A model generated the notes under the pieces. The model ran no database searches and had not been told where the DNA came from. It worked only from the letters and a program-made list of their open reading frames with translations. Source: Oceanibaculum pacificum (lineage in GTDB: Bacteria > Pseudomonadota > Alphaproteobacteria > Oceanibaculales > Oceanibaculaceae). Taken from it: a DNA stretch of 64,000 nt. The stretch lies in assembly GCF_001618175.1 (NCBI RefSeq), contig NZ_LPXN01000116.1, forward strand, positions 1 to 64,000, written 5' to 3'. The position numbers were made by a program, and so were the translations under genes. Positions within the stretch are counted from its first letter, which is position 1; each line of letters begins with the position of its first letter. This document shows positions 1 to 64,000 of the stretch, one piece after another.

Positions 1-49
<49 letters not shown>

Positions 50-88
50 CTTTTGTTATAACTCGCTCGAAATCACGATCTGACCTGG

Positions 89-127
89 CCCCGCAAGTCT
101 AATCGCTTGCGGGGCTTTGGTTTTTAG
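89..127 (+). terminator. Rho-independent terminator after the tRNA
   Basis: A perfect 9-bp stem, CCCCGCAAG at 89-97 paired with CTTGCGGGG at 106-114 around an 8-nt loop, is followed by a T-rich tract (CTTTGGTTTTT). It lies 40 bp after the tRNA CCA end and is the natural terminator for that transcript. Confidence 0.85.
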
Positions 128-589
128 AAGGAAACGTGTGTTGGCTCCCCTGTGCGTGGTCGAGCGACGCTGCCGGACCATCGAAGGAGGTCCTCGTGCT
201 ACTCGTGGTCTGGGGGTCGGGGCCCCCGACCGCCTCGACGAAAATCTCGTAGATGGACGTGCCTTCGAGGTACTCGTGCAGACCGCGATCGGCGCCATCG
301 ACTAACTGCGGCAGCGCGTCGTCGTCGGACCGCTTCTCGACGGCCTCTTTTAGACAGTGCTCCGAGCCGAACATTGATTGGATGGCGTCGTGCATCTGCT
401 CGAGCGTGATCCAAGTCGGCACCCCGGCGCGCCGCCAGATCGCGGGCCTGATCGCCTTACGCGGATCCCCGAATTTGCCGGTGACGGACCACTCGCCGGA
501 GCATTCTGCCGACCGTCATCCGGCAGCCCGCCTTGAGAGGCTAACTCTTTGTGAATTTGGAGTTTTGGCCACAAGCTCGCAGCTTCCAT
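99..589 (-). pseudogene. Possible decayed hypothetical gene
   Basis: Two minus-strand reading frames here look like one protein-like sequence broken by a frame change near 512-518. The upstream part starts at ATG 589 and the downstream part contains the stretch VPTWITLEQMHDAIQSM. The downstream part ends inside the tRNA terminator, so the C-terminus looks unnatural, as if the gene were cut when the island inserted. I recognise no family. It may also be chance open frames in GC-rich DNA. Confidence 0.22.
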
Positions 590-900
590 GACAGGTCCTG
601 CAGGTCTTGAAGTGGCATCCGCCGATCCTAAATCTTTCTCGCCGAACGGCGGATTACCGCGTTCGGCGCGAGGCTCGACCTTGAGGGTGAGCCGCCGCGC
701 GCTTGCACATCGCTTCTAGCGAAGGGTGTGTTTGACCGTGCGTCCGATGCCGCTGCCGGCCACGACCGGCAGCCCGGCGATGGACCGGCTCGGCACGCTT
801 CGTGCCCCTTGCCCTTCCGATGCAGTGCGGCCGCCGCCGGCGGCTCTTCCGTCCTCGAGGTTCATGGCGATGAATTTCGAGAAGATGGAGGAGTCCGGTC
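590..900. other. Non-coding stretch with a 9-bp inverted repeat
   Basis: I see no convincing gene here. A perfect inverted repeat, CGCCGAACG at 640-648 and CGTTCGGCG at 660-668, has an 11-nt loop and no T tract. The region ends with the Shine-Dalgarno sequence (GGAGGAG) of the next gene. It marks the change from tRNA-proximal DNA to the stress cargo and probably holds that operon's promoter, but I cannot point to one. Confidence 0.4.
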
Positions 901-1182
901 ATGACATCACTCGCTGTGGAAACCAGGCCACTGCCGCTCAGGGAGTGGCCGGCGAAGGAAACGGACAAAGGCGGTGGTGACCCCGCGACGGTCAATGGCG
1001 CCGTCGCGACCTCGAACTGGAGCACGGATGCCTCGCGAAAGGCGTCTATGCGGCCAGATCCCGTTGACCTGGCCGCGTTCGAGTCGTTTCCCGCGAGCGA
1101 TCCGCCAGCTTGGCTCGGCATCACCGCCGGCACCCCGATCAGACATGCCGAGAACGTTCCTACCGAAAGGAGGGGGCAATGA
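901..1182 (+). CDS. Small protein with FPASDPPAW motif
   Basis: A 93-aa protein of unknown function. Its central part contains SFPASDPPAW (around residues 62-71), a short motif that recurs in small uncharacterised proteobacterial proteins, often near stress genes. The rest is low complexity and polar, with no signal peptide or membrane segment. The ATG is preceded by GGAGGAG at good spacing. The stop overlaps the start of the next gene as ATGA, so the two are translationally coupled. The motif is seen directly; the role is unknown. Its place at the head of the block suggests co-expression with the NDUFS4-like and omega-subunit genes. Confidence 0.75.
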   Translation: MTSLAVETRPLPLREWPAKETDKGGGDPATVNGAVATSNWSTDASRKASMRPDPVDLAAFESFPASDPPAWLGITAGTPIRHAENVPTERRGQ

Positions 1183-1670
1183 GCGCATTTGCCAAGACCA
1201 ACCGGGACTTCGGTCCGTGCGGGCAGCGGATTCCGGCCCGATCCGTGTCGGCCAGGAAAGCCGATCTCATCGACCTGGACCAGGAGCGCTCGAAGCGCCG
1301 TCCATCGTCTGCGTTCTCTGCCAGCCCGGCACTGGGCCCCGCCGTGCGCATATATCGCCCGGCACGGAGCGTCATGCAGGCAGGACGGGCGCGGACCAAG
1401 AAGTGGGTACTCGAATTCGAGCCCAGATATGCGACCGAAATCGAGCCTCTCATGGGCTGGACGAGCTCGCGGGATACGCTCCAGCAGGTGAAGCTGACCT
1501 TTCCGAGCAAGGAGCGGGCGGTCGCATTCGCGGAACGCCAAGGCTGGCCCTATACGGTCATTGAGCCGCACGAGCCGAAGATTCGTCCCAAGAGCTATGC
1601 CGACAACTTCCGGTGGCAACATCCGCCGGCGACTCCGACCGGCGAGAAGGGACAGGCCCGGGGGAGGTGA
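1179..1670 (+). CDS. NDUFS4-like (ETC complex I conserved region) protein
   Basis: A 163-aa protein whose C-terminal 100 residues match the NDUFS4 / complex I 18-kDa family ([45 protein letters not shown]). In alphaproteobacteria and mitochondria this accessory subunit stabilises NADH:ubiquinone oxidoreductase at the N-module junction. The N-terminal 60 residues are a low-complexity extension not usual for the family. I chose ATG 1179 because AAGGAGG lies just upstream and it overlaps the preceding stop (ATGA); longer in-frame starts lack a ribosome site. No other complex I gene is nearby, so this is an orphan paralogue, perhaps modifying the host complex under stress. Confidence 0.85.
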
Positions 1671-1672
1671 GC

Positions 1673-2020
1673 GTGGCGCGCATCACCGTAAACGACTGTC
1701 TCGAACGAATCCCGAACCGTTTCGAACTTGTGCTGGTCGCGGCCGAGCGCGCGCGACAATTGGGCCGGGGCGAACCGCAGACGATCGAAGCCGCGGGCGA
1801 GCCGCGGACGCTGGTGTCCCTCCGGGAGATTGCCGCCGGCAAGGTCGATGTCAGCGAGTTACGCGAACGGCTGGTTCGCAGGCTCCAGCGCCATGGCTAC
1901 GAGGAGATCGAGTTCGACGCGCCGCGGGATGCCGCCGGCCTCGGTCTGGAGCCTGATGGCGAGGCGATACTCGCCACCGCCGATCAGGCAAGAGAGGAGC
2001 CACGCAGCCATGCAGCGTGA
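1673..2020 (+). CDS. rpoZ: DNA-directed RNA polymerase omega subunit (extra copy)
   Basis: A 115-aa protein that begins [20 protein letters not shown], the conserved omega N-terminus with the AAERARQL helix that wraps the beta-prime C-terminus. Omega aids RNA polymerase assembly and, in many bacteria, forms part of a ppGpp site. The last 45 residues are a divergent acidic tail. I use GTG 1673, which gives the usual MAR start; GTG 1667 is an alternative. GGGGAGG is directly upstream, only a few bases from the previous stop. An island-borne omega is probably a second copy beside the chromosomal rpoZ and could alter stress transcription. That role is inferred. Confidence 0.88.
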
Positions 2021-2336
2021 GAACGGCTTGATAGACGGTCGCGCGACGGGTGGCGGCCAGACAGCGAGCCACGGCGAGCGCTGGTCGACCTTGGACTATG
2101 CGGTCGCTGCGGCATACGCCGCACTGCTGATAGCGCCCGCGCCGTTCTTCTGGGCGCCGCCGGCTTGGGTGTGGGCACTCATGAGCCTGCCGGGGCGCCC
2201 CGCCGAAACCGCAAGGGCGGACGGCCTGCAAGCCAAGCATCGGGAGGCGGAAGTACGACCTGCTGCGGTCGCGGCAAACGACAATGCCGCCGCGGTCCTT
2301 GGCAGGGCCCCTGATAGCGACAGGCAATGGGCCTGA
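2010..2336 (+). CDS. Small single-span membrane protein, unknown function
   Basis: A 108-aa protein overlapping the end of rpoZ by 11 nt, with GAGGAG ahead of its ATG. Residues about 29-55 form a hydrophobic Ala/Pro/Trp-rich segment, probably one membrane span. The C-terminal half is polar with an [12 protein letters not shown] stretch. No family is recognised. The overlap with rpoZ argues that it is a real, co-translated member of this small operon. Confidence 0.6.
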
Positions 2337-2413
2337 AGGCGCTGCAGGAGGCTGTTTAACTCGATCACTAACGAAAGGAAGCACGACAGAGTACAGACAC
2401 GAGGGAAACAACA

Positions 2414-3550
2414 ATGAGAATCGCGCAAATTGCCCCTCTCTATGAAAGTGTTCCGCCGAAACTCTATGGCGGCACCGAACGCGTAGTGTCCTACCTTACC
2501 GAGGAGCTTGTCCAGCAAGGGCACGACGTGACCCTGTTCGCCAGCGGCGACTCACGCACGGCAGCACATCTCGTGCAAGGCAGCGAAACCGCGCTGCGCC
2601 TCAATCCCGAAGTCCGTGACCCGTGGCCATACCACGTCGTCATGCTGGACAAGATCAAGCGGCGGGCGGGCGACTTCGACGCCCTCCACTTCCACATCGA
2701 CTACTACCATTTCCCACTGTTCCGCGAGATGGCGAGCCGGACCGTGACGACGCTGCATGGGCGGCTGGACCTGCCGGATCTGCCGCCGGTCTACAAAGCG
2801 TTCCCGGAGATGCCACTCGTTTCGATCTCCGATCATCAGCGCACGCCCTTGCCCGCCGCGAACTGGGCCGGCACGATCTATCACGGCCTGCCCCGCGACC
2901 TTCTGAAATTTCAGCCGGACGCGCGTCGCAGCTATCTCGCATTCCTTGGCCGCATTAGCCCCGAGAAGCGACCCGATCGCGCGATCGAAATCGCCCGCCG
3001 GACGGGCTTGCCGCTCAAGATTGCCGCCAAGGTGGACAGGGCGGACCAAGCATACTTCGACGAACATATTCGTCCCTTGCTGGACGATCCGCACGTCGAG
3101 TTCGTCGGCGAGATCGGCGAGGCGGAGAAGAGCGCCTTTCTGAGCGGAGCGATCGCGCTCCTCTTTCCCATCGACTGGCCGGAACCCTTCGGCCTCGTGA
3201 TGATCGAGGCGATGGCTTGCGGCACGCCCGTCATCGCCTGGCGCAGGGGCTCGATCCCGGAGATCGTGGAAGACGGGGTGACGGGGGTCATTGTCGACAG
3301 CCTGGAAGGCGCAGTGGCCGCAGTGCCCAAGGCCATGGTGCTCGACCGCGCCGCAATCCGCCGCCGCTTCGAGGAAAGGTTTACCGCCGAACGCATGGCG
3401 CGCGACTATGTACGTCTGTACCAGTCGCTGGGTGGCGCCCCGACTCAGCCGGCGCTCGATCGCCGACCCGTGTCGACAGTGACAGAAGCGGCGTTCGATC
3501 GTGCGCAGGTACAGCGTTCGTCCACGCTCGAGTTTGTTGCGGCGGCCTGA
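2414..3550 (+). CDS. Glycosyltransferase family 4 protein
   Basis: A 378-aa GT-B-fold retaining glycosyltransferase. The N-terminal domain shows the acceptor-side glycine loop (APLYESVPPKLYGGTERVV). The C-terminal domain carries GRISPEKRPDRAIEIA and the donor-binding E-x7-E motif in WPEPFGLVMIEAMACGTPVIA. Enzymes of this type use nucleotide-sugar donors. ATG 2414 follows a purine-rich leader. The neighbour downstream is an amylo-glucosidase-like protein, and otsA lies 9 kb away, which suggests synthesis or turnover of a storage or protective glucan, but the substrate cannot be read from the sequence. Confidence 0.9.
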   Translation: MRIAQIAPLYESVPPKLYGGTERVVSYLTEELVQQGHDVTLFASGDSRTAAHLVQGSETALRLNPEVRDPWPYHVVMLDKIKRRAGDFDALHFHIDYYHFPLFREMASRTVTTLHGRLDLPDLPPVYKAFPEMPLVSISDHQRTPLPAANWAGTIYHGLPRDLLKFQPDARRSYLAFLGRISPEKRPDRAIEIARRTGLPLKIAAKVDRADQAYFDEHIRPLLDDPHVEFVGEIGEAEKSAFLSGAIALLFPIDWPEPFGLVMIEAMACGTPVIAWRRGSIPEIVEDGVTGVIVDSLEGAVAAVPKAMVLDRAAIRRRFEERFTAERMARDYVRLYQSLGGAPTQPALDRRPVSTVTEAAFDRAQVQRSSTLEFVAAA

Positions 3551-3651
3551 GCGCCGCCGCAATGGACGAAGCGGCGACACCCGCGCGGCATATACCGAAG
3601 CCCATCGGGTGTCCCGCTTTCATAGGCAGCATTGGTCCGGAGACACAGCCC

Positions 3652-5844
3652 ATGAGTGAGCCAGACTCGCAGGCCACACCGTCACAGACGGGCGGAGTCA
3701 GAAACTACGGAATTACCGCCACCTTCTCGTTGCCGGAAAGGCGGCTGCGGACTCTCAAACACGGTCATACATTCGGACTTTTCGACCCCCACGGCGACAT
3801 CGTCCCGGGGCGGGGCAGTCCGGATGGCCTTTTCCATGACGACACGCGCTTTCTCTCCGGGCTGCAGCTTCTCATTAACGGCCTCCGGCCACTGCTATTG
3901 AGTTCCACGGTTCAGGACAACAACGCCCAGCTAACGGTCCACCTCACCAACCCCGATATCCTCGACGGCGAGACTCTGGTGCTCGCCAAGGACGTCATCC
4001 ACTTCCTGCGAACCACCTTCATCTGGCAGGGAAGTAGCTTCGAGCGGCTGCGGGTCCAGAACTTCGGTGATCGCGAGCATCGCTTTACTGTCACCTTCTC
4101 TTTTGAGGCGGATTTCGCCGACCTGTTCGAGGTCCGCGGACATCGGCGTCCCCGGCGCGGCACCATCGAATGCGCGGTCGAGAATGAGAACGCCGCCGCG
4201 TTTCGCTACACCGCGCTCGACGGCCGTCGCCACTCGGCGAACCTTCGGTTCGTGCCCGCGCCGGTGCAGCTCGAGCCCGGCAGCGCCCGGTACGAGCTGA
4301 CGCTCGCGCCGGGAGAGCAGGCGGCAATTCTGGTCACTTGTGCCTGCGCTAACGGCGATGGTCCAACAGCCTTGGAGCGCGGGTTCCTGCCCAGCTTTCG
4401 TGAGGCGCGCCGGGCGCACCGGTTGTCGACGAAACGCGCCGCGGCGATAGAGACTTCGAACGAGATCTTCAACGAAGTCCTCTGCCGCTCCATGGCTGAC
4501 CTGTACATGCTCCTGACCGATACGGAGCACGGCCCGTACCCGTATGCGGGTGTTCCCTGGTACAGCACCGTGTTCGGCCGGGACGGCATCATCACGGCCA
4601 TCGAGATGCTCTGGATCGACCCCGAAATTGCGCGGGGCGTTCTTCGCTTTCTCGCGGCGCATCAGGCCAAGGACTTCGATGCGCGCGCGGATGCCGAGCC
4701 GGGCAAGATCCTGCATGAGATGCGCTTGGGCGAGATGGCGCGTCTGGGCGAAGTGCCCTTCGGCCTCTACTACGGCAGCGTCGACGCGACGCCGTTGTTC
4801 GTACTTCTCGCCGGGCTCTACTACGAACGGACGCAGGACCTTTCGCTCATCCGCAGCCTGTGGCCCCACATCGAGGCGGCGCTCACTTGGATAGACACCC
4901 ACGGCGACGTCGACGGGGATGGGCTTGTCGAATATGCCCGCAAGGACGCCGCCGGGCTACTGAACCAGGGTTGGAAAGACTCTCATGATGCCGTCTTTCA
5001 CGACGACGGCCGCACGGCACCATTGCCGATCGCCCTGGTCGAGGTTCAAGGCTACGTCTACGCCGCCAAGCGTCACGCCGCACGGATCGCGCAAGCGCTC
5101 GGCGACCAAGCCAGGGCGGACGCGCTCGACCGGCAGGCGGACAGCTTGCGCGACGAAGTCGAGCAGCGCTTCTGGATGGAGGACAAGGACTTCTACGCTC
5201 TGGCGCTGGATGGCAACAAGCGTCCATGCCGCGTCCTGACTTCGAATGCCGGCCACCTGCTTTTTTGCGGCCTTCCGACTGTCGACCGGGCCGCCCGGGT
5301 CGCGGTCAAGTTGACGGGCACGGCCTTCTTCTCGGGCTGGGGGATTCGTACCGTCGCAACCGGCGAGCCCCGCTACAGCCCGATTTCGTACCACAACGGT
5401 TCGGTCTGGCCCCATGACAATGCTCTCATCGCACTCGGGCTCTGCCGCTACGGCGCGAGCGCACAGGCCCAGGAGGTTTTCCAGGCGCTGTTTGACGCAG
5501 CAGGATACATGGAGTTGCGCCGTCTGCCGGAGCTGTTCTGCGGCTTTCGGCGCCAGCCCGGTATCGGACCGACCATCTATCCCGTTGCCTGCACGCCTCA
5601 GGCCTGGGCAAGCGCAACGCCCTTCGCCTTGCTACAAGCGTGCCTTGGCATCCAGTTCGATGACGCCGGAAGGGAAATCCGGTTCCGGCGGCCCTGGCTG
5701 CCCCGCTTCCTGGACGAGCTGGTCATCCGATCGCTGCGGCTCGGCGAAACGCGCGCGGACATCCTGCTCCGCCGCTACGAAGACGATGTCTCGGTCAACG
5801 TGCTCGACCGCAACGATGACGTGGCCGTGACCGTGACACATTGA
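3652..5844 (+). CDS. Amylo-alpha-1,6-glucosidase-like glycogen debranching protein
   Basis: A 730-aa protein with an N-terminal beta-rich domain (about 1-270, TFGLFDPHGDIV) of the bacterial glycogen-debranching N-terminal type. An (alpha/alpha)6-barrel catalytic region follows (YAGVPWYSTVFGRDGIITA, YYGSVDATPLF, NQGWKDSHDAV, PISYHNGSVWPHDNALIA). These blocks typify the trehalase/GH63/GH37-like amylo-alpha-1,6-glucosidase group. I chose ATG 3652 because upstream in-frame codons overlap the glycosyltransferase gene and have no family similarity. It follows the GT4 gene by 101 bp and is probably co-transcribed. The likely role is hydrolysis of alpha-1,6 glucosyl branches or of a compatible-solute glucoside. 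Confidence 0.88.
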   Translation: MSEPDSQATPSQTGGVRNYGITATFSLPERRLRTLKHGHTFGLFDPHGDIVPGRGSPDGLFHDDTRFLSGLQLLINGLRPLLLSSTVQDNNAQLTVHLTNPDILDGETLVLAKDVIHFLRTTFIWQGSSFERLRVQNFGDREHRFTVTFSFEADFADLFEVRGHRRPRRGTIECAVENENAAAFRYTALDGRRHSANLRFVPAPVQLEPGSARYELTLAPGEQAAILVTCACANGDGPTALERGFLPSFREARRAHRLSTKRAAAIETSNEIFNEVLCRSMADLYMLLTDTEHGPYPYAGVPWYSTVFGRDGIITAIEMLWIDPEIARGVLRFLAAHQAKDFDARADAEPGKILHEMRLGEMARLGEVPFGLYYGSVDATPLFVLLAGLYYERTQDLSLIRSLWPHIEAALTWIDTHGDVDGDGLVEYARKDAAGLLNQGWKDSHDAVFHDDGRTAPLPIALVEVQGYVYAAKRHAARIAQALGDQARADALDRQADSLRDEVEQRFWMEDKDFYALALDGNKRPCRVLTSNAGHLLFCGLPTVDRAARVAVKLTGTAFFSGWGIRTVATGEPRYSPISYHNGSVWPHDNALIALGLCRYGASAQAQEVFQALFDAAGYMELRRLPELFCGFRRQPGIGPTIYPVACTPQAWASATPFALLQACLGIQFDDAGREIRFRRPWLPRFLDELVIRSLRLGETRADILLRRYEDDVSVNVLDRNDDVAVTVTH

Positions 5845-5897
5845 AGGTGGGGTATTCGAGGGCTTGAGCAAGAAAGGGATCCATCGGAGTACAGGCC

Positions 5898-6332
5898 ATG
5901 ACAGTCAGGAGCTTGCTGGAAAGAAAGGGAAATTTTGTCTCGGTGGCGGCGCCCACGGCCAGGGTCCAGGACATCGTCGATCAGCTTGAGAGCGACGATG
6001 TTGCCGCGGTCGTCATCAGCGGTGACGGCAAGGAGATCGAGGGCATCGTATCCGCCCGCGCTATCGCGCGCGGCCTGAAGCAGTTCGGCCGCGACGTGGT
6101 GGACCGTCCGGTTGGGGACCTGATGACGCGCGAAGTCGCGACCTGCGATATCGGGGAGCCGCTCAGCCGCGTTTACGAGCTGATGGACGAGCACCAGGTT
6201 CGCCACATCCCGATCACCAACGGTGGCGCGCTGTGCGGCATAATCAACACGCTCGCCGTGGTGAAGCATCGATTGGCTGAGATCGACGCGGAAGCAAAAG
6301 CGCTGAAGGAATACATAGCCGGGCGGACGTAG
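5898..6332 (+). CDS. CBS-domain protein
   Basis: A 144-aa protein made of a tandem CBS pair (Bateman module) and nothing else. The first repeat covers about residues 10-65 (VAAPTARVQDIVDQL, AVVISGDGKEIEGIVSARAIAR), the second about 75-130 (DLMTREVATCDIGEPLSRVYELM, HIPITNGGALCGIINTLAVVK). Stand-alone CBS pairs bind adenosyl ligands such as AMP, ATP or NAD and act as energy sensors. GGAG precedes the ATG. It faces cbpM convergently across 35 bp. The ligand and partner are unknown. Confidence 0.9.
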   Translation: MTVRSLLERKGNFVSVAAPTARVQDIVDQLESDDVAAVVISGDGKEIEGIVSARAIARGLKQFGRDVVDRPVGDLMTREVATCDIGEPLSRVYELMDEHQVRHIPITNGGALCGIINTLAVVKHRLAEIDAEAKALKEYIAGRT

Positions 6333-6367
6333 AAAGATACAAGGACGTCTGACGTGTGCACTCTGCG

Positions 6368-6706
6368 TTACTCTGGAGCCGCTCCCCGAGCACGATAGGC
6401 GCTCCGGATACGCTGACGGATGTCTCCAGGCTGATCGCCGATCGCTCCAAGGATGGCTTTTAGTTCCTGCCGAATCCCATGGAGTTGGTCTATTAGAGCG
6501 AGGACGACCGGTACGGCATCGTCGTTTACATTCATATCGCATCGGAGTTGGCAGACGAGGCAAGCGCGAGCAACATCTGCTTCGTCGAATACCGGGCCGT
6601 TCTCTCCCTGTGCGGGAACAACCCAACCGCGCCTTACCCAGAGGCGCAGCTGTCTGAGGGTGATAGCGCCAACGGTCTCGACGAGCTCTCTTTCCGTGAA
6701 TGTCAT
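6368..6706 (-). CDS. cbpM: Chaperone modulator CbpM
   Basis: A 112-aa MerR-like helix-turn-helix protein (FTERELVETVGAITLRQLRL, WVRRGWVVPAQ) followed by a helical dimerisation tail, the known layout of CbpM, which binds the J-domain of CbpA and inhibits its co-chaperone and DNA-binding activity. Its ATG overlaps the cbpA stop (ATGA), as in the classical cbpAM operon, so both come from one mRNA. Three genes, ftsH-cbpA-cbpM, run on this strand with ftsH further along in coordinate terms. Confidence 0.9.
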   Translation of the reverse strand: MTFTERELVETVGAITLRQLRLWVRRGWVVPAQGENGPVFDEADVARACLVCQLRCDMNVNDDAVPVVLALIDQLHGIRQELKAILGAIGDQPGDIRQRIRSAYRARGAAPE

Positions 6707-7615
6707 GATGCCCTCCGCATTGCGGCGCGGGGGTCATAGCCGTGCGTCTTGCGCCATTCCTTCATAAATGCGTCTAACTCAGGGTCGATTTTTTCCGGCA
6801 ATGCAACGTCCAATACTACGCGCTGGTCGCCGGCCGCGCCGCGTCCGGTCTTTATGCCTTTGCCCTTTAGTCGCAGAACGTCTCCAGTCGTTGAGCCCTT
6901 CGGCACTGTCATCATGACCCGGCCGGTGATAGTCGGTACTTCGACCTTGGCGCCCAGAACCGCTTCGTAGAGGGTAAGTGGGAGGTTGACGACGATATCG
7001 TTGCCGTCACGGCGAAAGACGGGGTGGGGTCTAACGCTGACTTCTATCAGGGCATCGCCAGGCGCGCCGCCGCCGACACCCGGCCTGCCCTTTCCCCTAA
7101 GCCTCAGCGTGCTGCCGTCGCGTGTGCCAATCGGGATATTCAGGTCGAGTGCGTTCCCGTCCGGGAAGGTGATTCGGCGGCGGCTTCCGTTCACCGCATC
7201 CAGGAAATCGACTTCAAGGTGATAGTGGATATCCTCGCCACGGGCCCGGAAGTTCCGGCTTGTGCCGGTCCTTTGCCCGAAGAAATCCGAGAAGACATCC
7301 GAAATATCTTCGAACCCGCCCATGCCGCCGGCCGTGCTGTAGCGGTTGGCTCGCCCCGCGTCGGCGTAGTGACGGTAAAAGTGCTGTTCGGCTCGCTCCG
7401 CTCCGGAAGCGTCGATCTCACCCCGGTCATAGCGGGCACGCTGCTCGGGGTCGCTTAGGAGATGATAAGCTGCCGAGACCGCCTTGAATCGGCTTTCCGC
7501 TTCCTTGTCACCGGGGTGTAGGTCCGGATGGAGCTCCTTCGCGCGCCTGCGATAGGCTTTACGGATGTCGTCCGAGGAAGCATCGCGTTCGACGCCGAGA
7601 ATTTTGTATGGGTCC

Positions 7616-7629
<14 letters not shown>
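6703..7629 (-). CDS. cbpA: DnaJ-type co-chaperone CbpA
   Basis: A 308-aa type II Hsp40. The J-domain is at residues 5-70 (DPYKILGVERDASSDDIRKA) and has the essential HPD in ELHPDLHP, which stimulates DnaK ATPase. A Gly/Phe-type linker follows, then two C-terminal beta-sandwich substrate-binding domains (GNALDLNIPIGTRDGSTLRL, GRVMMTVPKGSTTGDVLRLK). There is no zinc-finger region, which separates it from DnaJ proper. It overlaps the ftsH end by 14 nt and cbpM by 4 nt. It probably works with the neighbouring Hsp20 proteins in keeping client proteins soluble. Confidence 0.93.
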
Positions 7630-9496
<1,867 letters not shown>

Positions 9497-9694
9497 GACG
9501 ACGTTACCGCAATAAGGTCGACCTTCCAGCTGCACCCAACTTGTCAATACAACGCTGCCGCTGGCGGGCTCTGAAACAAGAATCGGGCACTGGAGCGCGA
9601 AGCGGTTTTGCCCGCACGTCCCATTGCGGTGAAGACGAGATACACCCCTTCCCGCCAACCTCGCTATGTGGTTCGCGTAAGCTTCGCGATGAAG

Positions 9695-9751
9695 TGCGGT
9701 GAAGCCGAGGCCTTTCTCGGTAGCCGGAAGCGTGACCTCGGCTTCACCGCA
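9695..9751. repeat. 16-bp perfect inverted repeat upstream of ftsH
   Basis: TGCGGTGAAGCCGAGG at 9695-9710 is exactly repeated in inverse orientation at 9736-9751, with a 25-nt spacer. It lies between the end of the SPW-repeat gene and the ftsH start, both on the minus strand. There is no T tract on either side, so it is a stable RNA hairpin or protein-binding dyad rather than a clear intrinsic terminator. It could partly terminate the SPW transcript or sit in the ftsH leader. Confidence 0.7.
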
Positions 9752-9775
9752 TTGCGGCCCGCTTTCGCGGTCGGT

Positions 9776-10177
9776 TTACGCTGTCGCTCGCCAGCCTCCG
9801 CTGCGTGTCTCAAGGGCCTTCCAGCTGGAACTGATGGCGATAAGCGCCCCGAGAACTATGGCACTCCACATCGCCTCGGCCAGCGCCACATAGCCGAGTA
9901 GCCAGGGCGAGACCACCAGCCAGATGCCGACGGCGGCGTTCAGCCATTCTTCCCACTCCGCGAAGCGCAGCAGCGCCGCGACCGCCAGGGCAGCGACGAC
10001 CAGCGCGCTGACCCACGCGTTCCAGGCTGCCGCCGGGACACCGGTCGTCTCGGTAACGCCCGCGCCTTCCGCGGAGCCCGCGAACTGGAATACCCACGGG
10101 GTAGTGAACAACAGGACGGCCAAGACAATATTGGCCCAATCCTGCCAACCCGACTTCTGGTCGATTTTCAGAGCCAT
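9776..10177 (-). CDS. SPW-repeat membrane protein
   Basis: A 133-aa integral membrane protein with two copies of the SPW repeat, seen as FTTPWVFQF and VVSPWLLGY, and about four transmembrane helices (residues about 14-30, 50-66, 73-90, 96-114). SPW proteins are short bacterial and archaeal membrane proteins of unknown function, comparable in position to the HdeD-like proteins of stress-tolerance islands. An AAGGAGG sequence precedes its ATG on the minus strand. It is divergent from the hsp20 cluster across 471 bp. Confidence 0.85.
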   Translation of the reverse strand: MALKIDQKSGWQDWANIVLAVLLFTTPWVFQFAGSAEGAGVTETTGVPAAAWNAWVSALVVAALAVAALLRFAEWEEWLNAAVGIWLVVSPWLLGYVALAEAMWSAIVLGALIAISSSWKALETRSGGWRATA

Positions 10178-10506
10178 GTCCTTACCTCCTTCACCTGAGC
10201 ACGGACCCAGCCGCGCTCATTTCAGCCGGCATCGAGATAGGCGCGGGAATACAGCTGTTCAAGATCTACAGCCGCCCCGTGAGAATCGGTTCGAGCGAAG
10301 GTACTTGACAAGCTGCAACTCCATACCAAATCGGTGATCGCGGGATGCCACTGACGGGTCCCGGGGCAAGAAATGGCAAGTCCGACCGGCAGGGTTGGGC
10401 GCCAGCACGTTGCTTCGCAACGGAAGGATGTGCGCCTAGTCATTGATTGTCGCTCGGCTCGGTTGTAGCCGGGCCGCGTCGAACAAAGTCGGGCCTTGTC
10501 CATCTC

Positions 10507-10649
10507 TTGCTCTTCCTCCCGGCCCGGCAGGACACCCCCGCACCTTGAGGTTCCATAATCGGCAGCGAGCGATCGCGCGCATGCGCTTGCGCGTGCAGAA
10601 GCGATGCGCGGTTGGCCGAGAGGGATTGTGAACGAAGGAGGAAGAGCAA
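10507..10649 (+). promoter_or_regulatory. 13-nt inverted repeat covering the hsp20 ribosome site
   Basis: TTGCTCTTCCTCC at 10507-10519 is the exact reverse complement of GGAGGAAGAGCAA at 10637-10649, which is the Shine-Dalgarno region plus the first base of the start codon of the first hsp20 gene. If both lie in one transcript, pairing would hide the ribosome site, as expected of a heat-responsive or ligand-responsive leader. It could instead be an inverted duplication of a leader. No promoter could be placed in the surrounding 471-bp divergent spacer, so whether position 10507 is transcribed is unknown. Confidence 0.45.
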
Positions 10650-11089
10650 TGCAGCTGACACAGATGGGCCGCACCGGCTGGGATCCCTTCGCCGAGATGC
10701 GGCAGCTTCAAGCCGATATGAACCGGCTTTTCGACAACGCCGGGGTGTTTCCCGCGGCGCAGGCCTATCCGCCGGTCAATCTCTGGATCGGCGACAGCAG
10801 CGTGGTCGTGACTGCGGAGCTGCCGGGCCTCTCCGCCGAGGACGTGGAGCTCACCATCCGCGAGGACACGCTCACCATTAGCGGCGAGCGGCGCCAGGCG
10901 GAAGAAGCCGAACACGCTGGCTGGCATCGTCGCGAACGACCGCACGGCGTCTTTTCGCGCACGATCGGCCTGCCGTTCCGGGTCGATCCGGACCAGGTCC
11001 AGGCGAAGTTCGACAACGGTGTGCTCGAGGTCGAGATGCAGCGCCCCGAGGCCGACCGTCCGCGCAAGATCGCGATCAACGGCAACTAG
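10649..11089 (+). CDS. hsp20: Small heat-shock protein, Hsp20 family (first of three)
   Basis: A 146-aa alpha-crystallin-domain chaperone. The N-terminal arm has WDPFAEMRQLQADMNRLF, typical of class A bacterial sHSPs. The crystallin domain spans about residues 40-140 (ELPGLSAEDVELTIREDTLT, FDNGVLEVEMQR), and a KIAI tail supplies the I-x-I motif used for oligomer docking. I chose ATG 10649 because AAGGAGGAAG precedes it. sHSPs hold unfolding proteins without ATP for later refolding. It is followed 22 bp later by a second hsp20. Confidence 0.95.
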   Translation: MQLTQMGRTGWDPFAEMRQLQADMNRLFDNAGVFPAAQAYPPVNLWIGDSSVVVTAELPGLSAEDVELTIREDTLTISGERRQAEEAEHAGWHRRERPHGVFSRTIGLPFRVDPDQVQAKFDNGVLEVEMQRPEADRPRKIAINGN

Positions 11090-11111
11090 CAGCGAACGAA
11101 AGGAGGCAACC

Positions 11112-11516
11112 ATGGCCCAGGAAATGACGACCACGGCGAAACGCGAGGTGGTGCCCGCAGAGCAGGGCGAGGTGACTCGCGCCGCGGTGGTCTACAGGCC
11201 CGATACCGACATCTACGAGACCGAGGACCAAGTGGTCGTCGTCGCGGACATGCCGGGCGTCGCGCCCGCGGACGTTGACGTCAACCTGGAGCGCCGCGTC
11301 TTGACCATCCGCGGTAATTTCCATCGGCAGGCGCACGACGGTTATCGGCTCGTGCATGCCGAGTATGGCGAAGGCGATTACGAGCGCGTCTTCACCCTCT
11401 CCGAGGAGATCGACCGCGACCGTATCGAGGCCAGTCACAAGAATGGCGTTCTGACGCTGAAGATGCCGAAGGCGGAGTCGGCCAAGACCCGGAAGATCAC
11501 GGTCAAGGCCGCCTGA
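11112..11516 (+). CDS. hsp20: Small heat-shock protein, Hsp20 family (second)
   Basis: A 134-aa Hsp20 with a short N-terminal arm (VPAEQGEVTRAAVVYRPDTD) and a crystallin domain (VVVADMPGVAPADVDVNLER, HKNGVLTLKMPKAES), ending KITVKAA with the I-x-V docking motif. AAAGGAGG lies just before ATG 11112. The shorter arm suggests smaller or mixed oligomers with its neighbours, but that is inference. It is part of a three-gene hsp20 array. Confidence 0.93.
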   Translation: MAQEMTTTAKREVVPAEQGEVTRAAVVYRPDTDIYETEDQVVVVADMPGVAPADVDVNLERRVLTIRGNFHRQAHDGYRLVHAEYGEGDYERVFTLSEEIDRDRIEASHKNGVLTLKMPKAESAKTRKITVKAA

Positions 11517-11554
11517 CACCATCGGCGCAGAGCAAGCAAGAGAAGGAGGTTGAA

Positions 11555-12061
11555 ATGCAGATCAGTGATCTCATTCCCTGGGGCCGCGACCGCAATGACG
11601 TCGCGCGGCAGCAAGGGGACAGCGACAACCCGCTGTTGAGCCTGCAGCGGGATATCAACCGCGTCTTCGACGACTTCTGGAGCCGGTTCGACCGTTCCGC
11701 CGGCGCTTCGAACGGACTGGTGTCGGTAACGGGACCGCGCACCGACGTGACCGAGACCGACGAGGCCGTCGATGTCTCCGTCGAGCTGCCGGGTATGGAC
11801 GAGAAGGATATCGATGTCAGCCTGAGCGATGACGTCCTCACCATCCGGGGCGAGAAGAAGGCGGAGCGGGAGGAGAAGAAGAAGGGCTACTACCTCGCCG
11901 AACGCAGCTACGGCTCCTTCTACCGGAGCATTCCCCTGCCGCCGGGCGTCGATTCCGAGAAGGCCGAGGCGCAGTTCAAGAAGGGCGTCCTGACGGTGAC
12001 GCTGCCGAAGACGCCGGAGGCGCAGGCGAAGGTTCGGAAGATCGAGGTGAAGGCGTCGTGA
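11555..12061 (+). CDS. hsp20: Small heat-shock protein, Hsp20 family (third)
   Basis: A 168-aa Hsp20 with a long N-terminal arm (DLIPWGRDRNDV, LQRDINRVFDDFW), a complete crystallin domain (ELPGMDEKDIDVSLSDDVLT, KKGYYLAERSYGSFYRSIPL, FKKGVLTVTLPKTPE) and a KIEVKAS tail with the I-x-V motif. GAGAAGGAGG precedes the ATG. It is the most conserved-looking of the three and resembles the sHSPs found in heat-resistance islands. A strong hairpin follows its stop codon. Confidence 0.95.
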   Translation: MQISDLIPWGRDRNDVARQQGDSDNPLLSLQRDINRVFDDFWSRFDRSAGASNGLVSVTGPRTDVTETDEAVDVSVELPGMDEKDIDVSLSDDVLTIRGEKKAEREEKKKGYYLAERSYGSFYRSIPLPPGVDSEKAEAQFKKGVLTVTLPKTPEAQAKVRKIEVKAS

Positions 12062-12067
12062 AGCGGT

Positions 12068-12105
12068 GCACAGCCTGACGGCCCAAGGGCCGTCAGGTTC
12101 TGTGC
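12068..12105 (+). terminator. Strong hairpin between the hsp20 array and otsA
   Basis: CCTGACGGCCC at 12074-12084 pairs perfectly with GGGCCGTCAGG at 12087-12097, and GCACAG at 12068-12073 pairs with CTGTGC at 12100-12105 across a TT bulge. This makes a 17-bp stem 6 nt after the hsp20 stop. No run of T follows, so it may be a partial terminator, an mRNA-stabilising hairpin or an attenuator ahead of otsA. Confidence 0.7.
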
Positions 12106-12179
12106 CCATGCTCCGCGGGTCGTCCGACCACGTCAGGAAAGCGAGGTGGGACGGCCGATGCGAGATCATGGAGGCCGTG

Positions 12180-13874
12180 ATGTGCAGATCGGAGGAACCA
12201 CAAGACAAACTGAATGCACTTCGCCAGACGCGGCGCGAAGAGACGGTTTTGACGGGAAGAAAGGCGGCCGATCGCCTCGCTCCCGATGAATCCGGGCTCC
12301 GTTTGCCGGCGAGCCTCGCTGCGTGCGGCCGCGCGGCACGGTCAGGCGGCGACGCGTCGACCTTGCGTCTGGTCATCGTTTCCAACCGCGTGGCGGATCC
12401 TGACCAGGACGGGCAGGCCGGGGGCCTGGCCGTCGCACTGGACGAGATCTTCCGCGTTCGACGCGGCCTTTGGTTCGGATGGAGCGGCCAGGTTCGTCGC
12501 GACGCCGATGCCCGCCCCGCCAGAAATCGAAGGGCCGAGAATGTTGATCTCGTGACGCTCGATCTGACGCCGCGGGAGTATCAGGACTGCTATCTCGGCT
12601 ACGCCAACCGCTGCTTGTGGCCGATCCTTCACTATCGGACCGACCTGGTCGAGTTCCGGCACAGCTATGCCGAGGCCTACCAGGCCGTCAACCGGCGCTT
12701 CGCGGAAGCTCTGGGCCCGTTGCTGCGAGAAGACGACCTCATCTGGGTCCACGACTATCACTTGATTCCGCTGGCGCGCGAGTTGCGCCGCTTGGGATAC
12801 CGACAGCGGATCGGCTTCTTCCTTCACGTTCCCTTCCCGCCGAAGGAAGTGTTCGCCTCTCTGCCCGGGTATGAGGAGATTCTCAGCGCGCTCGTCGCCT
12901 ACGATCTCCTCGGCTTCCAGACGGAGACGGACAAGGCGTGCTTCCTTTCGACCATGGAAAGGCTGGTGGGTGCGCGTCAAGACGGGCACGGCCAGATCGA
13001 CGCGTTTGGCCAATCTGTCCAAGTCGGCGTCTTTCCGGTTGGCATCGACGTCGATGGTTTCGCCGAGCTGGCCACTTCACCGAAAGCGCGCCACCACGTG
13101 GAAAGGCTGCTGGGCGCGCTTCAGGATCGCGACCTCATCATCGGCGTTGATCGCCTCGACTACACGAAGGGCTTGTCGCATCGCTTTGCCGCCTACCGGA
13201 GCCTTCTCGAGCGCGTCCCTGAGTGGCGGAACAAGGTGTCGCTGCTGCAGATCGCGCCCTTGAGCCGGCAAGAGCTTGGCCCGTACACCGTCACGCGCGA
13301 GGAACTGGACCGGCTCAGCGGCGAGATCAACGGGGTTTTCGCCGATCTCGACTGGACGCCGATCCGCTACCACGTGAAGCCACTCGCACGATCCACACTC
13401 GCGGCGTTGTTCCGCGCCAGCCGGGTCGGCCTTGTCACGCCTTTGCGCGATGGGATGAACCTGGTCGCCAAGGAATTCGTCGCCGCGCAAGACCCGGCCG
13501 ATCCCGGCGTCCTCGTCCTGTCGCGCTTCGCCGGCGCGGCGGAGGGGATGAAGGAAGCGCTCATCGTCAACCCGCACGACGTGGACGGCACTGCCGACGC
13601 GATCAACCAGGCCCTGACCATGCCGCTCGACGAGCGCCTGGCTCGGCATGACGCCCTGCTGCAGAGACTCCGGAAACAGGATGCACAGGCCTGGCACCGC
13701 GCGTTCATAGACCGGCTCGCTGCCGGGAAGCCGGCATCTTCGGCCTTCCCCTTGGAAGCCGATGCCCCGGCGCCGATCACGGCAGCGCTCTGCAACGGCT
13801 CGCAACCGACTTCTTATCGCGACAGGGAGACACCGTCCAATGACCAGCTCTTAGACCAGGAGTACGAAGCATGA
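12180..13874 (+). CDS. otsA: Trehalose-6-phosphate synthase
   Basis: A GT20 enzyme that makes trehalose 6-phosphate from UDP-glucose and glucose 6-phosphate. Conserved blocks are present: [55 protein letters not shown], and [16 protein letters not shown]. The protein is 564 aa from ATG 12180, which has GGAGG 5 nt upstream; family members usually start close to IVSNRVA, so 50-60 residues are an unusual leader. No phosphatase (otsB) is visible, so the chromosome must supply it. Its stop overlaps the protease start (ATGA). Trehalose is a compatible solute and protein stabiliser, fitting the stress cargo. Confidence 0.92.
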
Positions 13875-15256
13875 CGAGAGCCAACTCATCGATTCTCAAG
13901 GCGATAATTATTGTGGTCGCGCTTGCCATGCCGTGGCGCGCGGACGCTGTCGCGCCGCTCGCGGGAGAAGGCGATGGCCGCGGTATCCCCACCGTTGCGC
14001 CGTTGCTGGAGAAAGTAACGCCCGCCGTGGTGAATATCTCGGTCGTCTCCGAGCGGCCGATGGAAAGCAATCCCCTTTATCAGGATCCCTTCTTTCGGCG
14101 CTTTTTCGATCTCCCCGAACTGCCTCGCAGCAGGCCGCAGATGAGCGCCGGATCGGGCGTGATCGTCGACGCCGCAAAGGGGTACGTGCTCACCAACCAT
14201 CACGTGGTCGATAAGGGAGACCAGATCGTCGTCACCCTGAAAGACCGGCGCCGGTTCGACGCCGAGCTCGTCGGCAGCGATGCGGAAACCGACATCGCCT
14301 TGCTGAAGATCGAACCGGAGGCGCTCACGGACGTGCCGCTTGGCGATTCCGACCGGCTGAAGGTCGGAGACTTCGTGGTTGCCGTCGGCAACCCGTTCGG
14401 CCTTGGCCAGACAGTCACCTCGGGCATTGTCAGCGCGCTCGGCCGCGGCGGCCTCAACGTGGAGGGCTATGAGGACTTCATCCAGACCGATGCCCCGATC
14501 AACCCCGGCAATTCGGGCGGCGCGCTCCTCACGCTGGACGGCCGCCTCGTCGGCATCAACACCGCCATCATCGCGCCTGCCGGCGGCAACGTCGGCATCG
14601 GGTTCGCCGTCCCTGTCAACATGGCACGCGCCGTCATGGAGCAGCTGATCGAGTATGGAGAAGTCCGCCGCGGCCGGCTCGGCGTGATGATCCAGGATCT
14701 CACGCCCGATCTCGCCGAGGCTCTGAGGCTGCCGCGGACCGCCGGTGCCGTCATCGCCAGTGTCGAAGAGGACACGCCGGCCGAGCGGGCAGGGCTCAGG
14801 CCAGGCGATATCGTGGTGGCGGTGAACGGACGTGCGGTCGAGAACTCCGCCGACCTGCGAAATACCGTCGGGCTGACGCGCGCGGGCTCGGAGGTGGAGC
14901 TCACCCTGTTGCGCGATGGAAGAGAAGTCAGCGTTACCGCTCGTCTGGGGCCGGGGGATCGGGTGTCGGCGGCGCCATCCGGCAGGATCGGCCGCGCGCT
15001 CGCCGGCGCCGAGTTCGAGGAGCTCAAGCCGGGAATGAACGGCTACGGGGTGGTCGATGGCGTCGCCGTGTCGCAAGTGGCGCCCGGCAGTCCCGCCGCG
15101 CGAGTGGGGTTGCGTCCGGGTGACGTGATCATGGCCGTCAACCGGGAGCCGGTGAAGTCAGTCGAAGACCTTTCCCGTGCGATCGACAAGGCTGGACCGG
15201 TCATCGCGCTGAACCTTTACCGGAACGGCGCCGAATTGTTCGTCGTCGTCCGCTGA
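13871..15256 (+). CDS. DegP/HtrA-like periplasmic serine protease
   Basis: A 461-aa Do-family protease. An N-terminal signal sequence (about 1-27) exports it. The trypsin-like domain has the triad His111 (LTNHHVV), Asp141 (DIALLKI) and Ser215 (NPGNSGGALL). Two PDZ domains follow, about 255-345 (ASVEEDTPAERAGLRPGDIV) and 370-455 (VAPGSPAARVGLRPGDVI). These proteases degrade or refold misfolded envelope proteins. The ATG overlaps the otsA stop by 4 nt, and the KefB-like gene follows 17 bp later. A DegP homologue is also part of described stress-tolerance islands. Confidence 0.95.
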   Translation: MTRANSSILKAIIIVVALAMPWRADAVAPLAGEGDGRGIPTVAPLLEKVTPAVVNISVVSERPMESNPLYQDPFFRRFFDLPELPRSRPQMSAGSGVIVDAAKGYVLTNHHVVDKGDQIVVTLKDRRRFDAELVGSDAETDIALLKIEPEALTDVPLGDSDRLKVGDFVVAVGNPFGLGQTVTSGIVSALGRGGLNVEGYEDFIQTDAPINPGNSGGALLTLDGRLVGINTAIIAPAGGNVGIGFAVPVNMARAVMEQLIEYGEVRRGRLGVMIQDLTPDLAEALRLPRTAGAVIASVEEDTPAERAGLRPGDIVVAVNGRAVENSADLRNTVGLTRAGSEVELTLLRDGREVSVTARLGPGDRVSAAPSGRIGRALAGAEFEELKPGMNGYGVVDGVAVSQVAPGSPAARVGLRPGDVIMAVNREPVKSVEDLSRAIDKAGPVIALNLYRNGAELFVVVR

Positions 15257-15273
15257 CCTGTCCGGCTGAAACG

Positions 15274-16533
15274 ATGGACGATCATCGATTCTTCCTGGAG
15301 CTGGTGGCGGTCCTGGTTTCGGCGCGTCTGTTCGCGGCCGTCGCCGTCAAGGCGGGCGCGCCGGCGGTGATCGGCGAGCTGGTTGCTGGCGTCATTCTCG
15401 GCCCCAGCCTGCTCGGGTGGTTGGAGGCGGGCGAGATTCTAAGGCTTCTTGCCGAGATCGGCGTCACGCTCCTGCTCTTCGAGGTCGGCCTCGAGACGGA
15501 TGTTGCGAGGCTGGTCCGCACGGGAGGCAAGGCCGTGACCGTCGCTGTTGCAGGCCTTCTTCTTCCGCTCGGCTTAGGCTTTGCGCTTGCCTACTGGGTT
15601 TTCGGCACCTCGTTCCTCGTCGCGCTCCTGGTCGGCGGCACGCTCACCGCGACCAGCACCGGCATAACCGTCCGTGCGCTTTCGGAGTTGGGCCTCCAGA
15701 AAAGCCCGGAGGCGCAGATCGTGATCGGCGCGGCAGTGGTCGATGATGTGCTCGGCGTCCTGCTGCTCGTGCTCGTCCATCAGTTTGCCACTGAGGGTGC
15801 CGTCCATTGGACCGATACAGCCCGCGTTTTCGTCTTTCTTGTGGGCTTCTTTGCCTTCGCGCCTTTCATTGCCCATCCGCTCACCTGGGCAATCCGCAGA
15901 CTTGATGAGATGGGGCGCATCCCCGGCTTGGTGCCGACCGTCATCGCGGCGCTCGTGTTCTTCTTTGCGTGGCTCGCGACACTGGTCGGTGCTCCCGCCA
16001 TCCTCGGGGGCCTTGCCGCGGGCCTTTCGCTTTCTCGTCGCTTCTTCTTGCCGCTCGGGGTCGTCCCCCGGATGGACCGGGACTTTGCGCACAAGGTCGA
16101 GGGGCAAATGAAGCCAATCATCCATCTCTTCACGCCGTTCTTCTTCGTGGTCGTCGGTCTCTCGCTGGACCTGAGCCTGGTCCGCTGGGACGAGCCCTTC
16201 GTCTGGACGTTCTCTGCGTGCCTGCTTGTCGCAGCTGTGCTCGGCAAGATGATCGGGCCCTTGCTGATCCCGGCGCCATGGCCGTCCCGCGTGTTGATCG
16301 GCACGGCGATGGTGCCGAGGGGTGAGGTCGGTCTGATCTTTGCCGAGCTCGGTCGCGGCGCGGGTGTCTTCACGAGCGACGTCTACGCTGTCATGGTCTT
16401 CGTGATCGCCCTTACCACGTTGCTCCCCCTCTTTCTTTTCAGGTGGCTGCACGCCCGCGCGCTTCGCGGCGAGGAGGCCTTGCTTGCCCTTGATGTGGCG
16501 ACGCCAGCGGCCGCTGGTAACGACAAGGAATAG
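15274..16533 (+). CDS. KefB-like cation:proton antiporter
   Basis: A 419-aa CPA2-family membrane protein with about 12-13 predicted helices. Typical blocks are GELVAGVILGPSLLGWL near the N-terminus, EIGVTLLLFEVGLE, GGTLTATSTGITVRALSELG, and GAAVVDDVLGVLLLVLVH with the ion-binding Asp pair. It stops after the transport domain and lacks the C-terminal RCK/TrkA-N domain of KefB/KefC, so glutathione-adduct gating is unlikely. It probably exchanges K+ or Na+ for protons under stress. KefB-like transporters occur in stress-tolerance islands. Confidence 0.9.
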   Translation: MDDHRFFLELVAVLVSARLFAAVAVKAGAPAVIGELVAGVILGPSLLGWLEAGEILRLLAEIGVTLLLFEVGLETDVARLVRTGGKAVTVAVAGLLLPLGLGFALAYWVFGTSFLVALLVGGTLTATSTGITVRALSELGLQKSPEAQIVIGAAVVDDVLGVLLLVLVHQFATEGAVHWTDTARVFVFLVGFFAFAPFIAHPLTWAIRRLDEMGRIPGLVPTVIAALVFFFAWLATLVGAPAILGGLAAGLSLSRRFFLPLGVVPRMDRDFAHKVEGQMKPIIHLFTPFFFVVVGLSLDLSLVRWDEPFVWTFSACLLVAAVLGKMIGPLLIPAPWPSRVLIGTAMVPRGEVGLIFAELGRGAGVFTSDVYAVMVFVIALTTLLPLFLFRWLHARALRGEEALLALDVATPAAAGNDKE

Positions 16534-16537
16534 GACA

Positions 16538-17491
16538 ATGAGCGCCCACGCCCTGCACAAGCTGCGCAACATTGTCCATTCGGCGCTTCTGATTGTCGGG
16601 ATGGCGCTGATCGTGAGCGCCTGCGCGTGGACCCTTTGGGGGACGGAAGGGATCCTTTGGGGGCTCGCCGGGGCGATCCTCGCGATGGTGCTTTCGCCCG
16701 CGGTGCCGCCGGCTCTCGTACTTTCACTTTATCGAGCGCGGCCCGTCGGCCACGCGGAGTTGCCGGACGTCTATGCCGCCTTGGCGGAACTTGGCCGGCG
16801 GGCCGACTTGCCGGCACCGCCCCGCCTTTACTACGTGCCAAGCGCGGTGCTCAACGCCTTCGCCGTCGGCAACCGGAGCACCGCAGCAATTGCGGTGACG
16901 GACGGCATGTTGCGCAACCTGACCTTCCGTGAGCTTGTCGGTGTGCTCGCGCACGAGGTCAGCCATATCGCGAACAACGACTTGTGGGTCATGAATCTTG
17001 CCGATGCGATGAGCCGGGTCACCTCGCTGATGTCCTATCTCGGCATCGTTTTGCTGGCGGTGAATCTTCCGCTGATCTCGGCCAACGGCAGTGTGGTGCC
17101 CTGGTTGCTCGTGCTGCTCTTGATTGTTGCGCCGACGCTCATGGACTTGCTTCAGCTCGCGCTTTCGCGGGCGCGTGAGTTCGATGCCGATCTCGACGCC
17201 GTCAGGCTGACAGGCGAGACGGAGGGGTTGGCATCAGCGCTTGCGAAACTCGAGAGCTGGCAGGGGCGCTTCTGGGAAAGGGTGCTCTTCCCCGGTCGGC
17301 GCGTGCCGGACCCGTCTCTTCTTCGCACCCATCCGCCGACCGAGGAGCGCATTCGTCGACTGATGAGGCTCCGCGACGAAATATCGTCGCCGCCGCTGTC
17401 GTCCCCGGCAACCCGCGTGGTGGTCGTGCCGGCCACGATCATGCCGGTTGCGAGATCACCCCGGTACCGCTGGCCGGGCATCTGGTACTGA
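16538..17491 (+). CDS. htpX: M48-family membrane metalloprotease, HtpX-like
   Basis: A 317-aa protein with two N-terminal membrane helices (about 15-35 and 40-65), the zinc-binding HEVSH motif around residue 140 (GVLAHEVSHIANND), two further helices (about 165-215), and a downstream acidic third ligand region (SRAREFDADLDAV). This is the HtpX layout: a membrane-bound quality-control protease that works in parallel with FtsH. ATG 16538 is 4 bp after the antiporter stop with AGGA just upstream. The C-terminal 30 residues are Pro/Val-rich and non-conserved. Confidence 0.9.
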   Translation: MSAHALHKLRNIVHSALLIVGMALIVSACAWTLWGTEGILWGLAGAILAMVLSPAVPPALVLSLYRARPVGHAELPDVYAALAELGRRADLPAPPRLYYVPSAVLNAFAVGNRSTAAIAVTDGMLRNLTFRELVGVLAHEVSHIANNDLWVMNLADAMSRVTSLMSYLGIVLLAVNLPLISANGSVVPWLLVLLLIVAPTLMDLLQLALSRAREFDADLDAVRLTGETEGLASALAKLESWQGRFWERVLFPGRRVPDPSLLRTHPPTEERIRRLMRLRDEISSPPLSSPATRVVVVPATIMPVARSPRYRWPGIWY

Positions 17492-17526
17492 GCTTGGCGT
17501 GGGAATAGTGGTACGGGTGGATCGCG

Positions 17527-17727
17527 ATGAGCCGGATTCTAGTTGTACTCGGCATCGTCCTTGTGATCACCGGCCTCCTCTGGCCGTGGCTGGGAAAGCT
17601 GGGCCTGGGCAGATTGCCTGGAGACATCGTCATTGAGCGGGAGGGCTTCCGCGTCTACCTCCCGCTTATGACGTCGTTGCTCGTGAGCCTGGCCCTGAGC
17701 TTCCTGTTTTGGCTGCTGAGTCGATAG
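17527..17727 (+). CDS. DUF2905 membrane protein
   Basis: A 66-aa protein with two hydrophobic helices (about 5-22 and 45-63) flanking a short polar loop with LGRLPGDIVIEREGFRVYLP. That loop is the DUF2905 signature. Function is unknown. The gene is the last in the rightward stress operon, 35 bp after htpX, and is followed convergently by the MFS gene. Confidence 0.88.
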   Translation: MSRILVVLGIVLVITGLLWPWLGKLGLGRLPGDIVIEREGFRVYLPLMTSLLVSLALSFLFWLLSR

Positions 17728-17746
17728 ACGGGCGACCTATCTGATC

Positions 17747-19018
17747 CTAGCGCGGTGCCGGCTCGCCCTCGGCTTTGCCGCTACCATGCCGATGCAGGGG
17801 GAGCGCGGCGTGACTGGTTTGCGGCACGGCTGTGTAGCTTTCCTTGTCTTCAGGCGCCGGTGCCGCACGTTGGGTAAAGCGGTACCCGCTGTAGACGGCA
17901 TAGGCAACCATGGCGACGGCGATGAAAACGAACAGCCCTTCCGGGCCGAGACTCCCCATAACCACGCTCGCTGCAAAGGGTCCCATGGCGGAGCCGATCC
18001 CGTAGACGAGCACGAGGCCGCTGGCGGCGGCGATCAACTCGTCTTCTTCGATATGATCGTTAAGATGGGCGACGCAAAGGGAGTAGGCCGGCATCGTCGC
18101 GCCGCCGAGCAGGCAAGACAGCGCTATAAGACGCCCCGGCGACGCTTCTGGGTAGGCCGCTATGAGAGCGGCGATAGCGGCGGCCACGGCGGACGTGCCA
18201 ACGATGACGTATCGTCGGTCCACCCGGTCCGAAAGCCAGCCAAGCGGCCACTGCAGGATCAGTGCACCCGTCAGCATGGCTCCGACGAAAATCGCGATGG
18301 CGTCTTTCTCCAGCCCGATCGATTGGGCAAAGGTCGGCGCCATTCCGAAGAATGCACTGACGGTCAGGCCGAGAACGAAGGAGCCGACCAGGGCCAGCGG
18401 CGACAGGGCGTAGAGCCGCCCCAGCTTCAGGCGCGTGGCTGCCACCACCCCGGGAATGCCCGCCTCGGTAAGCGTGATCGGCACCAGAGCCAGCGAGAGG
18501 CACACCGAGACAAGACAAAACAGAACGAACCCGTCTGCCGGCGCCCGGGTCAGGAATAGCTGGCTCGCCGTCCAGCTCCCGTACATCACGATCATGTACA
18601 GCGCCAGCACCCGTCCGCGCCGTTCGCGGCTGGCCGAGGCGTTGAGCCAGCTTTCAGCGACGATCACCAGCCCGGCATAGCAGGCACCGTGCAGTCCCCT
18701 TAAGGCGATCCATGCCAGCGGCGTCGCGAAGATCGCAAAGCAGAGCGCGACGGCCGACGCGATCGAGGCGAGGGCGGCGAAGGCACGGATGTGGCCGACC
18801 CGCTGAATCAGGCTGGGCGCGTAGATCGAGCCGGCGACGAAACCGGCGAAGTGAGCGGACATGACCACCCCAACCGTCTCGTCGGCCATGCCTTCCAGTC
18901 CCGCGCGTACGCCTAGCAGCGTAGCCTGCAGGCCGTTGCCCGCCACGAGCAGGGCAACACCCGCCAGCAACGCCCATAGCTGCACGCTTTCGTGCGTCCT
19001 TGTTCTTGCCGATGTCAT
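17747..19018 (-). CDS. MFS transporter
   Basis: A 423-aa protein with 12 predicted membrane helices and the MFS loop 8-9 motif GWLSDRVDRRYVIVG. An N-terminal segment (VGVVMSAHFAGFVAGSIYAP) and WLNASASRERRGRVLALYMI resemble the YcaD-like group of the major facilitator superfamily. The substrate is unknown. The C-terminal 40 residues are a polar tail. Its stop is 19 bp from the DUF2905 stop, so it closes the stress block in convergent orientation. Confidence 0.88.
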   Translation of the reverse strand: MTSARTRTHESVQLWALLAGVALLVAGNGLQATLLGVRAGLEGMADETVGVVMSAHFAGFVAGSIYAPSLIQRVGHIRAFAALASIASAVALCFAIFATPLAWIALRGLHGACYAGLVIVAESWLNASASRERRGRVLALYMIVMYGSWTASQLFLTRAPADGFVLFCLVSVCLSLALVPITLTEAGIPGVVAATRLKLGRLYALSPLALVGSFVLGLTVSAFFGMAPTFAQSIGLEKDAIAIFVGAMLTGALILQWPLGWLSDRVDRRYVIVGTSAVAAAIAALIAAYPEASPGRLIALSCLLGGATMPAYSLCVAHLNDHIEEDELIAAASGLVLVYGIGSAMGPFAASVVMGSLGPEGLFVFIAVAMVAYAVYSGYRFTQRAAPAPEDKESYTAVPQTSHAALPLHRHGSGKAEGEPAPR

Positions 19019-19369
19019 GTTTCCGTCGTTTTCGCTTGAGGGTCTCCCGAGGTTTCGATCCGACTTATCGGCCCGGCGCCAAGCACGGCGATGCTTCCAG
19101 GCCTCCGAGAAGGCCTCACATGGAGCGGTGCTCCCTGTCCAGAAGGTCTACAGGCTTCGACATTCCATGTTCGTAGTAATTCCTAGTACAGACCAGCCGA
19201 CTGCGGCGGAAACAAAGATCTTAGCCCTCATTCTCCCGTGGTCGATTGAGCACTGGACGTGCCGGTTTGTGTCACTACATAGTCGTCGGATGACCGTTCT
19301 GGATCGCATACCGCTTCCATTCGCCATCCAAAGAGGAGGAATTCGCTCGGGTAGTCGGGAGATGTCGAA
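19019..19369. other. Intergenic spacer between MFS gene and traR
   Basis: These 351 bp separate the divergent MFS and traR starts and must hold both promoters. I see two small inverted repeats (AGGCCTCCGAGAAGGCCT near 19100, and GGAGCGGTGCTCC near 19119) but no lux-box dyad and no convincing reading frame. Confidence 0.4.
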
Positions 19370-20095
19370 ATGCATCGCATCTTCCAAAGATTCATCGACG
19401 ATATTTGGGAAAGCGTCGACCTCCAGGGCCTGCAGGACGCCATGGCCGAGGCTGCGGCCGCCCTCGACCTGCGCTGTTTCGCCTATTTGTCCATGCCCCA
19501 TCGGCGCGGGGCGGACGCACACGTGATCTCTACCTATCCGGCCGCCTGGACCGGCCATTACGTCGAAAGCCACTACGAGCGCGTCGACCCGGTTATTGTC
19601 AGGGCCGCGCGTGCGCCGGATCCGTTCGAGTGGGGCCACGGCGTGGATCTGAACGAACTCACACCGCCGCAGCAGCGGTTTTTCGACGAGGCCGCCGGCT
19701 TCGGCATCCGCTGCGGCTTCACGATCCCGATCCACGACGGCCAAGGGCCGGTCGCGGCCATTACCTTCGCCGCCGACCAGCGCCATCCAGCGTTCCGCCG
19801 CAGCATCGAGACCCATGCGCCGGTCCTGCAGCTCATGGCGATGTACTTTCATGCCCATGCCCGCCGCAAGCTCGTCGCCGACCGCGTCGTCGACGGTGCC
19901 GCTCTGTCGCCGCGCGAGTTCGAGTGTCTCCAATGGGCCGCCAGGGGCAAATCCGCCTGGGAAATTGGGTCCATCCTCGGCATCTCCCGCCGCACGGTCG
20001 CGTTTCACCTGGATAACGCGAGGGCGAAGCTCGACGTCCGCACGGTCTGCCAGGCCGTTGCGCGCCTGTCCGCATCCAGGCCAGCATCGCACTGA
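19370..20095 (+). CDS. traR: LuxR-family quorum-sensing activator, TraR-like
   Basis: A 241-aa regulator. The N-terminal autoinducer-binding domain has the conserved aromatic and aspartate residues of acyl-homoserine-lactone receptors (AAWTGHYVESHYERVDPVIV). The C-terminal LuxR helix-turn-helix spans about 175-235 (LSPREFECLQWAARGKSAWE, ILGISRRTVAFHLDNARAKL). In ICEMlSymR7A-type elements TraR with AHL activates traI and the fseA genes. The reading frame is intact. A lux-box-like dyad follows 15 bp after the stop. Gene order traR-traI-fseA-qseM-qseC matches that system. Confidence 0.93.
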   Translation: MHRIFQRFIDDIWESVDLQGLQDAMAEAAAALDLRCFAYLSMPHRRGADAHVISTYPAAWTGHYVESHYERVDPVIVRAARAPDPFEWGHGVDLNELTPPQQRFFDEAAGFGIRCGFTIPIHDGQGPVAAITFAADQRHPAFRRSIETHAPVLQLMAMYFHAHARRKLVADRVVDGAALSPREFECLQWAARGKSAWEIGSILGISRRTVAFHLDNARAKLDVRTVCQAVARLSASRPASH

Positions 20096-20110
20096 CGGGC
20101 CATCCGCCGT

Positions 20111-20134
20111 CACCCTGTGCAACTGCACAGGGTG
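20111..20134. promoter_or_regulatory. Lux/tra-box-like dyad upstream of traI
   Basis: CACCCTGTGC at 20111-20120 and GCACAGGGTG at 20125-20134 form a perfect 10-bp inverted repeat around AACT. The core CTG-N10-CAG matches the spacing of LuxR-type operators. It lies 58 bp before the traI start and after the traR stop, where an AHL-TraR site is expected. The same hairpin followed by TTTCTT could also slow traR transcription. Confidence 0.65.
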
Positions 20135-20191
20135 TTTCTTCCCGGCGCCTCGCCTCCAATACGCGAAGGCCAATCTTCGTAGGAGGCGATC

Positions 20192-20824
20192 ATGATGCAG
20201 CTCATCACTCCCGACCGGTACGGCGAGTTCGTAGAGGATCTCGCCGAGATGTACCGCCTGCGCTACCGCGTCTTCAAGCAACGGCTCGACTAGGACGTCG
20301 AGGTCAGCGGCGACATGGAGATCGACACGTTCGACGCGCTCCATCCCGCCTATCTCCTTCAGCGTGCGCCCGACGGCCGTGTCCGCGGCTGCGTGCGGCT
20401 GCTGCCGACCTCGGGCCCGACCATGCTCCGCGACACCTTCGCCCCGCTGCTGGCCGGCCACCCGGCACCATCGGACCCGGCCGTCTGGGAGAGCAGCCGG
20501 TTTGCGCTCGACGTCGGACACGAGGCTGGCGACCCCGCGAGCGGGATCGCCCGGGCGACCTACGAGCTCTTCGCTGGCATGATCGAGTTCGGACTCGCCC
20601 GCGGCCTTTCGGACATCGTGACCGTCACGGATCTCCGCATGGAGCGCATCCTTCGCCGCGCTGCGTGGCCGCTGCGGCGTCTTGGCGAGCCGCAGACAAT
20701 CGGGGGCATGCGCTCGGTGGCCGGCTACCTCGGGGTCTCGCTGGAAGCACTTGCCAAAGTTCGGCAGGGCGGCGCGCTCCGCGGACCGGTCCTCTGGGCA
20801 CCGGTGGCTTCGGCCGCCGCGTAA
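20192..20824 (+). pseudogene. traI: Acyl-homoserine-lactone synthase with internal amber stop
   Basis: A LuxI-family gene that reads MMQLITPDRYGEFVED from ATG 20192 (GGAGG upstream) to RVFKQRLD, then hits TAG at 20291-20293. The same frame continues as DVEVSGDMEIDTFD through to TAA at 20824. The stop replaces the invariant Trp34 of the LuxI motif; one G-to-A change (TGG to TAG) accounts for it. The other signature residues are intact: Arg and Phe before the stop, Glu/Asp/Asp in EIDTFD, and Arg in CVRLLPT. As written it makes only a 33-aa peptide. Without readthrough the element cannot make its own AHL and TraR would depend on foreign signal. Confidence 0.88.
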
Positions 20825-20931
20825 GTCCGGTGAGCCGGGCGCAGGGATCGACTGGCGAGAGGAGATCGCCAAGGCGGAGACGGGGGGCGCGCAGCGATCT
20901 TCATCTGCCATAAGCGCAGAAACCTGCAGGC

Positions 20932-21751
20932 ATGATAGAGCAACCGAACACCGGCCCCGTTGCTGGATGGCGCCATCGCGCGGCCTATGGCTACACCGCG
21001 TCGTTGCCGCGACGCGGCTGGGCCTGGGAGTTCCTTCGGCGCGACGGCGCCTACCGGCGCGCCTGGGCGCACGCGTCGGCCGCCGTCGCGGTCGAAACAC
21101 CGTTGCCGAACCTTACAGTGATGTCAGCACGGTCCGATCTGCGCGAGATGGCGCATTGGGGGCTGTTTTTTCGCTGACGCGCCTGACCAGAATGCGACCT
21201 CGGCTGCCGTCTTCTGGAACCCCTGCGTGTGCCCGCATGTGCTTCCCGCGATCGCGCTCGTTGCGGATTCACGTCTCGGCGCGGAGCGGTTCACCCTGCC
21301 AGACATTCCGTGCCAAACCACCGTGCTGCTGACGTCCGATGGGCGCCAGCACCTCTCGGTCATGGAGGCGGGCCACACGCTGCAGCTCAGCGTCACGGGG
21401 ACGAGCCTATTGCAGCCGGTGCGGCTGATGACCGATGCCGTTCTCCAGTCTCAACAACTCCGCGCTCGCTTTCACGCGCTCGAATGCCTCGCCTGCGTTA
21501 ACGGCCGCGGCCGGTTTCCGAGCCACCGGCGCATCGAGCCCTCCGGGCGGCGCCTGCGCGTGGTGCTGCAAGCGCTCGACGGCTGGCTCGCTAACGCGCC
21601 GTACCGCGAGATTGCCGTGGCGCTCTTCGGCGAGGCGCGCGTCGACGCCGACTGGACCGACCCCCGGGATCATCTCCGCGACCAGGTGCGTCGCGCCGTC
21701 CGCCGTGGTCGGCAGCTCATGCGCGGCGGATACCGCAAGTTTCTCCTCTGA
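20932..21751 (+). CDS. fseA: FseA-like excision activator, read by +1 frameshift
   Basis: Two overlapping frames encode one protein. Frame one (20932-21177) gives an 81-aa DUF6499-like part (LPRRGWAWEFLRRDGAYRRA) ending MAHWGLFFR-stop. Shifting +1 within T6 at 21166-21171 continues as FFADAPDQNATSAAVFWNP and on into a DUF2285 domain ending at 21751. In Mesorhizobium ICEMlSymR7A, msi172 and msi171 have this split and are fused into FseA by +1 slippage of tRNA-Phe from UUU to UUC; FseA then activates the excisionase gene rdfS. The same UUU-UUC context, domains and neighbours are present. An indel in the homopolymer cannot be excluded from one sequence. Confidence 0.85.
21166..21177 (+). promoter_or_regulatory. 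Predicted +1 programmed frameshift site (TTTTTTCGCTGA)
   Basis: Frame zero reads CTG TTT TTT CGC TGA. Moving tRNA-Phe forward one base in the second Phe codon, from UUU to UUC, gives GCT GAC and opens the long DUF2285 frame. The site is followed by an Arg codon and a UGA stop, which would favour pausing. This matches the mechanism described for FseA. Confidence 0.75.
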
Positions 21752-21759
21752 TACGCCGA

Positions 21760-22023
21760 TCAGGCGTCCTCGAGCAGTTGCCGGTAGCCCGAACGTGTCA
21801 TCCAGTGCGCCCGCGCGAGGTGGTCCTCCCAGCAGCGACGGGCGGCGGCATCGGTATCCGGGTCCCGTCCAAGCACCAGCCGGGCGACCTCCTGCCAGTC
21901 CGCTCCGTCCGCTTCGGCGTCCAGCAGCCGGAGATAGGTGACGAAATGGGCCTCGTCGTAGGGCGTGATCCGCTCCGCCCAGGGGACTTGGTTGGCTATG
22001 TGGGAAGTCCGATTGCTCTCCAT
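21760..22023 (-). CDS. qseM: Quorum-sensing antiactivator QseM (DUF2285)
   Basis: An 87-aa protein made almost only of a DUF2285 fold (PYDEAHFVTYLRLLDAEADG, ADWQEVARLVLGRD, ARAHWMTRSGYRQLL). In ICEMlSymR7A, QseM binds both TraR and FseA and blocks transfer. It is encoded convergently to fseA, with 8 bp between stops, and divergently to qseC, the same arrangement as in that element. I chose ATG 22023 (MESNRTSHIANQ); ATG 22071 would add 16 unconserved residues. The control region upstream carries two tandem dyads, probably QseC operators. Confidence 0.82.
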   Translation of the reverse strand: MESNRTSHIANQVPWAERITPYDEAHFVTYLRLLDAEADGADWQEVARLVLGRDPDTDAAARRCWEDHLARAHWMTRSGYRQLLEDA

Positions 22024-22101
22024 CTCAGCCCGATCCGTACTGCCGCCTGCCGGACATGGCATGCGGGCCATTGCACATGCGGTCCATCACGAGGGGTACG
22101 A

Positions 22102-22134
22102 TATCCTAAAATGGGATAATCCGAAATTGGGATT
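22102..22134. promoter_or_regulatory. Tandem operator dyads between qseM and qseC
   Basis: Two adjacent dyads share one arrangement: TATCC-N7-GGATA at 22102-22118 and AATCC-N7-GGATT at 22118-22134, with centres 16 bp apart. They sit in the divergent qseM/qseC spacer, where the related symbiosis ICEs have two QseC operators that set a bistable switch. The motif is seen directly; QseC binding is inferred. Confidence 0.72.
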
Positions 22135-22173
22135 AGTGGATAGGCCGGTCCCGAATACTGCCGGCCCATCTGT

Positions 22174-22416
22174 ATGTCCAAATCTCTTCGTACACCTCGC
22201 CAACAACGACTGCAGGAACTTCTCATACAGCTGCGTAAGGACAAGAGCCTCACACAAGCTGAGGTGGCCGTGCGTCTTGGACGGCCTCAGTCTTTCGTTG
22301 CCAAGTACGAGGGCGGTGAACGCCGGCTTGATGTGCCGGAATTCATCGAGGTCAGCGAAGCGCTCGGCACAGACCCCCTCGACATCCTCAAAGAGCTCTG
22401 CCGGGTCCGTCCTTGA
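22174..22416 (+). CDS. qseC: QseC-like XRE-family repressor
   Basis: An 80-aa helix-turn-helix protein of the Cro/C1 type (LTQAEVAVRLGRPQSFVAKY, EGGERRLDVPEFIEV). In the Mesorhizobium system QseC controls qseM and its own gene from two operators. It starts at ATG 22174, 40 bp from the second dyad. No Shine-Dalgarno sequence is visible before the ATG, so it may be translated from a leaderless or near-leaderless mRNA. Divergent from qseM. Confidence 0.82.
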   Translation: MSKSLRTPRQQRLQELLIQLRKDKSLTQAEVAVRLGRPQSFVAKYEGGERRLDVPEFIEVSEALGTDPLDILKELCRVRP

Positions 22417-22482
22417 CGAGCAGGTACGAACCCGCTGTAAGCCATCCATCCAGTTGGCCGACCAAACACCGTAGGGACGCGG

Positions 22483-23265
22483 ATGCTCGTCAAGACCAAG
22501 CTTGAAGATCTTCCGGCGGACCTCGCTAAATCGCTGCAAAAAACTGACCTGATTATTCGATCCTACTTGGCGGGGGTGTCGTTTATCGTGCAGGACACCG
22601 CGAGGGACCCGTCTTACGTCGCCAATCACCTCCTGTCCTACCTCGCTCAGGACATCCTTCAGTCGTCAATTTCGCTGATTGCACTGGCGATGGAGGGGCT
22701 CCAAAGCGTAGCGAAGCGCGAGCTGCGCTTCCTCGTAGAAGCGTCGCTCAAGATCTGCTTCGTCCAGCAGAAGAGCTACCAGTCCACCATCGCGGAAAAG
22801 CTCGCACAATTCGACAAGGAGCTGTCCTCGCAGCGGATATCAATCAAGCAGAACCTCAATCTTTCGATGGTGCCAGAGAAGCAGCGCGACGCATTCGCCG
22901 AGGAAGTGGGGCGCGTCTACGGCCTGACGTCGAACTACGTGCATTTGACCCCTTCGCAAATCCGGCAGCGCATCGTCGCCGTCGATGATGGCAGAACCGC
23001 AGGAAAGGAAAACGCTCCCGACATTGACGAACTAAACGGTCTCATCTCACGCGGGCTGGCCGTCTCTTTGGTGTTCTTGTTCCACAGCGTGCCAGAGTAT
23101 GTGGCTGGCGACTGGCTGGTCGAAGACGACGGGGCAACGGTCAATTGGTACTTTACTGGGTCGCGCTTCATTGCCGGAATCGACAGTTACTTCGACTACA
23201 AGCATGAACGTCAAACGCGGACGGGCGACATCCGCGCCACCCGTGACGCCGCTATTCGGTTCTAG
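22483..23265 (+). CDS. Hypothetical helical protein, possible HEPN/DUF5677-like
   Basis: A 260-aa protein that is almost wholly alpha-helical by inspection (LLSYLAQDILQSSISLIALA, RELRFLVEASLKICFVQQKS). The arrangement recalls DUF5677/HEPN-like proteins that sense or process RNA in defence loci, but I see no catalytic R-x4-6-H motif that I would rely on. It follows qseC in the same direction after 66 bp. The C-terminal 40 residues are polar. I treat it as cargo rather than conjugation machinery. Confidence 0.55.
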   Translation: MLVKTKLEDLPADLAKSLQKTDLIIRSYLAGVSFIVQDTARDPSYVANHLLSYLAQDILQSSISLIALAMEGLQSVAKRELRFLVEASLKICFVQQKSYQSTIAEKLAQFDKELSSQRISIKQNLNLSMVPEKQRDAFAEEVGRVYGLTSNYVHLTPSQIRQRIVAVDDGRTAGKENAPDIDELNGLISRGLAVSLVFLFHSVPEYVAGDWLVEDDGATVNWYFTGSRFIAGIDSYFDYKHERQTRTGDIRATRDAAIRF

Positions 23266-23325
23266 TCGCTCTTACGAACCACCAGCCAATGGCGGCTGGC
23301 GCGCTCTGCCGCGATGACATCCAAG

Positions 23326-23991
23326 TCAGGCGTTCGCCAACAGCGGCTGAATTGTCTCCAAATCCCAGTGCGCGTCGATGAACGGGCAATCATAGGCGGG
23401 GCCAAGGTTTTCGGTGCGAGCGTCGTCGACGAAGCTTCGTGCCGCAGCATGCAGATTCTCCGGGATGATGAGAAACACCACGTCGTCGGGCGTGAACGCG
23501 AAATCACCGACCACGCGCCATTCGCGTTCCCACTCGAAGAAATACTGGCTCGTGCCGTAGCTGCCGGGAACGTCGACGAACGGCGTGACCCGCCAGATCG
23601 GGTTTTCGGCGTCGTTGCCCGCCTGCTGCGCGAGCTTCTTGATCGCCTTGGCGACGGCGCGGTCCTTGTAGGCATAGAGGATCGGGTTGCCGCCGCGCCC
23701 GATCACGAAGTCCTTGCGGAATACGATGCCGTGCTCGGACCGCTTCGCCGACAGGCGGCCCAACTGGTGCAGTGGCACCTCGCTGAGGCAGGTCGCCAAT
23801 TGACTCTGGGGATCGGGTGCGGTCTTGCGGCAGATGCCGAAGGCGTTTCGCGCGCGGATCACGCCGCCGCTCAGGATCCCCAGCATGTTCCGGTAGGCGT
23901 CCCGGCCCCCATAGTCCTTGGTGAAGTGCACCAGGTGGTTGGACATGTCCGTCCAGCCGGACGCGTTCTCTCCGAACAGCGCCGGAGTCAT
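23326..23991 (-). CDS. AbiGi-like abortive-infection protein
   Basis: A 221-aa protein with the N-terminal pattern MSNHLVHFTKDYGG and LGILSGGVIRARNAFGICRK, and a C-terminal EWREWRVVGD-like block (EREWRVVGDFAFTPDDVVFL). This resembles AbiGi, the antitoxin-like partner of the lactococcal AbiG abortive-infection system. ATG 23991 overlaps the upstream gene stop (ATGA); ATG 23946 (MSNHLV) is the alternative and fits the family start better. The upstream partner is not a recognisable AbiGii nucleotidyltransferase, so this would be a different pairing. Confidence 0.55.
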   Translation of the reverse strand: MTPALFGENASGWTDMSNHLVHFTKDYGGRDAYRNMLGILSGGVIRARNAFGICRKTAPDPQSQLATCLSEVPLHQLGRLSAKRSEHGIVFRKDFVIGRGGNPILYAYKDRAVAKAIKKLAQQAGNDAENPIWRVTPFVDVPGSYGTSQYFFEWEREWRVVGDFAFTPDDVVFLIIPENLHAAARSFVDDARTENLGPAYDCPFIDAHWDLETIQPLLANA

Positions 23992-24644
23992 GGTGCCGGT
24001 TCCGGCGTGGCGATGCCGCCGGCCACGTCGAGCAGGTCGCGGGACAGGTCTTCCTTGCCTGCCATGTGCGCGATCTCGAGCGCGGCCATGAGGGCGATCG
24101 CGTTGGCGAAGCCGAGCGCCTCGATCAGCTCGTCGTCCCCGTAGTCGGGCTCCAGCGTCGTCTGCTTGTTGCGGCGCACGACCTGGAGATAGCCGGTATG
24201 GGTGAAGCTGCACATCGCCGCCCAGGCGCGCTGTCGCGCTTTCGTCAGGATACCCTCGCTGAAGCCTTCCAGCCCTTCGACGGCCGTGACCAGCGCGGCG
24301 AAGCTGCGGTCGAGCCGGTCCTTCGTGAAGGCGGTGAGTTCGGTCTCCGTCGCGCACTGGTGGAGCCAGACACCGCGGATATAGGCTTCGAACTGCAGCC
24401 GCATGATTGAGAAGGCGGAGCCGGGGAGGTGGCGGGCGATCAGCAGGACCACCGCCTTGTGGTGTTCGAGCGCCACGTCGAGGCAGCTCCCGGCCAGCCG
24501 GTAGCGCAAGGCGGAGCCGATTTCGAGTCCGTCGATATGGCGGTCGAGCGTCTGGGCGAGACGTTCGGCCTGGTCTATGGCGTCTGAGAGGCTCACGGCG
24601 TCTCGGGTCATCTCTGTTGGGCGTAGCGGCAACGTTCGTTTCAT
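23988..24644 (-). CDS. DUF6988-like helical protein paired with the AbiGi-like gene
   Basis: A 218-aa helical protein. The core LEHHKAVVLLIARHLPGSAF followed by SIMRLQFEAYIRGVWLHQCA is the pattern of DUF6988-type proteins of unknown function. It is translated first in a two-gene minus-strand operon and overlaps the AbiGi-like gene by 4 nt, which implies coupled expression. I chose ATG 24644 because the longer in-frame extension runs into GC-rich non-coding repeats. A defence role is inferred from the partner and the context. Confidence 0.6.
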   Translation of the reverse strand: MKRTLPLRPTEMTRDAVSLSDAIDQAERLAQTLDRHIDGLEIGSALRYRLAGSCLDVALEHHKAVVLLIARHLPGSAFSIMRLQFEAYIRGVWLHQCATETELTAFTKDRLDRSFAALVTAVEGLEGFSEGILTKARQRAWAAMCSFTHTGYLQVVRRNKQTTLEPDYGDDELIEALGFANAIALMAALEIAHMAGKEDLSRDLLDVAGGIATPEPAP

Positions 24645-25041
24645 CAGAGTCCGATCATAGCGCAAGTGTCCCAGCAGGTGGGCGCCCGCCCGGCCTGACG
24701 GCCGGTCGCCGGGCTCTCGTGAACCGAGCCCGCTGACGCGGTCTCGGCCCTTCGGGCGTCGATCCCTGGCGCGATAGGCAGCCCTGCGGGCTGCCTGACG
24801 GCCGCCGCCCTTTCGGGCGGCGAGCTTGTTTGTATTGCCTTTCCCGGTGGCGCGGGGTGGGCGGCGCTCCCTTCTAGGCCCGCCGCGGCGTCCCGCAACC
24901 CTCCGCTTCGCTCCGGGTCCTCCACTGCGTTCCGGCCCTCCGGGTGCGGCCCGCCCCTTCGGCGGGCCTTTCCGGTCGCATCTCGCCGCCCACCCCGCTT
25001 CCGGGGAAAGGCGCGCGAGGTTTTGCGAGCGGAGGTGTGCC
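24645..25041. repeat. GC-rich spacer with hairpins and a long inverted repeat before ardC
   Basis: No gene is convincing here. GGCAGCCC/GGGCTGCC (24777-24795) and CGCCGCCC/GGGCGGCG (24803-24822) form two short hairpins. GCGGGGTGGGCGGCG at 24852-24866 is exactly repeated in inverse at 24984-24998, and imperfect pairing extends further out (CCTTTCCC against GGGGAAAGG). The enclosed 117 nt contain TCCGGCCCTCCGGGTGCG at 24931-24948, which recurs exactly at 31310-31327 before another ICE gene. The right end carries the ardC ribosome site GGAGGTG. Confidence 0.65.
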
Positions 25042-25947
25042 ATGCCGGAGCGCAAGCGGGAGACGGTCTATCAGGAGGTCACCGACCGGATTATCTCCGA
25101 GCTGGAGCAGGGCCGGGTGCCTTGGGTCCAGCCTTGGGGCAAGGCCAAGGCCGGGATCGGACTGCCGAAGAACGCGGCGACCGAGCGCGCCTATTCCGGG
25201 ATCAACATCCTGATCCTGTGGGGCGCGGTCATCGATAAGGGATACGCCGCGCAGCACTGGCTGACCTTCCGCCAAGCCCTCAGCCTCGGCGGGCACGTTC
25301 GCAAGGGCGAGCGCGGCACCACCGTCGTTTATGCCGACCGCTTCATCCCCAAGGACGAGCAGCAGCGCGCGGCGGAGGTGGGCGACGAGCCGCAGGCGGT
25401 GCCCTTCCTCAAGCGCTTTACCGTGTTCAACGTCGCGCAGTGCGACGACCTGCCCGAGCGGGTCCATGGCGGCGCGGAACCGCTGCCCGAGCGCGAGACC
25501 GTCCCCCACGCCGAAGCGCTCATAGCCGCGACCGGCGCGGACTTCCGCATCGGCGGCGAGCGCGCTTTCTACGTGCCGGGCGCGGACTACATCCAGGTAC
25601 CGCCGCAGCCCGCCTTCTTCGAGCAGATCAACTACTACCGGACGTGCTTTCACGAGCTTGGGCACTGGACGGGACACGCGTCCCGGCTCGCCCGCGACCT
25701 GTCGGGCTCGTTCGGCTGCAAGACCTATGTCCGCGAGGAACTCGTGGCCGAGATGGCGAGCGCCTTTGTCTGCGCCAGCCTCGGCATCACCCCCACCGTG
25801 CGCCACGCGGATTACCTCGGGTCGTGGCTGGAAGTTCTGCGTGAGGACAACCGCGCCATCTTCCGCGCCGCGAGCCACGCCTCCAAGGCCGCCGACTACC
25901 TGCTGGCCTTCCGCGAGACCGCCGGCGCGGCGGGAGCGGCGGCATGA
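25042..25947 (+). CDS. ardC: ArdC-like antirestriction protein
   Basis: A 301-aa protein with an N-terminal ssDNA-binding domain (DUF1738, about 5-130: VPWVQPWGKAKAGIGLPKNA, ERAYSGINILILW) and a C-terminal zincin-like metalloprotease domain with HELGH (CFHELGHWTGHASRL) and a downstream acidic helix (REELVAEMASAFV). ArdC proteins protect incoming conjugative DNA from restriction. The ATG follows GGAGGTG at ideal spacing. It begins a leftmost ICE core operon with two small genes and a parB-like gene. Confidence 0.93.
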   Translation: MPERKRETVYQEVTDRIISELEQGRVPWVQPWGKAKAGIGLPKNAATERAYSGINILILWGAVIDKGYAAQHWLTFRQALSLGGHVRKGERGTTVVYADRFIPKDEQQRAAEVGDEPQAVPFLKRFTVFNVAQCDDLPERVHGGAEPLPERETVPHAEALIAATGADFRIGGERAFYVPGADYIQVPPQPAFFEQINYYRTCFHELGHWTGHASRLARDLSGSFGCKTYVREELVAEMASAFVCASLGITPTVRHADYLGSWLEVLREDNRAIFRAASHASKAADYLLAFRETAGAAGAAA

Positions 25948-26147
25948 CCGCCCCCGCTCCCGTGCCACTCGCCAGCGAGCCGACACAAGAGGGCGAACAG
26001 ACCCTCGTGCCCGGTGTCCGCCCGATCAGCGCCCGCGCGCGCATCGAGTGGCAGATGACCGCGCCGCTACGCCCGCGCGTCCCGCAGAAACCGCTGAACG
26101 TCGGCCTGTTCGACGAGGACGCGCGCAATCAGTTGAACCTGTTCTGA
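25944..26147 (+). CDS. Small ICE protein downstream of ardC
   Basis: A 67-aa protein whose ATG overlaps the ardC stop (ATGA). It is proline- and arginine-rich and ends KPLNVGLFDEDARNQLNLF. I know no function. The coupling with ardC and its place ahead of DUF2958 make it a genuine ICE gene rather than a shadow frame. Confidence 0.65.
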   Translation: MTAPAPVPLASEPTQEGEQTLVPGVRPISARARIEWQMTAPLRPRVPQKPLNVGLFDEDARNQLNLF

Positions 26148-26161
26148 CCCGGAGGCCCGTC

Positions 26162-26581
26162 ATGATCCTGATCCCCGACGACATCCGCGAACGACTTCTC
26201 GCCAACGGCGCCGCCGAGCGCGAGACCGACCACGTGCCGGTCGTGAAGCTGTTCGATCCGACAGGCGCGGCCACGTGGCTGATCACCGAGATGATGCCGG
26301 ACGGCGACAGCCTGTTCGGGCTCTGCGACCTCGGCTTCGGCTGTCCCGAGCTTGGCTATGTCAGCCTCGCCGAGCTAGAGCGCGTCAAGGGACCGCTCGG
26401 CCTCGGCATCGAGCGCGACATCCACTTCGAGGCCCGCCTCCCGCTCTCGGTCTATGCCGAGGCGGCGCGGATCGCGGGCCGCATCACCGAGTCCGAGCGC
26501 GTGCTGGCGCAGGCCGCCGCCGCGCTCCGCATCCGAAACCCCGAAATTCCGCCCGAGGGGGCGGGACCGACGCGCCGATAG
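26162..26581 (+). CDS. DUF2958 protein
   Basis: A 139-aa protein with the DUF2958 pattern (VKLFDPTGAATWLITEMMPD, DSLFGLCDLGFGCPELGYVS, ERDIHFEARLPLSVYAE). The family is common on proteobacterial conjugative elements next to ardC and parB-like genes; its function is unknown. ATG 26162 follows GGAGG. An inverted repeat between it and the parB-like gene may limit read-through. Confidence 0.88.
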   Translation: MILIPDDIRERLLANGAAERETDHVPVVKLFDPTGAATWLITEMMPDGDSLFGLCDLGFGCPELGYVSLAELERVKGPLGLGIERDIHFEARLPLSVYAEAARIAGRITESERVLAQAAAALRIRNPEIPPEGAGPTRR

Positions 26582-26589
26582 GCGGCGCA

Positions 26590-26625
26590 CGGCCCCGCCC
26601 GTGGCTTCGGCTTCCGGCGGGGCCG
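26590..26625 (+). terminator. Hairpin between DUF2958 and parB-like genes
   Basis: CGGCCCCGCC at 26590-26599 pairs perfectly with GGCGGGGCCG at 26616-26625 across a 16-nt loop, 9 nt after the DUF2958 stop. No T tract follows, so it may be a partial terminator or an mRNA-stabilising element. Confidence 0.55.
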
Positions 26626-26652
26626 CTGACCCAAGACCCAAGGAGAGTGACC

Positions 26653-28392
26653 ATGCAACTCCAACATATCCCCATCGACAAGCTGAACGTCTCCGCGTTC
26701 AACATGCGCAACGCCAAGCGCGCGCCGGACGTCTCCGACATCCTGCCGAGCGTCCGCGCACGCGGCATCCTGCAGCCGCTGCTGGTGCGTCCGAACGGCG
26801 AGGACGAGCGCTTCGAGATCGTCGCCGGGCGACGGCGCTACTTCGCCGCCAGGGCGGTTGCCGAGGAACGCGGCGAGATCGAGCCCGTGCCCTGCGCCGT
26901 GATGGAGCCGGGCGACGACGCGGGCGCGCTCGAAGCCTCGCTGATCGAGAACGCCGCGCGTCTCGACCCCGACGAGATGAGCCAGTACGAGACCTTCGCG
27001 CGGCTCACCAAGCAGGGCAAGTCGGTCGCCGAGATCGCCGAGACCTTCGGCATCACCGAGGTCATGGTGAAGCGCCGCCTCGCCCTCGGCAATTTGTTGC
27101 CGAGGATCAGGACGGCCTACCGCAAGGGCGAGATCGACGCCGAGACGGTGCGCCATCTCACCATGGCCTCGAAGGCGCAGCAGAAGGACTGGCTCGCCCT
27201 GTTCGCCGATCCCGAGCAGTACGCGCCGCGTGGCTTCCAGTTGAAGCAGTGGCTGTTCGGCGGCCAGTCGATCCCGGCCTCCGTGGCCCTGTTCCTGGTC
27301 GAGGACTATCCCGGCCAGATCGTGGCCGACCTGTTCGGCGAGGACGCCTACTTCGCCGACGCCGATCTGTTCTGGCAGAAGCAGAACGAGGCCATCGCCG
27401 CCAAGCGGGACGAACTGCTGGAGGCCGGGTGGTCCGAGGTCGTGGTGCTGGAGCCCGGCCAGTACTTCCACACGTGGGAGCACGAGAAGACCCCGAAGAA
27501 GAAGGGCGGCAAGGTGTTCATCGCCGTCTCCCACCGGGGCGAGGTCGAACTCCACGAGGGCTGGCTCGGCCGCAAGGAGGCCCGCCGCGCGGCGCGGAAG
27601 GCCGCGTCGGCGGACGCGGACGGCGAGACGACCGAGGTCGCACCCGCCGCGCGGCCCGAGGTCACCAAGGCGATGCAGAACTATCTCGACCTGCACCGCC
27701 AGGCCGTGGTGCGCCTCGCGCTTGTCGCCCATCCGGGCGTGGCGTTGCGGCTCATGGTGGCGCACGCCGTGGCGTCGTCGGGCCACTGGCAGGTGAAGCC
27801 CGAGCCGCAGCAGGCGCGCAGCGACGCCGTCGCCGAGAGCGTCGCGAACAGCCCCGCGCAGCAGGCCTTCGACGCCGAGCGGCAGGCGGTGTTGGCCCTG
27901 CTGGACCGGCCCGACTACCACCACTCTGTCACGCAGCCCGGCTACGACGCCTATCCCACAGCGGTGGTGTTCGCCAAGTTGCTGACGCTCTCCGACAAGG
28001 ACGTGCAGCGCGTCGCCGCCTGCGTTATGGCCGAGACCTTGGAGGCGGGCAGCGCCGTGGTCGAGGCGGTCGGCAACCACCTGGACATGGACGCGGGACA
28101 GCATTGGCAGCCCGACGACGCGTTCTTCGACATGATCCGCGACAAGGCCGTGCTCAACGCCATGCTGGCCGAGGTCGCGGGCAAGCGGTGTGCCGACGCC
28201 AACGTCGCGGAGAAGGCCAAGACCCAGAAGAAGATCATCCGTGACTGCCTCGACGGGGCGAACGGCCGCGCCAAGGTCGAGGGCTGGTTGCCCGGCTGGC
28301 TGGCCTTTCCGGTCCGGGCCTACACCGAGAACGGCAGTCTCAAGACGGCCGACGAATGGGCGCGGGTGCGCGACCTGTTCGATGCCGCATGA
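26653..28392 (+). CDS. ParB-like nuclease/partition-domain protein
   Basis: A 579-aa protein. Residues about 5-100 are a ParB N-terminal domain (IPIDKLNVSAFNMRNAKRAP, GILQPLLVRPNG, EIVAGRRRYFAA, SLIENAARLDPDEMSQYETF) followed by the helix-turn-helix KSVAEIAETFGITEVMVKRR. The remaining 380 residues are a long C-terminal region found in ICE- and plasmid-borne versions, with no known catalytic motif. AGGAG precedes ATG 26653. Such proteins are ICE core genes, perhaps for maintenance of the excised circle or for regulation. No parA partner is in this window. Confidence 0.88.
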   Translation: MQLQHIPIDKLNVSAFNMRNAKRAPDVSDILPSVRARGILQPLLVRPNGEDERFEIVAGRRRYFAARAVAEERGEIEPVPCAVMEPGDDAGALEASLIENAARLDPDEMSQYETFARLTKQGKSVAEIAETFGITEVMVKRRLALGNLLPRIRTAYRKGEIDAETVRHLTMASKAQQKDWLALFADPEQYAPRGFQLKQWLFGGQSIPASVALFLVEDYPGQIVADLFGEDAYFADADLFWQKQNEAIAAKRDELLEAGWSEVVVLEPGQYFHTWEHEKTPKKKGGKVFIAVSHRGEVELHEGWLGRKEARRAARKAASADADGETTEVAPAARPEVTKAMQNYLDLHRQAVVRLALVAHPGVALRLMVAHAVASSGHWQVKPEPQQARSDAVAESVANSPAQQAFDAERQAVLALLDRPDYHHSVTQPGYDAYPTAVVFAKLLTLSDKDVQRVAACVMAETLEAGSAVVEAVGNHLDMDAGQHWQPDDAFFDMIRDKAVLNAMLAEVAGKRCADANVAEKAKTQKKIIRDCLDGANGRAKVEGWLPGWLAFPVRAYTENGSLKTADEWARVRDLFDAA

Positions 28393-28398
28393 TCCGTC

Positions 28399-28428
28399 GC
28401 GGGCGGCGGCCATCCGGCCGCCGCCCGC
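28399..28428 (+). terminator. Hairpin terminator after the parB-like gene
   Basis: A perfect 13-bp stem, GCGGGCGGCGGCC at 28399-28411 and its complement at 28416-28428, with a 4-nt loop, begins 7 nt after the stop codon. It lacks a T tract but is very stable and well placed as a terminator. Confidence 0.7.
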
Positions 28429-28505
28429 TCATGATTAAACCCTAGTTCGCCAGATCAGGAGCACAGTTCTGGAAATTGCGCACGGAAACCATAAATATTG
28501 GCGGC

Positions 28506-28774
28506 GTGAGCTTAGCCTGACAGGTCTGCTCAGTTGGGGTTCGATTCCCCTTCACATCGCCTGTCTCGGTGGCCTTCTGACGTTCCTGGGGCTGTCAGCC
28601 TTGCATTTCTGCAACGAACGCCCTCAAAAGCGAGGGGAAAGGGAGGTGACCATGACACAGACAGGTAAAACTCGCTCTTTCGACGGGTACCAGGTTATGA
28701 AGGCATTTACTTCAACCACATGGGCCATCGGGACGGGGATGTGGGCTGGTCTTGCCCTGTCAGGCTAAGCTCAC
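28506..28774. repeat. 269-bp unit bounded by 18-bp perfect inverted repeats
   Basis: GTGAGCTTAGCCTGACAG at 28506-28523 is exactly inverted at 28757-28774. Just inside the left copy, 28536-28550 reads GGGG-TTCGATT-CCCC, a 7-nt-loop arm with the shape and sequence of a tRNA T arm, but no other tRNA arms are found. The unit also holds a small ORF with a strong ribosome site whose last codons form the right repeat. It could be a small mobile or attachment relic, or a structured RNA whose ends pair. Confidence 0.7.
28652..28768 (+). CDS. Small ORF, 38 aa, inside the inverted-repeat unit
   Basis: The frame starts at ATG 28652 with GGGAGGTGACC directly upstream, close to a consensus Shine-Dalgarno sequence, and ends at TAA 28766-28768. 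It encodes MTQTGKTRSFDGYQVM and then a Trp/Gly-rich mildly hydrophobic C-terminus (TTWAIGTGMWAGLALSG). I recognise no family. The ribosome site is the main evidence that it is translated. Its last four codons lie in the right-hand inverted repeat, so RNA folding could affect termination. Confidence 0.45.
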   Translation: MTQTGKTRSFDGYQVMKAFTSTTWAIGTGMWAGLALSG

Positions 28775-28806
28775 GGAGAAGCTGGACCGACGGACTATTC
28801 CGAAGG

Positions 28807-29580
28807 TTAACGGTTGTCAAACAAACCGGAAATCGCTGACGCCCACTTGATGGCATCATAGGCGGCACGGCGAAGGGCCGGCTTCGATCCATGTACGTCG
28901 CCCATGGTCCTGCGTAGGATCTGCAACATTTGAGCTGCGTGATTGGTAGCGTTCTTCGCTTCGCTGACGATAGCCTCAGCGTCGGCTTCGGCCATGCCAA
29001 TCGCCATGAGCTCAGCTTTCATATCGTCGAAAACACCCAGGTGCTTGGCCGCCGTGTTGACCTTCGCCGCGAAGGCGACGTGTGCTGGATCGCCGATACT
29101 GTGTGCTGCATACAATTCCTGCATCAGTGTATCGACCGCTCCACAAGCGGCGGTGATGGCCCCAGTCTCATCTCCGCCCACGAGGCGCTTCATTGCTTTT
29201 GCAAGCTCGGAAGCTGGAGACGACGGAAGGAAAAGTGCCTCGCGCCGATCAAGAAGAGCAACGGGTACGAAGGCGCCATCGACATATTCGTAGCCATGCT
29301 GAGTGAAAAGCTCACGAACCCGTTCGCTGTCCGAAAAATGATCGGCGAGTATCCGTAGCGCTGTTAGACGCGCTCCAGGTTCGAGGCGATAGAACGCCTG
29401 CTCGACCCCGGCTAGGAATGGATCCCAATACTGCTTCGGAGCATTGACCCCAGTGATTCCAGCTGCGGCGACGGCTGCGCGTGCGTTGGTGAGTGAAAGG
29501 CTGCGGAGCTCAGCAAGGAGCACCCCGAAGAGCCGTCCGACTTCTTCCTCAGATAGCATCTCTACACTCGGAGACGTCAT
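28807..29580 (-). CDS. Abortive-infection-family-like protein (Abi_C type)
   Basis: A 257-aa helical protein. The C-terminal half (VDTLMQELYAAHSIGDPAHV, IVSEAKNATNHAAQMLQILR, RRTMGDVHGSKPALRRAAYD) resembles the abortive infection C-terminal domain found with many toxins and sensors, including the small-residue-His pattern GDVHG. The N-terminal 90 residues (LFGVLLAELRSLSL, YWDPFLAGVEQAFYRL) show no clear family. I chose ATG 29580; a TTG at 29619 is an alternative. It is transcribed alone on the minus strand and is likely defence cargo between ICE core operons. Confidence 0.6.
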   Translation of the reverse strand: MTSPSVEMLSEEEVGRLFGVLLAELRSLSLTNARAAVAAAGITGVNAPKQYWDPFLAGVEQAFYRLEPGARLTALRILADHFSDSERVRELFTQHGYEYVDGAFVPVALLDRREALFLPSSPASELAKAMKRLVGGDETGAITAACGAVDTLMQELYAAHSIGDPAHVAFAAKVNTAAKHLGVFDDMKAELMAIGMAEADAEAIVSEAKNATNHAAQMLQILRRTMGDVHGSKPALRRAAYDAIKWASAISGLFDNR

Positions 29581-29733
29581 GCGTTTTGTCCGTAAGCAGC
29601 ATGTTTGATCTGTAGGCAAAGGCGGTCATGTATTCTTCTGCGGCCATGCTTGCCTCGCAGGTGAGTTTAGTGCCTATAAGTAACCCACGGCATGCACCCA
29701 CGAGAACTTCTTTTCTAGGGGTATCTGCTCGTT

Positions 29734-30777
29734 CTAGAACAACCAAGAGAACGGCAGCGCCTGTACGCGGCGACAGCGGGTGCAGCGAAAGTTTTCCGTG
29801 AAAACGAGGCGGCAGGCGTTGTGCACTGTGACGCCGAGCGGCGCTCTGCAATCGGGACACCGGATATGCGGGGCAAGCGTTTCGCTCAGGGTGGCGCAGA
29901 CGGACACAGCGTTCTCGTCGCCGTGCACCAGGTCGGCTCCGAACAGGGAACGGACGACGAACGCTGTCTTCGCGCCGTCTTCCATCGGCTTGACCCGATC
30001 ATAGAGTTCGAGGACGACATGGGCTAGGTAGAGCAGCAAATACGGCAGATGCGCATAGAGCCCCTCGTAGATGTCGTCCTCGGATGGGTCCTTGAAGATG
30101 AAGTTGAAGTTCTCGGGGCTCGTTCGTAGCTCGATCCGTTGCACCGTGACGAGGTGCACCGCGTGCTGGAACAGTCCGTAGAGACCTACTCCGTTACGCG
30201 CGTCGAATAGCGTCTCGCAGACATGCTCGGCGTCGACATACGCACCGAGCCGTGTGCGAGCGAGCGCCTGGGCGACGATCTCCTTCCGGCGATTCCCCAG
30301 CCTGCTCGGCGCCAACACCGTCGGGTCGCCGGCGGTGAAGGCGGCATAGAAACCGTCTTCGTCTCCGAGCACCCACGACAGATAGACGAGACTGTCCGTC
30401 AACGGCTTGCGCAACAGGTTGAGGGCGACGACCGACTTCCGCTTCTCGAGGCAGCTCAGCGCCTCGAACAGGTGATGCAGCGTGTCCGACACCATGCCCA
30501 TGGTGATCGTGTTGAGGACGATCCGGCGCGCCGCGTCGCCGTAGCCGGCGCGGCGGAGCGCGGTCAGGCTGTCTTCTTCGGCGAGCGCCTCCAGCGCCTC
30601 CGCTTCGCTGGGATCCTGGAATGTCACGGTCACCCAATGGGCACGGGCGCCCTCGTACTCGACCAGCATCCGGGCGCATTCGTCATGCAGGAAATAGCAA
30701 TACTCATGCGCCAGACGGAGGTGCTGGGGAATACGCGCGAGACGGCGGCGCGGAATGAGGACGCCCGTTGTGGTCAT
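29734..30777 (-). CDS. Hypothetical protein with C-terminal zinc ribbon
   Basis: A 347-aa protein, largely helical (LHHLFEALSCLEKRKSVVAL, LLYLAHVVLELYDRV), ending in a treble-clef-like zinc ribbon: Cys pairs in IRCPDCRAPLG and FRCTRCRRVQ about 25 residues apart. The ribbon is seen directly, the function is unknown. It precedes the Abi_C-like gene on the same strand with a 150-bp gap. The combination of a helical HEPN-like body and a zinc ribbon recalls phage-defence cargo, but there is no diagnostic catalytic motif. Confidence 0.6.
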   Translation of the reverse strand: MTTTGVLIPRRRLARIPQHLRLAHEYCYFLHDECARMLVEYEGARAHWVTVTFQDPSEAEALEALAEEDSLTALRRAGYGDAARRIVLNTITMGMVSDTLHHLFEALSCLEKRKSVVALNLLRKPLTDSLVYLSWVLGDEDGFYAAFTAGDPTVLAPSRLGNRRKEIVAQALARTRLGAYVDAEHVCETLFDARNGVGLYGLFQHAVHLVTVQRIELRTSPENFNFIFKDPSEDDIYEGLYAHLPYLLLYLAHVVLELYDRVKPMEDGAKTAFVVRSLFGADLVHGDENAVSVCATLSETLAPHIRCPDCRAPLGVTVHNACRLVFTENFRCTRCRRVQALPFSWLF

Positions 30778-31405
30778 GGCTCGACAGTACCATCGGCGTG
30801 CCTCGCTTGTCCGGTTTGCGGTCGCGAAAGCGTTTCAACCGCGGTCGTGATTGCTGCCTGCTTGGGGTGCGGAGGCCGAGATTGGTGTAGAGCTTGCACG
30901 GCCCCTGTTCCCGGTGTGCGGACAGGCGAGGGCATGTAGCCGATGCCCGGTATTGGGCCCCCGCGACTCCGCTATCCGCCCAACGGCCGGCGTCACGATC
31001 CCGATCCGGCAGCACCTTCTTGTCGCCTCGCGGTCCGAACGAGCGTGCATCTTCGATGAGGCGAGCGGTGGCCTCGATGAGGCCCGTCGCCGTGGTCACC
31101 GGCTGACGAAACCAGCTACCATACTGTCGATCCGCCGTCGTGAGATGGCCCCATAGCCCTGCTCCGGCTGTGAGGACCTATGGCGGTCCCCGTCCCGGCG
31201 AAACCGGCTCCGGCGACTATTTTCCCCGCCCGCCTTCGCGCGCTCCGGCGGGCTTCCTCGCGCCCGCTGCGCTCCAAAATAGTCGCCTCCACCGGTCCTC
31301 CGCTGGCGCTCCGGCCCTCCGGGTGCGCCGGTCCGGCGCCCGCCATGGACGGTCCGCCGTAAGCAGGGCGATGGGCGCCCTGCACCATCAAAGGAGGATC
31401 AGATC
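30778..31405. repeat. Non-coding leader with long inverted repeat before DUF736
   Basis: I see no supported gene in these 628 bp. GGCGACTATTTT at 31212-31223 is exactly inverted at 31276-31287, and ACCGG/CCGGT four bases further out also pairs, giving a 21-bp imperfect repeat around a GC-rich core. TCCGGCCCTCCGGGTGCG at 31310-31327 repeats the element before ardC. A ribosome site (AAAGGAGG) for the DUF736 gene closes the region. Confidence 0.6.
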
Positions 31406-31738
31406 ATGGCAGCCATCGGATACGTCAACCGCCAGGCGGACGGCTCCTACAAGGGCTTCATCAACACCCTCAGCATCCGGCGCAGCGTCGTGCTCGTGGC
31501 GAACCGCGACAAGGACGCCGAGAACCAGCCCGACTTCCGGGTCTTCACCGACGACCGCGACCGGGTGGAGCTCGGCGCCGGCTGGAAGCGGGTGGGCCAG
31601 AACTCGGGCAACAGCTACGTCTCGCTGAGCCTGGCCGCCCCGGAATTCGGGCCGCGCAAGCTCTACGCCAACCTCGGCCGCGCCGCCGGGCAGGACGATC
31701 CCGACACCTTCGCGATCATCTGGAACCCGGTCGACTGA
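31406..31738 (+). CDS. DUF736 protein (first copy)
   Basis: A 110-aa protein of the DUF736 family (GYVNRQADGSYKGFINTLSI, DFRVFTDD, YVSLSLAAPEFGPRKLYANL). These small proteins are markers of alphaproteobacterial conjugative elements and often sit beside traF and the relaxase; some are thought to be single-stranded-DNA related, but function is not established. AAAGGAGG precedes the ATG. A perfect terminator follows. A diverged second copy ends the trb operon at 53507. Confidence 0.92.
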   Translation: MAAIGYVNRQADGSYKGFINTLSIRRSVVLVANRDKDAENQPDFRVFTDDRDRVELGAGWKRVGQNSGNSYVSLSLAAPEFGPRKLYANLGRAAGQDDPDTFAIIWNPVD

Positions 31739-31751
31739 CGGCCGCCGCCTC

Positions 31752-31784
31752 GGCCCCGCGCCCTCCCGGGCGCGGGGCCTTTCG
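31752..31784 (+). terminator. Rho-independent terminator after DUF736
   Basis: GGCCCCGCGCCC at 31752-31763 pairs perfectly with GGGCGCGGGGCC at 31768-31779 over a TCCC loop, followed by TTTC. It starts 13 nt after the DUF736 stop. Confidence 0.85.
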
Positions 31785-31906
31785 CCTGTCCCGGAAGGGG
31801 AGGCGAATTCCCGGACGGCCGTTTTCGCCGGTCCCGGATCGCTCCCTCGCGCGCCCATCCTCGCCGTCAACGGCGCGATCCTGCCGGTCGCGACGAGGTG
31901 ACGACG

Positions 31907-32137
31907 ATGAGCGACGACGACCACGAACGCGCCGCCCGCGCGAAGAAAGGCAGCCCCTTCCTCAACACCGCCCAGGCCGCCCATTACGTCGGCCTGTCGG
32001 GCCGCACGCTCGAGAAAATGCGCGTGACCGGCGGGGGGCCGAAGTATCGCAAACACGGCCGCTACGTCCGCTACCACATCGACGACCTCGACGCCTGGTC
32101 CGACTCCCGGTCCAAGGGATCGACCTCCGATGCGTGA
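31907..32137 (+). CDS. rdfS: RdfS-like helix-turn-helix excisionase
   Basis: A 76-aa MerR/excisionase-type winged-helix protein (FLNTAQAAHYVGLSGRTLEK, GGPKYRKHGRYVRYHIDDLD). In ICEMlSymR7A the recombination directionality factor RdfS has this fold and position, just before traF, and is the target of FseA activation. I chose ATG 31907 with GAGG upstream; GTG 31898 is possible. It overlaps traF by 8 nt. The assignment as RdfS rests on fold, size and synteny; no integrase is in the window to pair it with. Confidence 0.75.
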   Translation: MSDDDHERAARAKKGSPFLNTAQAAHYVGLSGRTLEKMRVTGGGPKYRKHGRYVRYHIDDLDAWSDSRSKGSTSDA

Positions 32138-32693
32138 GGATCGGCTCCTGCTGTCCGGCGCTCTGCGGCCGACGCGGCGCCGGCGCGGGCGTCGCCGCCC
32201 GTGCGTCCCGTTCGCCCTCGCGGGCCTCGGGCTCGCGGCGCTCGGCTTCGCGGCGCTTGCCGAGCCGGCGCCGCGCCTGGTCTGGAACGCCAGCGCCAGC
32301 GTGCCCGTGGGGCTCTACTGGGTCAGCCGCGCCGCACCGGTGCGTGGCGATCTGGTGCTCGCCACCCTGCCGCCCGACGCCCGCCGGCTCGCGGCCGACC
32401 GTGGCTATCTGCCGGCCGGGGTACCGTTGGTGAAGCGTCTCGTGGCGATTGCGGACGACGTCATCTGCGCCGTCGGCGATGCCGTCTTCATCAACGGCAC
32501 GTATGTCGCCACGCGTCGCAATCGCGACTCCTTGGGCCGCGAACTGCCGCGCTGGACCGGCTGTCGCACGCTCGCCGCCGACGAGCTGTTCCTGCTGATG
32601 GCCGGTGTCTCCGGCTCGTTCGACGGCCGGTACTTCGGGCCGGTGCGGGGCGCCATGATCATCGGGAGGCTCGTGCCGCTATGGACCGGGTGA
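32130..32693 (+). CDS. traF: TraF-like conjugal signal peptidase (S26)
   Basis: A 187-aa protein with one N-terminal membrane span (about 28-45), a Ser nucleophile region NASASVPVGLYW and a catalytic Lys region PLVKRLVAIADDV, the S26 signal-peptidase-like pattern of TraF. In RP4-type systems TraF cyclises the TrbC pilin after proteolysis. A Cys pair (ICAVGD, TGCRTL) may stabilise the periplasmic domain. It overlaps rdfS upstream and the lytic transglycosylase downstream, forming one operon. Confidence 0.9.
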   Translation: MREDRLLLSGALRPTRRRRGRRRPCVPFALAGLGLAALGFAALAEPAPRLVWNASASVPVGLYWVSRAAPVRGDLVLATLPPDARRLAADRGYLPAGVPLVKRLVAIADDVICAVGDAVFINGTYVATRRNRDSLGRELPRWTGCRTLAADELFLLMAGVSGSFDGRYFGPVRGAMIIGRLVPLWTG

Positions 32694-33331
32694 CCGTCCT
32701 GGCGCTGGGCGCGGTTGTCCTTGCGACTTTTGCCTGCTCGTCCTCCGTCGTCGCTGAACCGGTCACCGTCGAGCAGCGGCTCGACCGCTGGGAGCCGTTC
32801 ATCGCCGAGGCCTTCGCCCGGTTCGCCGTCCCGAAGACTTGGATACGCGCGGTTATCGCGGCCGAGAGCGTGGGGCGAATTATGCTCGACGGCCGTCCGA
32901 TCACTTCATCCGCCGGCGCCATGGGGCTCATGCAGGTGATGCCGGGGACCTATGAAGAGATGCGTCGGCGACATGGTCTTGGTGGCGATCCGCACGACCC
33001 ACGCGACAACATCTTGGCCGGGACCGCCTATCTCCGCGCTCTGTACGAGTGCTTCGGATTCCCCGGCCTCTTCGCCGCCTACAATGCCGGGCCCGGTCGC
33101 TACCAAGAGCATCTGACCGACGGGCGACCGCTGCCGCGCGAGACCCGTGCCTACCTCGCACGGCTCGATCCGTCGCGTCTGGCAACAGAGGCCGCACGGG
33201 CCGCGGAAGCGGATCGGCGTCTCTTCTTCCCTTTGCGCGCGACGGTGACGGACGGTCGCGAGTCGTCGTCGACGATGGCCACGGACAGCCTGTTCGTGCC
33301 CTTGCGTACCGTTCCGGGCGAGGACCGATGA
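32681..33331 (+). CDS. Lytic transglycosylase of the conjugation system
   Basis: A 216-aa secreted SLT-domain protein. The signal sequence covers about 1-25 (LGAVVLATFACSSSVVAEP). The catalytic Glu is in VIAAESVG, followed by SSAGAMGLMQVMPGT and GLFAAYNAGPGRY, the classic SLT motifs. It locally cuts peptidoglycan to let the mating channel assemble (VirB1/TrbN-like role). ATG 32681 overlaps the traF end by 13 nt. Confidence 0.92.
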   Translation: MDRVTVLALGAVVLATFACSSSVVAEPVTVEQRLDRWEPFIAEAFARFAVPKTWIRAVIAAESVGRIMLDGRPITSSAGAMGLMQVMPGTYEEMRRRHGLGGDPHDPRDNILAGTAYLRALYECFGFPGLFAAYNAGPGRYQEHLTDGRPLPRETRAYLARLDPSRLATEAARAAEADRRLFFPLRATVTDGRESSSTMATDSLFVPLRTVPGEDR

Positions 33332-33414
33332 ACCGCGACGGCGCGGCCGGTGCCCTGTCGGAGCGAGAGGGCCTCGTCTCGGTTGTCCCAGCGTACCAGC
33401 CAGGACGAAGCGCC

Positions 33415-33520
33415 CGTCAAGGATGCACGGTCCCCCCAAAATGCTCCGCTGCGCTGGCGCTCCGCTCCGCATTTCGGCTCCCCCGCGCCCCGCTTCGCGG
33501 CGCCTCCGGCGTCCTTGACG
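33415..33520. repeat. GC-rich hairpin region before a small ICE gene
   Basis: CGTCAAGGATGC at 33415-33426 and GCGTCCTTGACG at 33509-33520 pair with one mismatch, enclosing an inner AAATGC/GCATTT pair (about 33438-33473) and CG-rich stems. It lies between the lytic transglycosylase and the gene at 33586. It is the third large GC-rich hairpin placed just before an ICE gene in this window. Confidence 0.55.
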
Positions 33521-33585
33521 GCCGCTTCGCCGGCCGATGGCGGGAGCTGTCCTCGATGAGGAGGACAGCAACTACGGAGGTTCCG

Positions 33586-33948
33586 ATGACCACGCTTCAC
33601 ACGCATCCGCACGCCGCGTTCGACCGCTTCCCGCAGCTCCGCCGCGACCTGATCGCCGAGTTCGGAACGGACAAAATCGACGCCGTTATCGAGCATTTCA
33701 TCGCCGCCGAGCGCGCCGATTTCCACTGGGACGGACGCATCGCGGAGATGAATCTCGGCGCCTGGGAGAGCCTCGACGACGAGGACGAGACGTATGAGCG
33801 GGTGGCAATTCTCGGCTACTTCCGCGCCCGCTACTACGTCGCGACGTGTCTCGTCGATGGCGACCGGCACATTCATTGGATGCTCGGTCTGCGGCATTTC
33901 GAGAGCTTCGAGAGCGCCGAACAGGCGTTCCTGGCGGGCGGCGGGTGA
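33586..33948 (+). CDS. Conserved-type ICE hypothetical protein
   Basis: A 120-aa acidic protein (HPHAAFDRFPQLRRDLIAEF, FIAAERADFHWDGRIAEMNL, FRARYYVATCLVDGDRHIHW). No named family comes to mind. ACGGAGG precedes ATG 33586. It sits between the lytic transglycosylase and the relaxase, followed by the candidate transfer origin, so it may belong to the DNA-processing group. Confidence 0.7.
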   Translation: MTTLHTHPHAAFDRFPQLRRDLIAEFGTDKIDAVIEHFIAAERADFHWDGRIAEMNLGAWESLDDEDETYERVAILGYFRARYYVATCLVDGDRHIHWMLGLRHFESFESAEQAFLAGGG

Positions 33949-34109
33949 TCCCGCCGACCGCCTCGGGAGCGACGCTGTTTGGTGCCGCTCCCACCTTCTT
34001 TATGCGGTGATCCCGGCCGGTGCTCGGCCCGTCGCCCGAGCCGAGGTTCGATGAGAGATCGCAGGTAATCGCAGGAGGGAGGGCAGGTGGCTCGGAAGTC
34101 CGGTAGGGC

Positions 34110-34240
34110 AAGATAAAAGGATGGCGCCATAGGTCGCTTATGTCTTTGTCTGCACATCGTTTTCCCTGGCGCCATGCCTTGCCGGGATGGCGCCAGGGCG
34201 CCCGCAACTCCTTGGTCTGCCGCGATCTTCATGGCGCCGG
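34110..34240. repeat. Candidate oriT region: repeated ATGGCGCCA dyads before relaxase
   Basis: CCCTGGCGCCAT at 34164-34175 is exactly inverted at 34187-34198 (11-nt spacer). Two more ATGGCGCC copies lie near 34123 and 34229. The cluster fills the 355-bp spacer directly upstream of the relaxase gene, the usual place for an origin of transfer, with AT-richer stretches around it (GATAAAAGG, TTATGTCTTTGTC). The nic site cannot be placed from sequence alone. Confidence 0.5.
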
Positions 34241-34303
34241 CTTGCGGCGGGGGACGGCAGCCGTCTACTCGTGGATCACGATGCCAACTGACCGGCGGCG
34301 ATC

Positions 34304-36286
34304 ATGAAGGATGACGACGACTTCACGCCGAGGCTCGGCCGGATCCGCGCGCGCGGCAGCAAGCGTGGCCGCCGTTACCTGCACCAGGTGCTGCGGTCGG
34401 TGGCGTTCGCCGGCGGCCGGCCGTCGGCGGGCCGCGGCACCTTCCAGGGCAACCGCATTGGCCGCGGCGCCGGCGTCGGCCGGGTGCTCGCTTCCCGCGA
34501 CCGCTACGCCGCCTACCGGGCGCGCCGGGTGATCGTGAAGTCGCGGATCGTCAAGCTGCAGGGGCAGGGGCGGAAGGCGGCCCAGCTTCATCTCCGCTAC
34601 ATCCAGCGCGACGGCGTCACCCGCGAGGGGTTGCCCGGCGATCTGTATGACGCCGAGTCCGACCGCGCCGACGGCCGGGCGTTCCTTGAGCGCGGGGAGG
34701 GCGACCGGCACCAGTTCCGCTTCATCGTCTCGGCCGAAGACGCCGCCGAGTACGACGAGCTGAAGGGCTTCACCCGCCGGCTGATGCGGCAGATGGAGGA
34801 GGACCTCGGCACCCGGCTCGACTGGGTGGCGGTCGACCATTTCAACACTGGCCATCCCCACACCCACATCGTGCTGCTCGGCCGGGACGATCAGGGCAAG
34901 GACCTGGTCATTGCCCGCGACTACCTCGCCAGGGGCATGCGTGAGCGGGCGGCGGAGATCGTCGGCCTCGACCTCGGGCCGCGGTCCGATCTGGAGATCG
35001 AGCACCGCCTGCGCCGGGAGGTGGAGCAGGAGCGCTTCACCAGCCTCGACCGCGGCCTGCTGCGCGAGGTCGGTGATGACGGTCTTGTCGGGTCCAGCAC
35101 CGTGGACGGCGACGCCTTCCGCCAGACGCTGCGCGTCGGCCGGTTGCAGAAGCTCCGCCGCCTCGGGCTCGCCGAGGAGGTTGGTCCGGGCCGGTGGCGG
35201 CTCGCCGAAGACCTGGAGCCAGTGCTGCGCCGGATGGGCGAGCGCGGTGACATCATCAAGACGATGCACCGGGAGATGGTCCGCGAAGGGCGGGACCGGG
35301 CGACCGCGGACTACGCCATCTACGACCCGGCCGACCCAAAGGCGCGGCGGCTCGTCGGCCGCGTCGTTGCGCGCGGTCTCTCCGACGAGATCGACGACCA
35401 CCATTACCTGATCGCGGATGGTGTCGACGGCCGGGCCCATTACATCGACATCGGCAGGGCGGACGCGACTGACCCATTGCCGGACGGCGCGATCGTCGCC
35501 ATCGAGCCGATGCGGGCCGCGCCGAGAGACGTGGACAGGACTATCGCCGAGATCGCGGACGCGAACGATGGACGATACAGCGTGGACATCCATCTCCGGC
35601 ACGACCCCACGGCGACGGTAACGTTCGCCGAGACGCATGTGCGGCGGCTCGAGGCGATGCGGCGGCGCGGCATGGGCGTCGAGCGGCAGCTGGACGGCAC
35701 CTGGATGATCGCGCCCGATCATCTGGACCGGGCGGCGGCTTACGAACGAAGCCGGGCACAGGCGAGCCCGGTCATCGTCGAGATGCTGTCAGCCGTGTCG
35801 CTCGACCGCCAGGTCGGCGCCGCCGGCGCGACGTGGCTTGACCGCGAGTTGCTCGCCGACACGCCGACGACCCTCCGGGACGCGGGCTTCGGCCGCGAGG
35901 TGCGCCAGGCGCTCGACCGGCGCCGGCAGTGGTTGGTCGAGCAGGAGCTCGCCCGCCAGGAGCACGACCGGATCGTCTACCGCGCCAACATGTTGGGCAT
36001 CCTGCGCCGGCGCGAGCTGACACGGGTCGCGGATCAGCTCTCGGGTGAGCTTGGCCTGCAATACGCCGAGAGTGAACTCGGCCAGCGGATCGAGGGTGTC
36101 TACCGCCGGCGGCTCGACCTCGCCAGCGGCCGGTTTGCGGTGATCGAGAAGGCGCGTGAGTTCACGCTGGTGCCCTGGCGGCCGGTGCTTGAGCGCAACC
36201 TCGGGAAGCGGGTGTTCGGTGTGGCGCGCGGTGATGCGATCTCTTGGTCGCTGGGACGGAAGCGGAACGGACCGGGGCTATCGTAG
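34304..36286 (+). CDS. rlxS: RlxS-like relaxase (VirD2/DUF3363 family)
   Basis: A 660-aa relaxase. The N-terminal relaxase core has a candidate catalytic tyrosine in LHLRYIQRDG (Tyr99) and the metal-binding histidine triad HPHTHIV (His184, 186, 188). The rest is the DUF3363 region typical of rhizobial-type element relaxases (RDYLARGMRERAAEIVGLDL, DEIDDHHYLIADGVDGRAHY, LDRQVGAAGATWLDRELLAD). It nicks oriT and pilots the strand into the recipient. Between it and its coupling protein traG a CBASS island has been inserted; in simpler elements these genes lie closer. Confidence 0.93.
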   Translation: MKDDDDFTPRLGRIRARGSKRGRRYLHQVLRSVAFAGGRPSAGRGTFQGNRIGRGAGVGRVLASRDRYAAYRARRVIVKSRIVKLQGQGRKAAQLHLRYIQRDGVTREGLPGDLYDAESDRADGRAFLERGEGDRHQFRFIVSAEDAAEYDELKGFTRRLMRQMEEDLGTRLDWVAVDHFNTGHPHTHIVLLGRDDQGKDLVIARDYLARGMRERAAEIVGLDLGPRSDLEIEHRLRREVEQERFTSLDRGLLREVGDDGLVGSSTVDGDAFRQTLRVGRLQKLRRLGLAEEVGPGRWRLAEDLEPVLRRMGERGDIIKTMHREMVREGRDRATADYAIYDPADPKARRLVGRVVARGLSDEIDDHHYLIADGVDGRAHYIDIGRADATDPLPDGAIVAIEPMRAAPRDVDRTIAEIADANDGRYSVDIHLRHDPTATVTFAETHVRRLEAMRRRGMGVERQLDGTWMIAPDHLDRAAAYERSRAQASPVIVEMLSAVSLDRQVGAAGATWLDRELLADTPTTLRDAGFGREVRQALDRRRQWLVEQELARQEHDRIVYRANMLGILRRRELTRVADQLSGELGLQYAESELGQRIEGVYRRRLDLASGRFAVIEKAREFTLVPWRPVLERNLGKRVFGVARGDAISWSLGRKRNGPGLS

Positions 36287-36392
36287 GAACAGGATGTCGA
36301 ATTCCCACACGCGCGGATTGCGTCAATGTACGATCGGTACCATGAGCCGACTCCTACAGCGCACCGCGCAGGCTTGCCGCTGTCTATTGTTT

Positions 36393-37358
36393 TCAAGCCA
36401 GCGAATGCTCGGGTGCAAAGGGAGCCCGATGATCAGTCAGGAACGTCCGCCGCAACTCCGGCAGCGCTTCGCGTGCTTCGGCCTCGCCCAGCCCGGCCAG
36501 TCGCTCAATCTGCCCGGTATTGTCCATGACGAACGTACCGATCGGGACCGTTGGGCTGTAACGCCAAACCTTACTGCCGTTGTGCGGATGCCCGGTGAGG
36601 ATCTTCGCGGTGCCAAGCGCGGCATGGGACTGGCCCTGAAACATAAGGCTGATCACGTTCCGCCCCAGTATTCCCATGCCGGCAACACCGGGGTCGCATC
36701 CGAATATCCACGCTTCGTCAGAACAGCCAAGGCTGAGCACACGCAACTCGTCACCAGGCCAGCCGAGTATTCCCACGGCCTCGACAGCAGCGAGGCCGAC
36801 CGGATTGTTAGCCCAAATGCCGCCATCGATCAGATGGCTGCCGGACGGCAGGCGATGAGCCGGAAAGAACACCGGCGCCGCAGCCGTCGCCAACGCCACA
36901 TCGACGACGCTGGCGCGATAGTCCATCTCCAGCCGGCGATGATGTGCGGTCTTGAATACGTAAACCGCCTGCTGGTCCCGGTGATATGCAGGGATGACGA
37001 GACGCGTCTCGCTCTCTCCGAGCTTCCGGTCACCGAATATCTGTGCCAGTTCACTGCGCAGCGCATCGGCATCGTACTTCGGTCGAAAAGGCCAACGAGC
37101 GAGACGCAGGCAGCGCTTCAGCAGCCCCTCAGGCTGCCCGAACACGCTCGGACCGTTCTCACGGTAGAACCGGAGTATCTCGGAAGCTGGAAGGCCCATG
37201 CCCAGACCGAGCGCGATGATGCCGCCGGTCGAGGTACCGGCTATAAGGTCGAAATGATCGACAATGCGCTCCCCGGTCGCCTGCTCAATGGTGGCAAGGA
37301 ACGCGGCAGGCAGGACACCCTTTATGCCGCCGCCGTCGATGGCAAGGACGCGCCTCAC
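36393..37358 (-). CDS. capV: CapV-like patatin phospholipase, CBASS effector
   Basis: A 321-aa patatin-like phospholipase. The oxyanion loop is GGGIKG near residue 10, the nucleophile is Ser43 in GTSTG, and the catalytic Asp178 is in DGG (HLIDGGIWANNP). CapV effectors are switched on by cyclic nucleotides and degrade the inner membrane, killing infected cells before phage release. The gene follows the CD-NTase by 46 bp on the same strand, a type I CBASS layout. No membrane or signal segment is seen. Confidence 0.92.
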   Translation of the reverse strand: MRRVLAIDGGGIKGVLPAAFLATIEQATGERIVDHFDLIAGTSTGGIIALGLGMGLPASEILRFYRENGPSVFGQPEGLLKRCLRLARWPFRPKYDADALRSELAQIFGDRKLGESETRLVIPAYHRDQQAVYVFKTAHHRRLEMDYRASVVDVALATAAAPVFFPAHRLPSGSHLIDGGIWANNPVGLAAVEAVGILGWPGDELRVLSLGCSDEAWIFGCDPGVAGMGILGRNVISLMFQGQSHAALGTAKILTGHPHNGSKVWRYSPTVPIGTFVMDNTGQIERLAGLGEAEAREALPELRRTFLTDHRAPFAPEHSLA

Positions 37359-37404
37359 GTTGCGCTTCCGATGTCGTGGCCGATTACTTCCATGCCTTCG
37401 CCGC

Positions 37405-38943
37405 CTACTGGATGTTCACGATGAACTGCCCGCTGCGTGCCGCCAGCAGCCCGTCCTTGACGACAAAGCACTCGATGCTGTGACTGCCCCTATAGAGTGT
37501 GCTCTCCCGCCGCGTCAGCTTGCCGGCGGTGATAACACCCTCGTCGAACCCGCCGCGCAAACCGTTGACCCGCTCCGCTTCCAGTCCGGTATTCACCACC
37601 TGCCAGTACACCTTGTATGGCCTGGGTACGTTTGTGTCGGCCTGGAATGTCAGAGAGGCATGTTTCGGCAGGGACCGGCCGTCGCTGCCAAAGTCCTCAG
37701 GACGAAAACCATTTCGTGCGACGGTGGCCCTCTCGATCTCCACATCGCCCTGCGTCGCCGGGTCCCATGGCGGACGCTGACGATGGGCCGGGTTCAGGAC
37801 GATGCGTGCCCTTGCTCCTGCACCGGCAAGTACGCGTGCTAGCGCGTTGTTGCCGCCAGCCGGGCGTTTCGCCCTCGCTGCTTCCACCAACCGCTTGCCC
37901 AGATGCGTTTCCAGACCGGAAAGCGCCTGGTCGCGCGTCACTCCGGCCGCCGCAGCGGCGAAGTCTGCGCGGGCTTCTTCCAGCCACTCGAAAAACGCCG
38001 CCTGTCGCTCCGGATGTTCCTGCCACTTGTCGGCAAAGTTCTCGGCTGGGTCGGTCGGGTTGGCGATCCAGGCTACCCCCTGCCGGTACTCAATATACTC
38101 TTCCATCCGATCGAGGATGCTGTAGAGCGCCTCCGCGATAGTCGGCTCCTGGTTATAGGCATGGGCCGCCAGCGTCGTGATGATGATCGAGATCGGTTTT
38201 TCATCCGACCGCTCGACATACATCATGTCCCGGTGCCGCTTCAGAATCTGGACAGCCGATTGCAGGGGCGTGCGGACCTTGTACTCGGGAATATCCTCGA
38301 CGCTGGCACGGGCCTCCATTGCCAGCTTGAGGCGGCGCGCCTCGAAGACCACCTTCATGCGCGACCGGAACCACTCCCAGTATCCCTTCGGGTTGCTGTG
38401 CGGCCAGTCATCCGAAACCAGACGGTAGTTCGGATGGTCGCGGTCGGTTATCGCGATGGCGGTATCCGACCATTCGGTCGATAGTCCACGCTGTTCCAGC
38501 AGCAGACGCTTTCGCGCACCGTCGGGGACAGCCGGCAGCGTGTCGAGATGGAACTGGGCGCTGTCCGCATAGGGAAGCGTCCAGCACCGTCGCCCCTCTT
38601 CGGGATCGTCCATCCCGTGCGCGGCGGCATACGCCTTCAGCTCTCGACCTAGTGCTGCTTTGAGCTGCGCCTGCGTCACCCGCGCCTTCGATGCCGACAG
38701 CTCACACACCAGATCGACATCGTAGTCTTCTGCATCCGATACGGGCCTGATCGCGGTACCAAGCCGAAACGACCCCTGTATATAGACCTGGGGATCGGCC
38801 TGACGCAGACTCGACGCCTCGCGATGCAGCCAGTCCCCGACCGACTTGTAGCTGCGCTCGGCAGCCTCGTATCGACTAGGGGGTATCTGAAGGGACTCCG
38901 CCAGATCTTCCAGCAGCTCTTCGATATGCTTCGGTACCCTCAT
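37405..38943 (-). CDS. CBASS cyclic-oligonucleotide synthase (CD-NTase)
   Basis: A 512-aa CD-NTase. The nucleotidyltransferase motif GSFRLGT is at 57-63, followed by the metal-binding acidic cluster DYDVDLV (Asp73/75/77), then the OAS-type helical domain (KAVQILKRH-like QSAVQILKRHRDMMY). The last 140 residues (VARNGFRPEDFGSDGRSLPK, ADTNVPRPYKVYWQVVNTG, YRGSHSIECFVVKDG) look like the AGS-C nucleotide-sensor domain. It makes a cyclic oligonucleotide on infection that activates CapV. No Cap2/Cap3 genes are present, so this is a short CBASS with an extra fused sensor. The product nucleotide cannot be read from sequence. Confidence 0.93.
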   Translation of the reverse strand: MRVPKHIEELLEDLAESLQIPPSRYEAAERSYKSVGDWLHREASSLRQADPQVYIQGSFRLGTAIRPVSDAEDYDVDLVCELSASKARVTQAQLKAALGRELKAYAAAHGMDDPEEGRRCWTLPYADSAQFHLDTLPAVPDGARKRLLLEQRGLSTEWSDTAIAITDRDHPNYRLVSDDWPHSNPKGYWEWFRSRMKVVFEARRLKLAMEARASVEDIPEYKVRTPLQSAVQILKRHRDMMYVERSDEKPISIIITTLAAHAYNQEPTIAEALYSILDRMEEYIEYRQGVAWIANPTDPAENFADKWQEHPERQAAFFEWLEEARADFAAAAAGVTRDQALSGLETHLGKRLVEAARAKRPAGGNNALARVLAGAGARARIVLNPAHRQRPPWDPATQGDVEIERATVARNGFRPEDFGSDGRSLPKHASLTFQADTNVPRPYKVYWQVVNTGLEAERVNGLRGGFDEGVITAGKLTRRESTLYRGSHSIECFVVKDGLLAARSGQFIVNIQ

Positions 38944-38960
38944 CGGCGGAGCCCTTTCCG

Positions 38961-39194
38961 TCAGCCCTTCGGGGGATACGGGTCGCGCCCGTGGCTGTCA
39001 CTGTCGGCAATACGGCCATCCTGATTGTGGATGCGGAATTCCGTCCCCTGGTTGCGGCTGATCTCACGACCGCGATCGATCGCCTCGCGCTTCGTCTCGT
39101 GATGGCTGCTTGCGCGGCTGGCGCCGCCGCGCTTCACGTCCCAGCCCCCATCGGGGTTCGGGACGACATGGTGGGTCTTAGGTCCTCGGCTCAT
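38961..39194 (-). CDS. DUF2188 protein, first gene of the CBASS operon
   Basis: A 77-aa basic protein with the DUF2188 pattern (THHVVPNPDGGWDVKRGGAS, ISRNQGTEFRIHNQDGRI). DUF2188 proteins are small, often occur on mobile elements, and have no agreed function. It lies 17 bp upstream of the CD-NTase start and is the first gene of the minus-strand operon. I chose ATG 39194, which gives the usual MSRGPKTHH start; ATG 39209 adds five residues. A role in CBASS control is possible but inferred only from position. Confidence 0.8.
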   Translation of the reverse strand: MSRGPKTHHVVPNPDGGWDVKRGGASRASSHHETKREAIDRGREISRNQGTEFRIHNQDGRIADSDSHGRDPYPPKG

Positions 39195-39244
39195 AGCCTT
39201 GCCTTTCATCGCTGAATGGTTGCTGCGCCCACAGGCGCATAGAA

Positions 39245-39316
39245 AGTTCGCTACTCTGAACTATATGGGGCATTGCTATCCGGAAGTCAAGGCTGTAAAA
39301 TAAGTCTACTCCGAAC
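39245..39316. promoter_or_regulatory. Candidate CapH operator repeats in the divergent spacer
   Basis: CTACTCTGAAC at 39251-39261 and CTACTCCGAAC at 39306-39316 are direct repeats (10 of 11 bases), 55 bp apart. The first also sits in a dyad AGTTC-N8-GAACT at 39245-39262. They lie between the divergent DUF2188/CD-NTase operon and the repressor gene, where a CapH-type repressor would bind. Binding is inferred. Confidence 0.5.
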
Positions 39317-39352
39317 AACGCGTTAATCATCTAGATGGAGGAGCCGTACCCC

Positions 39353-39676
39353 GTGCCGACGCCCCTGGGAGAGAGGATTCGCCGCCTGCGAACGCAGAAG
39401 GGCTATACCCTGGACCAGCTCGCCGAGCTGGCCGATTCCAGCAAGAGCTACATTTGGGAGCTGGAGAACAAGAACCCGCCGCGACCGTCGGCGGAAAAGC
39501 TGGCGAAGATCGCGGAACAGCTCGACACAACCATTGAGTATCTTCTCGAAGGCGATGAGAAGATCACCGAGGATGACGCCGCCGACGCCAGCTTCTACCG
39601 CCAGTATCGGAAGATGGATTCGGCCACAAAGGCCAAGATCCGGCAGATGGTCAAGCTGTGGGGCGACGAAAAATGA
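39353..39676 (+). CDS. capH: CapH-like XRE repressor
   Basis: A helix-turn-helix repressor of about 107 aa (LGERIRRLRTQKGYTLDQLA, DSSKSYIWELENKN) with an acidic linker and a C-terminal helix (DAADASFYRQYRKMDSATKA). I prefer GTG 39353 because GGAGGAG ends 9 nt upstream; ATG 39335 is possible but has no ribosome site. It is divergent from a CBASS operon and overlaps an ImmA/IrrE-like protease gene. That pair is known as CapH/CapP: CapP cleaves CapH when stimulated by single-stranded DNA, which derepresses CBASS. Confidence 0.82.
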   Translation: MPTPLGERIRRLRTQKGYTLDQLAELADSSKSYIWELENKNPPRPSAEKLAKIAEQLDTTIEYLLEGDEKITEDDAADASFYRQYRKMDSATKAKIRQMVKLWGDEK

Positions 39677-40596
39677 CCGAACGGCTGTCGCCGCAGCGCT
39701 GGGCAAACACACTCACCACCCTGCTCAACAGCGCCTTTGGCGATGGCCCCGATCGCTTCCCCGTCAACGTCGGGCAACTCGCCAAGGACTACTCCCACCA
39801 GCGCTTTCCCGACGACCCCGTAACCCTGGTGCAGGGCGATGCCCTGTCCAACTTCGACGGCGCCCTCTATCGCGCCCCCGCCCACAAGAAGGGCTGGGGC
39901 ATCATCTACAACAATGCCGTCCGCTCACCTGGCCGCATCAACTTCACCCTGGCCCACGAGTTCGGCCACTACCTCCTTCACCGGCAGGATCACCCTGACG
40001 GTATCGAATGCAGCCAGCAGGACATGCTTCGGTGGGACAGCGACTACGCCCGGATGGAGCAGCAGGCCAACGAGTTCGCCGCGACCCTTCTAATGCCCCT
40101 CGACGACTTTCGCCGGCAGTTGGAGCCTCGGGCCAAGCCAAGCCTCGACGATATCGGCAGCTGTGCCGATCGCTACCGCGTGTCGCTCATCGCCGCCACG
40201 TTGCGCTGGCTCCAGTACACGGAGCGGCGTTCGGTCCTCGTTCTGTCGCGGGAAGGCTTCATCCTGTGGGCCCGGTCAAGTCCGCGTGCCCTCAAGACTG
40301 GCGTCTTCTTCCGCACCGCGAACCGGCCGCCGGTGCCTGTTCCCGCTACTTCGCTACCCATGCAGCCCGACTATCTGGATAGCAGCAAGGGCACCGTCGA
40401 GCACGACGCCGGAGTCTGGTTTGCCGAGCCCTGCCAGGAGATCGCCCTGCTGTCCGACCACTACGACTTCGCCATCTCGCTCATCCATCTTGACGACGCC
40501 GCGCCACGCTATTCGTCGCCGGAAGCCCCGGAGGATGAAGAGAACACCTACGATCGCATGATTAACCGCACTCCAGGGTCATCCTGGTTCGGCTGA
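39673..40596 (+). CDS. capP: CapP-like ImmA/IrrE metalloprotease
   Basis: A 307-aa protein with the zinc-protease motif HEFGH (INFTLAHEFGHYLLHRQD) and a downstream helix with conserved EQQANEFAATLLMP supplying the third ligand. The C-terminal half (about 170-307) is an extra domain that may sense a signal. It overlaps the repressor gene at AAATGA. In CapH/CapP systems this protease is activated by single-stranded DNA and cuts the repressor. It is convergent with the next gene. Confidence 0.88.
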   Translation: MTERLSPQRWANTLTTLLNSAFGDGPDRFPVNVGQLAKDYSHQRFPDDPVTLVQGDALSNFDGALYRAPAHKKGWGIIYNNAVRSPGRINFTLAHEFGHYLLHRQDHPDGIECSQQDMLRWDSDYARMEQQANEFAATLLMPLDDFRRQLEPRAKPSLDDIGSCADRYRVSLIAATLRWLQYTERRSVLVLSREGFILWARSSPRALKTGVFFRTANRPPVPVPATSLPMQPDYLDSSKGTVEHDAGVWFAEPCQEIALLSDHYDFAISLIHLDDAAPRYSSPEAPEDEENTYDRMINRTPGSSWFG

Positions 40597-40788
40597 CGTC
40601 AAGCCTGCGGTGCGTACCGCCGCCGCTCGGGTGTCAGCCTTCGTCTGCGATGCGGCGGCGCTCCCGACCGAGACCTTTGGGGAAGGGACCAACTGGTGTC
40701 TGCTTCGGGTGAGTTTGCCGCTCGCAGCGTGACAAAGGGGCTGACTCCGCACCTTCCTCGGTGATCGAAATAGCACCGCGCTGAACAC

Positions 40789-41400
40789 CTATTTGCTGCC
40801 CTGTATCGCTTCGTCAGCGATTGCTTCTTGGGAGCGCTTCTGAAGGGCAGGGTCGGCGAGGATCAGGCGCCCTACAGGATGTGGCCTCGTCGCACTGACG
40901 GGCGTCGGCTGAAATTCCAGATACGGTTCGGCTCGCGCGTAGAACACTCCTGTGTCACCCCATAGCCATTCGCGCTGGCCACGTTCATCGGGCTCCCCGT
41001 ACCTTGCGATGATCTCTTTGCCAAGATCGACATCATTGTCGGTCTCGAAAACGTTGGCCGCAACTTGATACAGGCGTGGACCATCCGGCGTCGGCGTGAA
41101 GAACGCCTCGACCCGAGCATCACCTCGAACAAGCCTGATCTTGTTCACGCCGGTGTAGGTATTGCCGTTAATCCGCTGGCCACGCCGTTGCGCGACCGCC
41201 TGCTTGAAGGACGGAGCAGGGTCGCGCCTGACAATGTCGAAACCATTTTCCTCGCCAGCGGCTTCGGCCTCCGAAGCACTCATTCCGAGCCTGAGCCCCA
41301 TTACTTCGAAACTACTGGGATCGGCAGCCCAGGCACGCGGCATCGTTGTCGTGACTGCGATTGCGAGGGTAAGACCGAGAAGGGCGGAATGCTTCCTCAT
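40789..41400 (-). CDS. Exported hypothetical protein
   Basis: A 203-aa protein with a clear signal peptide (hydrophobic LLGLTLAIAVTTTM, cleavage near AWA-ADP). The mature part (FEVMGLRLGMSASEAEAAGE, NKIRLVRGDARVEAFFTPTP, EIIARYGEPDE) resembles exported proteins with small-domain repeats of the kind seen near SmpA-type or bacterial Ig-like folds, but I cannot assign a family. It stands alone between the CBASS/CapHP block and traG and has no evident conjugation role. Confidence 0.7.
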   Translation of the reverse strand: MRKHSALLGLTLAIAVTTTMPRAWAADPSSFEVMGLRLGMSASEAEAAGEENGFDIVRRDPAPSFKQAVAQRRGQRINGNTYTGVNKIRLVRGDARVEAFFTPTPDGPRLYQVAANVFETDNDVDLGKEIIARYGEPDERGQREWLWGDTGVFYARAEPYLEFQPTPVSATRPHPVGRLILADPALQKRSQEAIADEAIQGSK

Positions 41401-41680
41401 TGCCAGCTCCGTCGATGTAATCCTGTCTCCCGAGCCCCCTTCGGCGGCGGTCGCCCACCATCCCCCATTATGACCTTTGTCGGTGTGATGACTTTACCCC
41501 GTCGTGGACTCCAGTTCCACGCTCCGCTCAGCGATCTACGCTCTCATAGCCTCTACTTGGCAAGCGCAGAAGAGGGCGTAGACCAGCGTAAATAAAGGCG
41601 ATTTCCGATTCCGTCGTCCTGATGAATCCCTTGGGGCGTGACGCGACGCGCATGTCGCATCGACGTGTGGACCCAAGGGC

Positions 41681-43729
41681 ATGACACCGACCAAGCTCCT
41701 CATCGGCCAGGCTCTCATCGTCTTCGCCATCGTCATCGGCGGGGTGTGGGCGACGACGCAGTGGACCGCGGCGATGCTGGGCTACCAGCCGCGGCTCGGT
41801 GCTCCCTGGTTCGAGCTCCTGCAGTGGCCGGTCTACTACCCCTGGCGCCTGTTCGAGTGGTGGTACGCCTACGAGCCCTACGCGCCGGACCTGTTCCGGC
41901 GCGCCGGAATGCTGGCCGGCGCCAGCGGTCTGCTCGGCACCGTGGTCGCCGTCGTCGGCTCCCTGTGGCGGGCGCGGCAAGGCCGGTTCGTTACCACCTA
42001 CGGCTCCTCACGCTGGGCGACCCGCAGGGAGGCGGAGCGGGCCGGACTGTTCGAGCCGCGCGGCGTGTTCCTCGGCCGGTTGGGGCGCGATTATCTGCGC
42101 CACGACGGGCCGGAGCACGTCATGGCCTTCGCGCCGACGCGCTCGGGCAAAGGCGTGGGGCTCGTGATCCCGACGCTGCTGTCCTGGACCGGCTCGGCCG
42201 TTATCCACGACATCAAGGGCGAGAACTGGCAGCTCACGGCCGGCTGGCGGTCGCGGTTCTCGCACTGCCTGCTGTTCAACCCGACCGACCCGCGCTCGGC
42301 CCGCTACAACCCGCTTCTCGAGGTCCGCAAGGGGCCGCACGAGGTCCGCGACGTCCAGAACATCGCCGACATCCTGGTCGACCCGGAGGGCATGCTGGAA
42401 CGCCGGAACCACTGGGAGAAGACCAGCCACACCCTGCTGGTCGGCGCCATCCTGCATGTCCTCTATGCCGAGGAGGAGAAGACGCTGGCCCGCGTCGCGA
42501 GCTTCCTCTCCGACCCGCGCCGGTCGTTCGAGCACACGCTCCGGGCCATGATGGCGACCAACCACCTCGGCACGCCGCGGGACCCGGTGGTACATCCGGT
42601 GGTCGCCCAGGCGGCGCGCGAGGCGCTCAACAAGTCGGAGAACGAGCGCTCCGGCGTGCTGTCGACCGCTATGAGCTTCCTCGGGCTTTACCGGGACCCG
42701 ACCGTGGCGGCCACCACCGCCGCCTGCGACTGGCGCATCGCCGATTTGGTCGACGCCGAGCGGCCTGTCTCGCTCTACCTCGTCATCCCGCCGTCCGACA
42801 TCTCGCGGACCAAGCCGCTTGTGCGCCTGGTCCTGAACCAGATCGGCCGGCGGTTGACCGAGCGCCTGGAAGGCAGCCCGGACAAGGGGCGCCGCCATCA
42901 GCTCCTGATGATGCTGGACGAGTTTCCGGCGCTGGGCCGCCTCGACTTCTTCGAGACGGCGCTCGCCTTCATGGCGGGTTACGGCATCCGCGCCTACCTG
43001 ATCGCGCAGTCCCTGAACCAGATCTCCAAGGCCTATGGCGAGAACAACGCGATCCTCGACAACTGCCATGTCCGGATTGCCTTCTCGTCCAACGACGAGC
43101 GGACGGCGAAGCGCATCTCCGACGCGCTCGGCACCGCGACCGAGCTGCGCGCCCAGCGCAACTACGCCGGCCATCGCCTCGCGCCCTGGCTCAGCCACGT
43201 CATGGTGTCGCGCCAGGAGACGGCGCGGCCGCTGCTGACGCCGGGCGAGGTGATGCAGCTCCCGGCCTCCGATGAGCTGGTGCTCGTCTCGGGCCTGCCG
43301 CCGCTCCGCGCCAAGAAGCTCCGCTACTACGAGGACCGCAACTTCACCGCGCGGATTGCGGACGCGCCCGCACTGTCGGACGACGGCTACCGCGACCGCC
43401 CGGTACCCCGACGAGACGACTGGACGGGCCAGGTCCGCGGTACCGACGCACGTCTCGCTGCCGCGGCGGACCGCGAGCTCGGCCTCGCCGACGCGGACGA
43501 CGAGGGCGGCCTGCAGCACCAGCGCCATCCCGGCATGCCCGAGCCCGAGGTGTCGAAGCCCGTCGAGCCCGCGCGGCAGAGCGACCTCGATCTTCTGGAC
43601 GACGAGGCCGACGCGCCCGCCCAGACCAAGACCATGGACCGTGCCCGGCGGCTCTCGGCGGTTGCCCGCGCCTACGGCATCGACGGCGATCCGGGCCGGC
43701 GCGACGACGACCTGCTGCCGGGATTCTAA
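41681..43729 (+). CDS. traG: TraG/VirD4 type IV coupling protein
   Basis: A 682-aa coupling protein. Two N-terminal membrane helices (about 5-27 and 73-95) precede the cytoplasmic ATPase with Walker A APTRSGKG at 151-158 and Walker B in LLMMLDEFPALG. VirD4 signatures such as SYGSSRWA-like TYGSSRWATRREAE and FSSNDERTAKRISDALGTAT are present. It hands the relaxase-DNA complex to the secretion channel. AAGGG precedes ATG 41681. It heads the long transfer operon that continues through trbI. Confidence 0.95.
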   Translation: MTPTKLLIGQALIVFAIVIGGVWATTQWTAAMLGYQPRLGAPWFELLQWPVYYPWRLFEWWYAYEPYAPDLFRRAGMLAGASGLLGTVVAVVGSLWRARQGRFVTTYGSSRWATRREAERAGLFEPRGVFLGRLGRDYLRHDGPEHVMAFAPTRSGKGVGLVIPTLLSWTGSAVIHDIKGENWQLTAGWRSRFSHCLLFNPTDPRSARYNPLLEVRKGPHEVRDVQNIADILVDPEGMLERRNHWEKTSHTLLVGAILHVLYAEEEKTLARVASFLSDPRRSFEHTLRAMMATNHLGTPRDPVVHPVVAQAAREALNKSENERSGVLSTAMSFLGLYRDPTVAATTAACDWRIADLVDAERPVSLYLVIPPSDISRTKPLVRLVLNQIGRRLTERLEGSPDKGRRHQLLMMLDEFPALGRLDFFETALAFMAGYGIRAYLIAQSLNQISKAYGENNAILDNCHVRIAFSSNDERTAKRISDALGTATELRAQRNYAGHRLAPWLSHVMVSRQETARPLLTPGEVMQLPASDELVLVSGLPPLRAKKLRYYEDRNFTARIADAPALSDDGYRDRPVPRRDDWTGQVRGTDARLAAAADRELGLADADDEGGLQHQRHPGMPEPEVSKPVEPARQSDLDLLDDEADAPAQTKTMDRARRLSAVARAYGIDGDPGRRDDDLLPGF

Positions 43730-43738
43730 GGGGATGCC

Positions 43739-44158
43739 ATGAAGCCGCGCCATCACCTCTATCTCGACGATGAGCTGACGGAGCAGCTCGAAGCGCTCGC
43801 AGCCAAGCCCGGCTCGTCCAAGTCGGCGATCGTCTCGGACGCGTTGCGCAGCTTCCTCGCGCGGCGCGGCGCCAACGAGCTCGACGACCGCCTCAGGGTC
43901 CGGCTCGACCGGGTCAGCCGGCAGCTCAACCGCATCGAGCGCGACCAGCAAATCCTGCTGGAGAGCCTGGCCCTCTTCGTCCGCTACTACCTCACCGTGA
44001 CCGCGCCGCTCCCGGAGGCGGATCAGGAGGCGGCCCGCGCGCTCGGCCAGGAGCGCTTCCAGGCCTTCATCGAGCAGGTCGGCCGCCGCATCGCTGGCGG
44101 CCGGACGCTGGCGGGCGAGGTGCTTGCGCAGACGTCCCAAGAGGAGGCCGAGCCATGA
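43739..44158 (+). CDS. CopG-family ribbon-helix-helix protein
   Basis: A 139-aa protein with an N-terminal ribbon-helix-helix DNA-binding domain (HHLYLDDELTEQLEALAAKP, SSKSAIVSDALRSFL) followed by helices (RVRLDRVSRQLNRIERDQQI). Genes of this kind sit between traG and trbB in many rhizobial and sphingomonad-type elements and may control the trb operon. It is 9 bp after traG and overlaps trbB by 4 nt. Confidence 0.88.
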   Translation: MKPRHHLYLDDELTEQLEALAAKPGSSKSAIVSDALRSFLARRGANELDDRLRVRLDRVSRQLNRIERDQQILLESLALFVRYYLTVTAPLPEADQEAARALGQERFQAFIEQVGRRIAGGRTLAGEVLAQTSQEEAEP

Positions 44159-45135
44159 GCGGCACCGACGGACACGCGGAAAGCCGCCAGCGCCGCCGCA
44201 CCATGCTGCGCACGGCGATGGGGTCGGCGATCGGCGCGGCGCTCGCCGATCCCGCGGTCATCGAGGTGATGGTCAACCCGGACGGCAGCCTGCGCCTCGA
44301 CCGGCTGGGCGAGGGCAGGGTGGATACTGGCGAGCGCCTGAAGGCAGCCGAGGTCGAGCGGATCATCCGCCTGGTGGCGAGCCACCTGAGGGTCGAGGCG
44401 CATGCCGGCAACCCGGTCGTGAGTGCCGAGCTACCGGAGACCGGCGAGCGCTTCGAGGGGCTGCTGCCGCCGGTCTCGACCGCGCCCTGCTTCGCGATCC
44501 GCAAACCGGCGGCGAAGGTCTATACGCTCGAGGACTACGTCGCGGACCGGATCATGATGCCGTTGCAGGCGGACGCTCTGCGCAGGGCCGTCCGCGCGCG
44601 GCGCAACACCCTCATCGCCGGCGGCACCAGCTCGGGCAAGACGACCCTCGCCAACGCTCTGCTCGCTGAGGTCGCCCAAGCCGACGAGCGGGTGATCCTG
44701 ATCGAGGATACGCGCGAGCTGCAATGCGCGGCGCCCGATTGCGTGGCGCTCCGCACCAAGCCCGGCGTCGTGGGCCTCGCCGACCTGGTGCGCTCGACCA
44801 TGCGGCTTCGGCCCGACCGCATCATCGTCGGCGAGGTCCGCGGGCCGGAAGCCCTCGACATGTTGAAGGCCTGGAACACCGGTCATCCCGGCGGCATCGC
44901 CACGGTCCACGCCAACGCGGCCCAATCGGCGCTCTACCGATTGGAGCAGCTCATCGAGGAGGCCGTGGTCACGGTGCCCCGCCGGCTCGTCGCCCAGGCC
45001 ATCGACCTCGTCGTCTTCATCCGCGGCCGGGGCGAGGGGCGCCGCGTCGAGACCATCGCCGAGGTCGAGGGCCTCGACGCGCACGGCGACTACCGCGTCG
45101 TCGAGCTCTCGCCGGCTCGCCTCCACGCCCTGTGA
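44155..45135 (+). CDS. trbB: TrbB type IV secretion ATPase (VirB11 family)
   Basis: A 326-aa VirB11-type ATPase. Walker A is GGTSSGKT at 156-163 and an Asp box follows (VILIEDTRELQC). The His box region IVGEVRGPEALDMLKAWNTG and HPGGIATVHAN is intact. VirB11 hexamers sit at the base of the channel and switch between pilus assembly and DNA export. It begins within the CopG-like gene (ATGA overlap) and ends 17 bp before trbC. Confidence 0.95.
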   Translation: MSGTDGHAESRQRRRTMLRTAMGSAIGAALADPAVIEVMVNPDGSLRLDRLGEGRVDTGERLKAAEVERIIRLVASHLRVEAHAGNPVVSAELPETGERFEGLLPPVSTAPCFAIRKPAAKVYTLEDYVADRIMMPLQADALRRAVRARRNTLIAGGTSSGKTTLANALLAEVAQADERVILIEDTRELQCAAPDCVALRTKPGVVGLADLVRSTMRLRPDRIIVGEVRGPEALDMLKAWNTGHPGGIATVHANAAQSALYRLEQLIEEAVVTVPRRLVAQAIDLVVFIRGRGEGRRVETIAEVEGLDAHGDYRVVELSPARLHAL

Positions 45136-45152
45136 ACGTAAGGAGCAGGCTC

Positions 45153-45479
45153 ATGCGTCAACCCTGCCATCGACACATTGTACTCCCGACACTGGCCGCA
45201 CTCGTTGTCCTCGGCATCACCACGCCGGCGCTCGCCGCCGGATCGGGCATGCCGTGGGAGGCGCCGCTGGAATCGATCCTGCAATCGATCGAGGGGCCGG
45301 TGGCGCGCATCATCGCCGTGATCATCATCATTATCACCGGCCTGTCGCTCGCCTTCGGCGACACCTCGGGCGGCTTCCGGCGGCTGCTGCAGATCGTCTT
45401 CGGCCTCTCGATCGCCTTCGCGGCGACAAGCTTCTTCCTGACCTTCTTCTCCTTCGGCGGCGGGGCGCTGGTCACATGA
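45153..45479 (+). CDS. trbC: TrbC pilin (VirB2 family)
   Basis: A 108-aa prepilin with a signal peptide (about 1-29, ending TPALAA), then two hydrophobic helices (IIAVIIIIITGLSLAFG and IVFGLSIAFAATSFFLTFF) separated by a short polar loop. This is the VirB2/TrbC pattern; the mature peptide is probably cyclised, with TraF as the processing enzyme. AAGGAGC precedes ATG 45153. It overlaps trbD by 4 nt. Confidence 0.92.
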   Translation: MRQPCHRHIVLPTLAALVVLGITTPALAAGSGMPWEAPLESILQSIEGPVARIIAVIIIIITGLSLAFGDTSGGFRRLLQIVFGLSIAFAATSFFLTFFSFGGGALVT

Positions 45480-45739
45480 CGGAGCACGTCGAGGGCTTCG
45501 AGGTGCCGCTGCACCGCGCGCTGACCGAGCCGATCCTGCTCGCCGGCGCGCCGCGCACCGTCGCCATCGTCAACGGCACGCTGGCGGCAGCACTGGGTTT
45601 GGGCCTCCGGCTCTGGATCGCCGGGCTCCTCGTCTGGGCCATCGGTCATTCGCTCGCCGCGTTCGCGGCGAAGCGCGACCCGCAGTTCGGTCAGGTGCTG
45701 AGCCGCCACCTCCGGCACAAAGGATGGCTCGAATGCTGA
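45476..45739 (+). CDS. trbD: TrbD (VirB3 family)
   Basis: An 87-aa inner-membrane protein with two hydrophobic stretches (VNGTLAAALGLGLRLWIAGL and VWAIGHSLAAFAA) and the conserved N-terminal PLHRALTEPILLAGAPR. VirB3/TrbD works with the TrbE ATPase in pilus biogenesis. It overlaps trbC by 4 nt and trbE by 16 nt. Confidence 0.92.
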   Translation: MTEHVEGFEVPLHRALTEPILLAGAPRTVAIVNGTLAAALGLGLRLWIAGLLVWAIGHSLAAFAAKRDPQFGQVLSRHLRHKGWLEC

Positions 45740-48222
45740 ACCTCGCCGAATACCGCGGCAAGCCGCAACGTCTCGCCGATTACCTGCCTTGGGCGGCACT
45801 GGTCGCGCCCGGCGTGGTGCTCAACAAGGACGGCAGCTTCCAGCGGACCTTCCGCTTCCGCGGCCCCGATCTGGAGAGCGCGACCGAGCCCGAGCTGGTC
45901 GCCACCTGTGCCCGGCTCAACAACGTGCTGCGGCGCTTCGGGTCGGGCTGGGCGCTGTTCTTCGAGGCCGAGCGCCACGCCGCGCCCGGCTACCCGGCGT
46001 CCGAATTCCCGGACCCGGCCTCCTGGCTGGTCGACCGGGAGCGCCGCGCCACCTTCGAGAACAGCTTGGGCGAACTCGATGGGGAGCCGGCGCGCCGTCA
46101 CCGGCAGCACTTCGAGAGCAGCTACTACCTGACGCTCCTCTATCTCCCGCCACCGGACCAAGTGAACCGGGCCGAGCGGGCGCTTCTGGAGACCCCGCCC
46201 GACGAGCGCGGGATCGACTACCGCGACCATCTCGAGGCCTTCGTCGCGGAGACCGACCGGGCGCTCGACCTGCTCTCCGGCCTGATGCCCGTCTGCGCGC
46301 CGCTCGACGACGCCGAGACGCTCACCTACCTGCACGGTACCGTCTCGGCCCGGCGCCATCCGGTCGCGGTGCCCGAGACGCCGATGTACCTGGATGCGGT
46401 GCTCGCCGATACGCCGCTCGCCGGCGGGCTCGAGCCGACGCTCGGCGACCGGCATCTGCGCACCGTCACCGCGCTGGGCTTTCCGAACACCTCCCGGCCG
46501 GGGCTGCTCGACGACCTCAACCACCTCGGCTTCGAATACCGCTGGGTCACGCGCTTCATACCGCTCGACAAGACCACGGCCAACAGCGCGTTGACTCGTC
46601 TTCGGCGCCAGTGGTTCGCGAAGCGCAAGTCGATCGCCGTGCTCCTGCGCGAGGTGCTCTACAACGAGCCGGCGCCTCTCCTCGACTCGGATGCCGACAA
46701 CAAGGCGGTCGATGCCGACGCGGCGCTCCAGGAGTTGGGTGGCGACCACGTGGCCTTCGGCTATCTGACGGCCACCGTCACGGTCTGGGACGAGAGCCGG
46801 GCCGGGGCTGCCGAGAAGGTCCGCGCGGTCGAGCGCGTCATCAACGCGCACGGCTTCACCACGATCCGAGAGACCGTCAATGCCGTCGAGGCATGGCTCG
46901 GAAGCCTGCCGGGACACGTCTATGCCAACGTCCGCCAGCCGCTGGTCCACACGCTGAATCTGGCGCATCTCGTGCCGCTGTCCGCGGTGTGGGCCGGGCC
47001 GGTGCGCAACGAGCATCTCGACGGACCCCCGCTGCTGCTCGCCGAGACCGGCGGCACCACGCCGTTCCGTCTTTCCACCCACGTCGGCGACGTCGGCCAC
47101 ATGCTGGTGGTCGGCCCGACCGGCGCCGGCAAGTCGGTGCTGCTGGCGCTGACGGCCTTGCAGTTCCGGCGCTACGCGGGCGCCCAGGTCTATGTCTTCG
47201 ACAAGGGCGGCTCAGCCCGCGCCGCGGCGCTTGCCATGGGCGGCCGGCACCATGCGCTCGGCATCGGCGGCGCGCTCTCGTTCCAGCCCCTGCGGCACAT
47301 CGACGATCCCGTCGTCCGGAGCTGGGCGGCGGAATGGATCGCCGGCCTGCTCGCGCACGAGAAGGTCGTCCTTGCGCCGGAAGTGAAGGAGAACGTCTGG
47401 TCGGCGCTCGGCAACCTCGCCTCGGCGCCGCCGGCGGAGCGCACCCTTACCGGGCTCTCTGTCGTCCTGCAGTCGAATGCCCTGCGGTCGGCACTCGCAC
47501 CCTACACGCTCGAAGGCCCCTACGGCGCGCTGCTCGACGCCGAGGAGGAGGAGCTCGCGCTGGCCGACGTGCAGTGCTTCGAGATGGAAGAGCTGATGCA
47601 GGAAGCGGGCGCCGTCCTGCCGGCGCTCACATATCTCTTCCATCGCCTGGAGGCGCGGTTCGGAAGCCCGTCCCCGACTGGATCGGGGAGCCGGCCGACG
47701 CTTCTGGTGCTCGACGAGGCCTGGCTCTTTCTCGACAATCCGCTGTTCGCCGGGCGCATCCGCGACTGGTTGAAGACGCTGCGCAAAAAGAACGTCGCCG
47801 TCGTCTTCGCCACCCAGTCGCTCGCCGATATCGCCGACAGCACCATCGCGCCGGCGCTGATCGAGTCCTGTCCGCAACGCATCTTCCTGCCGAACGATCG
47901 GGCGCTCGAGCCGCAGAGCCGGGAGGCCTACGAGCGCTTCGGTTTGAACACGCGGCAGGTCGAGCTGATCACCGCCGCCCAGCCGAAGCGCGACTACTAC
48001 CTGCAGTCCTGGCGCGGCAACCGGCTGTTCGAGCTGGGCCTCGGCCCGGTGGCGCTCGCCTTCTGCGCCGCATCCCAGCCGGCCGACCAGGCGCTCATTG
48101 ACCGGGTGCTGGCGGAAAATGGGCCAGAGCAGTTCGCCGAGGCCTGGCTCCGGGTGCGCGACCTCGACTGGGCAGCCGACCTGCTACGCGACTTCCCCGC
48201 CGAACAAGGAGGACAGCCATGA
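45724..48222 (+). CDS. trbE: TrbE type IV secretion ATPase (VirB4 family)
   Basis: An 832-aa VirB4-type ATPase. The N-terminal region (LNLAEYRGKPQRLADYLPWA, VLNKDGSFQRTFRFRGPDLE) is the CagE/TrbE/VirB domain. Walker A is GPTGAGKS in MLVVGPTGAGKSVLLAL and Walker B LLVLDEAWLFL. It powers pilin extraction and channel assembly. Starts inside trbD and overlaps trbJ at ATGA. Full length for the family. Confidence 0.95.
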   Translation: MARMLNLAEYRGKPQRLADYLPWAALVAPGVVLNKDGSFQRTFRFRGPDLESATEPELVATCARLNNVLRRFGSGWALFFEAERHAAPGYPASEFPDPASWLVDRERRATFENSLGELDGEPARRHRQHFESSYYLTLLYLPPPDQVNRAERALLETPPDERGIDYRDHLEAFVAETDRALDLLSGLMPVCAPLDDAETLTYLHGTVSARRHPVAVPETPMYLDAVLADTPLAGGLEPTLGDRHLRTVTALGFPNTSRPGLLDDLNHLGFEYRWVTRFIPLDKTTANSALTRLRRQWFAKRKSIAVLLREVLYNEPAPLLDSDADNKAVDADAALQELGGDHVAFGYLTATVTVWDESRAGAAEKVRAVERVINAHGFTTIRETVNAVEAWLGSLPGHVYANVRQPLVHTLNLAHLVPLSAVWAGPVRNEHLDGPPLLLAETGGTTPFRLSTHVGDVGHMLVVGPTGAGKSVLLALTALQFRRYAGAQVYVFDKGGSARAAALAMGGRHHALGIGGALSFQPLRHIDDPVVRSWAAEWIAGLLAHEKVVLAPEVKENVWSALGNLASAPPAERTLTGLSVVLQSNALRSALAPYTLEGPYGALLDAEEEELALADVQCFEMEELMQEAGAVLPALTYLFHRLEARFGSPSPTGSGSRPTLLVLDEAWLFLDNPLFAGRIRDWLKTLRKKNVAVVFATQSLADIADSTIAPALIESCPQRIFLPNDRALEPQSREAYERFGLNTRQVELITAAQPKRDYYLQSWRGNRLFELGLGPVALAFCAASQPADQALIDRVLAENGPEQFAEAWLRVRDLDWAADLLRDFPAEQGGQP

Positions 48223-48932
48223 AGCGCCATCTCGGTGTTGCCTGCCTGGCGGTGTGCCTCGCTCTTGCACCAATCCAGCCGGTGCAGGCGCTGACCGTGT
48301 TCGATCCCTCGAATTACAGCCAGAACGTCCTGCAGGCAGCTCGGGCGCTGCAACAGATCAACAACCAGATCCGCAGCCTGCAGAACCAGGTGCTGATGCT
48401 GCAGAACATGGCGAAGCACCTGGAGCGTCTCGATTACTCCTCTCTCGGCGCGATCCAGGCGGCGCTCGGCCGGATCAACCTGCTGATGGCGCAGGCCGAA
48501 GGCATCGCGTTTCGGGTCGATCGCACCGAGCAGGAATTCGCGCGGCTTTACCCCAAGGAGTACGCGGCGACCGTAACCACCGACGAACTCGCCCGCGACG
48601 CGCGCGGCCGCTGGGAGCATTCGATGGACGCCCTGCGCCAGACCATGCTGGTGCAGGCCGAGGTCGTGCAGAACGTCGAGGCCGACAGCGGCGAGCTCGC
48701 GCGCCTCCTCGCCGAGTCCCAGGCCGCCATCGGCAGCCTTCAGGCGCAACAGGCGACCAATCAGCTCATGGCGCTCTCGACCAAGCAGCAGCTCCAGACC
48801 CAGGAGTTGGTCGCCGCCCAGTACCGCGCCGAGGCGCTGGAGCGCGCCCGCGCGGCCGCCGCCCAGGAGCAGGCACGCGCGCAGTTCGACCGGTTCCTCG
48901 GCGACGGCAAGGCCTACACGCCGCTGGACTGA
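48219..48932 (+). CDS. trbJ: TrbJ (VirB5 family)
   Basis: A 237-aa exported protein with a signal peptide (about 1-24, VQA-LTVFDP), then long amphipathic coiled-coil helices rich in Gln and Ala (NVLQAARALQQINNQIRSLQ, RAAAAQEQARAQFDRF). This is typical TrbJ, a minor pilus component involved in recipient contact and entry exclusion. It follows trbE by a 4-nt overlap. TrbK would normally be next but only 18 bp separate trbJ from trbL. Confidence 0.9.
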   Translation: MKRHLGVACLAVCLALAPIQPVQALTVFDPSNYSQNVLQAARALQQINNQIRSLQNQVLMLQNMAKHLERLDYSSLGAIQAALGRINLLMAQAEGIAFRVDRTEQEFARLYPKEYAATVTTDELARDARGRWEHSMDALRQTMLVQAEVVQNVEADSGELARLLAESQAAIGSLQAQQATNQLMALSTKQQLQTQELVAAQYRAEALERARAAAAQEQARAQFDRFLGDGKAYTPLD

Positions 48933-48950
48933 GGTGAGCGAGGCGACGCC

Positions 48951-50270
48951 ATGGACGACATCAACGTCATCGACCGCTTCACGCAGACCTTCGTCACCTA
49001 TATCGACTCGGGCTTCGGTCTGCTGACGGGCGACGTCGCCTTCCTCACGTCACTCCTGGTCGCCATCGACATCACGCTCGCCGGGTTGTGGTGGGCGCTG
49101 GACGAAGGCTCCAACGTTCTCGCCCGGCTCATCCGGAAGGTGCTCTATGTCGGCGCCTTCGCGCTCATTCTGAACAACTGGCAGTTCTTCGCGGATCTTA
49201 TCTTCCAGTCCTTCTCGGGGCTGGGTCTCAAGGCGACGCCCACCGGGCTGACTCCGGATCGCCTGCTGCAACCGGGCTACGTTGCCGGCACGGGCTTCGA
49301 GGCCGCCTATCCGCTGATCCGGCAGGCGGGCGAGCTTCTCGGCTTCACGACCTTCTTCGACAATGCGGTGACGATTGTTGTGCTGGTCTTCGCCTGGCTG
49401 GTCGTGGTGCTCGCCTTCTTCATCCTCGCCGTCCAGCTCTTCATCACCATCATCGAGTTCAAGCTGACCACGCTCGCCGGCTTCGTGCTGGTGCCCTTCG
49501 CGCTGTGGAACAAGACGGCCTTCCTCGCCGAGCGTGTGCTCGGCAACGTGGTCGCCTCCGGCATCAAGGTCATGGTCCTCGCCGTCATCATCGGCATCGG
49601 CACCACGCTGTTCGGCGACTTCATCGGTGCCCTCGACGGCGAGGAGCCCAGCCTCGAGCAGGCGATGTCACTAGTGCTGGCCTCGCTCGCGCTGTTCGGC
49701 CTCGGCATCTTCGGGCCCGGCATCGCCGCCGGCCTGGTCTCTGGCGCACCCCAGCTCGGCGCCGGCGCTGCTGTTGGCACGGCGGGCGCGGTGGCCGGCG
49801 GCACGCTTGCCGGCGGTGCGGCCGCGGTCGGTATGACCCGCATGGCCGGTGCTGGCGGATTGTCCGCCGTGCGCGCCGGCACGGCGCTTTCGGCTGGCAC
49901 CGGCGCGGCCTACGGGATGGGCAAGGCCGCGTCGGGCGCCACCGGAGCGGCCGGCATGGTCGCTGGTATGGTCGGTGTCGCCAGGGCAGGGGCCGGTACG
50001 GCCCACGCCGCCGGGGCGCGCATGGTCGGTGGTTTCGCCGAGAGTGCGCAGCGCGGCCGCACGGCGGCATGGCAGGCGACCGGCGGCCGGCCGGCAGGTG
50101 GTCCTGCGATCGCCTCGGCTCCCCTGGGCGACGGCGGCGTTCCGGTATGGGCGCGGCGCCTGCGGGCGGAGCAACGCCGCCGTGCGCGCCTTCATTCGAC
50201 CGAGCAGGCAGTCCGGGAAGGGGACCGGCCCGGCGCCGGCGCGAATCCCGACCTGTCCGAGAGGGAGTGA
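48951..50270 (+). CDS. trbL: TrbL (VirB6 family)
   Basis: A 439-aa polytopic inner-membrane protein: about six hydrophobic segments in residues 25-260 (AFLTSLLVAIDITLAGLWWA, TIVVLVFAWLVVVLAFFILA, IKVMVLAVIIGIGTTLFGDF). A long Gly/Ala-rich tail (about 260-380) follows, which is usual for TrbL. It forms part of the channel through which the DNA strand passes. Immediately followed by trbF after 3 bp. Confidence 0.93.
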   Translation: MDDINVIDRFTQTFVTYIDSGFGLLTGDVAFLTSLLVAIDITLAGLWWALDEGSNVLARLIRKVLYVGAFALILNNWQFFADLIFQSFSGLGLKATPTGLTPDRLLQPGYVAGTGFEAAYPLIRQAGELLGFTTFFDNAVTIVVLVFAWLVVVLAFFILAVQLFITIIEFKLTTLAGFVLVPFALWNKTAFLAERVLGNVVASGIKVMVLAVIIGIGTTLFGDFIGALDGEEPSLEQAMSLVLASLALFGLGIFGPGIAAGLVSGAPQLGAGAAVGTAGAVAGGTLAGGAAAVGMTRMAGAGGLSAVRAGTALSAGTGAAYGMGKAASGATGAAGMVAGMVGVARAGAGTAHAAGARMVGGFAESAQRGRTAAWQATGGRPAGGPAIASAPLGDGGVPVWARRLRAEQRRRARLHSTEQAVREGDRPGAGANPDLSERE

Positions 50271-50273
50271 GCC

Positions 50274-50969
50274 ATGTTCCGGCGTGCGACCAACCGTTAC
50301 GGCGACACCCCCGAGCCCGTCACCCCGTACCAGAAGGCGGCGCAGCTCTGGGACGAGCGCCTCGGCTCGGCGCGCGTCCAGGCCCGGAACTGGCGCCTCA
50401 TGGCCTTCTTCTGCCTGGCGCTCGCCGCCGGGTTTGCGGCTGCCCTCATCTGGCAGTCGGCGCAGAGCCGGATCACGCCCTATGTCGTCGAGGTCGACGA
50501 GCTCGGCGCCGCCCAGGCGGTGGCGCCGGCCGTCCAGCCCTACGAGCCGACCGACGCCCAGATCGCCCATCACCTGGCGCGCTTCGTGCGGAACGTTCGC
50601 TCGCTCTCGATCGACCCCATCGTCGTGCGCAAGCGCTGGCTCGAGGCCTACGACTTTGCGACCGACCGGGCCGCCCAGACCCTCAACGAGTTCGCTCGCA
50701 TCAACGACCCCTTCAAGGCAGTCGGCGAGCGCAGCGTCTCCGTCGAGGTGACGAGCGTCGTGCGCGCTTCGGACGACTCCTTCCAGGTCAAGTGGACCGA
50801 GCGGACCTGGGAGGGTGGCAGCCTCGCCAAGACCGAGCGCTGGACCGGCATCCTGTCCATCGTCATCCGCCAGCCGCGCGACGTGGCGACGCTGCGCAAG
50901 AACCCGCTCGGCATCTACGTGCACGGCCTCGACTGGTCGCGCGAGCTCAACCCCGGAGAAACGCCATGA
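50274..50969 (+). CDS. trbF: TrbF (VirB8 family)
   Basis: A 231-aa protein with a short cytoplasmic N-terminus, one membrane helix (about 40-62, LMAFFCLALAAGFAAALIWQ) and a periplasmic VirB8-like NTF2 fold (VVEVDELGAAQAVAPA, FKVKWTERTWEGG-like block). It nucleates channel assembly. Overlaps trbG by 4 nt. Confidence 0.92.
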   Translation: MFRRATNRYGDTPEPVTPYQKAAQLWDERLGSARVQARNWRLMAFFCLALAAGFAAALIWQSAQSRITPYVVEVDELGAAQAVAPAVQPYEPTDAQIAHHLARFVRNVRSLSIDPIVVRKRWLEAYDFATDRAAQTLNEFARINDPFKAVGERSVSVEVTSVVRASDDSFQVKWTERTWEGGSLAKTERWTGILSIVIRQPRDVATLRKNPLGIYVHGLDWSRELNPGETP

Positions 50970-51985
50970 CTCCCATCCGCCACCTACTGTGCGGCGTGTC
51001 GGCGCTGGCGCTCGCCGCCTGTGCCGCCAAGGGCACGCCGCCCCCGGAGATCACTTACGACACCGGCGACTTCGTGCCCGCCGCCGTAGAGCAGGAGCCG
51101 CCCAGGCCGGTCGAGATCGTCGCCGTGCCCGAGCCGTTGCCGCTGCCGGGCCAGCTGAAGCCGGCGCCGAACGGGGAGCCGGCCGCGCCCGACGAAGGCC
51201 CGCCGACGGACCGGGTCGACGATGCCAATGCTGCTGCGCGGCTGGAGCCGACCGAGGACGGCTACATCAACGCGGTCCAGGTCTATCCCTTCACGAGGGG
51301 CGCGCTCTATCGCCTCTACGCGGCGCCGGAGCAGGTGAGCGATATCGCGCTTCAGCCGGGCGAGAAGCTGGTCGCGGTTTCGGCCGGCGACACGGTGCGC
51401 TGGGTGGTGGGCGACACCACCAGCGGCACCGGCGAACGCCAGCAGGTGCATGTGCTGGTGAAGCCGGTGGCGCCGGACCTCCGGACCAACCTCGTCATCA
51501 CCACCGACAGGCGGGCCTATCACCTGGAGCTGGAGAGCACCGAGGAGACCTACATGGCCTCGGTCTCGTGGCACTATCCGCACGAGGAGCTCGTCGCCCT
51601 TCGCCGGCAGAACGAGCGGGCGAATGAGACACAAAGTGTCGCGCAGGGTCTCGCACTCGACCGTCTCCGCTTCCGCTACGAGGTCACCGGCGACACGCCG
51701 CCGTGGCGGCCGCTCCGCGCGTTCGACGACACTTACAAGGTCTACATCGAGTTCCCGCGACGGATCGACCAGGGCGAAGCACCGCCGCTGTTCGTGGTCG
51801 GTCCCGAGGGCGGGGCGGAGCTCGTCAATTACCGCGTGCGTGGCAACTACTACATCGTCGACCGCCTGTTCGCCGCCGCCGAGCTCCGCCTCGGCGAGGA
51901 TCCCCAGCAGGTGGTCCGCATCAGTCGCACGGACGGGCGCCAGGCAAACGCGGCGCCGGCACGGGACGAGACGGAGGTCCGGTGA
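50966..51985 (+). CDS. trbG: TrbG (VirB9 family) lipoprotein
   Basis: A 339-aa protein with a lipoprotein signal (LALAACAAKG, lipobox Cys19), a proline-rich linker (about 40-95) and a C-terminal VirB9/CagX domain (YPFTRGALYRLYAAPEQVSD, TTDRRAYHLELESTEETYMA, YYIVDRLFAAAELRLG). It forms the outer part of the secretion core complex with TrbI. It follows trbF with ATGA overlap and overlaps trbI by one base. Confidence 0.93.
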   Translation: MTPIRHLLCGVSALALAACAAKGTPPPEITYDTGDFVPAAVEQEPPRPVEIVAVPEPLPLPGQLKPAPNGEPAAPDEGPPTDRVDDANAAARLEPTEDGYINAVQVYPFTRGALYRLYAAPEQVSDIALQPGEKLVAVSAGDTVRWVVGDTTSGTGERQQVHVLVKPVAPDLRTNLVITTDRRAYHLELESTEETYMASVSWHYPHEELVALRRQNERANETQSVAQGLALDRLRFRYEVTGDTPPWRPLRAFDDTYKVYIEFPRRIDQGEAPPLFVVGPEGGAELVNYRVRGNYYIVDRLFAAAELRLGEDPQQVVRISRTDGRQANAAPARDETEVR

Positions 51986-53232
51986 TGGCGGACCAGGCCG
52001 AACCGCGCAGCACCCCGCCGAAGAGCGACCCGGAAAGCTTAACGCTCCGAGCCCGGCCACGGCCCGTCACGCGCTTCAGCCGCAAGGTCCTGATCGCGGG
52101 CGCGGCACTCGGCTCGGCGGCGATCCTCGGAGCGACCCTCGTGGCGCTCGATCCGCCGACGTTCCGCGAGGAGCGACGTGGCGACGAGCTGTACAGCACC
52201 GAGCGTAAGCCGACTGCCGAGGGGCTGGCCGAGCTGCCGAGTGACTATGGCGACATGCCGAAGCCGACACCGGAGCTGGGCCCGCCGCTTCCCGGTGACG
52301 TGGGGCCGCCCGTGGTCGACATGGAGCGGGATCTCGGCGTGGCGCCGCCATCGGTACCGGCGTTCCGGCCCGACCCGGAGGCCGATGCCGCCCGGGCCGA
52401 ACGTCTGCGTCTCGCGCAACAGGCACGAAAGGCGCGCGAGTCGGAGGTGTTCTTCCAGATCTCCGCACGGCAAGGAACTACCGACGCCGCGGCGAATCCG
52501 GGGACAGGGCAGGGGGCATCTGACCCATACGTGGATGGCTCTGACGACCAAAGCCGGCTCGCACTCGACCCCGCCCGGGATCAGAACCACCAGGGCCGCA
52601 AGCTCGACTTCCTGAACCAGCGCGTCGACGACGCGGTCTACAATCCGCACCCGCTCCAGGACCCGGTCTCGCCCTACGTGGTGATGGCGGGCACGGCGAT
52701 CCAAGCGAGCCTGGTAACGGGCATCAACTCCGACTTGCCCGGACTGGTGATCGCCCAGGTCACCGGGAACGTCTACGACACGCCGACCGGCCGGCATCTC
52801 CTGATCCCGCAGGGCGCGCGCCTGATCGGAGAATACGACAGCGTCGTCGCCTTCGGGCAGAGCCGGGCGCTCGTCATCTGGAACCGCATCGTCATGCCGG
52901 ACGGCTCCTCGATCGTGATCGAGAACCTGCCGGCGACCGATACGGCCGGCTACGCGGGTCTCGAGGACGAGGTCGACTACCACACCTGGCGGCTGATCGC
53001 CGGCGTGGCGCTCTCGACGCTGCTCGGCGTCGGCACCGAGCTGACCTTCGGCGAAGAGGAGGGCAATCTCTTGCGGGCAATCCGCGAATCCGCCCAGCGC
53101 GACGCCAACCGCGCCGGTCAGCGCATCACCGAGCGCAACCTCAACATCCAGCCGACCATCACCGTCCGGCCTGGCTGGCCGCTGCGCGTCATCGTCCACA
53201 AGGACCTGGTGCTGAGACCCTACCGCGGCTGA
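51985..53232 (+). CDS. trbI: TrbI (VirB10 family)
   Basis: A 415-aa protein: a short cytoplasmic N-terminus, one membrane helix (about 36-54), a proline-rich periplasmic stretch (about 80-140) and the C-terminal VirB10 beta-barrel (YVVMAGTAIQASLVTGINSD, RHLLIPQGARLIGEYDSVVA, PTITVRPGWPLRVIVHKDLV). VirB10 spans the envelope and transmits ATPase energy to the outer-membrane pore. It ends the trb core; DUF2274 follows 14 bp later. No trbH is visible. Confidence 0.94.
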   Translation: MADQAEPRSTPPKSDPESLTLRARPRPVTRFSRKVLIAGAALGSAAILGATLVALDPPTFREERRGDELYSTERKPTAEGLAELPSDYGDMPKPTPELGPPLPGDVGPPVVDMERDLGVAPPSVPAFRPDPEADAARAERLRLAQQARKARESEVFFQISARQGTTDAAANPGTGQGASDPYVDGSDDQSRLALDPARDQNHQGRKLDFLNQRVDDAVYNPHPLQDPVSPYVVMAGTAIQASLVTGINSDLPGLVIAQVTGNVYDTPTGRHLLIPQGARLIGEYDSVVAFGQSRALVIWNRIVMPDGSSIVIENLPATDTAGYAGLEDEVDYHTWRLIAGVALSTLLGVGTELTFGEEEGNLLRAIRESAQRDANRAGQRITERNLNIQPTITVRPGWPLRVIVHKDLVLRPYRG

Positions 53233-53246
53233 CGGAGGAGATAGCC

Positions 53247-53480
53247 ATGCCCGACCTGAAGCTGTCCAAGCTCCCCGACCGGACACCGGTCAAGATCACC
53301 GTCACGGTCACGCCCGAGCTGAACAAGGCGCTTCAGGCCTATGCCGAGCTCTACCGCGAGACCTACGGCGAGGCCGAGCCCGTGGCGGAGCTCATCCCTT
53401 ACATGCTGGAGAGCTTCCTCGCCGCCGACCGCGGATTCGCCAAGGCGCGGCGGGAGCGCTCGTCCCCGAAACGCGGCTGA
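53247..53480 (+). CDS. DUF2274 protein
   Basis: A 77-aa basic protein of the DUF2274 family (LSKLPDRTPVKITVTVTPEL, AYAELYRETYGEAEPVAELI, MLESFLAADRGFAKARRERS). Its beta-strand plus two helices resemble a ribbon-helix-helix fold. It is a regular companion of trbI on alphaproteobacterial conjugative elements and may regulate the operon; function unproven. Confidence 0.9.
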   Translation: MPDLKLSKLPDRTPVKITVTVTPELNKALQAYAELYRETYGEAEPVAELIPYMLESFLAADRGFAKARRERSSPKRG

Positions 53481-53506
53481 CCCGATCAACGGAAGGAGGC
53501 AGAGCC

Positions 53507-53818
53507 ATGTCGATCATCGGTACGTTCACCCCCACCAAGAACGGTGGTTGGACCGGCACCATCCGCACGCTCACCATCGACGTGAAGGCGCGGTTCGTGC
53601 CCAACGACAACCGCGACAGCGACCGCGCGCCGGATTTCCGGGTGTTCGTCGGACGCTCAGAGGTTGGCGCTGCTTGGCGCGAGCGCACAAGTGGAGAAAG
53701 CCCGAAAGACTACGTCAGCGTCCGCCTCGACGATCCAACACTGGCGGAGCCGATATCCGCGGCTATGTTTACGGTCGCTGAGAGCCAGTCCGCGCAGCTC
53801 GTCTGGAGTCGACGGTAG
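53507..53818 (+). CDS. DUF736 protein (second copy)
   Basis: A 103-aa DUF736 protein (TPTKNGGWTGTIRTLTIDVK, DFRVFVGRSEVGAAWRE, YVSVRLDDPTLAEPISAAMF), diverged from the first copy at 31406. AAGGAGG precedes the ATG. It closes the transfer operon. The IS5-family element begins only 32 bp after its stop, and what used to follow it is unknown. Confidence 0.92.
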   Translation: MSIIGTFTPTKNGGWTGTIRTLTIDVKARFVPNDNRDSDRAPDFRVFVGRSEVGAAWRERTSGESPKDYVSVRLDDPTLAEPISAAMFTVAESQSAQLVWSRR

Positions 53819-53849
53819 TTACAGTAGCCTAATGGACTTAACGTTCTTA

Positions 53850-54750
53850 GAGACCGTTTGAGAAAGGGGATTCCCCTCGGGTGGGTTTCGTGATTCACCC
53901 TGTGCATGTGGACACGAGAGACGCGAGGCCGGATGGCCGGGATCGAGCGGAAGACCAAGCGGTACCCGACCGATCTGACCGACGAGGAGTGGTCGCGGAT
54001 CGCGCCGTTGCTGCCGACGCCGGCGCGGCGCGGGCGCAAGCCGAGCGTCGATCTCCGCGAGGTGTTGAACGCGATCCGCTACATGACCCGCACCGGCGGC
54101 GGCTGGCGGATGCTGCCGAAGGACTTCCCGCCGTGGCAGACGGTGTACTGGTGGTTTCGCCGGTTCGTGCGGCTGATGCTGTTCCAAACTATTCATGACA
54201 TCGCCCTGATGGTCGACCGCGAACGGGCCGGACGCGAGGCGAGCCCGAGCGGCGGTGTCGCCGACAGCCAGAGAGTCAAGGCCCCGGCGCCGGGCGCAGC
54301 GCGGGGATACGACGCGGCGAAGAAGACGGTCGGCCGCAAGCGCCACGTGGTGGTCGACACCGACGGGCGATTGCTGATGGCCAACCTGACCCCGGCCGAC
54401 ATCTCGGACAGTGCCGGGGCGCAAATGATCCTCGACGCCATCCGCAAACGCTGGCCGTGGCTCAAGCACCTGTTCGCCGACGGCGCCTACGACCGGACGC
54501 AGCTCATGGACAAGGCCGCGTTCCTGGATTTCGTCATCGAGGTCGTACGCCGCATCGACCACGAGCCCGGCTTCAAGGTCCTGCCCCGGCGCTGGGTGGT
54601 CGAGCGCACCTTCGGCTGGATGACCCGATGGCGGCGCCTGGTGCGCGACTACGAGCAGCGCATCGACGTCTCCGAGGCCATGATCCACGTCGCCATGGGA
54701 AGCCTTCTCCTGCGCCGCATCAGCCATTGAAGCCATTCTCAAACGGACTC
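53850..54750 (+). mobile_element. Complete IS5-family insertion sequence
   Basis: A 901-bp element with 18-bp terminal inverted repeats: GAGACCGTTTGAGAAAGG at 53850-53867 and its near-inverse at 54733-54750 (16 of 18 match). TTA flanks both sides (53847-53849 and 54751-54753), a 3-bp target duplication of the TNA type, as in the IS1031 group. Both ends and the transposase are intact, so insertion may be recent. Confidence 0.88.
53933..54730 (+). CDS. IS5-family transposase
   Basis: A 265-aa DDE transposase. The N-terminal region (RYPTDLTDEEWSRIAPLLP, NAIRYMTRTGGGWRMLPKDF) and the catalytic domain (VADSQRVKAPAPGAARGYD, KRHVVVDTDGRLL, LFADGAYDRTQLMD, PRRWVVERTFGWMTRWRRL) are complete, with catalytic Asp, Asp and Glu in the usual blocks. 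ATG 53933 gives the family start; ATG 53906 is an in-frame alternative. Single-frame, no frameshift. Confidence 0.93.
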   Translation: MAGIERKTKRYPTDLTDEEWSRIAPLLPTPARRGRKPSVDLREVLNAIRYMTRTGGGWRMLPKDFPPWQTVYWWFRRFVRLMLFQTIHDIALMVDRERAGREASPSGGVADSQRVKAPAPGAARGYDAAKKTVGRKRHVVVDTDGRLLMANLTPADISDSAGAQMILDAIRKRWPWLKHLFADGAYDRTQLMDKAAFLDFVIEVVRRIDHEPGFKVLPRRWVVERTFGWMTRWRRLVRDYEQRIDVSEAMIHVAMGSLLLRRISH

Positions 54751-54790
54751 TTAGCGTACACGAACGTGGACGTTAGCCCAAGCGGTCCGC

Positions 54791-56056
54791 TCAGGCCGCG
54801 TCTTCATAGAACAGCCCGTCATAGACGAAGGCGCTGCGGATCGCCTCGCAGTCGGCTTCGCTCGCCCCGGCGCGGCGCATGGTTGGACGCCATTCGTCCC
54901 GAACCGTGGCCGTGATCCGCTCGAATAGGAAGGTTGCCTCCTCGCGATTGAGCAGAAAGCGGCCCGAATCGCTGAGCAGATTCATCTTGTTGGCGTACCG
55001 GCCGAACCTCCCGCAGGCCATTGCGAGGTCGCGGCGATCCACAGCGACAACAGGAGAGGGGGTCAGATCAAAGGCCGGGCTCAGGCGCCAGTCTCGATCC
55101 TTGGCCAGCACCGCATGGTTGCGCGGATGATCGTCAAGATTGGACACGGCCGCATTGAAACAGATCCGCCCGAACAGCTCGCGCAAATCGTCTTCCGGAC
55201 GGGTGCTCACCCGGCGGATTTCATCGGCGAGCAGAAGATAGGACCAGTCGCCGCGCTCTCCGGGAGCGTCTCCCGCCCGGAGCAGCGTGAGGGCGCTCAC
55301 CATGCGGTGACGGCGGTATCCGGTCTCCGCCCAGTCGCGGTCGAAGCGGCGCACGAGCAGCACGTCACGTCCGCCAACCGTTTCCATTCGGCTGTCGGCA
55401 ACATCCAGGCCGCAGGTCTCGGCCAGCTTGAGCAGGCCGTGCTCAACCCGCGGATAATTCCAGCGGTCGTCCTGGCGGCTGAACTTCGCGATCCACAGAT
55501 CATTGTCCTGCTGGACCACCGCTTTGGGGCGGGCACCGCCCATCGACGTGCCGAGCATGAGAAGCTCTTCGGCCTGCCGGCCTGCCGAGCCGGCGCCGTC
55601 CGGATCGTCGGCGACAATGGCGTCGGCCGCCCTCTGGAGCCGTTCCAGGTCCACCGTCCGATTAAACCGGCGCTGCGGGGCCGGCGGTTCGACATTGAGA
55701 CCAAAGCCGAGCGCGCCGGCACGGTCGTCCGGCCCCTGCAACAGATAGTCGAATTCTTCGAGTTCGGTGAGGCCGGCGTTGCGCTCGATGACGCGCCGGC
55801 CCCAGAAATCAGGCATCGCGTCGCGGATGGCTCCGAAGAAGCCGTCCATGCGCGCGGTTTCATAGACCCGGCCGGAAAGCCGGAGCTCGACCGGGTCGAT
55901 TTCTACGGCATCGGCCCGCTCACGGTACGAGCGCCCATAGACGAACGCGCCGACAGCCCCGGCGCTGTCTTCGGTCCAACGGAACCGGCCCGCCGTCACG
56001 AACGCGGTTTCGCCGGGCGGGACAATATAAACGTAGCATTCCCGCTCAGAAGTCAT
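54791..56056 (-). CDS. hipA: HipA-like serine/threonine kinase toxin
   Basis: A 421-aa HipA-family kinase. The couple_hipA-like N-terminal part (FVYGRSYRERADAVEIDPVE) leads into the kinase core, with a Gly-rich loop region (MLGTSMGGARPKAVVQ), the catalytic NLDDHPRNH and the metal-binding DLTPSPV. HipA toxins phosphorylate targets such as glutamyl-tRNA synthetase, stalling translation. The start overlaps the hipB stop by 11 nt. Only 41 bp separate its stop from the IS end. Confidence 0.92.
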   Translation of the reverse strand: MTSERECYVYIVPPGETAFVTAGRFRWTEDSAGAVGAFVYGRSYRERADAVEIDPVELRLSGRVYETARMDGFFGAIRDAMPDFWGRRVIERNAGLTELEEFDYLLQGPDDRAGALGFGLNVEPPAPQRRFNRTVDLERLQRAADAIVADDPDGAGSAGRQAEELLMLGTSMGGARPKAVVQQDNDLWIAKFSRQDDRWNYPRVEHGLLKLAETCGLDVADSRMETVGGRDVLLVRRFDRDWAETGYRRHRMVSALTLLRAGDAPGERGDWSYLLLADEIRRVSTRPEDDLRELFGRICFNAAVSNLDDHPRNHAVLAKDRDWRLSPAFDLTPSPVVAVDRRDLAMACGRFGRYANKMNLLSDSGRFLLNREEATFLFERITATVRDEWRPTMRRAGASEADCEAIRSAFVYDGLFYEDAA

Positions 56057-56387
56057 CGCTCAGCGTCCTTCGGCTGCGGGCTGTTTTCGGGCTGCGCGCA
56101 CGCTCAAGGGTCATACCTTCCTCGTCCCGCGCCGGGTCGGCGACCTCCTTCATCTGACTGAGGAGGTCCAGCACCCACAGGGCCCCCATATAGGCGGCAA
56201 CACCTGTGGTCGGCTTGCCCTTTTCGACATCGGCCACGACGAATCGGGACACCCCCATGCGCCGGGCCATGTCGTCCTGCGTCAGTTTGCGTCTGACACG
56301 GGCCGTGCGGATGTTGGCGCCCAGTCGTTCCAGGGTCTCCCGGACGGCCGCGGGCGGGGATTCGGCGATTTGGCTCTGACGGGGCAT
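56046..56387 (-). CDS. hipB: HipB-like antitoxin (XRE family)
   Basis: A 113-aa helix-turn-helix antitoxin (LGANIRTARVRRKLTQDDMA, RRMGVSRFVVADVEKGKPTT), first gene of the minus-strand hipBA operon. HipB binds the kinase and represses its own promoter. The C-terminal 25 residues are basic and probably flexible. A dyad in the upstream spacer is a likely operator. Confidence 0.9.
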   Translation of the reverse strand: MPRQSQIAESPPAAVRETLERLGANIRTARVRRKLTQDDMARRMGVSRFVVADVEKGKPTTGVAAYMGALWVLDLLSQMKEVADPARDEEGMTLERARSPKTARSRRTLSDDF

Positions 56388-56410
56388 GTTGTTTTCGACC
56401 TACATTTGCG

Positions 56411-56440
56411 CATCATATGTTGTTCCAATCTAACATGATG
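56411..56440. promoter_or_regulatory. Candidate HipB operator
   Basis: CATCATATGTTG at 56411-56422 and TAACATGATG at 56431-56440 form an imperfect dyad (CATCA-TGTT against AACA-TGATG) in an AT-rich patch 24 bp upstream of the hipB start. A further ATGTTA/CAAAACAACAT cluster lies near 56500. AT-richness in otherwise GC-rich DNA and position suggest the hipBA promoter-operator. Confidence 0.45.
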
Positions 56441-56603
56441 CCCCGTAATGTCAAACGGACGAAGGTTCCTTTGTTGCTTTTACGCACCCTAAAGGACCTA
56501 TATGTTAACTCAAAACAACATTCGTAAGCTTGACCTCAAGAATTCGCAGACAGAAGCGAATCCACCTTGCGTGATGTAAAGTGGTGCAATTAACATCACC
56601 CTC

Positions 56604-56831
56604 ATGCCCAGACCCCGCGGAACGCGCAAAACAGCTCGAATATCGGTCAGCCTGGACGCCGAGGACTACGCCGTCCTGACGGAGATCGCTCGCAGGGAGG
56701 ACGTTTCGGTCGCCTGGGTGGTGCGCCGGGCCGTCGGCGAAGTCGTTCGCGCCCATCAGTCGGGAGCCGCCGAACCCGAATTGCCTCTGTCCGGAAGGTC
56801 TGCGTCGACCAAGGGAACGGGTACGCAATGA
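56604..56831 (+). CDS. Ribbon-helix-helix protein heading the SIR2-PIWI operon
   Basis: A 75-aa RHH protein (TARISVSLDAEDYAVLTEIA, VSVAWVVRRAVGEVVRAHQ) with a Ser/Thr-rich tail. It is likely an autoregulatory DNA-binding protein. Its stop overlaps the start of the SIR2-PIWI gene (ATGA), so it is translationally coupled to it. It is divergent from hipBA across 216 bp. Regulators of this type are known ahead of some defence operons, but its action here is inferred. Confidence 0.85.
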   Translation: MPRPRGTRKTARISVSLDAEDYAVLTEIARREDVSVAWVVRRAVGEVVRAHQSGAAEPELPLSGRSASTKGTGTQ

Positions 56832-59800
56832 ACCAGGCCGTATCTCCGCTTCCCGACCAGGAAGGCAAGGAGGATATCGTCCTCTCGCTCGACGCCTTCG
56901 TCCGCTCTGTAGGGGTCCGCAAAAGCGCACCTCTCTCCGTCTTCCTCGGAGCGGGAGCGTCGATAAGTTCCGGCTTGCCTTCGGCGGAATTGTGCATCTG
57001 GGAATGGAAGCGCAGCATCTTCCTGACCAATAATCCCGGTCTCGAGGCCCAGTTCTCCGAATTGACCCTGCCCGCCATCCGCCGCCGGATACAACAATGG
57101 CTGGACAGCCAGGGGATCTACCCGCCGGAAGGGAGCCCGGACGAATACGGCTACTATATCCGTGAGTGCTTCCCGATCGCCGAGGATCGGCGCGCCTATT
57201 TTCGGGAGAAGATCCGGACCGCCCGACCGCATATCGGTTATCAACTGGTCTGCCAGCTCGCCGAAGCCGGTTTGATGCGTTCTGTATGGTCCACGAATTT
57301 CGACGGACTCGCTGCCCGGGCCGCGGCTTCTTATAGCCTGACGCCGCTTGAAGTCGGGATTGACAGCCAGCAGCGCCTGACCCGGCCGACGTCCGATGGC
57401 GAGCTTCTTTGTATCTCCCTGCACGGCGATTATCGCTATGACGCCCTGAAGAACACGTCCGAAGAGTTGCAGACCCAGGAAGCGGCGCTGCGTCAGGCGC
57501 TGATCGAGGAAACGCGAAGCACGCCCCTCATCGTGGCCGGCTATAGCGGCCGGGACGATTCCGTTATGGAAGCGCTTTATGCCGCCTATGCCGAAGCAGG
57601 ATCCGGCACATTGTACTGGTGCGGTTTCGGCGACGGCGATCCGCCGGCTCCTGTAGCAGATCTGATTCGCCATGCCCGCGAACACGGGCGCAACGCGTAT
57701 TACGTGCCCACACTGGGCTTCGACGACCTCATGACGCGCCTCGCCCTCCATTGTCTTCAGGGTGACCGTCGCGAAGCCGCTCAACACGCCATTGCCCAGA
57801 TCGCCCCTCAAGATGCGCTACATCGGGAGCCTTTCGACGTTCCCGAGTACGCGGCCGGCACGCTGATCAAGAGCAACGCCTTCGAGATCGATTGTCCGGG
57901 CGAGGTACTTCAGTTCGATCTCAAAACCTGGCCGACCGAACGGGTCTGGGCGACGCTCCGCGAGACCGTTGGCGACCGTCATTTGGTCGCGGTGCCGTTT
58001 CGCAAGGTGCTGGCTCTCGGCACGATCGAGGACATCCGGGACGCTTTCGGTGACAACATCAAGGGACCGATCGAGCGTACGCCGGTGACCCCGGATGATC
58101 TCAAATATGAAGACGGCGCCGTCGTTTCTCTGATGCGACAGGCGCTTGTTCGGTCAATGGCCGCAAAGGCCGGGCTGGAAACCGACGGCCGCAAACAGCT
58201 TTGGCGATCGGCCGTACTCCGTTCCGTTCAACGCTCCATAGGGCGCTATGCCGTTCACGAGGCGGCGGAAATCTTCCTGCGCCGCATCGGCGGCGTCCAG
58301 CATTTGGTCCTGATGCCGTCTCTCAAAGTGTTCGATCAGGCCGGCGCCGAGCCACCGCCTGAAATCGCCAATCCGATCAAACTCGAAATCCTCGGCTACC
58401 AGCATAACGGTCCTTTTAACAAAGCGGTCAATAGCTGGCGCAAGGAACTGTTCGGGGATGATCGCCAGGCGGCGTTCACTTTTCCACCCGACTGCGGATC
58501 TGGCTTCACGTTTCGGATCCGGCGCTCCCCCGCCTTCGGCCGGATCGGATTGCCGACCGGTGGCCGTCCACTCACCGTACCCGGGACCATGCAGCCACTG
58601 ATCAAGCACAGCGGTGTGCAACTGGCCGAGCCTGCCTTGCTCTTTTCCAATAAAGGGGGCACGGCCGCTGTCCGTGATACGCATCCCATTCGCGGAATCC
58701 TGGACAACCGCCCCTATGATTATCCTCTCACCGCCCGGGGCCTCTCGCCGTCATTGCGTATCGGTGTCGTCTGTCCAGCCGCCGAAGCCGGCACGCTACA
58801 ATCCTATCTCCAGAATATTCACCGGGCCTTCAGTCCGCGTCGTACTGAGCAGGACTACCTTCTCGACTATCCGGGATTCCAGGCAGCCTATGGCTTGCCC
58901 ATCGAACTCCCGGCGCCGGATTCGCCGGGATGGATGACGTGTCCCGAACCCGCGGCCCGCAACGCCGCTGAGGGGTCGCTCGAAGTCGCGCGTCTTATCG
59001 ACCGCAGCATCGAGGCGCTCCAGTCCTCCTACGCGCCGGATGTCGTCCTGATCTACTTCCCCGACCGCTGGCAAAGCTTCCGCGGCTACAGCACGGACTC
59101 CGAAAGCTTCGACGTCCACAACTTCGTGAAGGCCTTCTGCGTCCAGCGCGGTATCGCCACACAGTTCCTCAATGAGGATACGCTCTCCGATAACCAGCAG
59201 TGCCGCGTTTGGTGGTGGCTTTCCCTGGCGCTTTACGTCAAGGGCATGCGCACACCGTGGCTCCTGGACAACCTGGCCGACAACGCCGCTTTCGTCGGAC
59301 TCGGCTTCAGCATCGATAAGTCCGCTCAGCGTGGCGATCATGTCGTGCTCGGATGCAGCCATATCTACAGCGCTCGCGGCGAGGGGCTTCAATACCGTCT
59401 CAGCAAGGTCGAGAATCCGATCATCCGCCGCGGCAATCCGTTCATGTCCAGCGATGATGCGCGCCGTGTCGGCGACACCATCCGTCAGCTCTTCTTCGAC
59501 GCGCGGATGGCGCTTCCCGAGCGTGTTGTCCTTCACAAGCGCACGCCCTTCACGAAGGACGAGCGGGAAGGATTGCGCGACGGCCTGAGCGGCGTCGGCT
59601 CTATCGATATGCTCGAAATCCAGATCGATCACGCCCTTCGCTACCTAGCGTCGACCGTGAAGCCGGACGGAACGCCGGGTGAAGACAATTACCCGGTGCG
59701 CCGCGGTACGGTGATGAAGCTCGACGATTTCAGCGCGCTTCTCTGGGTCCACGGCGCAACCAGCGCGCTGAACCCCCGCTACAAATACTTCCAGGGAAAG

Positions 59801-60022
59801 CGCCGGATTCCTGCGCCCCTCATCATTCGGCGCCATGCCGGCAATACGCCATTGCAGGATATGGCCGGTGAGATCCTGGGCCTTTCCAAGATGAACTGGA
59901 ACACCTTCGACCTCTACACCAAGCTGCCGGCGACCCTGCAATCGTCCAACGAAATCGCGAGAATTGGGTCCCTGCTGCAGCGTTTCGGAGCGGCCTCCTA
60001 TGATTACCGGCTCTTTATATGA
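56828..60022 (+). CDS. SIR2-APAZ-PIWI single-chain short Argonaute
   Basis: A 1064-aa protein. Residues about 30-300 are a SIR2 NADase-type domain: GAGAS at 41-45, Asn157 and Asp159 in STNFDG, His199 in SLHGDY. The middle (about 330-600) is APAZ-like (RVWATLRETVGDRHLVAVPF). Residues about 690-1064 look like a MID-PIWI module (DVVLIYFPDRWQSFRGYST, AFVGLGFSIDKSAQRGDHVV, FTKDEREGLRDG, GTVMKLDDFSALLWVHG). No DEDX catalytic tetrad is apparent, as in other short Argonautes. In SPARSA systems these two halves are separate proteins: guide-directed recognition of invader DNA triggers NAD+ depletion. Here they are fused in one chain. Confidence 0.88.
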   Translation: MNQAVSPLPDQEGKEDIVLSLDAFVRSVGVRKSAPLSVFLGAGASISSGLPSAELCIWEWKRSIFLTNNPGLEAQFSELTLPAIRRRIQQWLDSQGIYPPEGSPDEYGYYIRECFPIAEDRRAYFREKIRTARPHIGYQLVCQLAEAGLMRSVWSTNFDGLAARAAASYSLTPLEVGIDSQQRLTRPTSDGELLCISLHGDYRYDALKNTSEELQTQEAALRQALIEETRSTPLIVAGYSGRDDSVMEALYAAYAEAGSGTLYWCGFGDGDPPAPVADLIRHAREHGRNAYYVPTLGFDDLMTRLALHCLQGDRREAAQHAIAQIAPQDALHREPFDVPEYAAGTLIKSNAFEIDCPGEVLQFDLKTWPTERVWATLRETVGDRHLVAVPFRKVLALGTIEDIRDAFGDNIKGPIERTPVTPDDLKYEDGAVVSLMRQALVRSMAAKAGLETDGRKQLWRSAVLRSVQRSIGRYAVHEAAEIFLRRIGGVQHLVLMPSLKVFDQAGAEPPPEIANPIKLEILGYQHNGPFNKAVNSWRKELFGDDRQAAFTFPPDCGSGFTFRIRRSPAFGRIGLPTGGRPLTVPGTMQPLIKHSGVQLAEPALLFSNKGGTAAVRDTHPIRGILDNRPYDYPLTARGLSPSLRIGVVCPAAEAGTLQSYLQNIHRAFSPRRTEQDYLLDYPGFQAAYGLPIELPAPDSPGWMTCPEPAARNAAEGSLEVARLIDRSIEALQSSYAPDVVLIYFPDRWQSFRGYSTDSESFDVHNFVKAFCVQRGIATQFLNEDTLSDNQQCRVWWWLSLALYVKGMRTPWLLDNLADNAAFVGLGFSIDKSAQRGDHVVLGCSHIYSARGEGLQYRLSKVENPIIRRGNPFMSSDDARRVGDTIRQLFFDARMALPERVVLHKRTPFTKDEREGLRDGLSGVGSIDMLEIQIDHALRYLASTVKPDGTPGEDNYPVRRGTVMKLDDFSALLWVHGATSALNPRYKYFQGKRRIPAPLIIRRHAGNTPLQDMAGEILGLSKMNWNTFDLYTKLPATLQSSNEIARIGSLLQRFGAASYDYRLFI

Positions 60023-60840
60023 CCACCGGTGCCTATCCGGAGGCGTCCATGACTGAGGCGTTTTCTGACCGGCACGGCTATAGAGGCACCGACGCCGAGA
60101 TCACCGTCCGCGAAGACGCCCCCGAGGGCCTACGCTACGCTATTCCCCTGATTGCCCACGGCATCGGCATGAGCCCGACCGCCATGCGGCGCGTCATTTG
60201 TCAGGTCCTGCTCGTTCCGCCTGATCCCTCGAACTGGTCGAATTATCCGAATATTTGGGGCGAGGTGAACGAGCTCATCGAAGATTGCCCCTGGTATAAG
60301 GTCTATGATGTCGCCGAAGCTCTCCACGACGCATTTGAACGGACCGATCCAGACTGTGCTCGGCAGTTTACCGATCGTCTCAATCAGTATTTTCGCGAGA
60401 ATGGTATCGGCTGGGACATGCGGAAGGGCCGCTTCGTTTTCAGAGGATCGGAAGTATTCCAGGAAGCGACCACCGAGGCCGCCAGCGTTTTGATGGATGC
60501 AGGGCGGGAAAGGGCCGCCAGCGAGATTCACGAAGCGCTGCGCGACATCTCGCGCCGGCCCGACCCCGACATTACCGGCGCCATGCAGCATGCGATCGCC
60601 GCACTGGAAGCGACTGCCCGCGACGTAGCCGGAGAGCCGAACCGAACCCTCGGCCAGCTTGTCCGCAATCTGAGCTTACCCGCTCCGTTGGATGCCGCAG
60701 TCGTAAAGCTCTGGGGTTATGCATCGGACCGCGCTCGTCACGTGCGCGAAGGCCAGGAAATCGACACGGCGGAAGCTGAACTCCTCGTCAGTGTTGCCTG
60801 CGCCGTCTGTACCTTCCTGTCGCGGCGGAACAGCCCTTGA
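60019..60840 (+). CDS. AbiJ-like abortive-infection protein
   Basis: A 273-aa protein. Residues about 15-110 (FSDRHGYRGTDAEITVREDA, LRYAIPLIAHGIGMSPTAMR, EVNELIEDCPWYKVYDVAEA) match the AbiJ N-terminal domain 4 type. The C-terminal half is helical (AMQHAIAALEATARDVAGEP, LIRNLSLPAPLDAAVVKLWG) and HEPN-like, resembling the end region of AbiJ family proteins. It overlaps the SIR2-PIWI gene by 4 nt (ATGA) and is probably an accessory or effector of the same system. Its biochemical activity is unknown. Confidence 0.75.
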   Translation: MTTGAYPEASMTEAFSDRHGYRGTDAEITVREDAPEGLRYAIPLIAHGIGMSPTAMRRVICQVLLVPPDPSNWSNYPNIWGEVNELIEDCPWYKVYDVAEALHDAFERTDPDCARQFTDRLNQYFRENGIGWDMRKGRFVFRGSEVFQEATTEAASVLMDAGRERAASEIHEALRDISRRPDPDITGAMQHAIAALEATARDVAGEPNRTLGQLVRNLSLPAPLDAAVVKLWGYASDRARHVREGQEIDTAEAELLVSVACAVCTFLSRRNSP

Positions 60841-61628
60841 ACGCGCCCAATCCTGCCCGTCAAAAGGCGGCACGCAACACGCTCGACAGAATGTTCGCCG
60901 AGTCGGCGAACGCTTGGATCATTCATTATTCGTGTGAGAGCTTTTACGATCGTCCCGACGGACGATCCCCCCGCGTGACCTCAATTGCGCTCCGCAAACT
61001 CGATTCCGCACAAACCGTGTCGTTCTCTATCCATCAGACCGCCGAGCGCCGCGGCATCCCGTTCGACCGCATCGAACAGCATTACGACGAGCTGGAACAG
61101 GAAATGCTGGACAACTTTTTTGCCCACCTGGGCGGGCACCGCGGGATGAAGTACCTGCACTGGAATATGCGGGACGCCAACTATGGCTTTCAGGCCATTG
61201 AACACCGTTATCGCGTTCTGGGCGGCGAGCCCTTCGTTATCGACGACAACAACAAAATCGATCTGTCCCGCCTGCTGATCGACATATATGGGGTCGGCTA
61301 CATCGATCATCCTCGTATGGAGCGTCTGCTCGACAAGAATCACATCGCGCCGCGCGATTTCCTGAGCGGCGCCGAGGAAGCCCGGGCTTTCGAAGACCGC
61401 AATTTTGTCGGTCTGCATCAGTCGACCCTGCGAAAGGTCGACGTCATCGCCAACATTGCCGGGCGCGCTCATGACCGCAATCTGAAGACCAACGCCTCCT
61501 GGTGGGCTATGCATGGCGGCCGCCTCCGCACAGCGCTCGTCTGGATGGCCGAAAACAAAACCTTCCAGCTTGTTACTGGGTTGGCCAGCCTTGTGGGGCT
61601 TGGCCTAGCTCTTTGGGCCTTCCTCTAG
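60837..61628 (+). CDS. Membrane-anchored protein of unknown function in the SIR2-PIWI operon
   Basis: A 263-aa protein translated from a TTG that overlaps the previous stop (TTGA). Residues about 25-230 show blocks ANAWIIHYSCESFYD, KYLHWNMRDANYGFQAIEHR and GLHQSTLRKVDVIANI, loosely spaced like motifs I-III of a DEDDh exonuclease, but the acidic residues are only partly kept. Residues about 243-263 are a C-terminal membrane helix (TGLASLVGLGLALWAFL). So it may be a degenerate RNase H-fold protein anchored to the inner membrane. I do not recognise a named family. ATG 60891 is an alternative start that would lose coupling. Confidence 0.7.
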   Translation: MNAPNPARQKAARNTLDRMFAESANAWIIHYSCESFYDRPDGRSPRVTSIALRKLDSAQTVSFSIHQTAERRGIPFDRIEQHYDELEQEMLDNFFAHLGGHRGMKYLHWNMRDANYGFQAIEHRYRVLGGEPFVIDDNNKIDLSRLLIDIYGVGYIDHPRMERLLDKNHIAPRDFLSGAEEARAFEDRNFVGLHQSTLRKVDVIANIAGRAHDRNLKTNASWWAMHGGRLRTALVWMAENKTFQLVTGLASLVGLGLALWAFL

Positions 61629-61905
61629 TCCAGCGTCGGTCACAAGCTATGCCTTTGGCATCCTCGTGGGCCGAGCGCGAGGTTTCCGGCGTGGGCCGGC
61701 TACTACGTTGTCGCTGTCGGTTACACGACAGAAAGAACCTCTGGATGCAACGCAAGATTATGCTTGAGATCAAGGCGAGCGACGTCGAACTCGCCGCCGC
61801 GAAGTCTGAACACCCTAGTCCTTGGACTCCCGCCCGGACAGATTGATTCCACATCTCGTTGCTATACAATGGAAAGCCCATAAATATAGGGGGTAAGAGA
61901 CCGCT

Positions 61906-64000
61906 TTGGGCCTGTTCACCGACTGGCAGGGAAGGATCACGCTTCCGCCGGCTCCACTTCGCAAGGAGACGATCGGCGGCAATGCCGTATTCCAGCAGGC
62001 GTTTCGCGGCGGTTGCTTCGACGCGAGTGTGTCCGGGTCGGAGGTAAAGGGACACGCGCTTGTCCAAACGCGTCTCAATCCCCCGTTCGATGCCCTGTTG
62101 CTGCGGCGCAAGGGCGCGCGCCGCGCAGAGGCTAGGTACCTGGTCTTGTCCGCGCCGGACCTCGACAACATCGACGATCTCGGATTTGAGACCAGGCTCG
62201 TGTGGGACGATCTCAGCCTGCTGACCAAATACTTCAGCGCGCCCGAGCAGATACTCGAAAGCTGGAAGGACCGGTTCCTGTTCCGGGAGGAAGACCCCGA
62301 TACGGGCACGAACGGCTTGCGCCCGCCGCAGGTCGGCGCGCTGCACGCGATCGCGGCGCATTTTTCGGTGGGAAGCGATTTCGAACCGGCGACGGTCGTG
62401 CTGCCGACCGGCACCGGCAAGACCGAAACCATGCTCTCATTGCAGGTCTACAGGCGGCTGAAGCGAACGCTTGTCATCGTGCCGAGCGACACGCTGCGCA
62501 CCCAGATCGCCGACAAGTTCGTGTCCCTCGGCGTGCTTCCCGATGCCGGTGTCGTGCCGCGCGAGCTGATCGGCCCGGCCGTGGCGAAGCTCGCGACTGG
62601 CATCGCGTCGGCGGAGGACGCGGCGGTACTGATCGAGAGTGCCAACGTCATCGTCGCCCTGCCGCAGACATTGAGCGCTTCGGCCCCCGAAGCGCTTGAA
62701 GTCCTGACGGAGCACTGCACCGACCTGATCGTCGATGAGGCGCATCACGTTCCCGCAACGCAGTGGTCGAGCGTGCGCGAGATGTTCGCGAAAAAGCGGA
62801 TCACGCAGTTCACCGCGACCCCGTTCCGCCGCGACAATCGCCGCATCGACGGCAAGATCGTCTTCAACTTCAAGCTGGGCGACGCCCAGGCGGCCGACTA
62901 CTACCGGCCGATCAATCTGAAGACCATCGAGGAGTTCGGCGACGAAGAAACGCGCGACCGGCGCATCGCGGAAGCGGCGATCGAGGTGCTTCGGCACGAC
63001 CGGGACACGCTCGGGCGCGACCACATCCTGATGGCGCGGTGCAGATCGCAGACGCGCGCGGAGAGACTCTTCGATCTCTACCGGGAGCTTGCGCCGGATA
63101 TGGCGCCACAGCTCGTCTTCTCCGGTCCGGGGCGCGTGCGCCAAAACCGGGATGCCCTGGCGCGACTGAAAAACCGTGGAGACGGCAGCGCGCATATCGT
63201 CGTCTGCGTCGATATGCTTGGCGAAGGCTATGACCTGCCGAACCTGAAAGTGGCCGCGCTTCACGACGCGCACAAATCGCTGGCGATCACGTTGCAGTTC
63301 GTCGGCCGGTTCACGCGCAAAGGCAACTGGGAGCAGGTCGGCGAAGCGACGGTGGTCGCGAACATCGCCGACCCCGAAACCGAGACGAAGCTGGAGGCGT
63401 TGTATTCAGAAGGCGCCGACTGGGACGGCCTGATCCGGCGGCTCAGCGAGGAACGTATCGAGGAAGAGCTGCGGCTCCAGGACGTGGTTCACAATCTGCG
63501 CGAACGCGGCGATCTGCACGCGCATCTCTCGCTCTGGAACCTTCGGCCATCGCTGTCCACGCAGATATTCAAAACGCGGTGTGCGGACTGGCAGCCGCAG
63601 AACTATACCAGCGTCCTGTCGGGCGACGCGGAGAGTTGGTATGCGATCAGCGAGGACGACAACGTTCTGGTCGCCGTCGTGCATCGCAACACGCGCGTGC
63701 GTTGGGGCAAGTACCAGAACCTGCTCGATTCGCAGTACGACCTGATCGTCGCGAGATGGGACAGGGAAAATGCGGCGTTGTTCGTCTACGCCAGCGATTA
63801 CGACGGGCTGAAAAGCACGGCGCTGGCGAAGGCGATCACCGATGACGAGACTACGCTTCTGCAAGGCCCCGTCATCTTCAACATCCTGAACAATGTCGAA
63901 CTGCCGCTGGTCAAGAATCTCGGATCGTCGCGCATCGGTGCGATCAGCTTTACGTCGTATTTCGGACCGAACGTCACGGAAGGTCTCGCCAGCATCGAAC
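61906..64000 (+). CDS. DEAD/DEAH-box superfamily 2 helicase, 3' end outside window
   Basis: The first 698 codons of a larger protein, open to the last base. A superfamily 2 helicase core is clear: Walker A PTGTGKT near residue 168, DEAH at 277-280 (LIVDEAHHVPA), motif III-like FTATPF, and motif VI QFVGRFTRKG. The N-terminal 150 residues (GLFTDWQGRITLPP, FDALLLRRKGARRAEARYLV) lie before the core. I place the start at TTG 61906 because an in-frame TAA ends at 61896 and GGGGG lies upstream. Helicases of this shape occur in type I/III restriction and several phage-defence systems. It is 277 bp from the previous gene and may be a separate system. Confidence 0.85.
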   Translation, partial: MGLFTDWQGRITLPPAPLRKETIGGNAVFQQAFRGGCFDASVSGSEVKGHALVQTRLNPPFDALLLRRKGARRAEARYLVLSAPDLDNIDDLGFETRLVWDDLSLLTKYFSAPEQILESWKDRFLFREEDPDTGTNGLRPPQVGALHAIAAHFSVGSDFEPATVVLPTGTGKTETMLSLQVYRRLKRTLVIVPSDTLRTQIADKFVSLGVLPDAGVVPRELIGPAVAKLATGIASAEDAAVLIESANVIVALPQTLSASAPEALEVLTEHCTDLIVDEAHHVPATQWSSVREMFAKKRITQFTATPFRRDNRRIDGKIVFNFKLGDAQAADYYRPINLKTIEEFGDEETRDRRIAEAAIEVLRHDRDTLGRDHILMARCRSQTRAERLFDLYRELAPDMAPQLVFSGPGRVRQNRDALARLKNRGDGSAHIVVCVDMLGEGYDLPNLKVAALHDAHKSLAITLQFVGRFTRKGNWEQVGEATVVANIADPETETKLEALYSEGADWDGLIRRLSEERIEEELRLQDVVHNLRERGDLHAHLSLWNLRPSLSTQIFKTRCADWQPQNYTSVLSGDAESWYAISEDDNVLVAVVHRNTRVRWGKYQNLLDSQYDLIVARWDRENAALFVYASDYDGLKSTALAKAITDDETTLLQGPVIFNILNNVELPLVKNLGSSRIGAISFTSYFGPNVTEGLASIE

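Follow-up and report, generated by a model that had tools for sequence, protein, structure and literature searches.

The closest described relative of the locus analyzed here is FseA of ICEMlSymR7A from Mesorhizobium japonicum R7A, in which a DUF6499 half and a DUF2285 half (msi172 and msi171) are joined by a +1 frameshift. Both the logic of the FseA–QseM–RdfS circuit and the mechanism of the R7A frameshift have been published (PMC10359603, PMC5009743, PMC8627217). A +1 frameshift has been reported in ∼61% of 4,709 homologs spread through the proteobacteria, a ribosome-binding-site–like UGGGGG has been remarked at the frameshift site, and the FseA box has been defined as inverted hexamers 16 bp apart beside the rdfS promoter (PMC10359603). 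For RdfS, the known role is that of excisionase alongside the tyrosine integrase IntS (PMC11963761). A serine integrase has been described for one Mesorhizobium ICE, and R7A-type plasmids retain rdfS, perhaps for another regulatory role (PMC8627217). A more distant likeness is to RovC of Yersinia, which also has a DUF6499-like N terminus followed by a DUF2285-like C terminus, but which is encoded in one unbroken frame and controls a type VI secretion system. Outside this family, the RF2 gene prfB shares with the present locus a +1 slip after a Shine–Dalgarno (SD)-like sequence with a UGA nearby; it differs in its slip codon and spacing and in its autoregulatory stop sensing.

We analyzed a 64,000-nt window from Oceanibaculum pacificum (assembly GCF_001618175.1, contig NZ_LPXN01000116.1, positions 1 to 64,000); all coordinates refer to this window unless marked as contig coordinates. 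The assembly is a draft of 181 contigs, and the contig is 99 kb long. With a probability that we put at about 0.9, the window contains an FseA-family gene with a +1 programmed frameshift, carried on an ICEMlSymR7A-type conjugative element with the circuit described for such elements. As such, fseA of the window is a fresh example of a published switch, the frameshift mechanism itself being already known. In addition to the DUF6499 and DUF2285 halves in +1 relation, the element shares with ICEMlSymR7A a TraR, a tra-box–like palindrome, a lone acidic DUF2285 protein (QseM), and QseC, as well as the order rdfS–traF–transglycosylase–rlxS with two inverted hexamers separated by 16 bp in front of rdfS. 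It departs from ICEMlSymR7A in having a traI with a nonsense codon, a tandem TTT TTT slip site, and a contig without a tyrosine integrase. The likeness to R7A is taken from published descriptions. What our analysis shows directly is how the frames are arranged, that the slip site is conserved, which domains are encoded, how the genes are ordered, and that a repeat precedes rdfS.

The frame-0 part of fseA (20932 to 21177, plus strand) extends from ATG 20932 to the TGA at 21175 to 21177, and direct reading gives an unshifted product of 81 residues that terminates in WGLFFR. This part matches DUF6499 (PF20109) above the cut-off, with 44.9 bits over residues 13 to 81, and contains AWEFLRR at residues 31 to 37 (AWEFLRRD, 31 to 38), the counterpart of the AWEFLRRN-like motif in the N-terminal DUF6499 of the FseA family. 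The +1-frame part (21170 to 21751, plus strand) runs from TTC 21170 to a stop at 21749 to 21751 and comprises a middle region followed by a DUF2285/RovC domain (PF10074, 75.7 bits). The computed pI of the DUF2285 part is 11.7; the window gene therefore joins to its DUF6499 the basic C-terminal DUF2285 that marks the family. These coordinates and domains agree with the first-pass annotation, which had described a DUF6499 frame ending CTG TTT TTT CGC TGA and a DUF2285 frame in +1. One +1 step at the T tract, made at the word TTTT (another TTTC occurs farther along the gene), gives a joined FseA of 272 residues with the junction ...WGLFFADAPDQN... RovC (PDB 6xz5, single chain) matches both halves of this joined protein in order, albeit weakly, with a whole-sequence E value of 0.0087. 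On its upstream side the +1 frame is closed by a TAG at 21119 to 21121. Hence, the shift necessarily takes place within the 56 bases from 21122 to 21177, and the obvious slippery run in that interval is the T6C tract.

The frameshift site, TGG GGG CTG TTT TTT CGC TGA, occupies 21157 to 21177 of the plus strand. Its canonical slip codon is TTT 21169 to 21171, followed by C 21172; the preceding TTT (21166 to 21168) is a second possible slip point, from which an identical protein results. For a survey of the family, DUF6499 loci were gathered from alphaproteobacterial and other genomes and plasmids, profiles for the DUF6499 and DUF2285 halves were made from clear cases, and the DUF2285 frame was scored relative to the DUF6499 half. 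The two halves stood in +1 relation in 58 of 84 distinct pairs, the window counted (69%), in one frame in 25, and otherwise in 1; because the members of the set are related and so do not represent independent events, no probability is attached to these counts. The +1 share is of the same order as the published ∼61%, and since ∼30% of the collected homologs need no change of frame, FseA function does not require the shift. Two pairs outside the +1 group, L002 (scored as one frame) and L076 (the pair scored as otherwise), both carry the canonical slip site, which makes a second indel probable in each. Both loci from the same genus as the window, L013 and L016, carry the +1 shift. A one-frame reading of these two was considered and rejected; in each, the long ORF in frame 0 is incidental and the DUF2285 half lies in +1.

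TTT occupies the slip position in 57 of the 58 +1 members; the exception, L023, has TGT-C and may be a decayed copy. The base that follows is C in 53 members and T in 4. By comparison, TTT makes up 33% of Phe codons in the DUF2285 parts of the +1 members and 12% in selected window genes. The Gly of the conserved Trp-Gly is encoded by GGG in 41 of 58, the commonest Gly codon overall being GGC. With DUF2285 in +1 and a TTT after Trp-Gly, fseA of the window belongs to the +1-frameshift subgroup, and the counts support the earlier proposal of an FseA-type slip from UUU to UUC as in R7A. The conservation anticipated for the site is confined to TTT followed by C and does not extend to the six T or the nearby UGA: the T run is just three T long in 47 of the 58 members, TTT TTT C is found in the window alone, and frame 0 meets a stop after as few as 1 or as many as >200 codons, so that a nearby UGA is no family feature. 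When RNA structure downstream of the site was examined as a stimulator, nothing significant emerged (z of +0.8 and +0.6).

Which of the two UUU codons slips in the window bears on a variant of this programmed frameshift, namely, that slippage takes place chiefly at the first UUU (21166 to 21168) and not at the canonical second. Counted from the GGG of the SD-like UGGGGG, the first UUU lies 3 nt downstream, a spacing resembling that of the prfB slip site after its own SD-like sequence; the tandem TTT TTT C is peculiar to the window, and the site of an Azospirillum homolog (L069) permits a slip only at the earlier TTT. However, the canonical TTT-C is intact in the window and is present at the standard spacing in 52 members, the window included, and we consider predominant use of the first codon doubtful. 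As the product is the same either way, protein data do not distinguish the two.

A very different explanation is that the split stems from a sequencing or assembly error or from gene death, the true gene being a one-frame fseA or a frameshifted pseudogene. The draft state of the genome (181 contigs), the homopolymer of six T at the site, and the nonsense codon in neighboring traI all speak for this. Yet an equal +1 relation is found at the same place in 57 other loci of many genera, including complete plasmids, and, apart from the shift, both halves of the window gene are uninterrupted and give good alignments with relatives (45 to 46% identity to Mesorhizobium), which leaves an error or a dead gene very improbable. 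It is family conservation, rather than reads, that disfavors a sequencing error here; on the evidence of the homologous sequences, the split is a family trait.

There is an even slimmer chance that the halves are two separate proteins, with DUF2285 produced by internal initiation at GTG 21227 and the frameshift unnecessary. Indeed, this codon starts a 174-aa ORF holding the entire DUF2285 domain, and annotators list such halves as separate genes. The first start in the +1 frame, however, lies 18 codons past the slip point and beyond an xW motif present in 57 of 58 members, and conservation of TTT at the slip codon is not expected if the halves are independent. GTG 21227, which had been listed as the start of the second ORF, is implausible in that role because 18 codons of conserved region, including a VFW motif, precede it. 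Least probable of all is transcriptional slippage restoring the frame in part of the mRNA: the window does have six consecutive T, unique in the set, but six T is short for polymerase slippage, and the three-T tract of 47 of the 58 members favors slippage by the ribosome.

The +1 programmed frameshift lies among genes of an R7A-type regulatory circuit. Upstream of fseA, an intact traR-like gene (19370 to 20095, plus strand) encodes a LuxR-family regulator with Autoind_bind and GerE domains and a match to the TraR model that falls under the cut-off. It is followed by a perfect 24-bp palindrome at 20111 to 20134, CACCCTGTGCA-AC-TGCACAGGGTG, with 11-nt arms that are 100% complementary and a 2-nt center. 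This candidate tra box ends 58 bp ahead of the traI start codon (ATG 20192), and both traI and fseA lie downstream of it in the same direction. The AHL synthase gene traI (20192 to 20824, plus strand) matches PF00765, but the match is interrupted by an in-frame TAG at 20291 to 20293, and a separate search likewise placed one TAG within it. In alignment, the TAG falls on a conserved Trp of the Variovorax homolog (RLD*DV versus FGWDV), which we take to be one of the invariant residues of LuxI-type enzymes. The listed 169-aa traI ORF, starting at 20315, is without the N-terminal part, its Pfam match beginning at profile position 35. Thus, of the TraR/TraI pair only traR is intact, and traI is probably a pseudogene, unless the draft sequence errs at the TAG. 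With traI apparently dead, the self-produced quorum signal may be lost; two further genes of LuxI type lie on other contigs of the genome and may provide a signal instead.

Immediately downstream of fseA, on the minus strand (21760 to 22071), lies a qseM-like antiactivator gene. Its product is a lone DUF2285 domain (PF10074, 40.7 bits) that is negatively charged, with a pI of 5.1 and a net charge of −6. The contrast between an acidic QseM DUF2285 and a basic FseA DUF2285 is the same as that described previously (PMC10359603). Divergent from qseM is a qseC-like helix-turn-helix regulator gene (22174 to 22416, plus strand; HTH_3, 36.4 bits). Of the neighbors named in the first-pass annotation, traR, qseM, qseC, and an rdfS-like gene are indeed present; traI is also there, but broken.

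The rdfS-like gene (31898 to 32137, plus strand) starts at GTG 31898 or ATG 31907 and encodes an excisionase-family protein with an HTH_17 match of 35.8 bits and a match to the excise domain model of 21.7 bits, under the cut-off. The protein is 63.6% identical to the product of the gene preceding traF on a Sphingobium plasmid. Upstream of it, at 31802 to 31829, direct reading revealed an FseA-box–like inverted repeat, GGCGAA-N16-TTCGCC, the only occurrence of GGCGAA-N15/16-TTCGCC on the 99-kb contig. By sequence, this putative box has the inverted hexamers, 15 to 16 bp apart before rdfS, that define an FseA box. A perfect hexamer repeat by itself is weak evidence in a short GC-rich stretch; four were found versus 0.29 expected from simple shuffling, some of the four deriving from other repeats of the stretch. 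The FseA-box reading is based instead on the position of the repeat and its likeness to relatives. Several related plasmids, for example, from Variovorax and Sphingobium, carry a comparable repeat about as far from rdfS; others have a more divergent repeat before rdfS, and in Ketogulonicigenium no close match was found at that place.

Of these plasmids, Variovorax sp. PBS-H4 plasmid 3 (L064) and the Sphingobium sp. YC-XJ3 plasmid (L062) share with the window not only the place of the repeat but also an rdfS followed directly by traF and a transglycosylase gene. The Variovorax plasmid further has an AHL synthase gene, a split fseA (TTT CCC TGA), and DUF2285 and helix-turn-helix genes directly upstream. 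Unlike in the window, both regions are plasmid-borne and carry other cargo.

In the window, rdfS is followed on the plus strand by a gene for a traF-like S26 signal peptidase (32130 to 32693; PF10502, 78.6 bits) and one for an msi107-like lytic transglycosylase (32660 to 33331, start approximate; PF01464, 60.1 bits). Farther along the same strand are the relaxase gene rlxS (34304 to 36286; NCBIfam NF041267 RlxS, 1038.9 bits against a cut-off of 850), the coupling protein gene traG (41681 to 43729; PF02534, 352 bits), and a trb conjugation cluster (44155 to 53232), in which trbB, E, J, L, F, and I were recognized. Together these genes make up an R7A-type backbone. Two DUF736 genes were also seen, one ahead of rdfS (31406 to 31738) and one after trb (53507 to 53818); such genes are frequently duplicated on elements of this kind (PMC8627217).

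Between rlxS and traG, at 36393 to 40596, lies CBASS-type cargo, with a patatin-like phospholipase effector, a DncV-like cyclase, a small DUF2188 protein, and capH/capP-like regulators. To the right of trb, a HipA-like gene and an adjoining small gene (54791 to 56387) lie beside an IS4/5-type transposase gene (53906 to 54730). The 1064-aa SIR2-domain protein encoded at 56828 to 60022 is matched over its full length by a prokaryotic Argonaute model (PADLOC, 1377.8 bits), and on these matches we assign it as a SIR2–Argonaute defense protein. To the left of the transfer region, 3217 to 17491 holds a run of stress genes, among them a glycogen-debranching–like enzyme, a DnaJ-like protein, FtsH, two Hsp20 proteins, a GT20 trehalose-phosphate synthase, a DegP/DegQ-like protein, an antiporter-like membrane protein, and an HtpX-like protein. 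The run loosely resembles known heat-tolerance islands.

A genome search for tyrosine integrases gave none on this contig and five matches on other contigs, none of them tied to this element; from their length and first residues, two of the five look like ordinary XerC/XerD genes. A single integrase was seen on the contig, a large serine recombinase with Resolvase, Recombinase, and zinc ribbon domains, encoded beyond the window at contig positions 66473 to 68143 (L056:2473-4143). It is a candidate for the integrase of the element. A truncated EamA-like gene adjoins the recombinase gene; a search for its other half found no pairing. To the right of the recombinase is an AbiEi/AbiEii-type pair (L056:5668-7255). 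No informative direct repeat was found between the flanks that would give element ends or attachment sites, no empty site was found, as the order of the flanks is not shared by the same-genus genomes, and there are no tRNA genes within the window or near the integrases.

These observations bear on the earlier suggestion that recoding gates excision of the element. The window has the R7A-like circuit and the FseA-box–like repeat before rdfS. The contig has no tyrosine integrase, however, and because R7A-type plasmids retain rdfS, its presence is no proof of excision. By analogy with R7A, control of excision by the frameshift is possible; control of rdfS and the neighboring transfer genes is better supported. 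Tentatively, the FseA/RdfS switch might serve an element integrated by the serine recombinase. RdfS would then not be the usual tyrosine-integrase excisionase; its main task would be to switch conjugation genes, or it would set the direction of a serine recombinase, which would be unusual for such a factor. We consider this arrangement unlikely on balance.

Most likely, then, the frameshift would limit FseA and hence the expression of rdfS and the adjacent transfer genes. Homology to R7A is our basis for inferring that the slip takes place and is infrequent, that FseA binds DNA, and that QseM counteracts it, as it is for any bearing on excision. Ribosomes in frame 0 would reach UGG GGG CUG UUU UUU CGC UGA, and the majority would terminate at the UGA to release the 81-aa DUF6499 fragment. 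In a minority, tRNA-Phe would move from UUU onto the overlapping UUC, after which reading would continue in the DUF2285 frame, yielding the 272-aa FseA. FseA would then bind the inverted repeat ahead of rdfS and turn on rdfS, traF, the transglycosylase gene, and possibly rlxS, and the acidic QseM would counter it by binding its DUF6499 part.

The locus adds a clear case of a known kind of gene that is often misannotated, being split in two by annotation, and it ties the frameshift to an FseA-box–like repeat within the same element. The family counts, with TTT in 57 of 58 members, show how strongly the slip codon is retained, independently of the published figure. Three points set the window member apart: its TTT TTT C site, a traI that looks broken, and a contig that also encodes a serine recombinase. 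With the first, a naturally occurring variant is at hand to ask which of the codons slips; the latter two together provide a test of the FseA switch working without its usual partners.

Follow-up and report, generated by a model that had tools for sequence, protein, structure and literature searches.

A single-chain SIR2-APAZ-PIWI short Argonaute of Oceanibaculum pacificum linked to AbiJ-type and membrane-anchored genes

A short Argonaute that carries its own SIR2 domain, with two further genes coupled behind it, raises the question of whether such an operon encodes one composite defence system or several defence modules expressed together. We analysed a 64,000-nucleotide stretch of Oceanibaculum pacificum DNA (the window), in which an ORF check confirmed four genes, P1–P4, all on the + strand:

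56571–56599, no strand: imperfect dyad, putative operator (13-nt arms, 85% complementary, 3-nt spacer), just 5' of the RHH start
56604–56831, + strand: P1, RHH protein, 75 aa (Pfam RHH_1, E=2.4e-8)
56828–60022, + strand: P2, single-chain SIR2-APAZ-MID-PIWI short Argonaute, 1064 aa
60039–60043, + strand: GGAGG, probable P3 ribosome-binding site (from the window sequence and homologue starts)
60049–60840, + strand: P3, AbiJ_NTD4 with a HEPN-like C-terminal domain, 263 aa from the likely start
60837–61628, + strand: P4, phrog_8766 protein, 263 aa, TTG start, C-terminal TM helix

The initial annotation had described a tight operon of RHH, single-chain SIR2-APAZ-PIWI Argonaute, AbiJ-like and membrane-anchored genes, and the ORFs and the domain matches given below bear out each of these assignments. 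It had also placed 4-nt overlaps at all junctions, which is accurate for two of them. The P1/P2 overlap (ATGA) is real in the window and readable too in a Chelativorans relative (L100), and the P3/P4 overlap is real as TTGA in the window, ATGA in Azospirillum (L098) and TGATG in Roseitalea (L042). The Argonaute/P3 overlap is probably wrong: P3 homologues start at the position equivalent to ATG 60049, and together with the GGAGG this places the P3 start most likely 26 nt past the Argonaute stop, rather than at the alternative 60019 (273 aa).

Judged from its sequence, P2 is a single-chain form of the SIR2-type short prokaryotic Argonaute (SPARSA). Pfam detects SIR2_2 (33.4 bits, cut-off 24.5), with Piwi at 15.8 bits, under its cut-off of 28.9. 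Two whole-architecture PADLOC models, the pAgo model PDLC02384 (residues 17–1064, 1377.8 bits) and PDLC02420 Aga_SIR2-PNTD1-PNTD2 (residues 21–1064, 650 bits), span the region between SIR2 and MID-PIWI that we assign to APAZ. The solved short Ago 8in8_C matches residues 592–1063 (E=1e-52), and the SIR2-APAZ chain 8in8_B also matches P2 (E=1.5e-33). N157 (conserved in 62/63 sequences) and H199 (63/63) align with the NADase dyad of GsSir2 from SPARSA (N142/H186). Equivalents of the guide 5'-end pocket H166/K170/Q181/N184 are all found in P2, as H764 (62/63), K768 (63/63), Q779 (63/63) and the variable N782 (Asn in 8/63). PMC6299218 and PMC10781750 give the PIWI catalytic tetrad as absent from short pAgos. 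P2 thus has the SIR2 Asn-His dyad, APAZ, MID-PIWI and guide-pocket residues of SPARSA (GsSir2-APAZ/GsAgo; PDB 8in8 and relatives; PMC10781750), but in one chain instead of two and with linked RHH, AbiJ_NTD4 and membrane genes.

The fusion itself is not new, since PMC2743648 and PMC6299218 show the single-chain SIR2-APAZ-PIWI architecture to be long described (the initial annotation likewise mentioned fusions in surveys) and since 62 of the 76 loci collected as encoding P2 relatives hold a full-length fused chain; we therefore reject it as the novelty. Among these relatives, the Argonautes of Paraburkholderia graminis (L057) and P. xenovorans (L093) share domain order, length class and ~49% whole-chain identity with P2, but have no P3 or P4 homologue within 7 kb downstream. 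The single-chain Sir2-Ago of P. graminis has reportedly been tested experimentally. What is new is not the Argonaute type but the two attached genes, in a gene order found in few other bacteria.

P3 scores 95.9 bits against AbiJ_NTD4 (PF18863; cut-off 34). For its C-terminal half, the model shows a HEPN fold (pLDDT 77.9, from 4 sequences); HEPN chains head the VIA list, led by 1wol with Z 13.1 (2.6 Å over 108 residues), a value near the level VIA warns of for helical bundles. Foldseek with the same model gave no match at E<=0.001, and PDB sequence searches with the P3 and P4 profiles gave none. In domain content, P3 resembles the AbiJ-NTD4/HEPN proteins (PF18863; PMC3710099), combining the AbiJ_NTD4 domain with a HEPN-like C-terminal model, but it departs from them in lacking R-x4-6-H at the conserved RH position (R230 H231), where none of 8 homologues has such a motif ending. 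Other R-x4-6-H stretches occur in 4 of the 8, with the invariant H181 as the final residue in two. At one further locus (L164), the gene preceding P3 has no Pfam or PADLOC match. Among open-licence PMC articles, we found none that pairs a prokaryotic Argonaute with AbiJ.

P4 belongs to phrog_8766, a family of unknown function, and is predicted to be membrane-anchored by a C-terminal hydrophobic helix (residues 241–262 in the model). The model (pLDDT 90.1) adopts the fold of the 3'-5' exonuclease domain of family-B DNA polymerases (VIA-align Z 15.1 to 9oat_A, 3.0 Å over 165 residues). The best Foldseek match has E 1.8e-3, none reaching E<=0.001. With hhalign, E. coli PolB and one relative align to P4 in the Exo II neighbourhood only, at probabilities of 0.64 and 0.44%; because these are so low, the fold assignment draws on the AlphaFold model, VIA-align and the weak PF03104 matches of 9 of 30 family members (E<=0.1). 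P4 differs from PF03104 domains in occurring outside any polymerase, in its C-terminal TM helix and in its catalytic positions. In a register inferred rather than read from coordinates, the usual DxE, D, D acids are not conserved across the 30 sequences: strand 1 reads HYSCE, with DxE there in 0/30; the five commonest residues at N110+5, covering 27/30 sequences, include no Asp; and K200 (30/30), judged by the structural end points, occupies the position of the third catalytic Asp. The conserved residues thus do not support an ordinary active exonuclease, and three out-of-register acids still allow another activity: E34 (27/30), D113 (27/30) and D142 (24/30) could form a different active site.

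P1 (RHH_1, 34.1 bits, cut-off 20.5) is a DNA-binding protein and a probable autoregulator. Chelativorans L100 has an RHH gene, 65% identical in product, immediately 5' of its Argonaute. The pattern GTGRTGCAATYAACATCAC covers the 3' part of the 56571–56599 dyad and recurs just 5' of that L100 gene; elsewhere among the 154 loci compared, it occurs only in the window's own copies. Position at the RHH start site makes the dyad a putative operator. RHH genes near other Argonautes were sought by tblastn (E<=1e-3) only, a search that small or divergent regulators could escape. A further weak RHH match in L040 lies 2.8 kb upstream of the Argonaute, non-adjacent to it.

The Argonaute, P3 and P4 are linked in three genomes. 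Besides the window, the same order occurs in Roseitalea (L042) and Azospirillum (L098), the latter retaining an Argonaute remnant (residues 951–1064) ahead of P3–P4, with no match to residues 1–950 in the 7 kb upstream. The three proteins diverge together: window/L042, window/L098 and L042/L098 identities are 85.1, 82.5 and 93.0% for the C-terminal 114 residues of the Argonaute, 70.6, 69.6 and 90.1% for P3, and 79.1, 78.3 and 92.0% for P4. The coupling proposed in the initial annotation, an AbiJ-type and a membrane gene behind the Argonaute, therefore recurs in two other genomes. As a general Ago-P3-P4 system it is ruled out, only these 2 of 60 testable relatives having it; homologous loci without the two genes, which the initial annotation had itself named as refuting its proposal, make up 58 of the 60, including that of the closest Argonaute (L030, 76%). 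L031 (73%) lacks P3, with only 912 bases downstream available.

The surroundings suggest that the cassette is probably mobile. TraG-type and TrbE-type transfer genes lie upstream and a large serine recombinase downstream. No plasmid record holds the operon at the DNA level (4 records, each covering <=15%). P2 finds 104 plasmid records, all below 60% identity and 2 covering at least 80%, and 4 phage records. Relatives of P3 and P4 lacking a fused Argonaute occur on plasmids, viral-collection contigs and chromosomes; scans of the viral collection gave no match with the Argonaute alone, one locus with P3 and 45 with P4.

We consider it somewhat probable that the operon is a mobile short-Argonaute cassette, regulated by its RHH protein, in which two portable defence modules are expressed alongside the Argonaute and act as extra layers. 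As the dyad at the start site suggests, P1 is probably a repressor of its own promoter that holds the operon low. By analogy with SPARSA, an RNA guide on the Argonaute would pair with single-stranded DNA of the invader, recognition would be relayed through the APAZ/MID-PIWI part to the SIR2 domain, and NAD+ hydrolysis would, as in characterised relatives, stop or kill the cell before the invader spreads. P3 and P4 would be modules captured behind the Argonaute and co-translated, most likely responding to their own triggers. P4 may recognise DNA ends or incoming DNA at the membrane, which fits the siting of relatives near CI repressor and integrase genes in the two streptococcal prophages examined. 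Against this reading, tight same-order linkage in three genomes is also expected of an obligate multi-gene system, and among all loci collected P3 and P4 are paired nowhere except behind this Argonaute or what remains of it, as independent modules need not be. With the usual RNase motif and catalytic acids missing, stand-alone action of P3 or P4 is also hypothetical.

The same conserved order, co-divergence and exclusive pairing favour a possible, less likely alternative: an integrated composite in which P3 (a second effector or NADase inhibitor) and P4 (a membrane tether or DNA-entry sensor) depend on the Argonaute. Other catalytically inactive Argonautes have known membrane-type partners (PMC10620215). 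The membrane-effector systems BPAM and SiAgo-Aga1-Aga2 resemble this operon in gene arrangement, an Argonaute adjoining a TM-segment protein; they are long-B or archaeal Argonautes, whereas P2 carries its own SIR2 domain. A section heading of PMC10620215 has EaBPAM mediating cell death that depends on its trans-membrane effector. In L113, moreover, a divergently oriented P4 homologue adjoins a split SIR2-APAZ/pAgo pair. Dependence on the Argonaute sits poorly with the 58 testable loci that do without P3 and P4, with the P3–P4 kept beside a broken Argonaute in L098, and with the 44 of 45 viral-collection P4 loci that show no Argonaute match within up to 5 kb each side. Also against it, L173, whose pAgo is 98% identical to that of L113, has no P4 nearby, and among 17 viral loci with relatives of that pAgo, P4 is found only on the L113 contig itself. 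The initial suggestion that the operon adds an abortive or membrane step to NAD+ loss stays a guess, since the RNase motif typical of HEPN is missing from P3 and the usual exonuclease acids are missing from P4. Rather unlikely is a layered version in which P4, as a pseudo-exonuclease, catches DNA ends at the membrane as invaders enter and is either under the control of the NADase Argonaute or responsible for positioning it, with P3 as an Argonaute-gated second effector.

Co-inheritance of P3 and P4 as mere defence-island neighbours, with no selected link, is improbable. In its favour, the three loci may go back to a single assembly event, with 90–93% identity between L042 and L098, and the flanks of the operon hold hipBA-like genes and a helicase; yet the P3/P4 overlap and the short Argonaute/P3 gap are preserved in all three even though the proteins of the other two differ from those of the window by 15–30%, which points to selection for co-expression. 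That P3 or P4 is a regulator or antitoxin restraining the SIR2 NADase, as their loss of canonical catalytic residues might hint, is very unlikely, given that either is detected in only one (L042) of 62 full-length fused relatives, some with too little downstream DNA, and given the P4 relatives without an Argonaute match noted above.

The phrog_8766 proteins resemble polymerase proofreading domains with a membrane anchor and without the usual catalytic acids, which gives this uncharacterised phage-borne family a directly testable hypothesis grounded in structure. Were the layered version true, P4 would define a new membrane DNA-sensor family common to phages and bacterial defence. With two portable modules attached to a known type of NADase Argonaute, the operon offers a clean way to test whether stacked defence genes act jointly or are simply carried along with one another.

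Four consecutive plus-strand genes (P1–P4) make up the operon, which is flanked in the window as follows.

41681–54730: conjugation genes (TraG type, TrbE type), then an IS4/5-family transposase, upstream of the operon
54794–56387, minus strand: HipA-like kinase plus HTH partner, both directed away from the operon
56604–56831, plus strand: P1, ribbon-helix-helix (RHH) protein (Pfam)
56828–60022, plus strand: P2, SIR2 and Argonaute (Pfam, PADLOC, solved SPARSA chains)
60049 (the more likely ATG start)–60840, plus strand: P3, AbiJ_NTD4 (95.9 bits)
60837–61628, plus strand: P4, phrog_8766 (annotated as unknown function; E = 1e-78)
61906–63999, continuing beyond the window to contig position 65202: helicase of ResIII/DEAD type, beginning 277 bp past P4

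The initial annotation joined all four genes by 4-nt overlaps. This holds for P1/P2, an ATGA overlap readable identically in a Chelativorans locus (L100), and for P3/P4, whose overlap recurs in Roseitalea (L042) and Azospirillum isscasi (L098); an Argonaute/P3 overlap is doubtful, because P3 homologues begin at the equivalent of ATG 60049, behind a GGAGG (60039–60043). An imperfect dyad (56571–56599), its 3′ part conserved ahead of the L100 RHH gene, precedes the RHH start and is a putative operator. A large serine recombinase lies downstream of the operon on this 99 kb contig. The element carrying the operon is probably integrative and conjugative. In Parapedobacter (L059), a homologue of the window's helicase lies 22 bp behind a fused Argonaute.

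P2 belongs to a known kind of Argonaute. Of its Pfam matches, SIR2_2 exceeds its cut-off and Piwi falls short, while the PADLOC pAgo model PDLC02384 spans residues 17–1064 (1377.8 bits). Residues 32–327 and 592–1063 match the solved SPARSA chains 8in8_B (E = 1.5e-33) and 8in8_C (E = 1e-52), respectively. Alignment pairs N157/H199 with GsSir2 N142/H186, and H764/K768/Q779 with GsAgo H166/K170/Q181, catalytic and guide residues whose roles are described in passages of PMC10781750. N157 and H764 are each kept in 62 of 63 sequences; H199, K768 and Q779 in all 63. SIR2-APAZ short pAgos and fusions with an N-terminal SIR2 appear in passages of PMC2743648 and PMC6299218, and single-chain APAZ-Agos in passages of PMC10954474. 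P2 most likely acts like SPARSA, in that guided recognition of invader DNA would lead to NAD+ depletion.

Scanning one genome per species (84,980 species) gave 261 pattern matches and 84 relatives, the best 80 of which represent 76 distinct loci; in 62 of these 76 a single alignment segment covers the whole fused chain. Full-length fused relatives are rare (2/398 sampled whole genomes of the phylum, including the window's own). In the tree, P2 groups with L030 (76% identical, from a Bryobacterales MAG) and L031 (73%, from a Gemmatimonadetes MAG), with L032, L034 and L042 near this group. Another Argonaute clade has a different type of partner: in L037, L038, L039, L040 and L044, the fused Argonaute is preceded at −1 to 15 bp by a related gene, which is an SF2 helicase in both loci tested (L037, L040). 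Three lachnospiraceal loci (L076, L077, L096) have a gene 66–155 bp ahead of the fused Argonaute, of Schlafen AlbA_2 type in the one tested (L077).

Linkage of the other genes to the Argonaute is sparse. Testable loci were the 60 of 76 in which the best alignment segment includes the Argonaute C-terminus and 2 kb or more of DNA follows; the remaining 16 were left uncounted. P3 and P4 come after the Argonaute in two of the 60, L042 and L098. In L098 only Argonaute residues 951–1064 are present, ending a 178-aa ORF, with P3 and P4 both full length. Of the loci compared, the window, L042 and L098 alone carry both P3 and P4; across these three, Argonaute, P3 and P4 identities vary in step. Of 69 loci having the Argonaute N-terminus and 400 bases or more ahead of it, one (L100) has a P1 homologue immediately before the Argonaute; the L100 contig stops 76 bases past the match, leaving genes further downstream outside it. 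L030, the closest Argonaute, is without P1, P3 and P4, and L031 is without P3 in 912 bases of downstream DNA. Because L042 stands further from the window than either of them in the Argonaute tree, we infer that P3–P4 were lost on the L030/L031 branch or joined more than once.

Both genes have relatives apart from the fused Argonaute. Those of P3 occur in 31 plasmid records, one viral contig and 3/385 genomes of the class (own included); none of seven neighbourhoods read has P4 or a fused Argonaute. The Phaeobacter P3 adjoins HipA, 2.1 kb from a DUF4365-protein/short-pAgo pair (on this plasmid, L002, the HipA gene lies between pair and P3), and that of Methylocystis follows AbiEi/AbiEii. P4 relatives occur in 6 plasmid records, 8 phage records, 45 viral-collection loci (one a contig also found in another search), 2/385 class genomes and 3/382 phylum genomes, own included in both. 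In the loci inspected, a minority of the viral-collection loci having been examined gene by gene, P4 follows a TrlF-type ATPase or a metallo-beta-lactamase protein resembling LmuA/Avs1a. It also lies near CI repressor and integrase genes in two streptococcal prophages (L156, 3971–4759; L157, 3471–4259), adjoining an annotated excisionase in one; these two are candidate superinfection-exclusion genes. In L113, one of the 45 viral-collection loci, P4 (3719–4543) is divergent from a split SIR2-APAZ/pAgo pair; among 17 viral loci retrieved with L113-type pAgo, P4 is in this contig alone. L173, with a pAgo 98% identical to that of L113, has no P4 nearby, giving a natural presence/absence pair.

The P3 model (4 sequences, mean pLDDT 77.9) aligns best in its C-terminal half with HEPN chains (1wol, Z 13.1), about the tool's warning level for helical bundles, and the canonical RNase motif is absent at its conserved RH. 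P4 itself has no match at E ≤ 1 in Pfam, PADLOC or NCBIfam. Its model (30 sequences, mean pLDDT 90.1) found nothing at E ≤ 0.001 with Foldseek (best a transposase, 1.8e-3, with exonucleases among the following rows); VIA-align ranks family-B polymerase exonuclease domains top (Z 15.1, 3.0 Å, 165 residues). PF03104 is matched at E ≤ 0.1 by 9/30 family members (best 8.6e-5), the window P4 not among them. On a mapping inferred from structural-alignment end points and the WN motif, the usual exonuclease acids are not conserved in register across the 30 sequences. H30, Y31, H108, W109, M111, R112, G117, S196, T197 and K200 are invariant (30/30). Because E34 (27/30), D113 (27/30) and D142 (24/30) are conserved, P4 may possess a different active site. 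A strongly hydrophobic C-terminal stretch exceeds the set threshold in 25/30. The best reading of P3 and P4 is that they are portable, co-expressed modules, for which an Argonaute-dependent role is possible.
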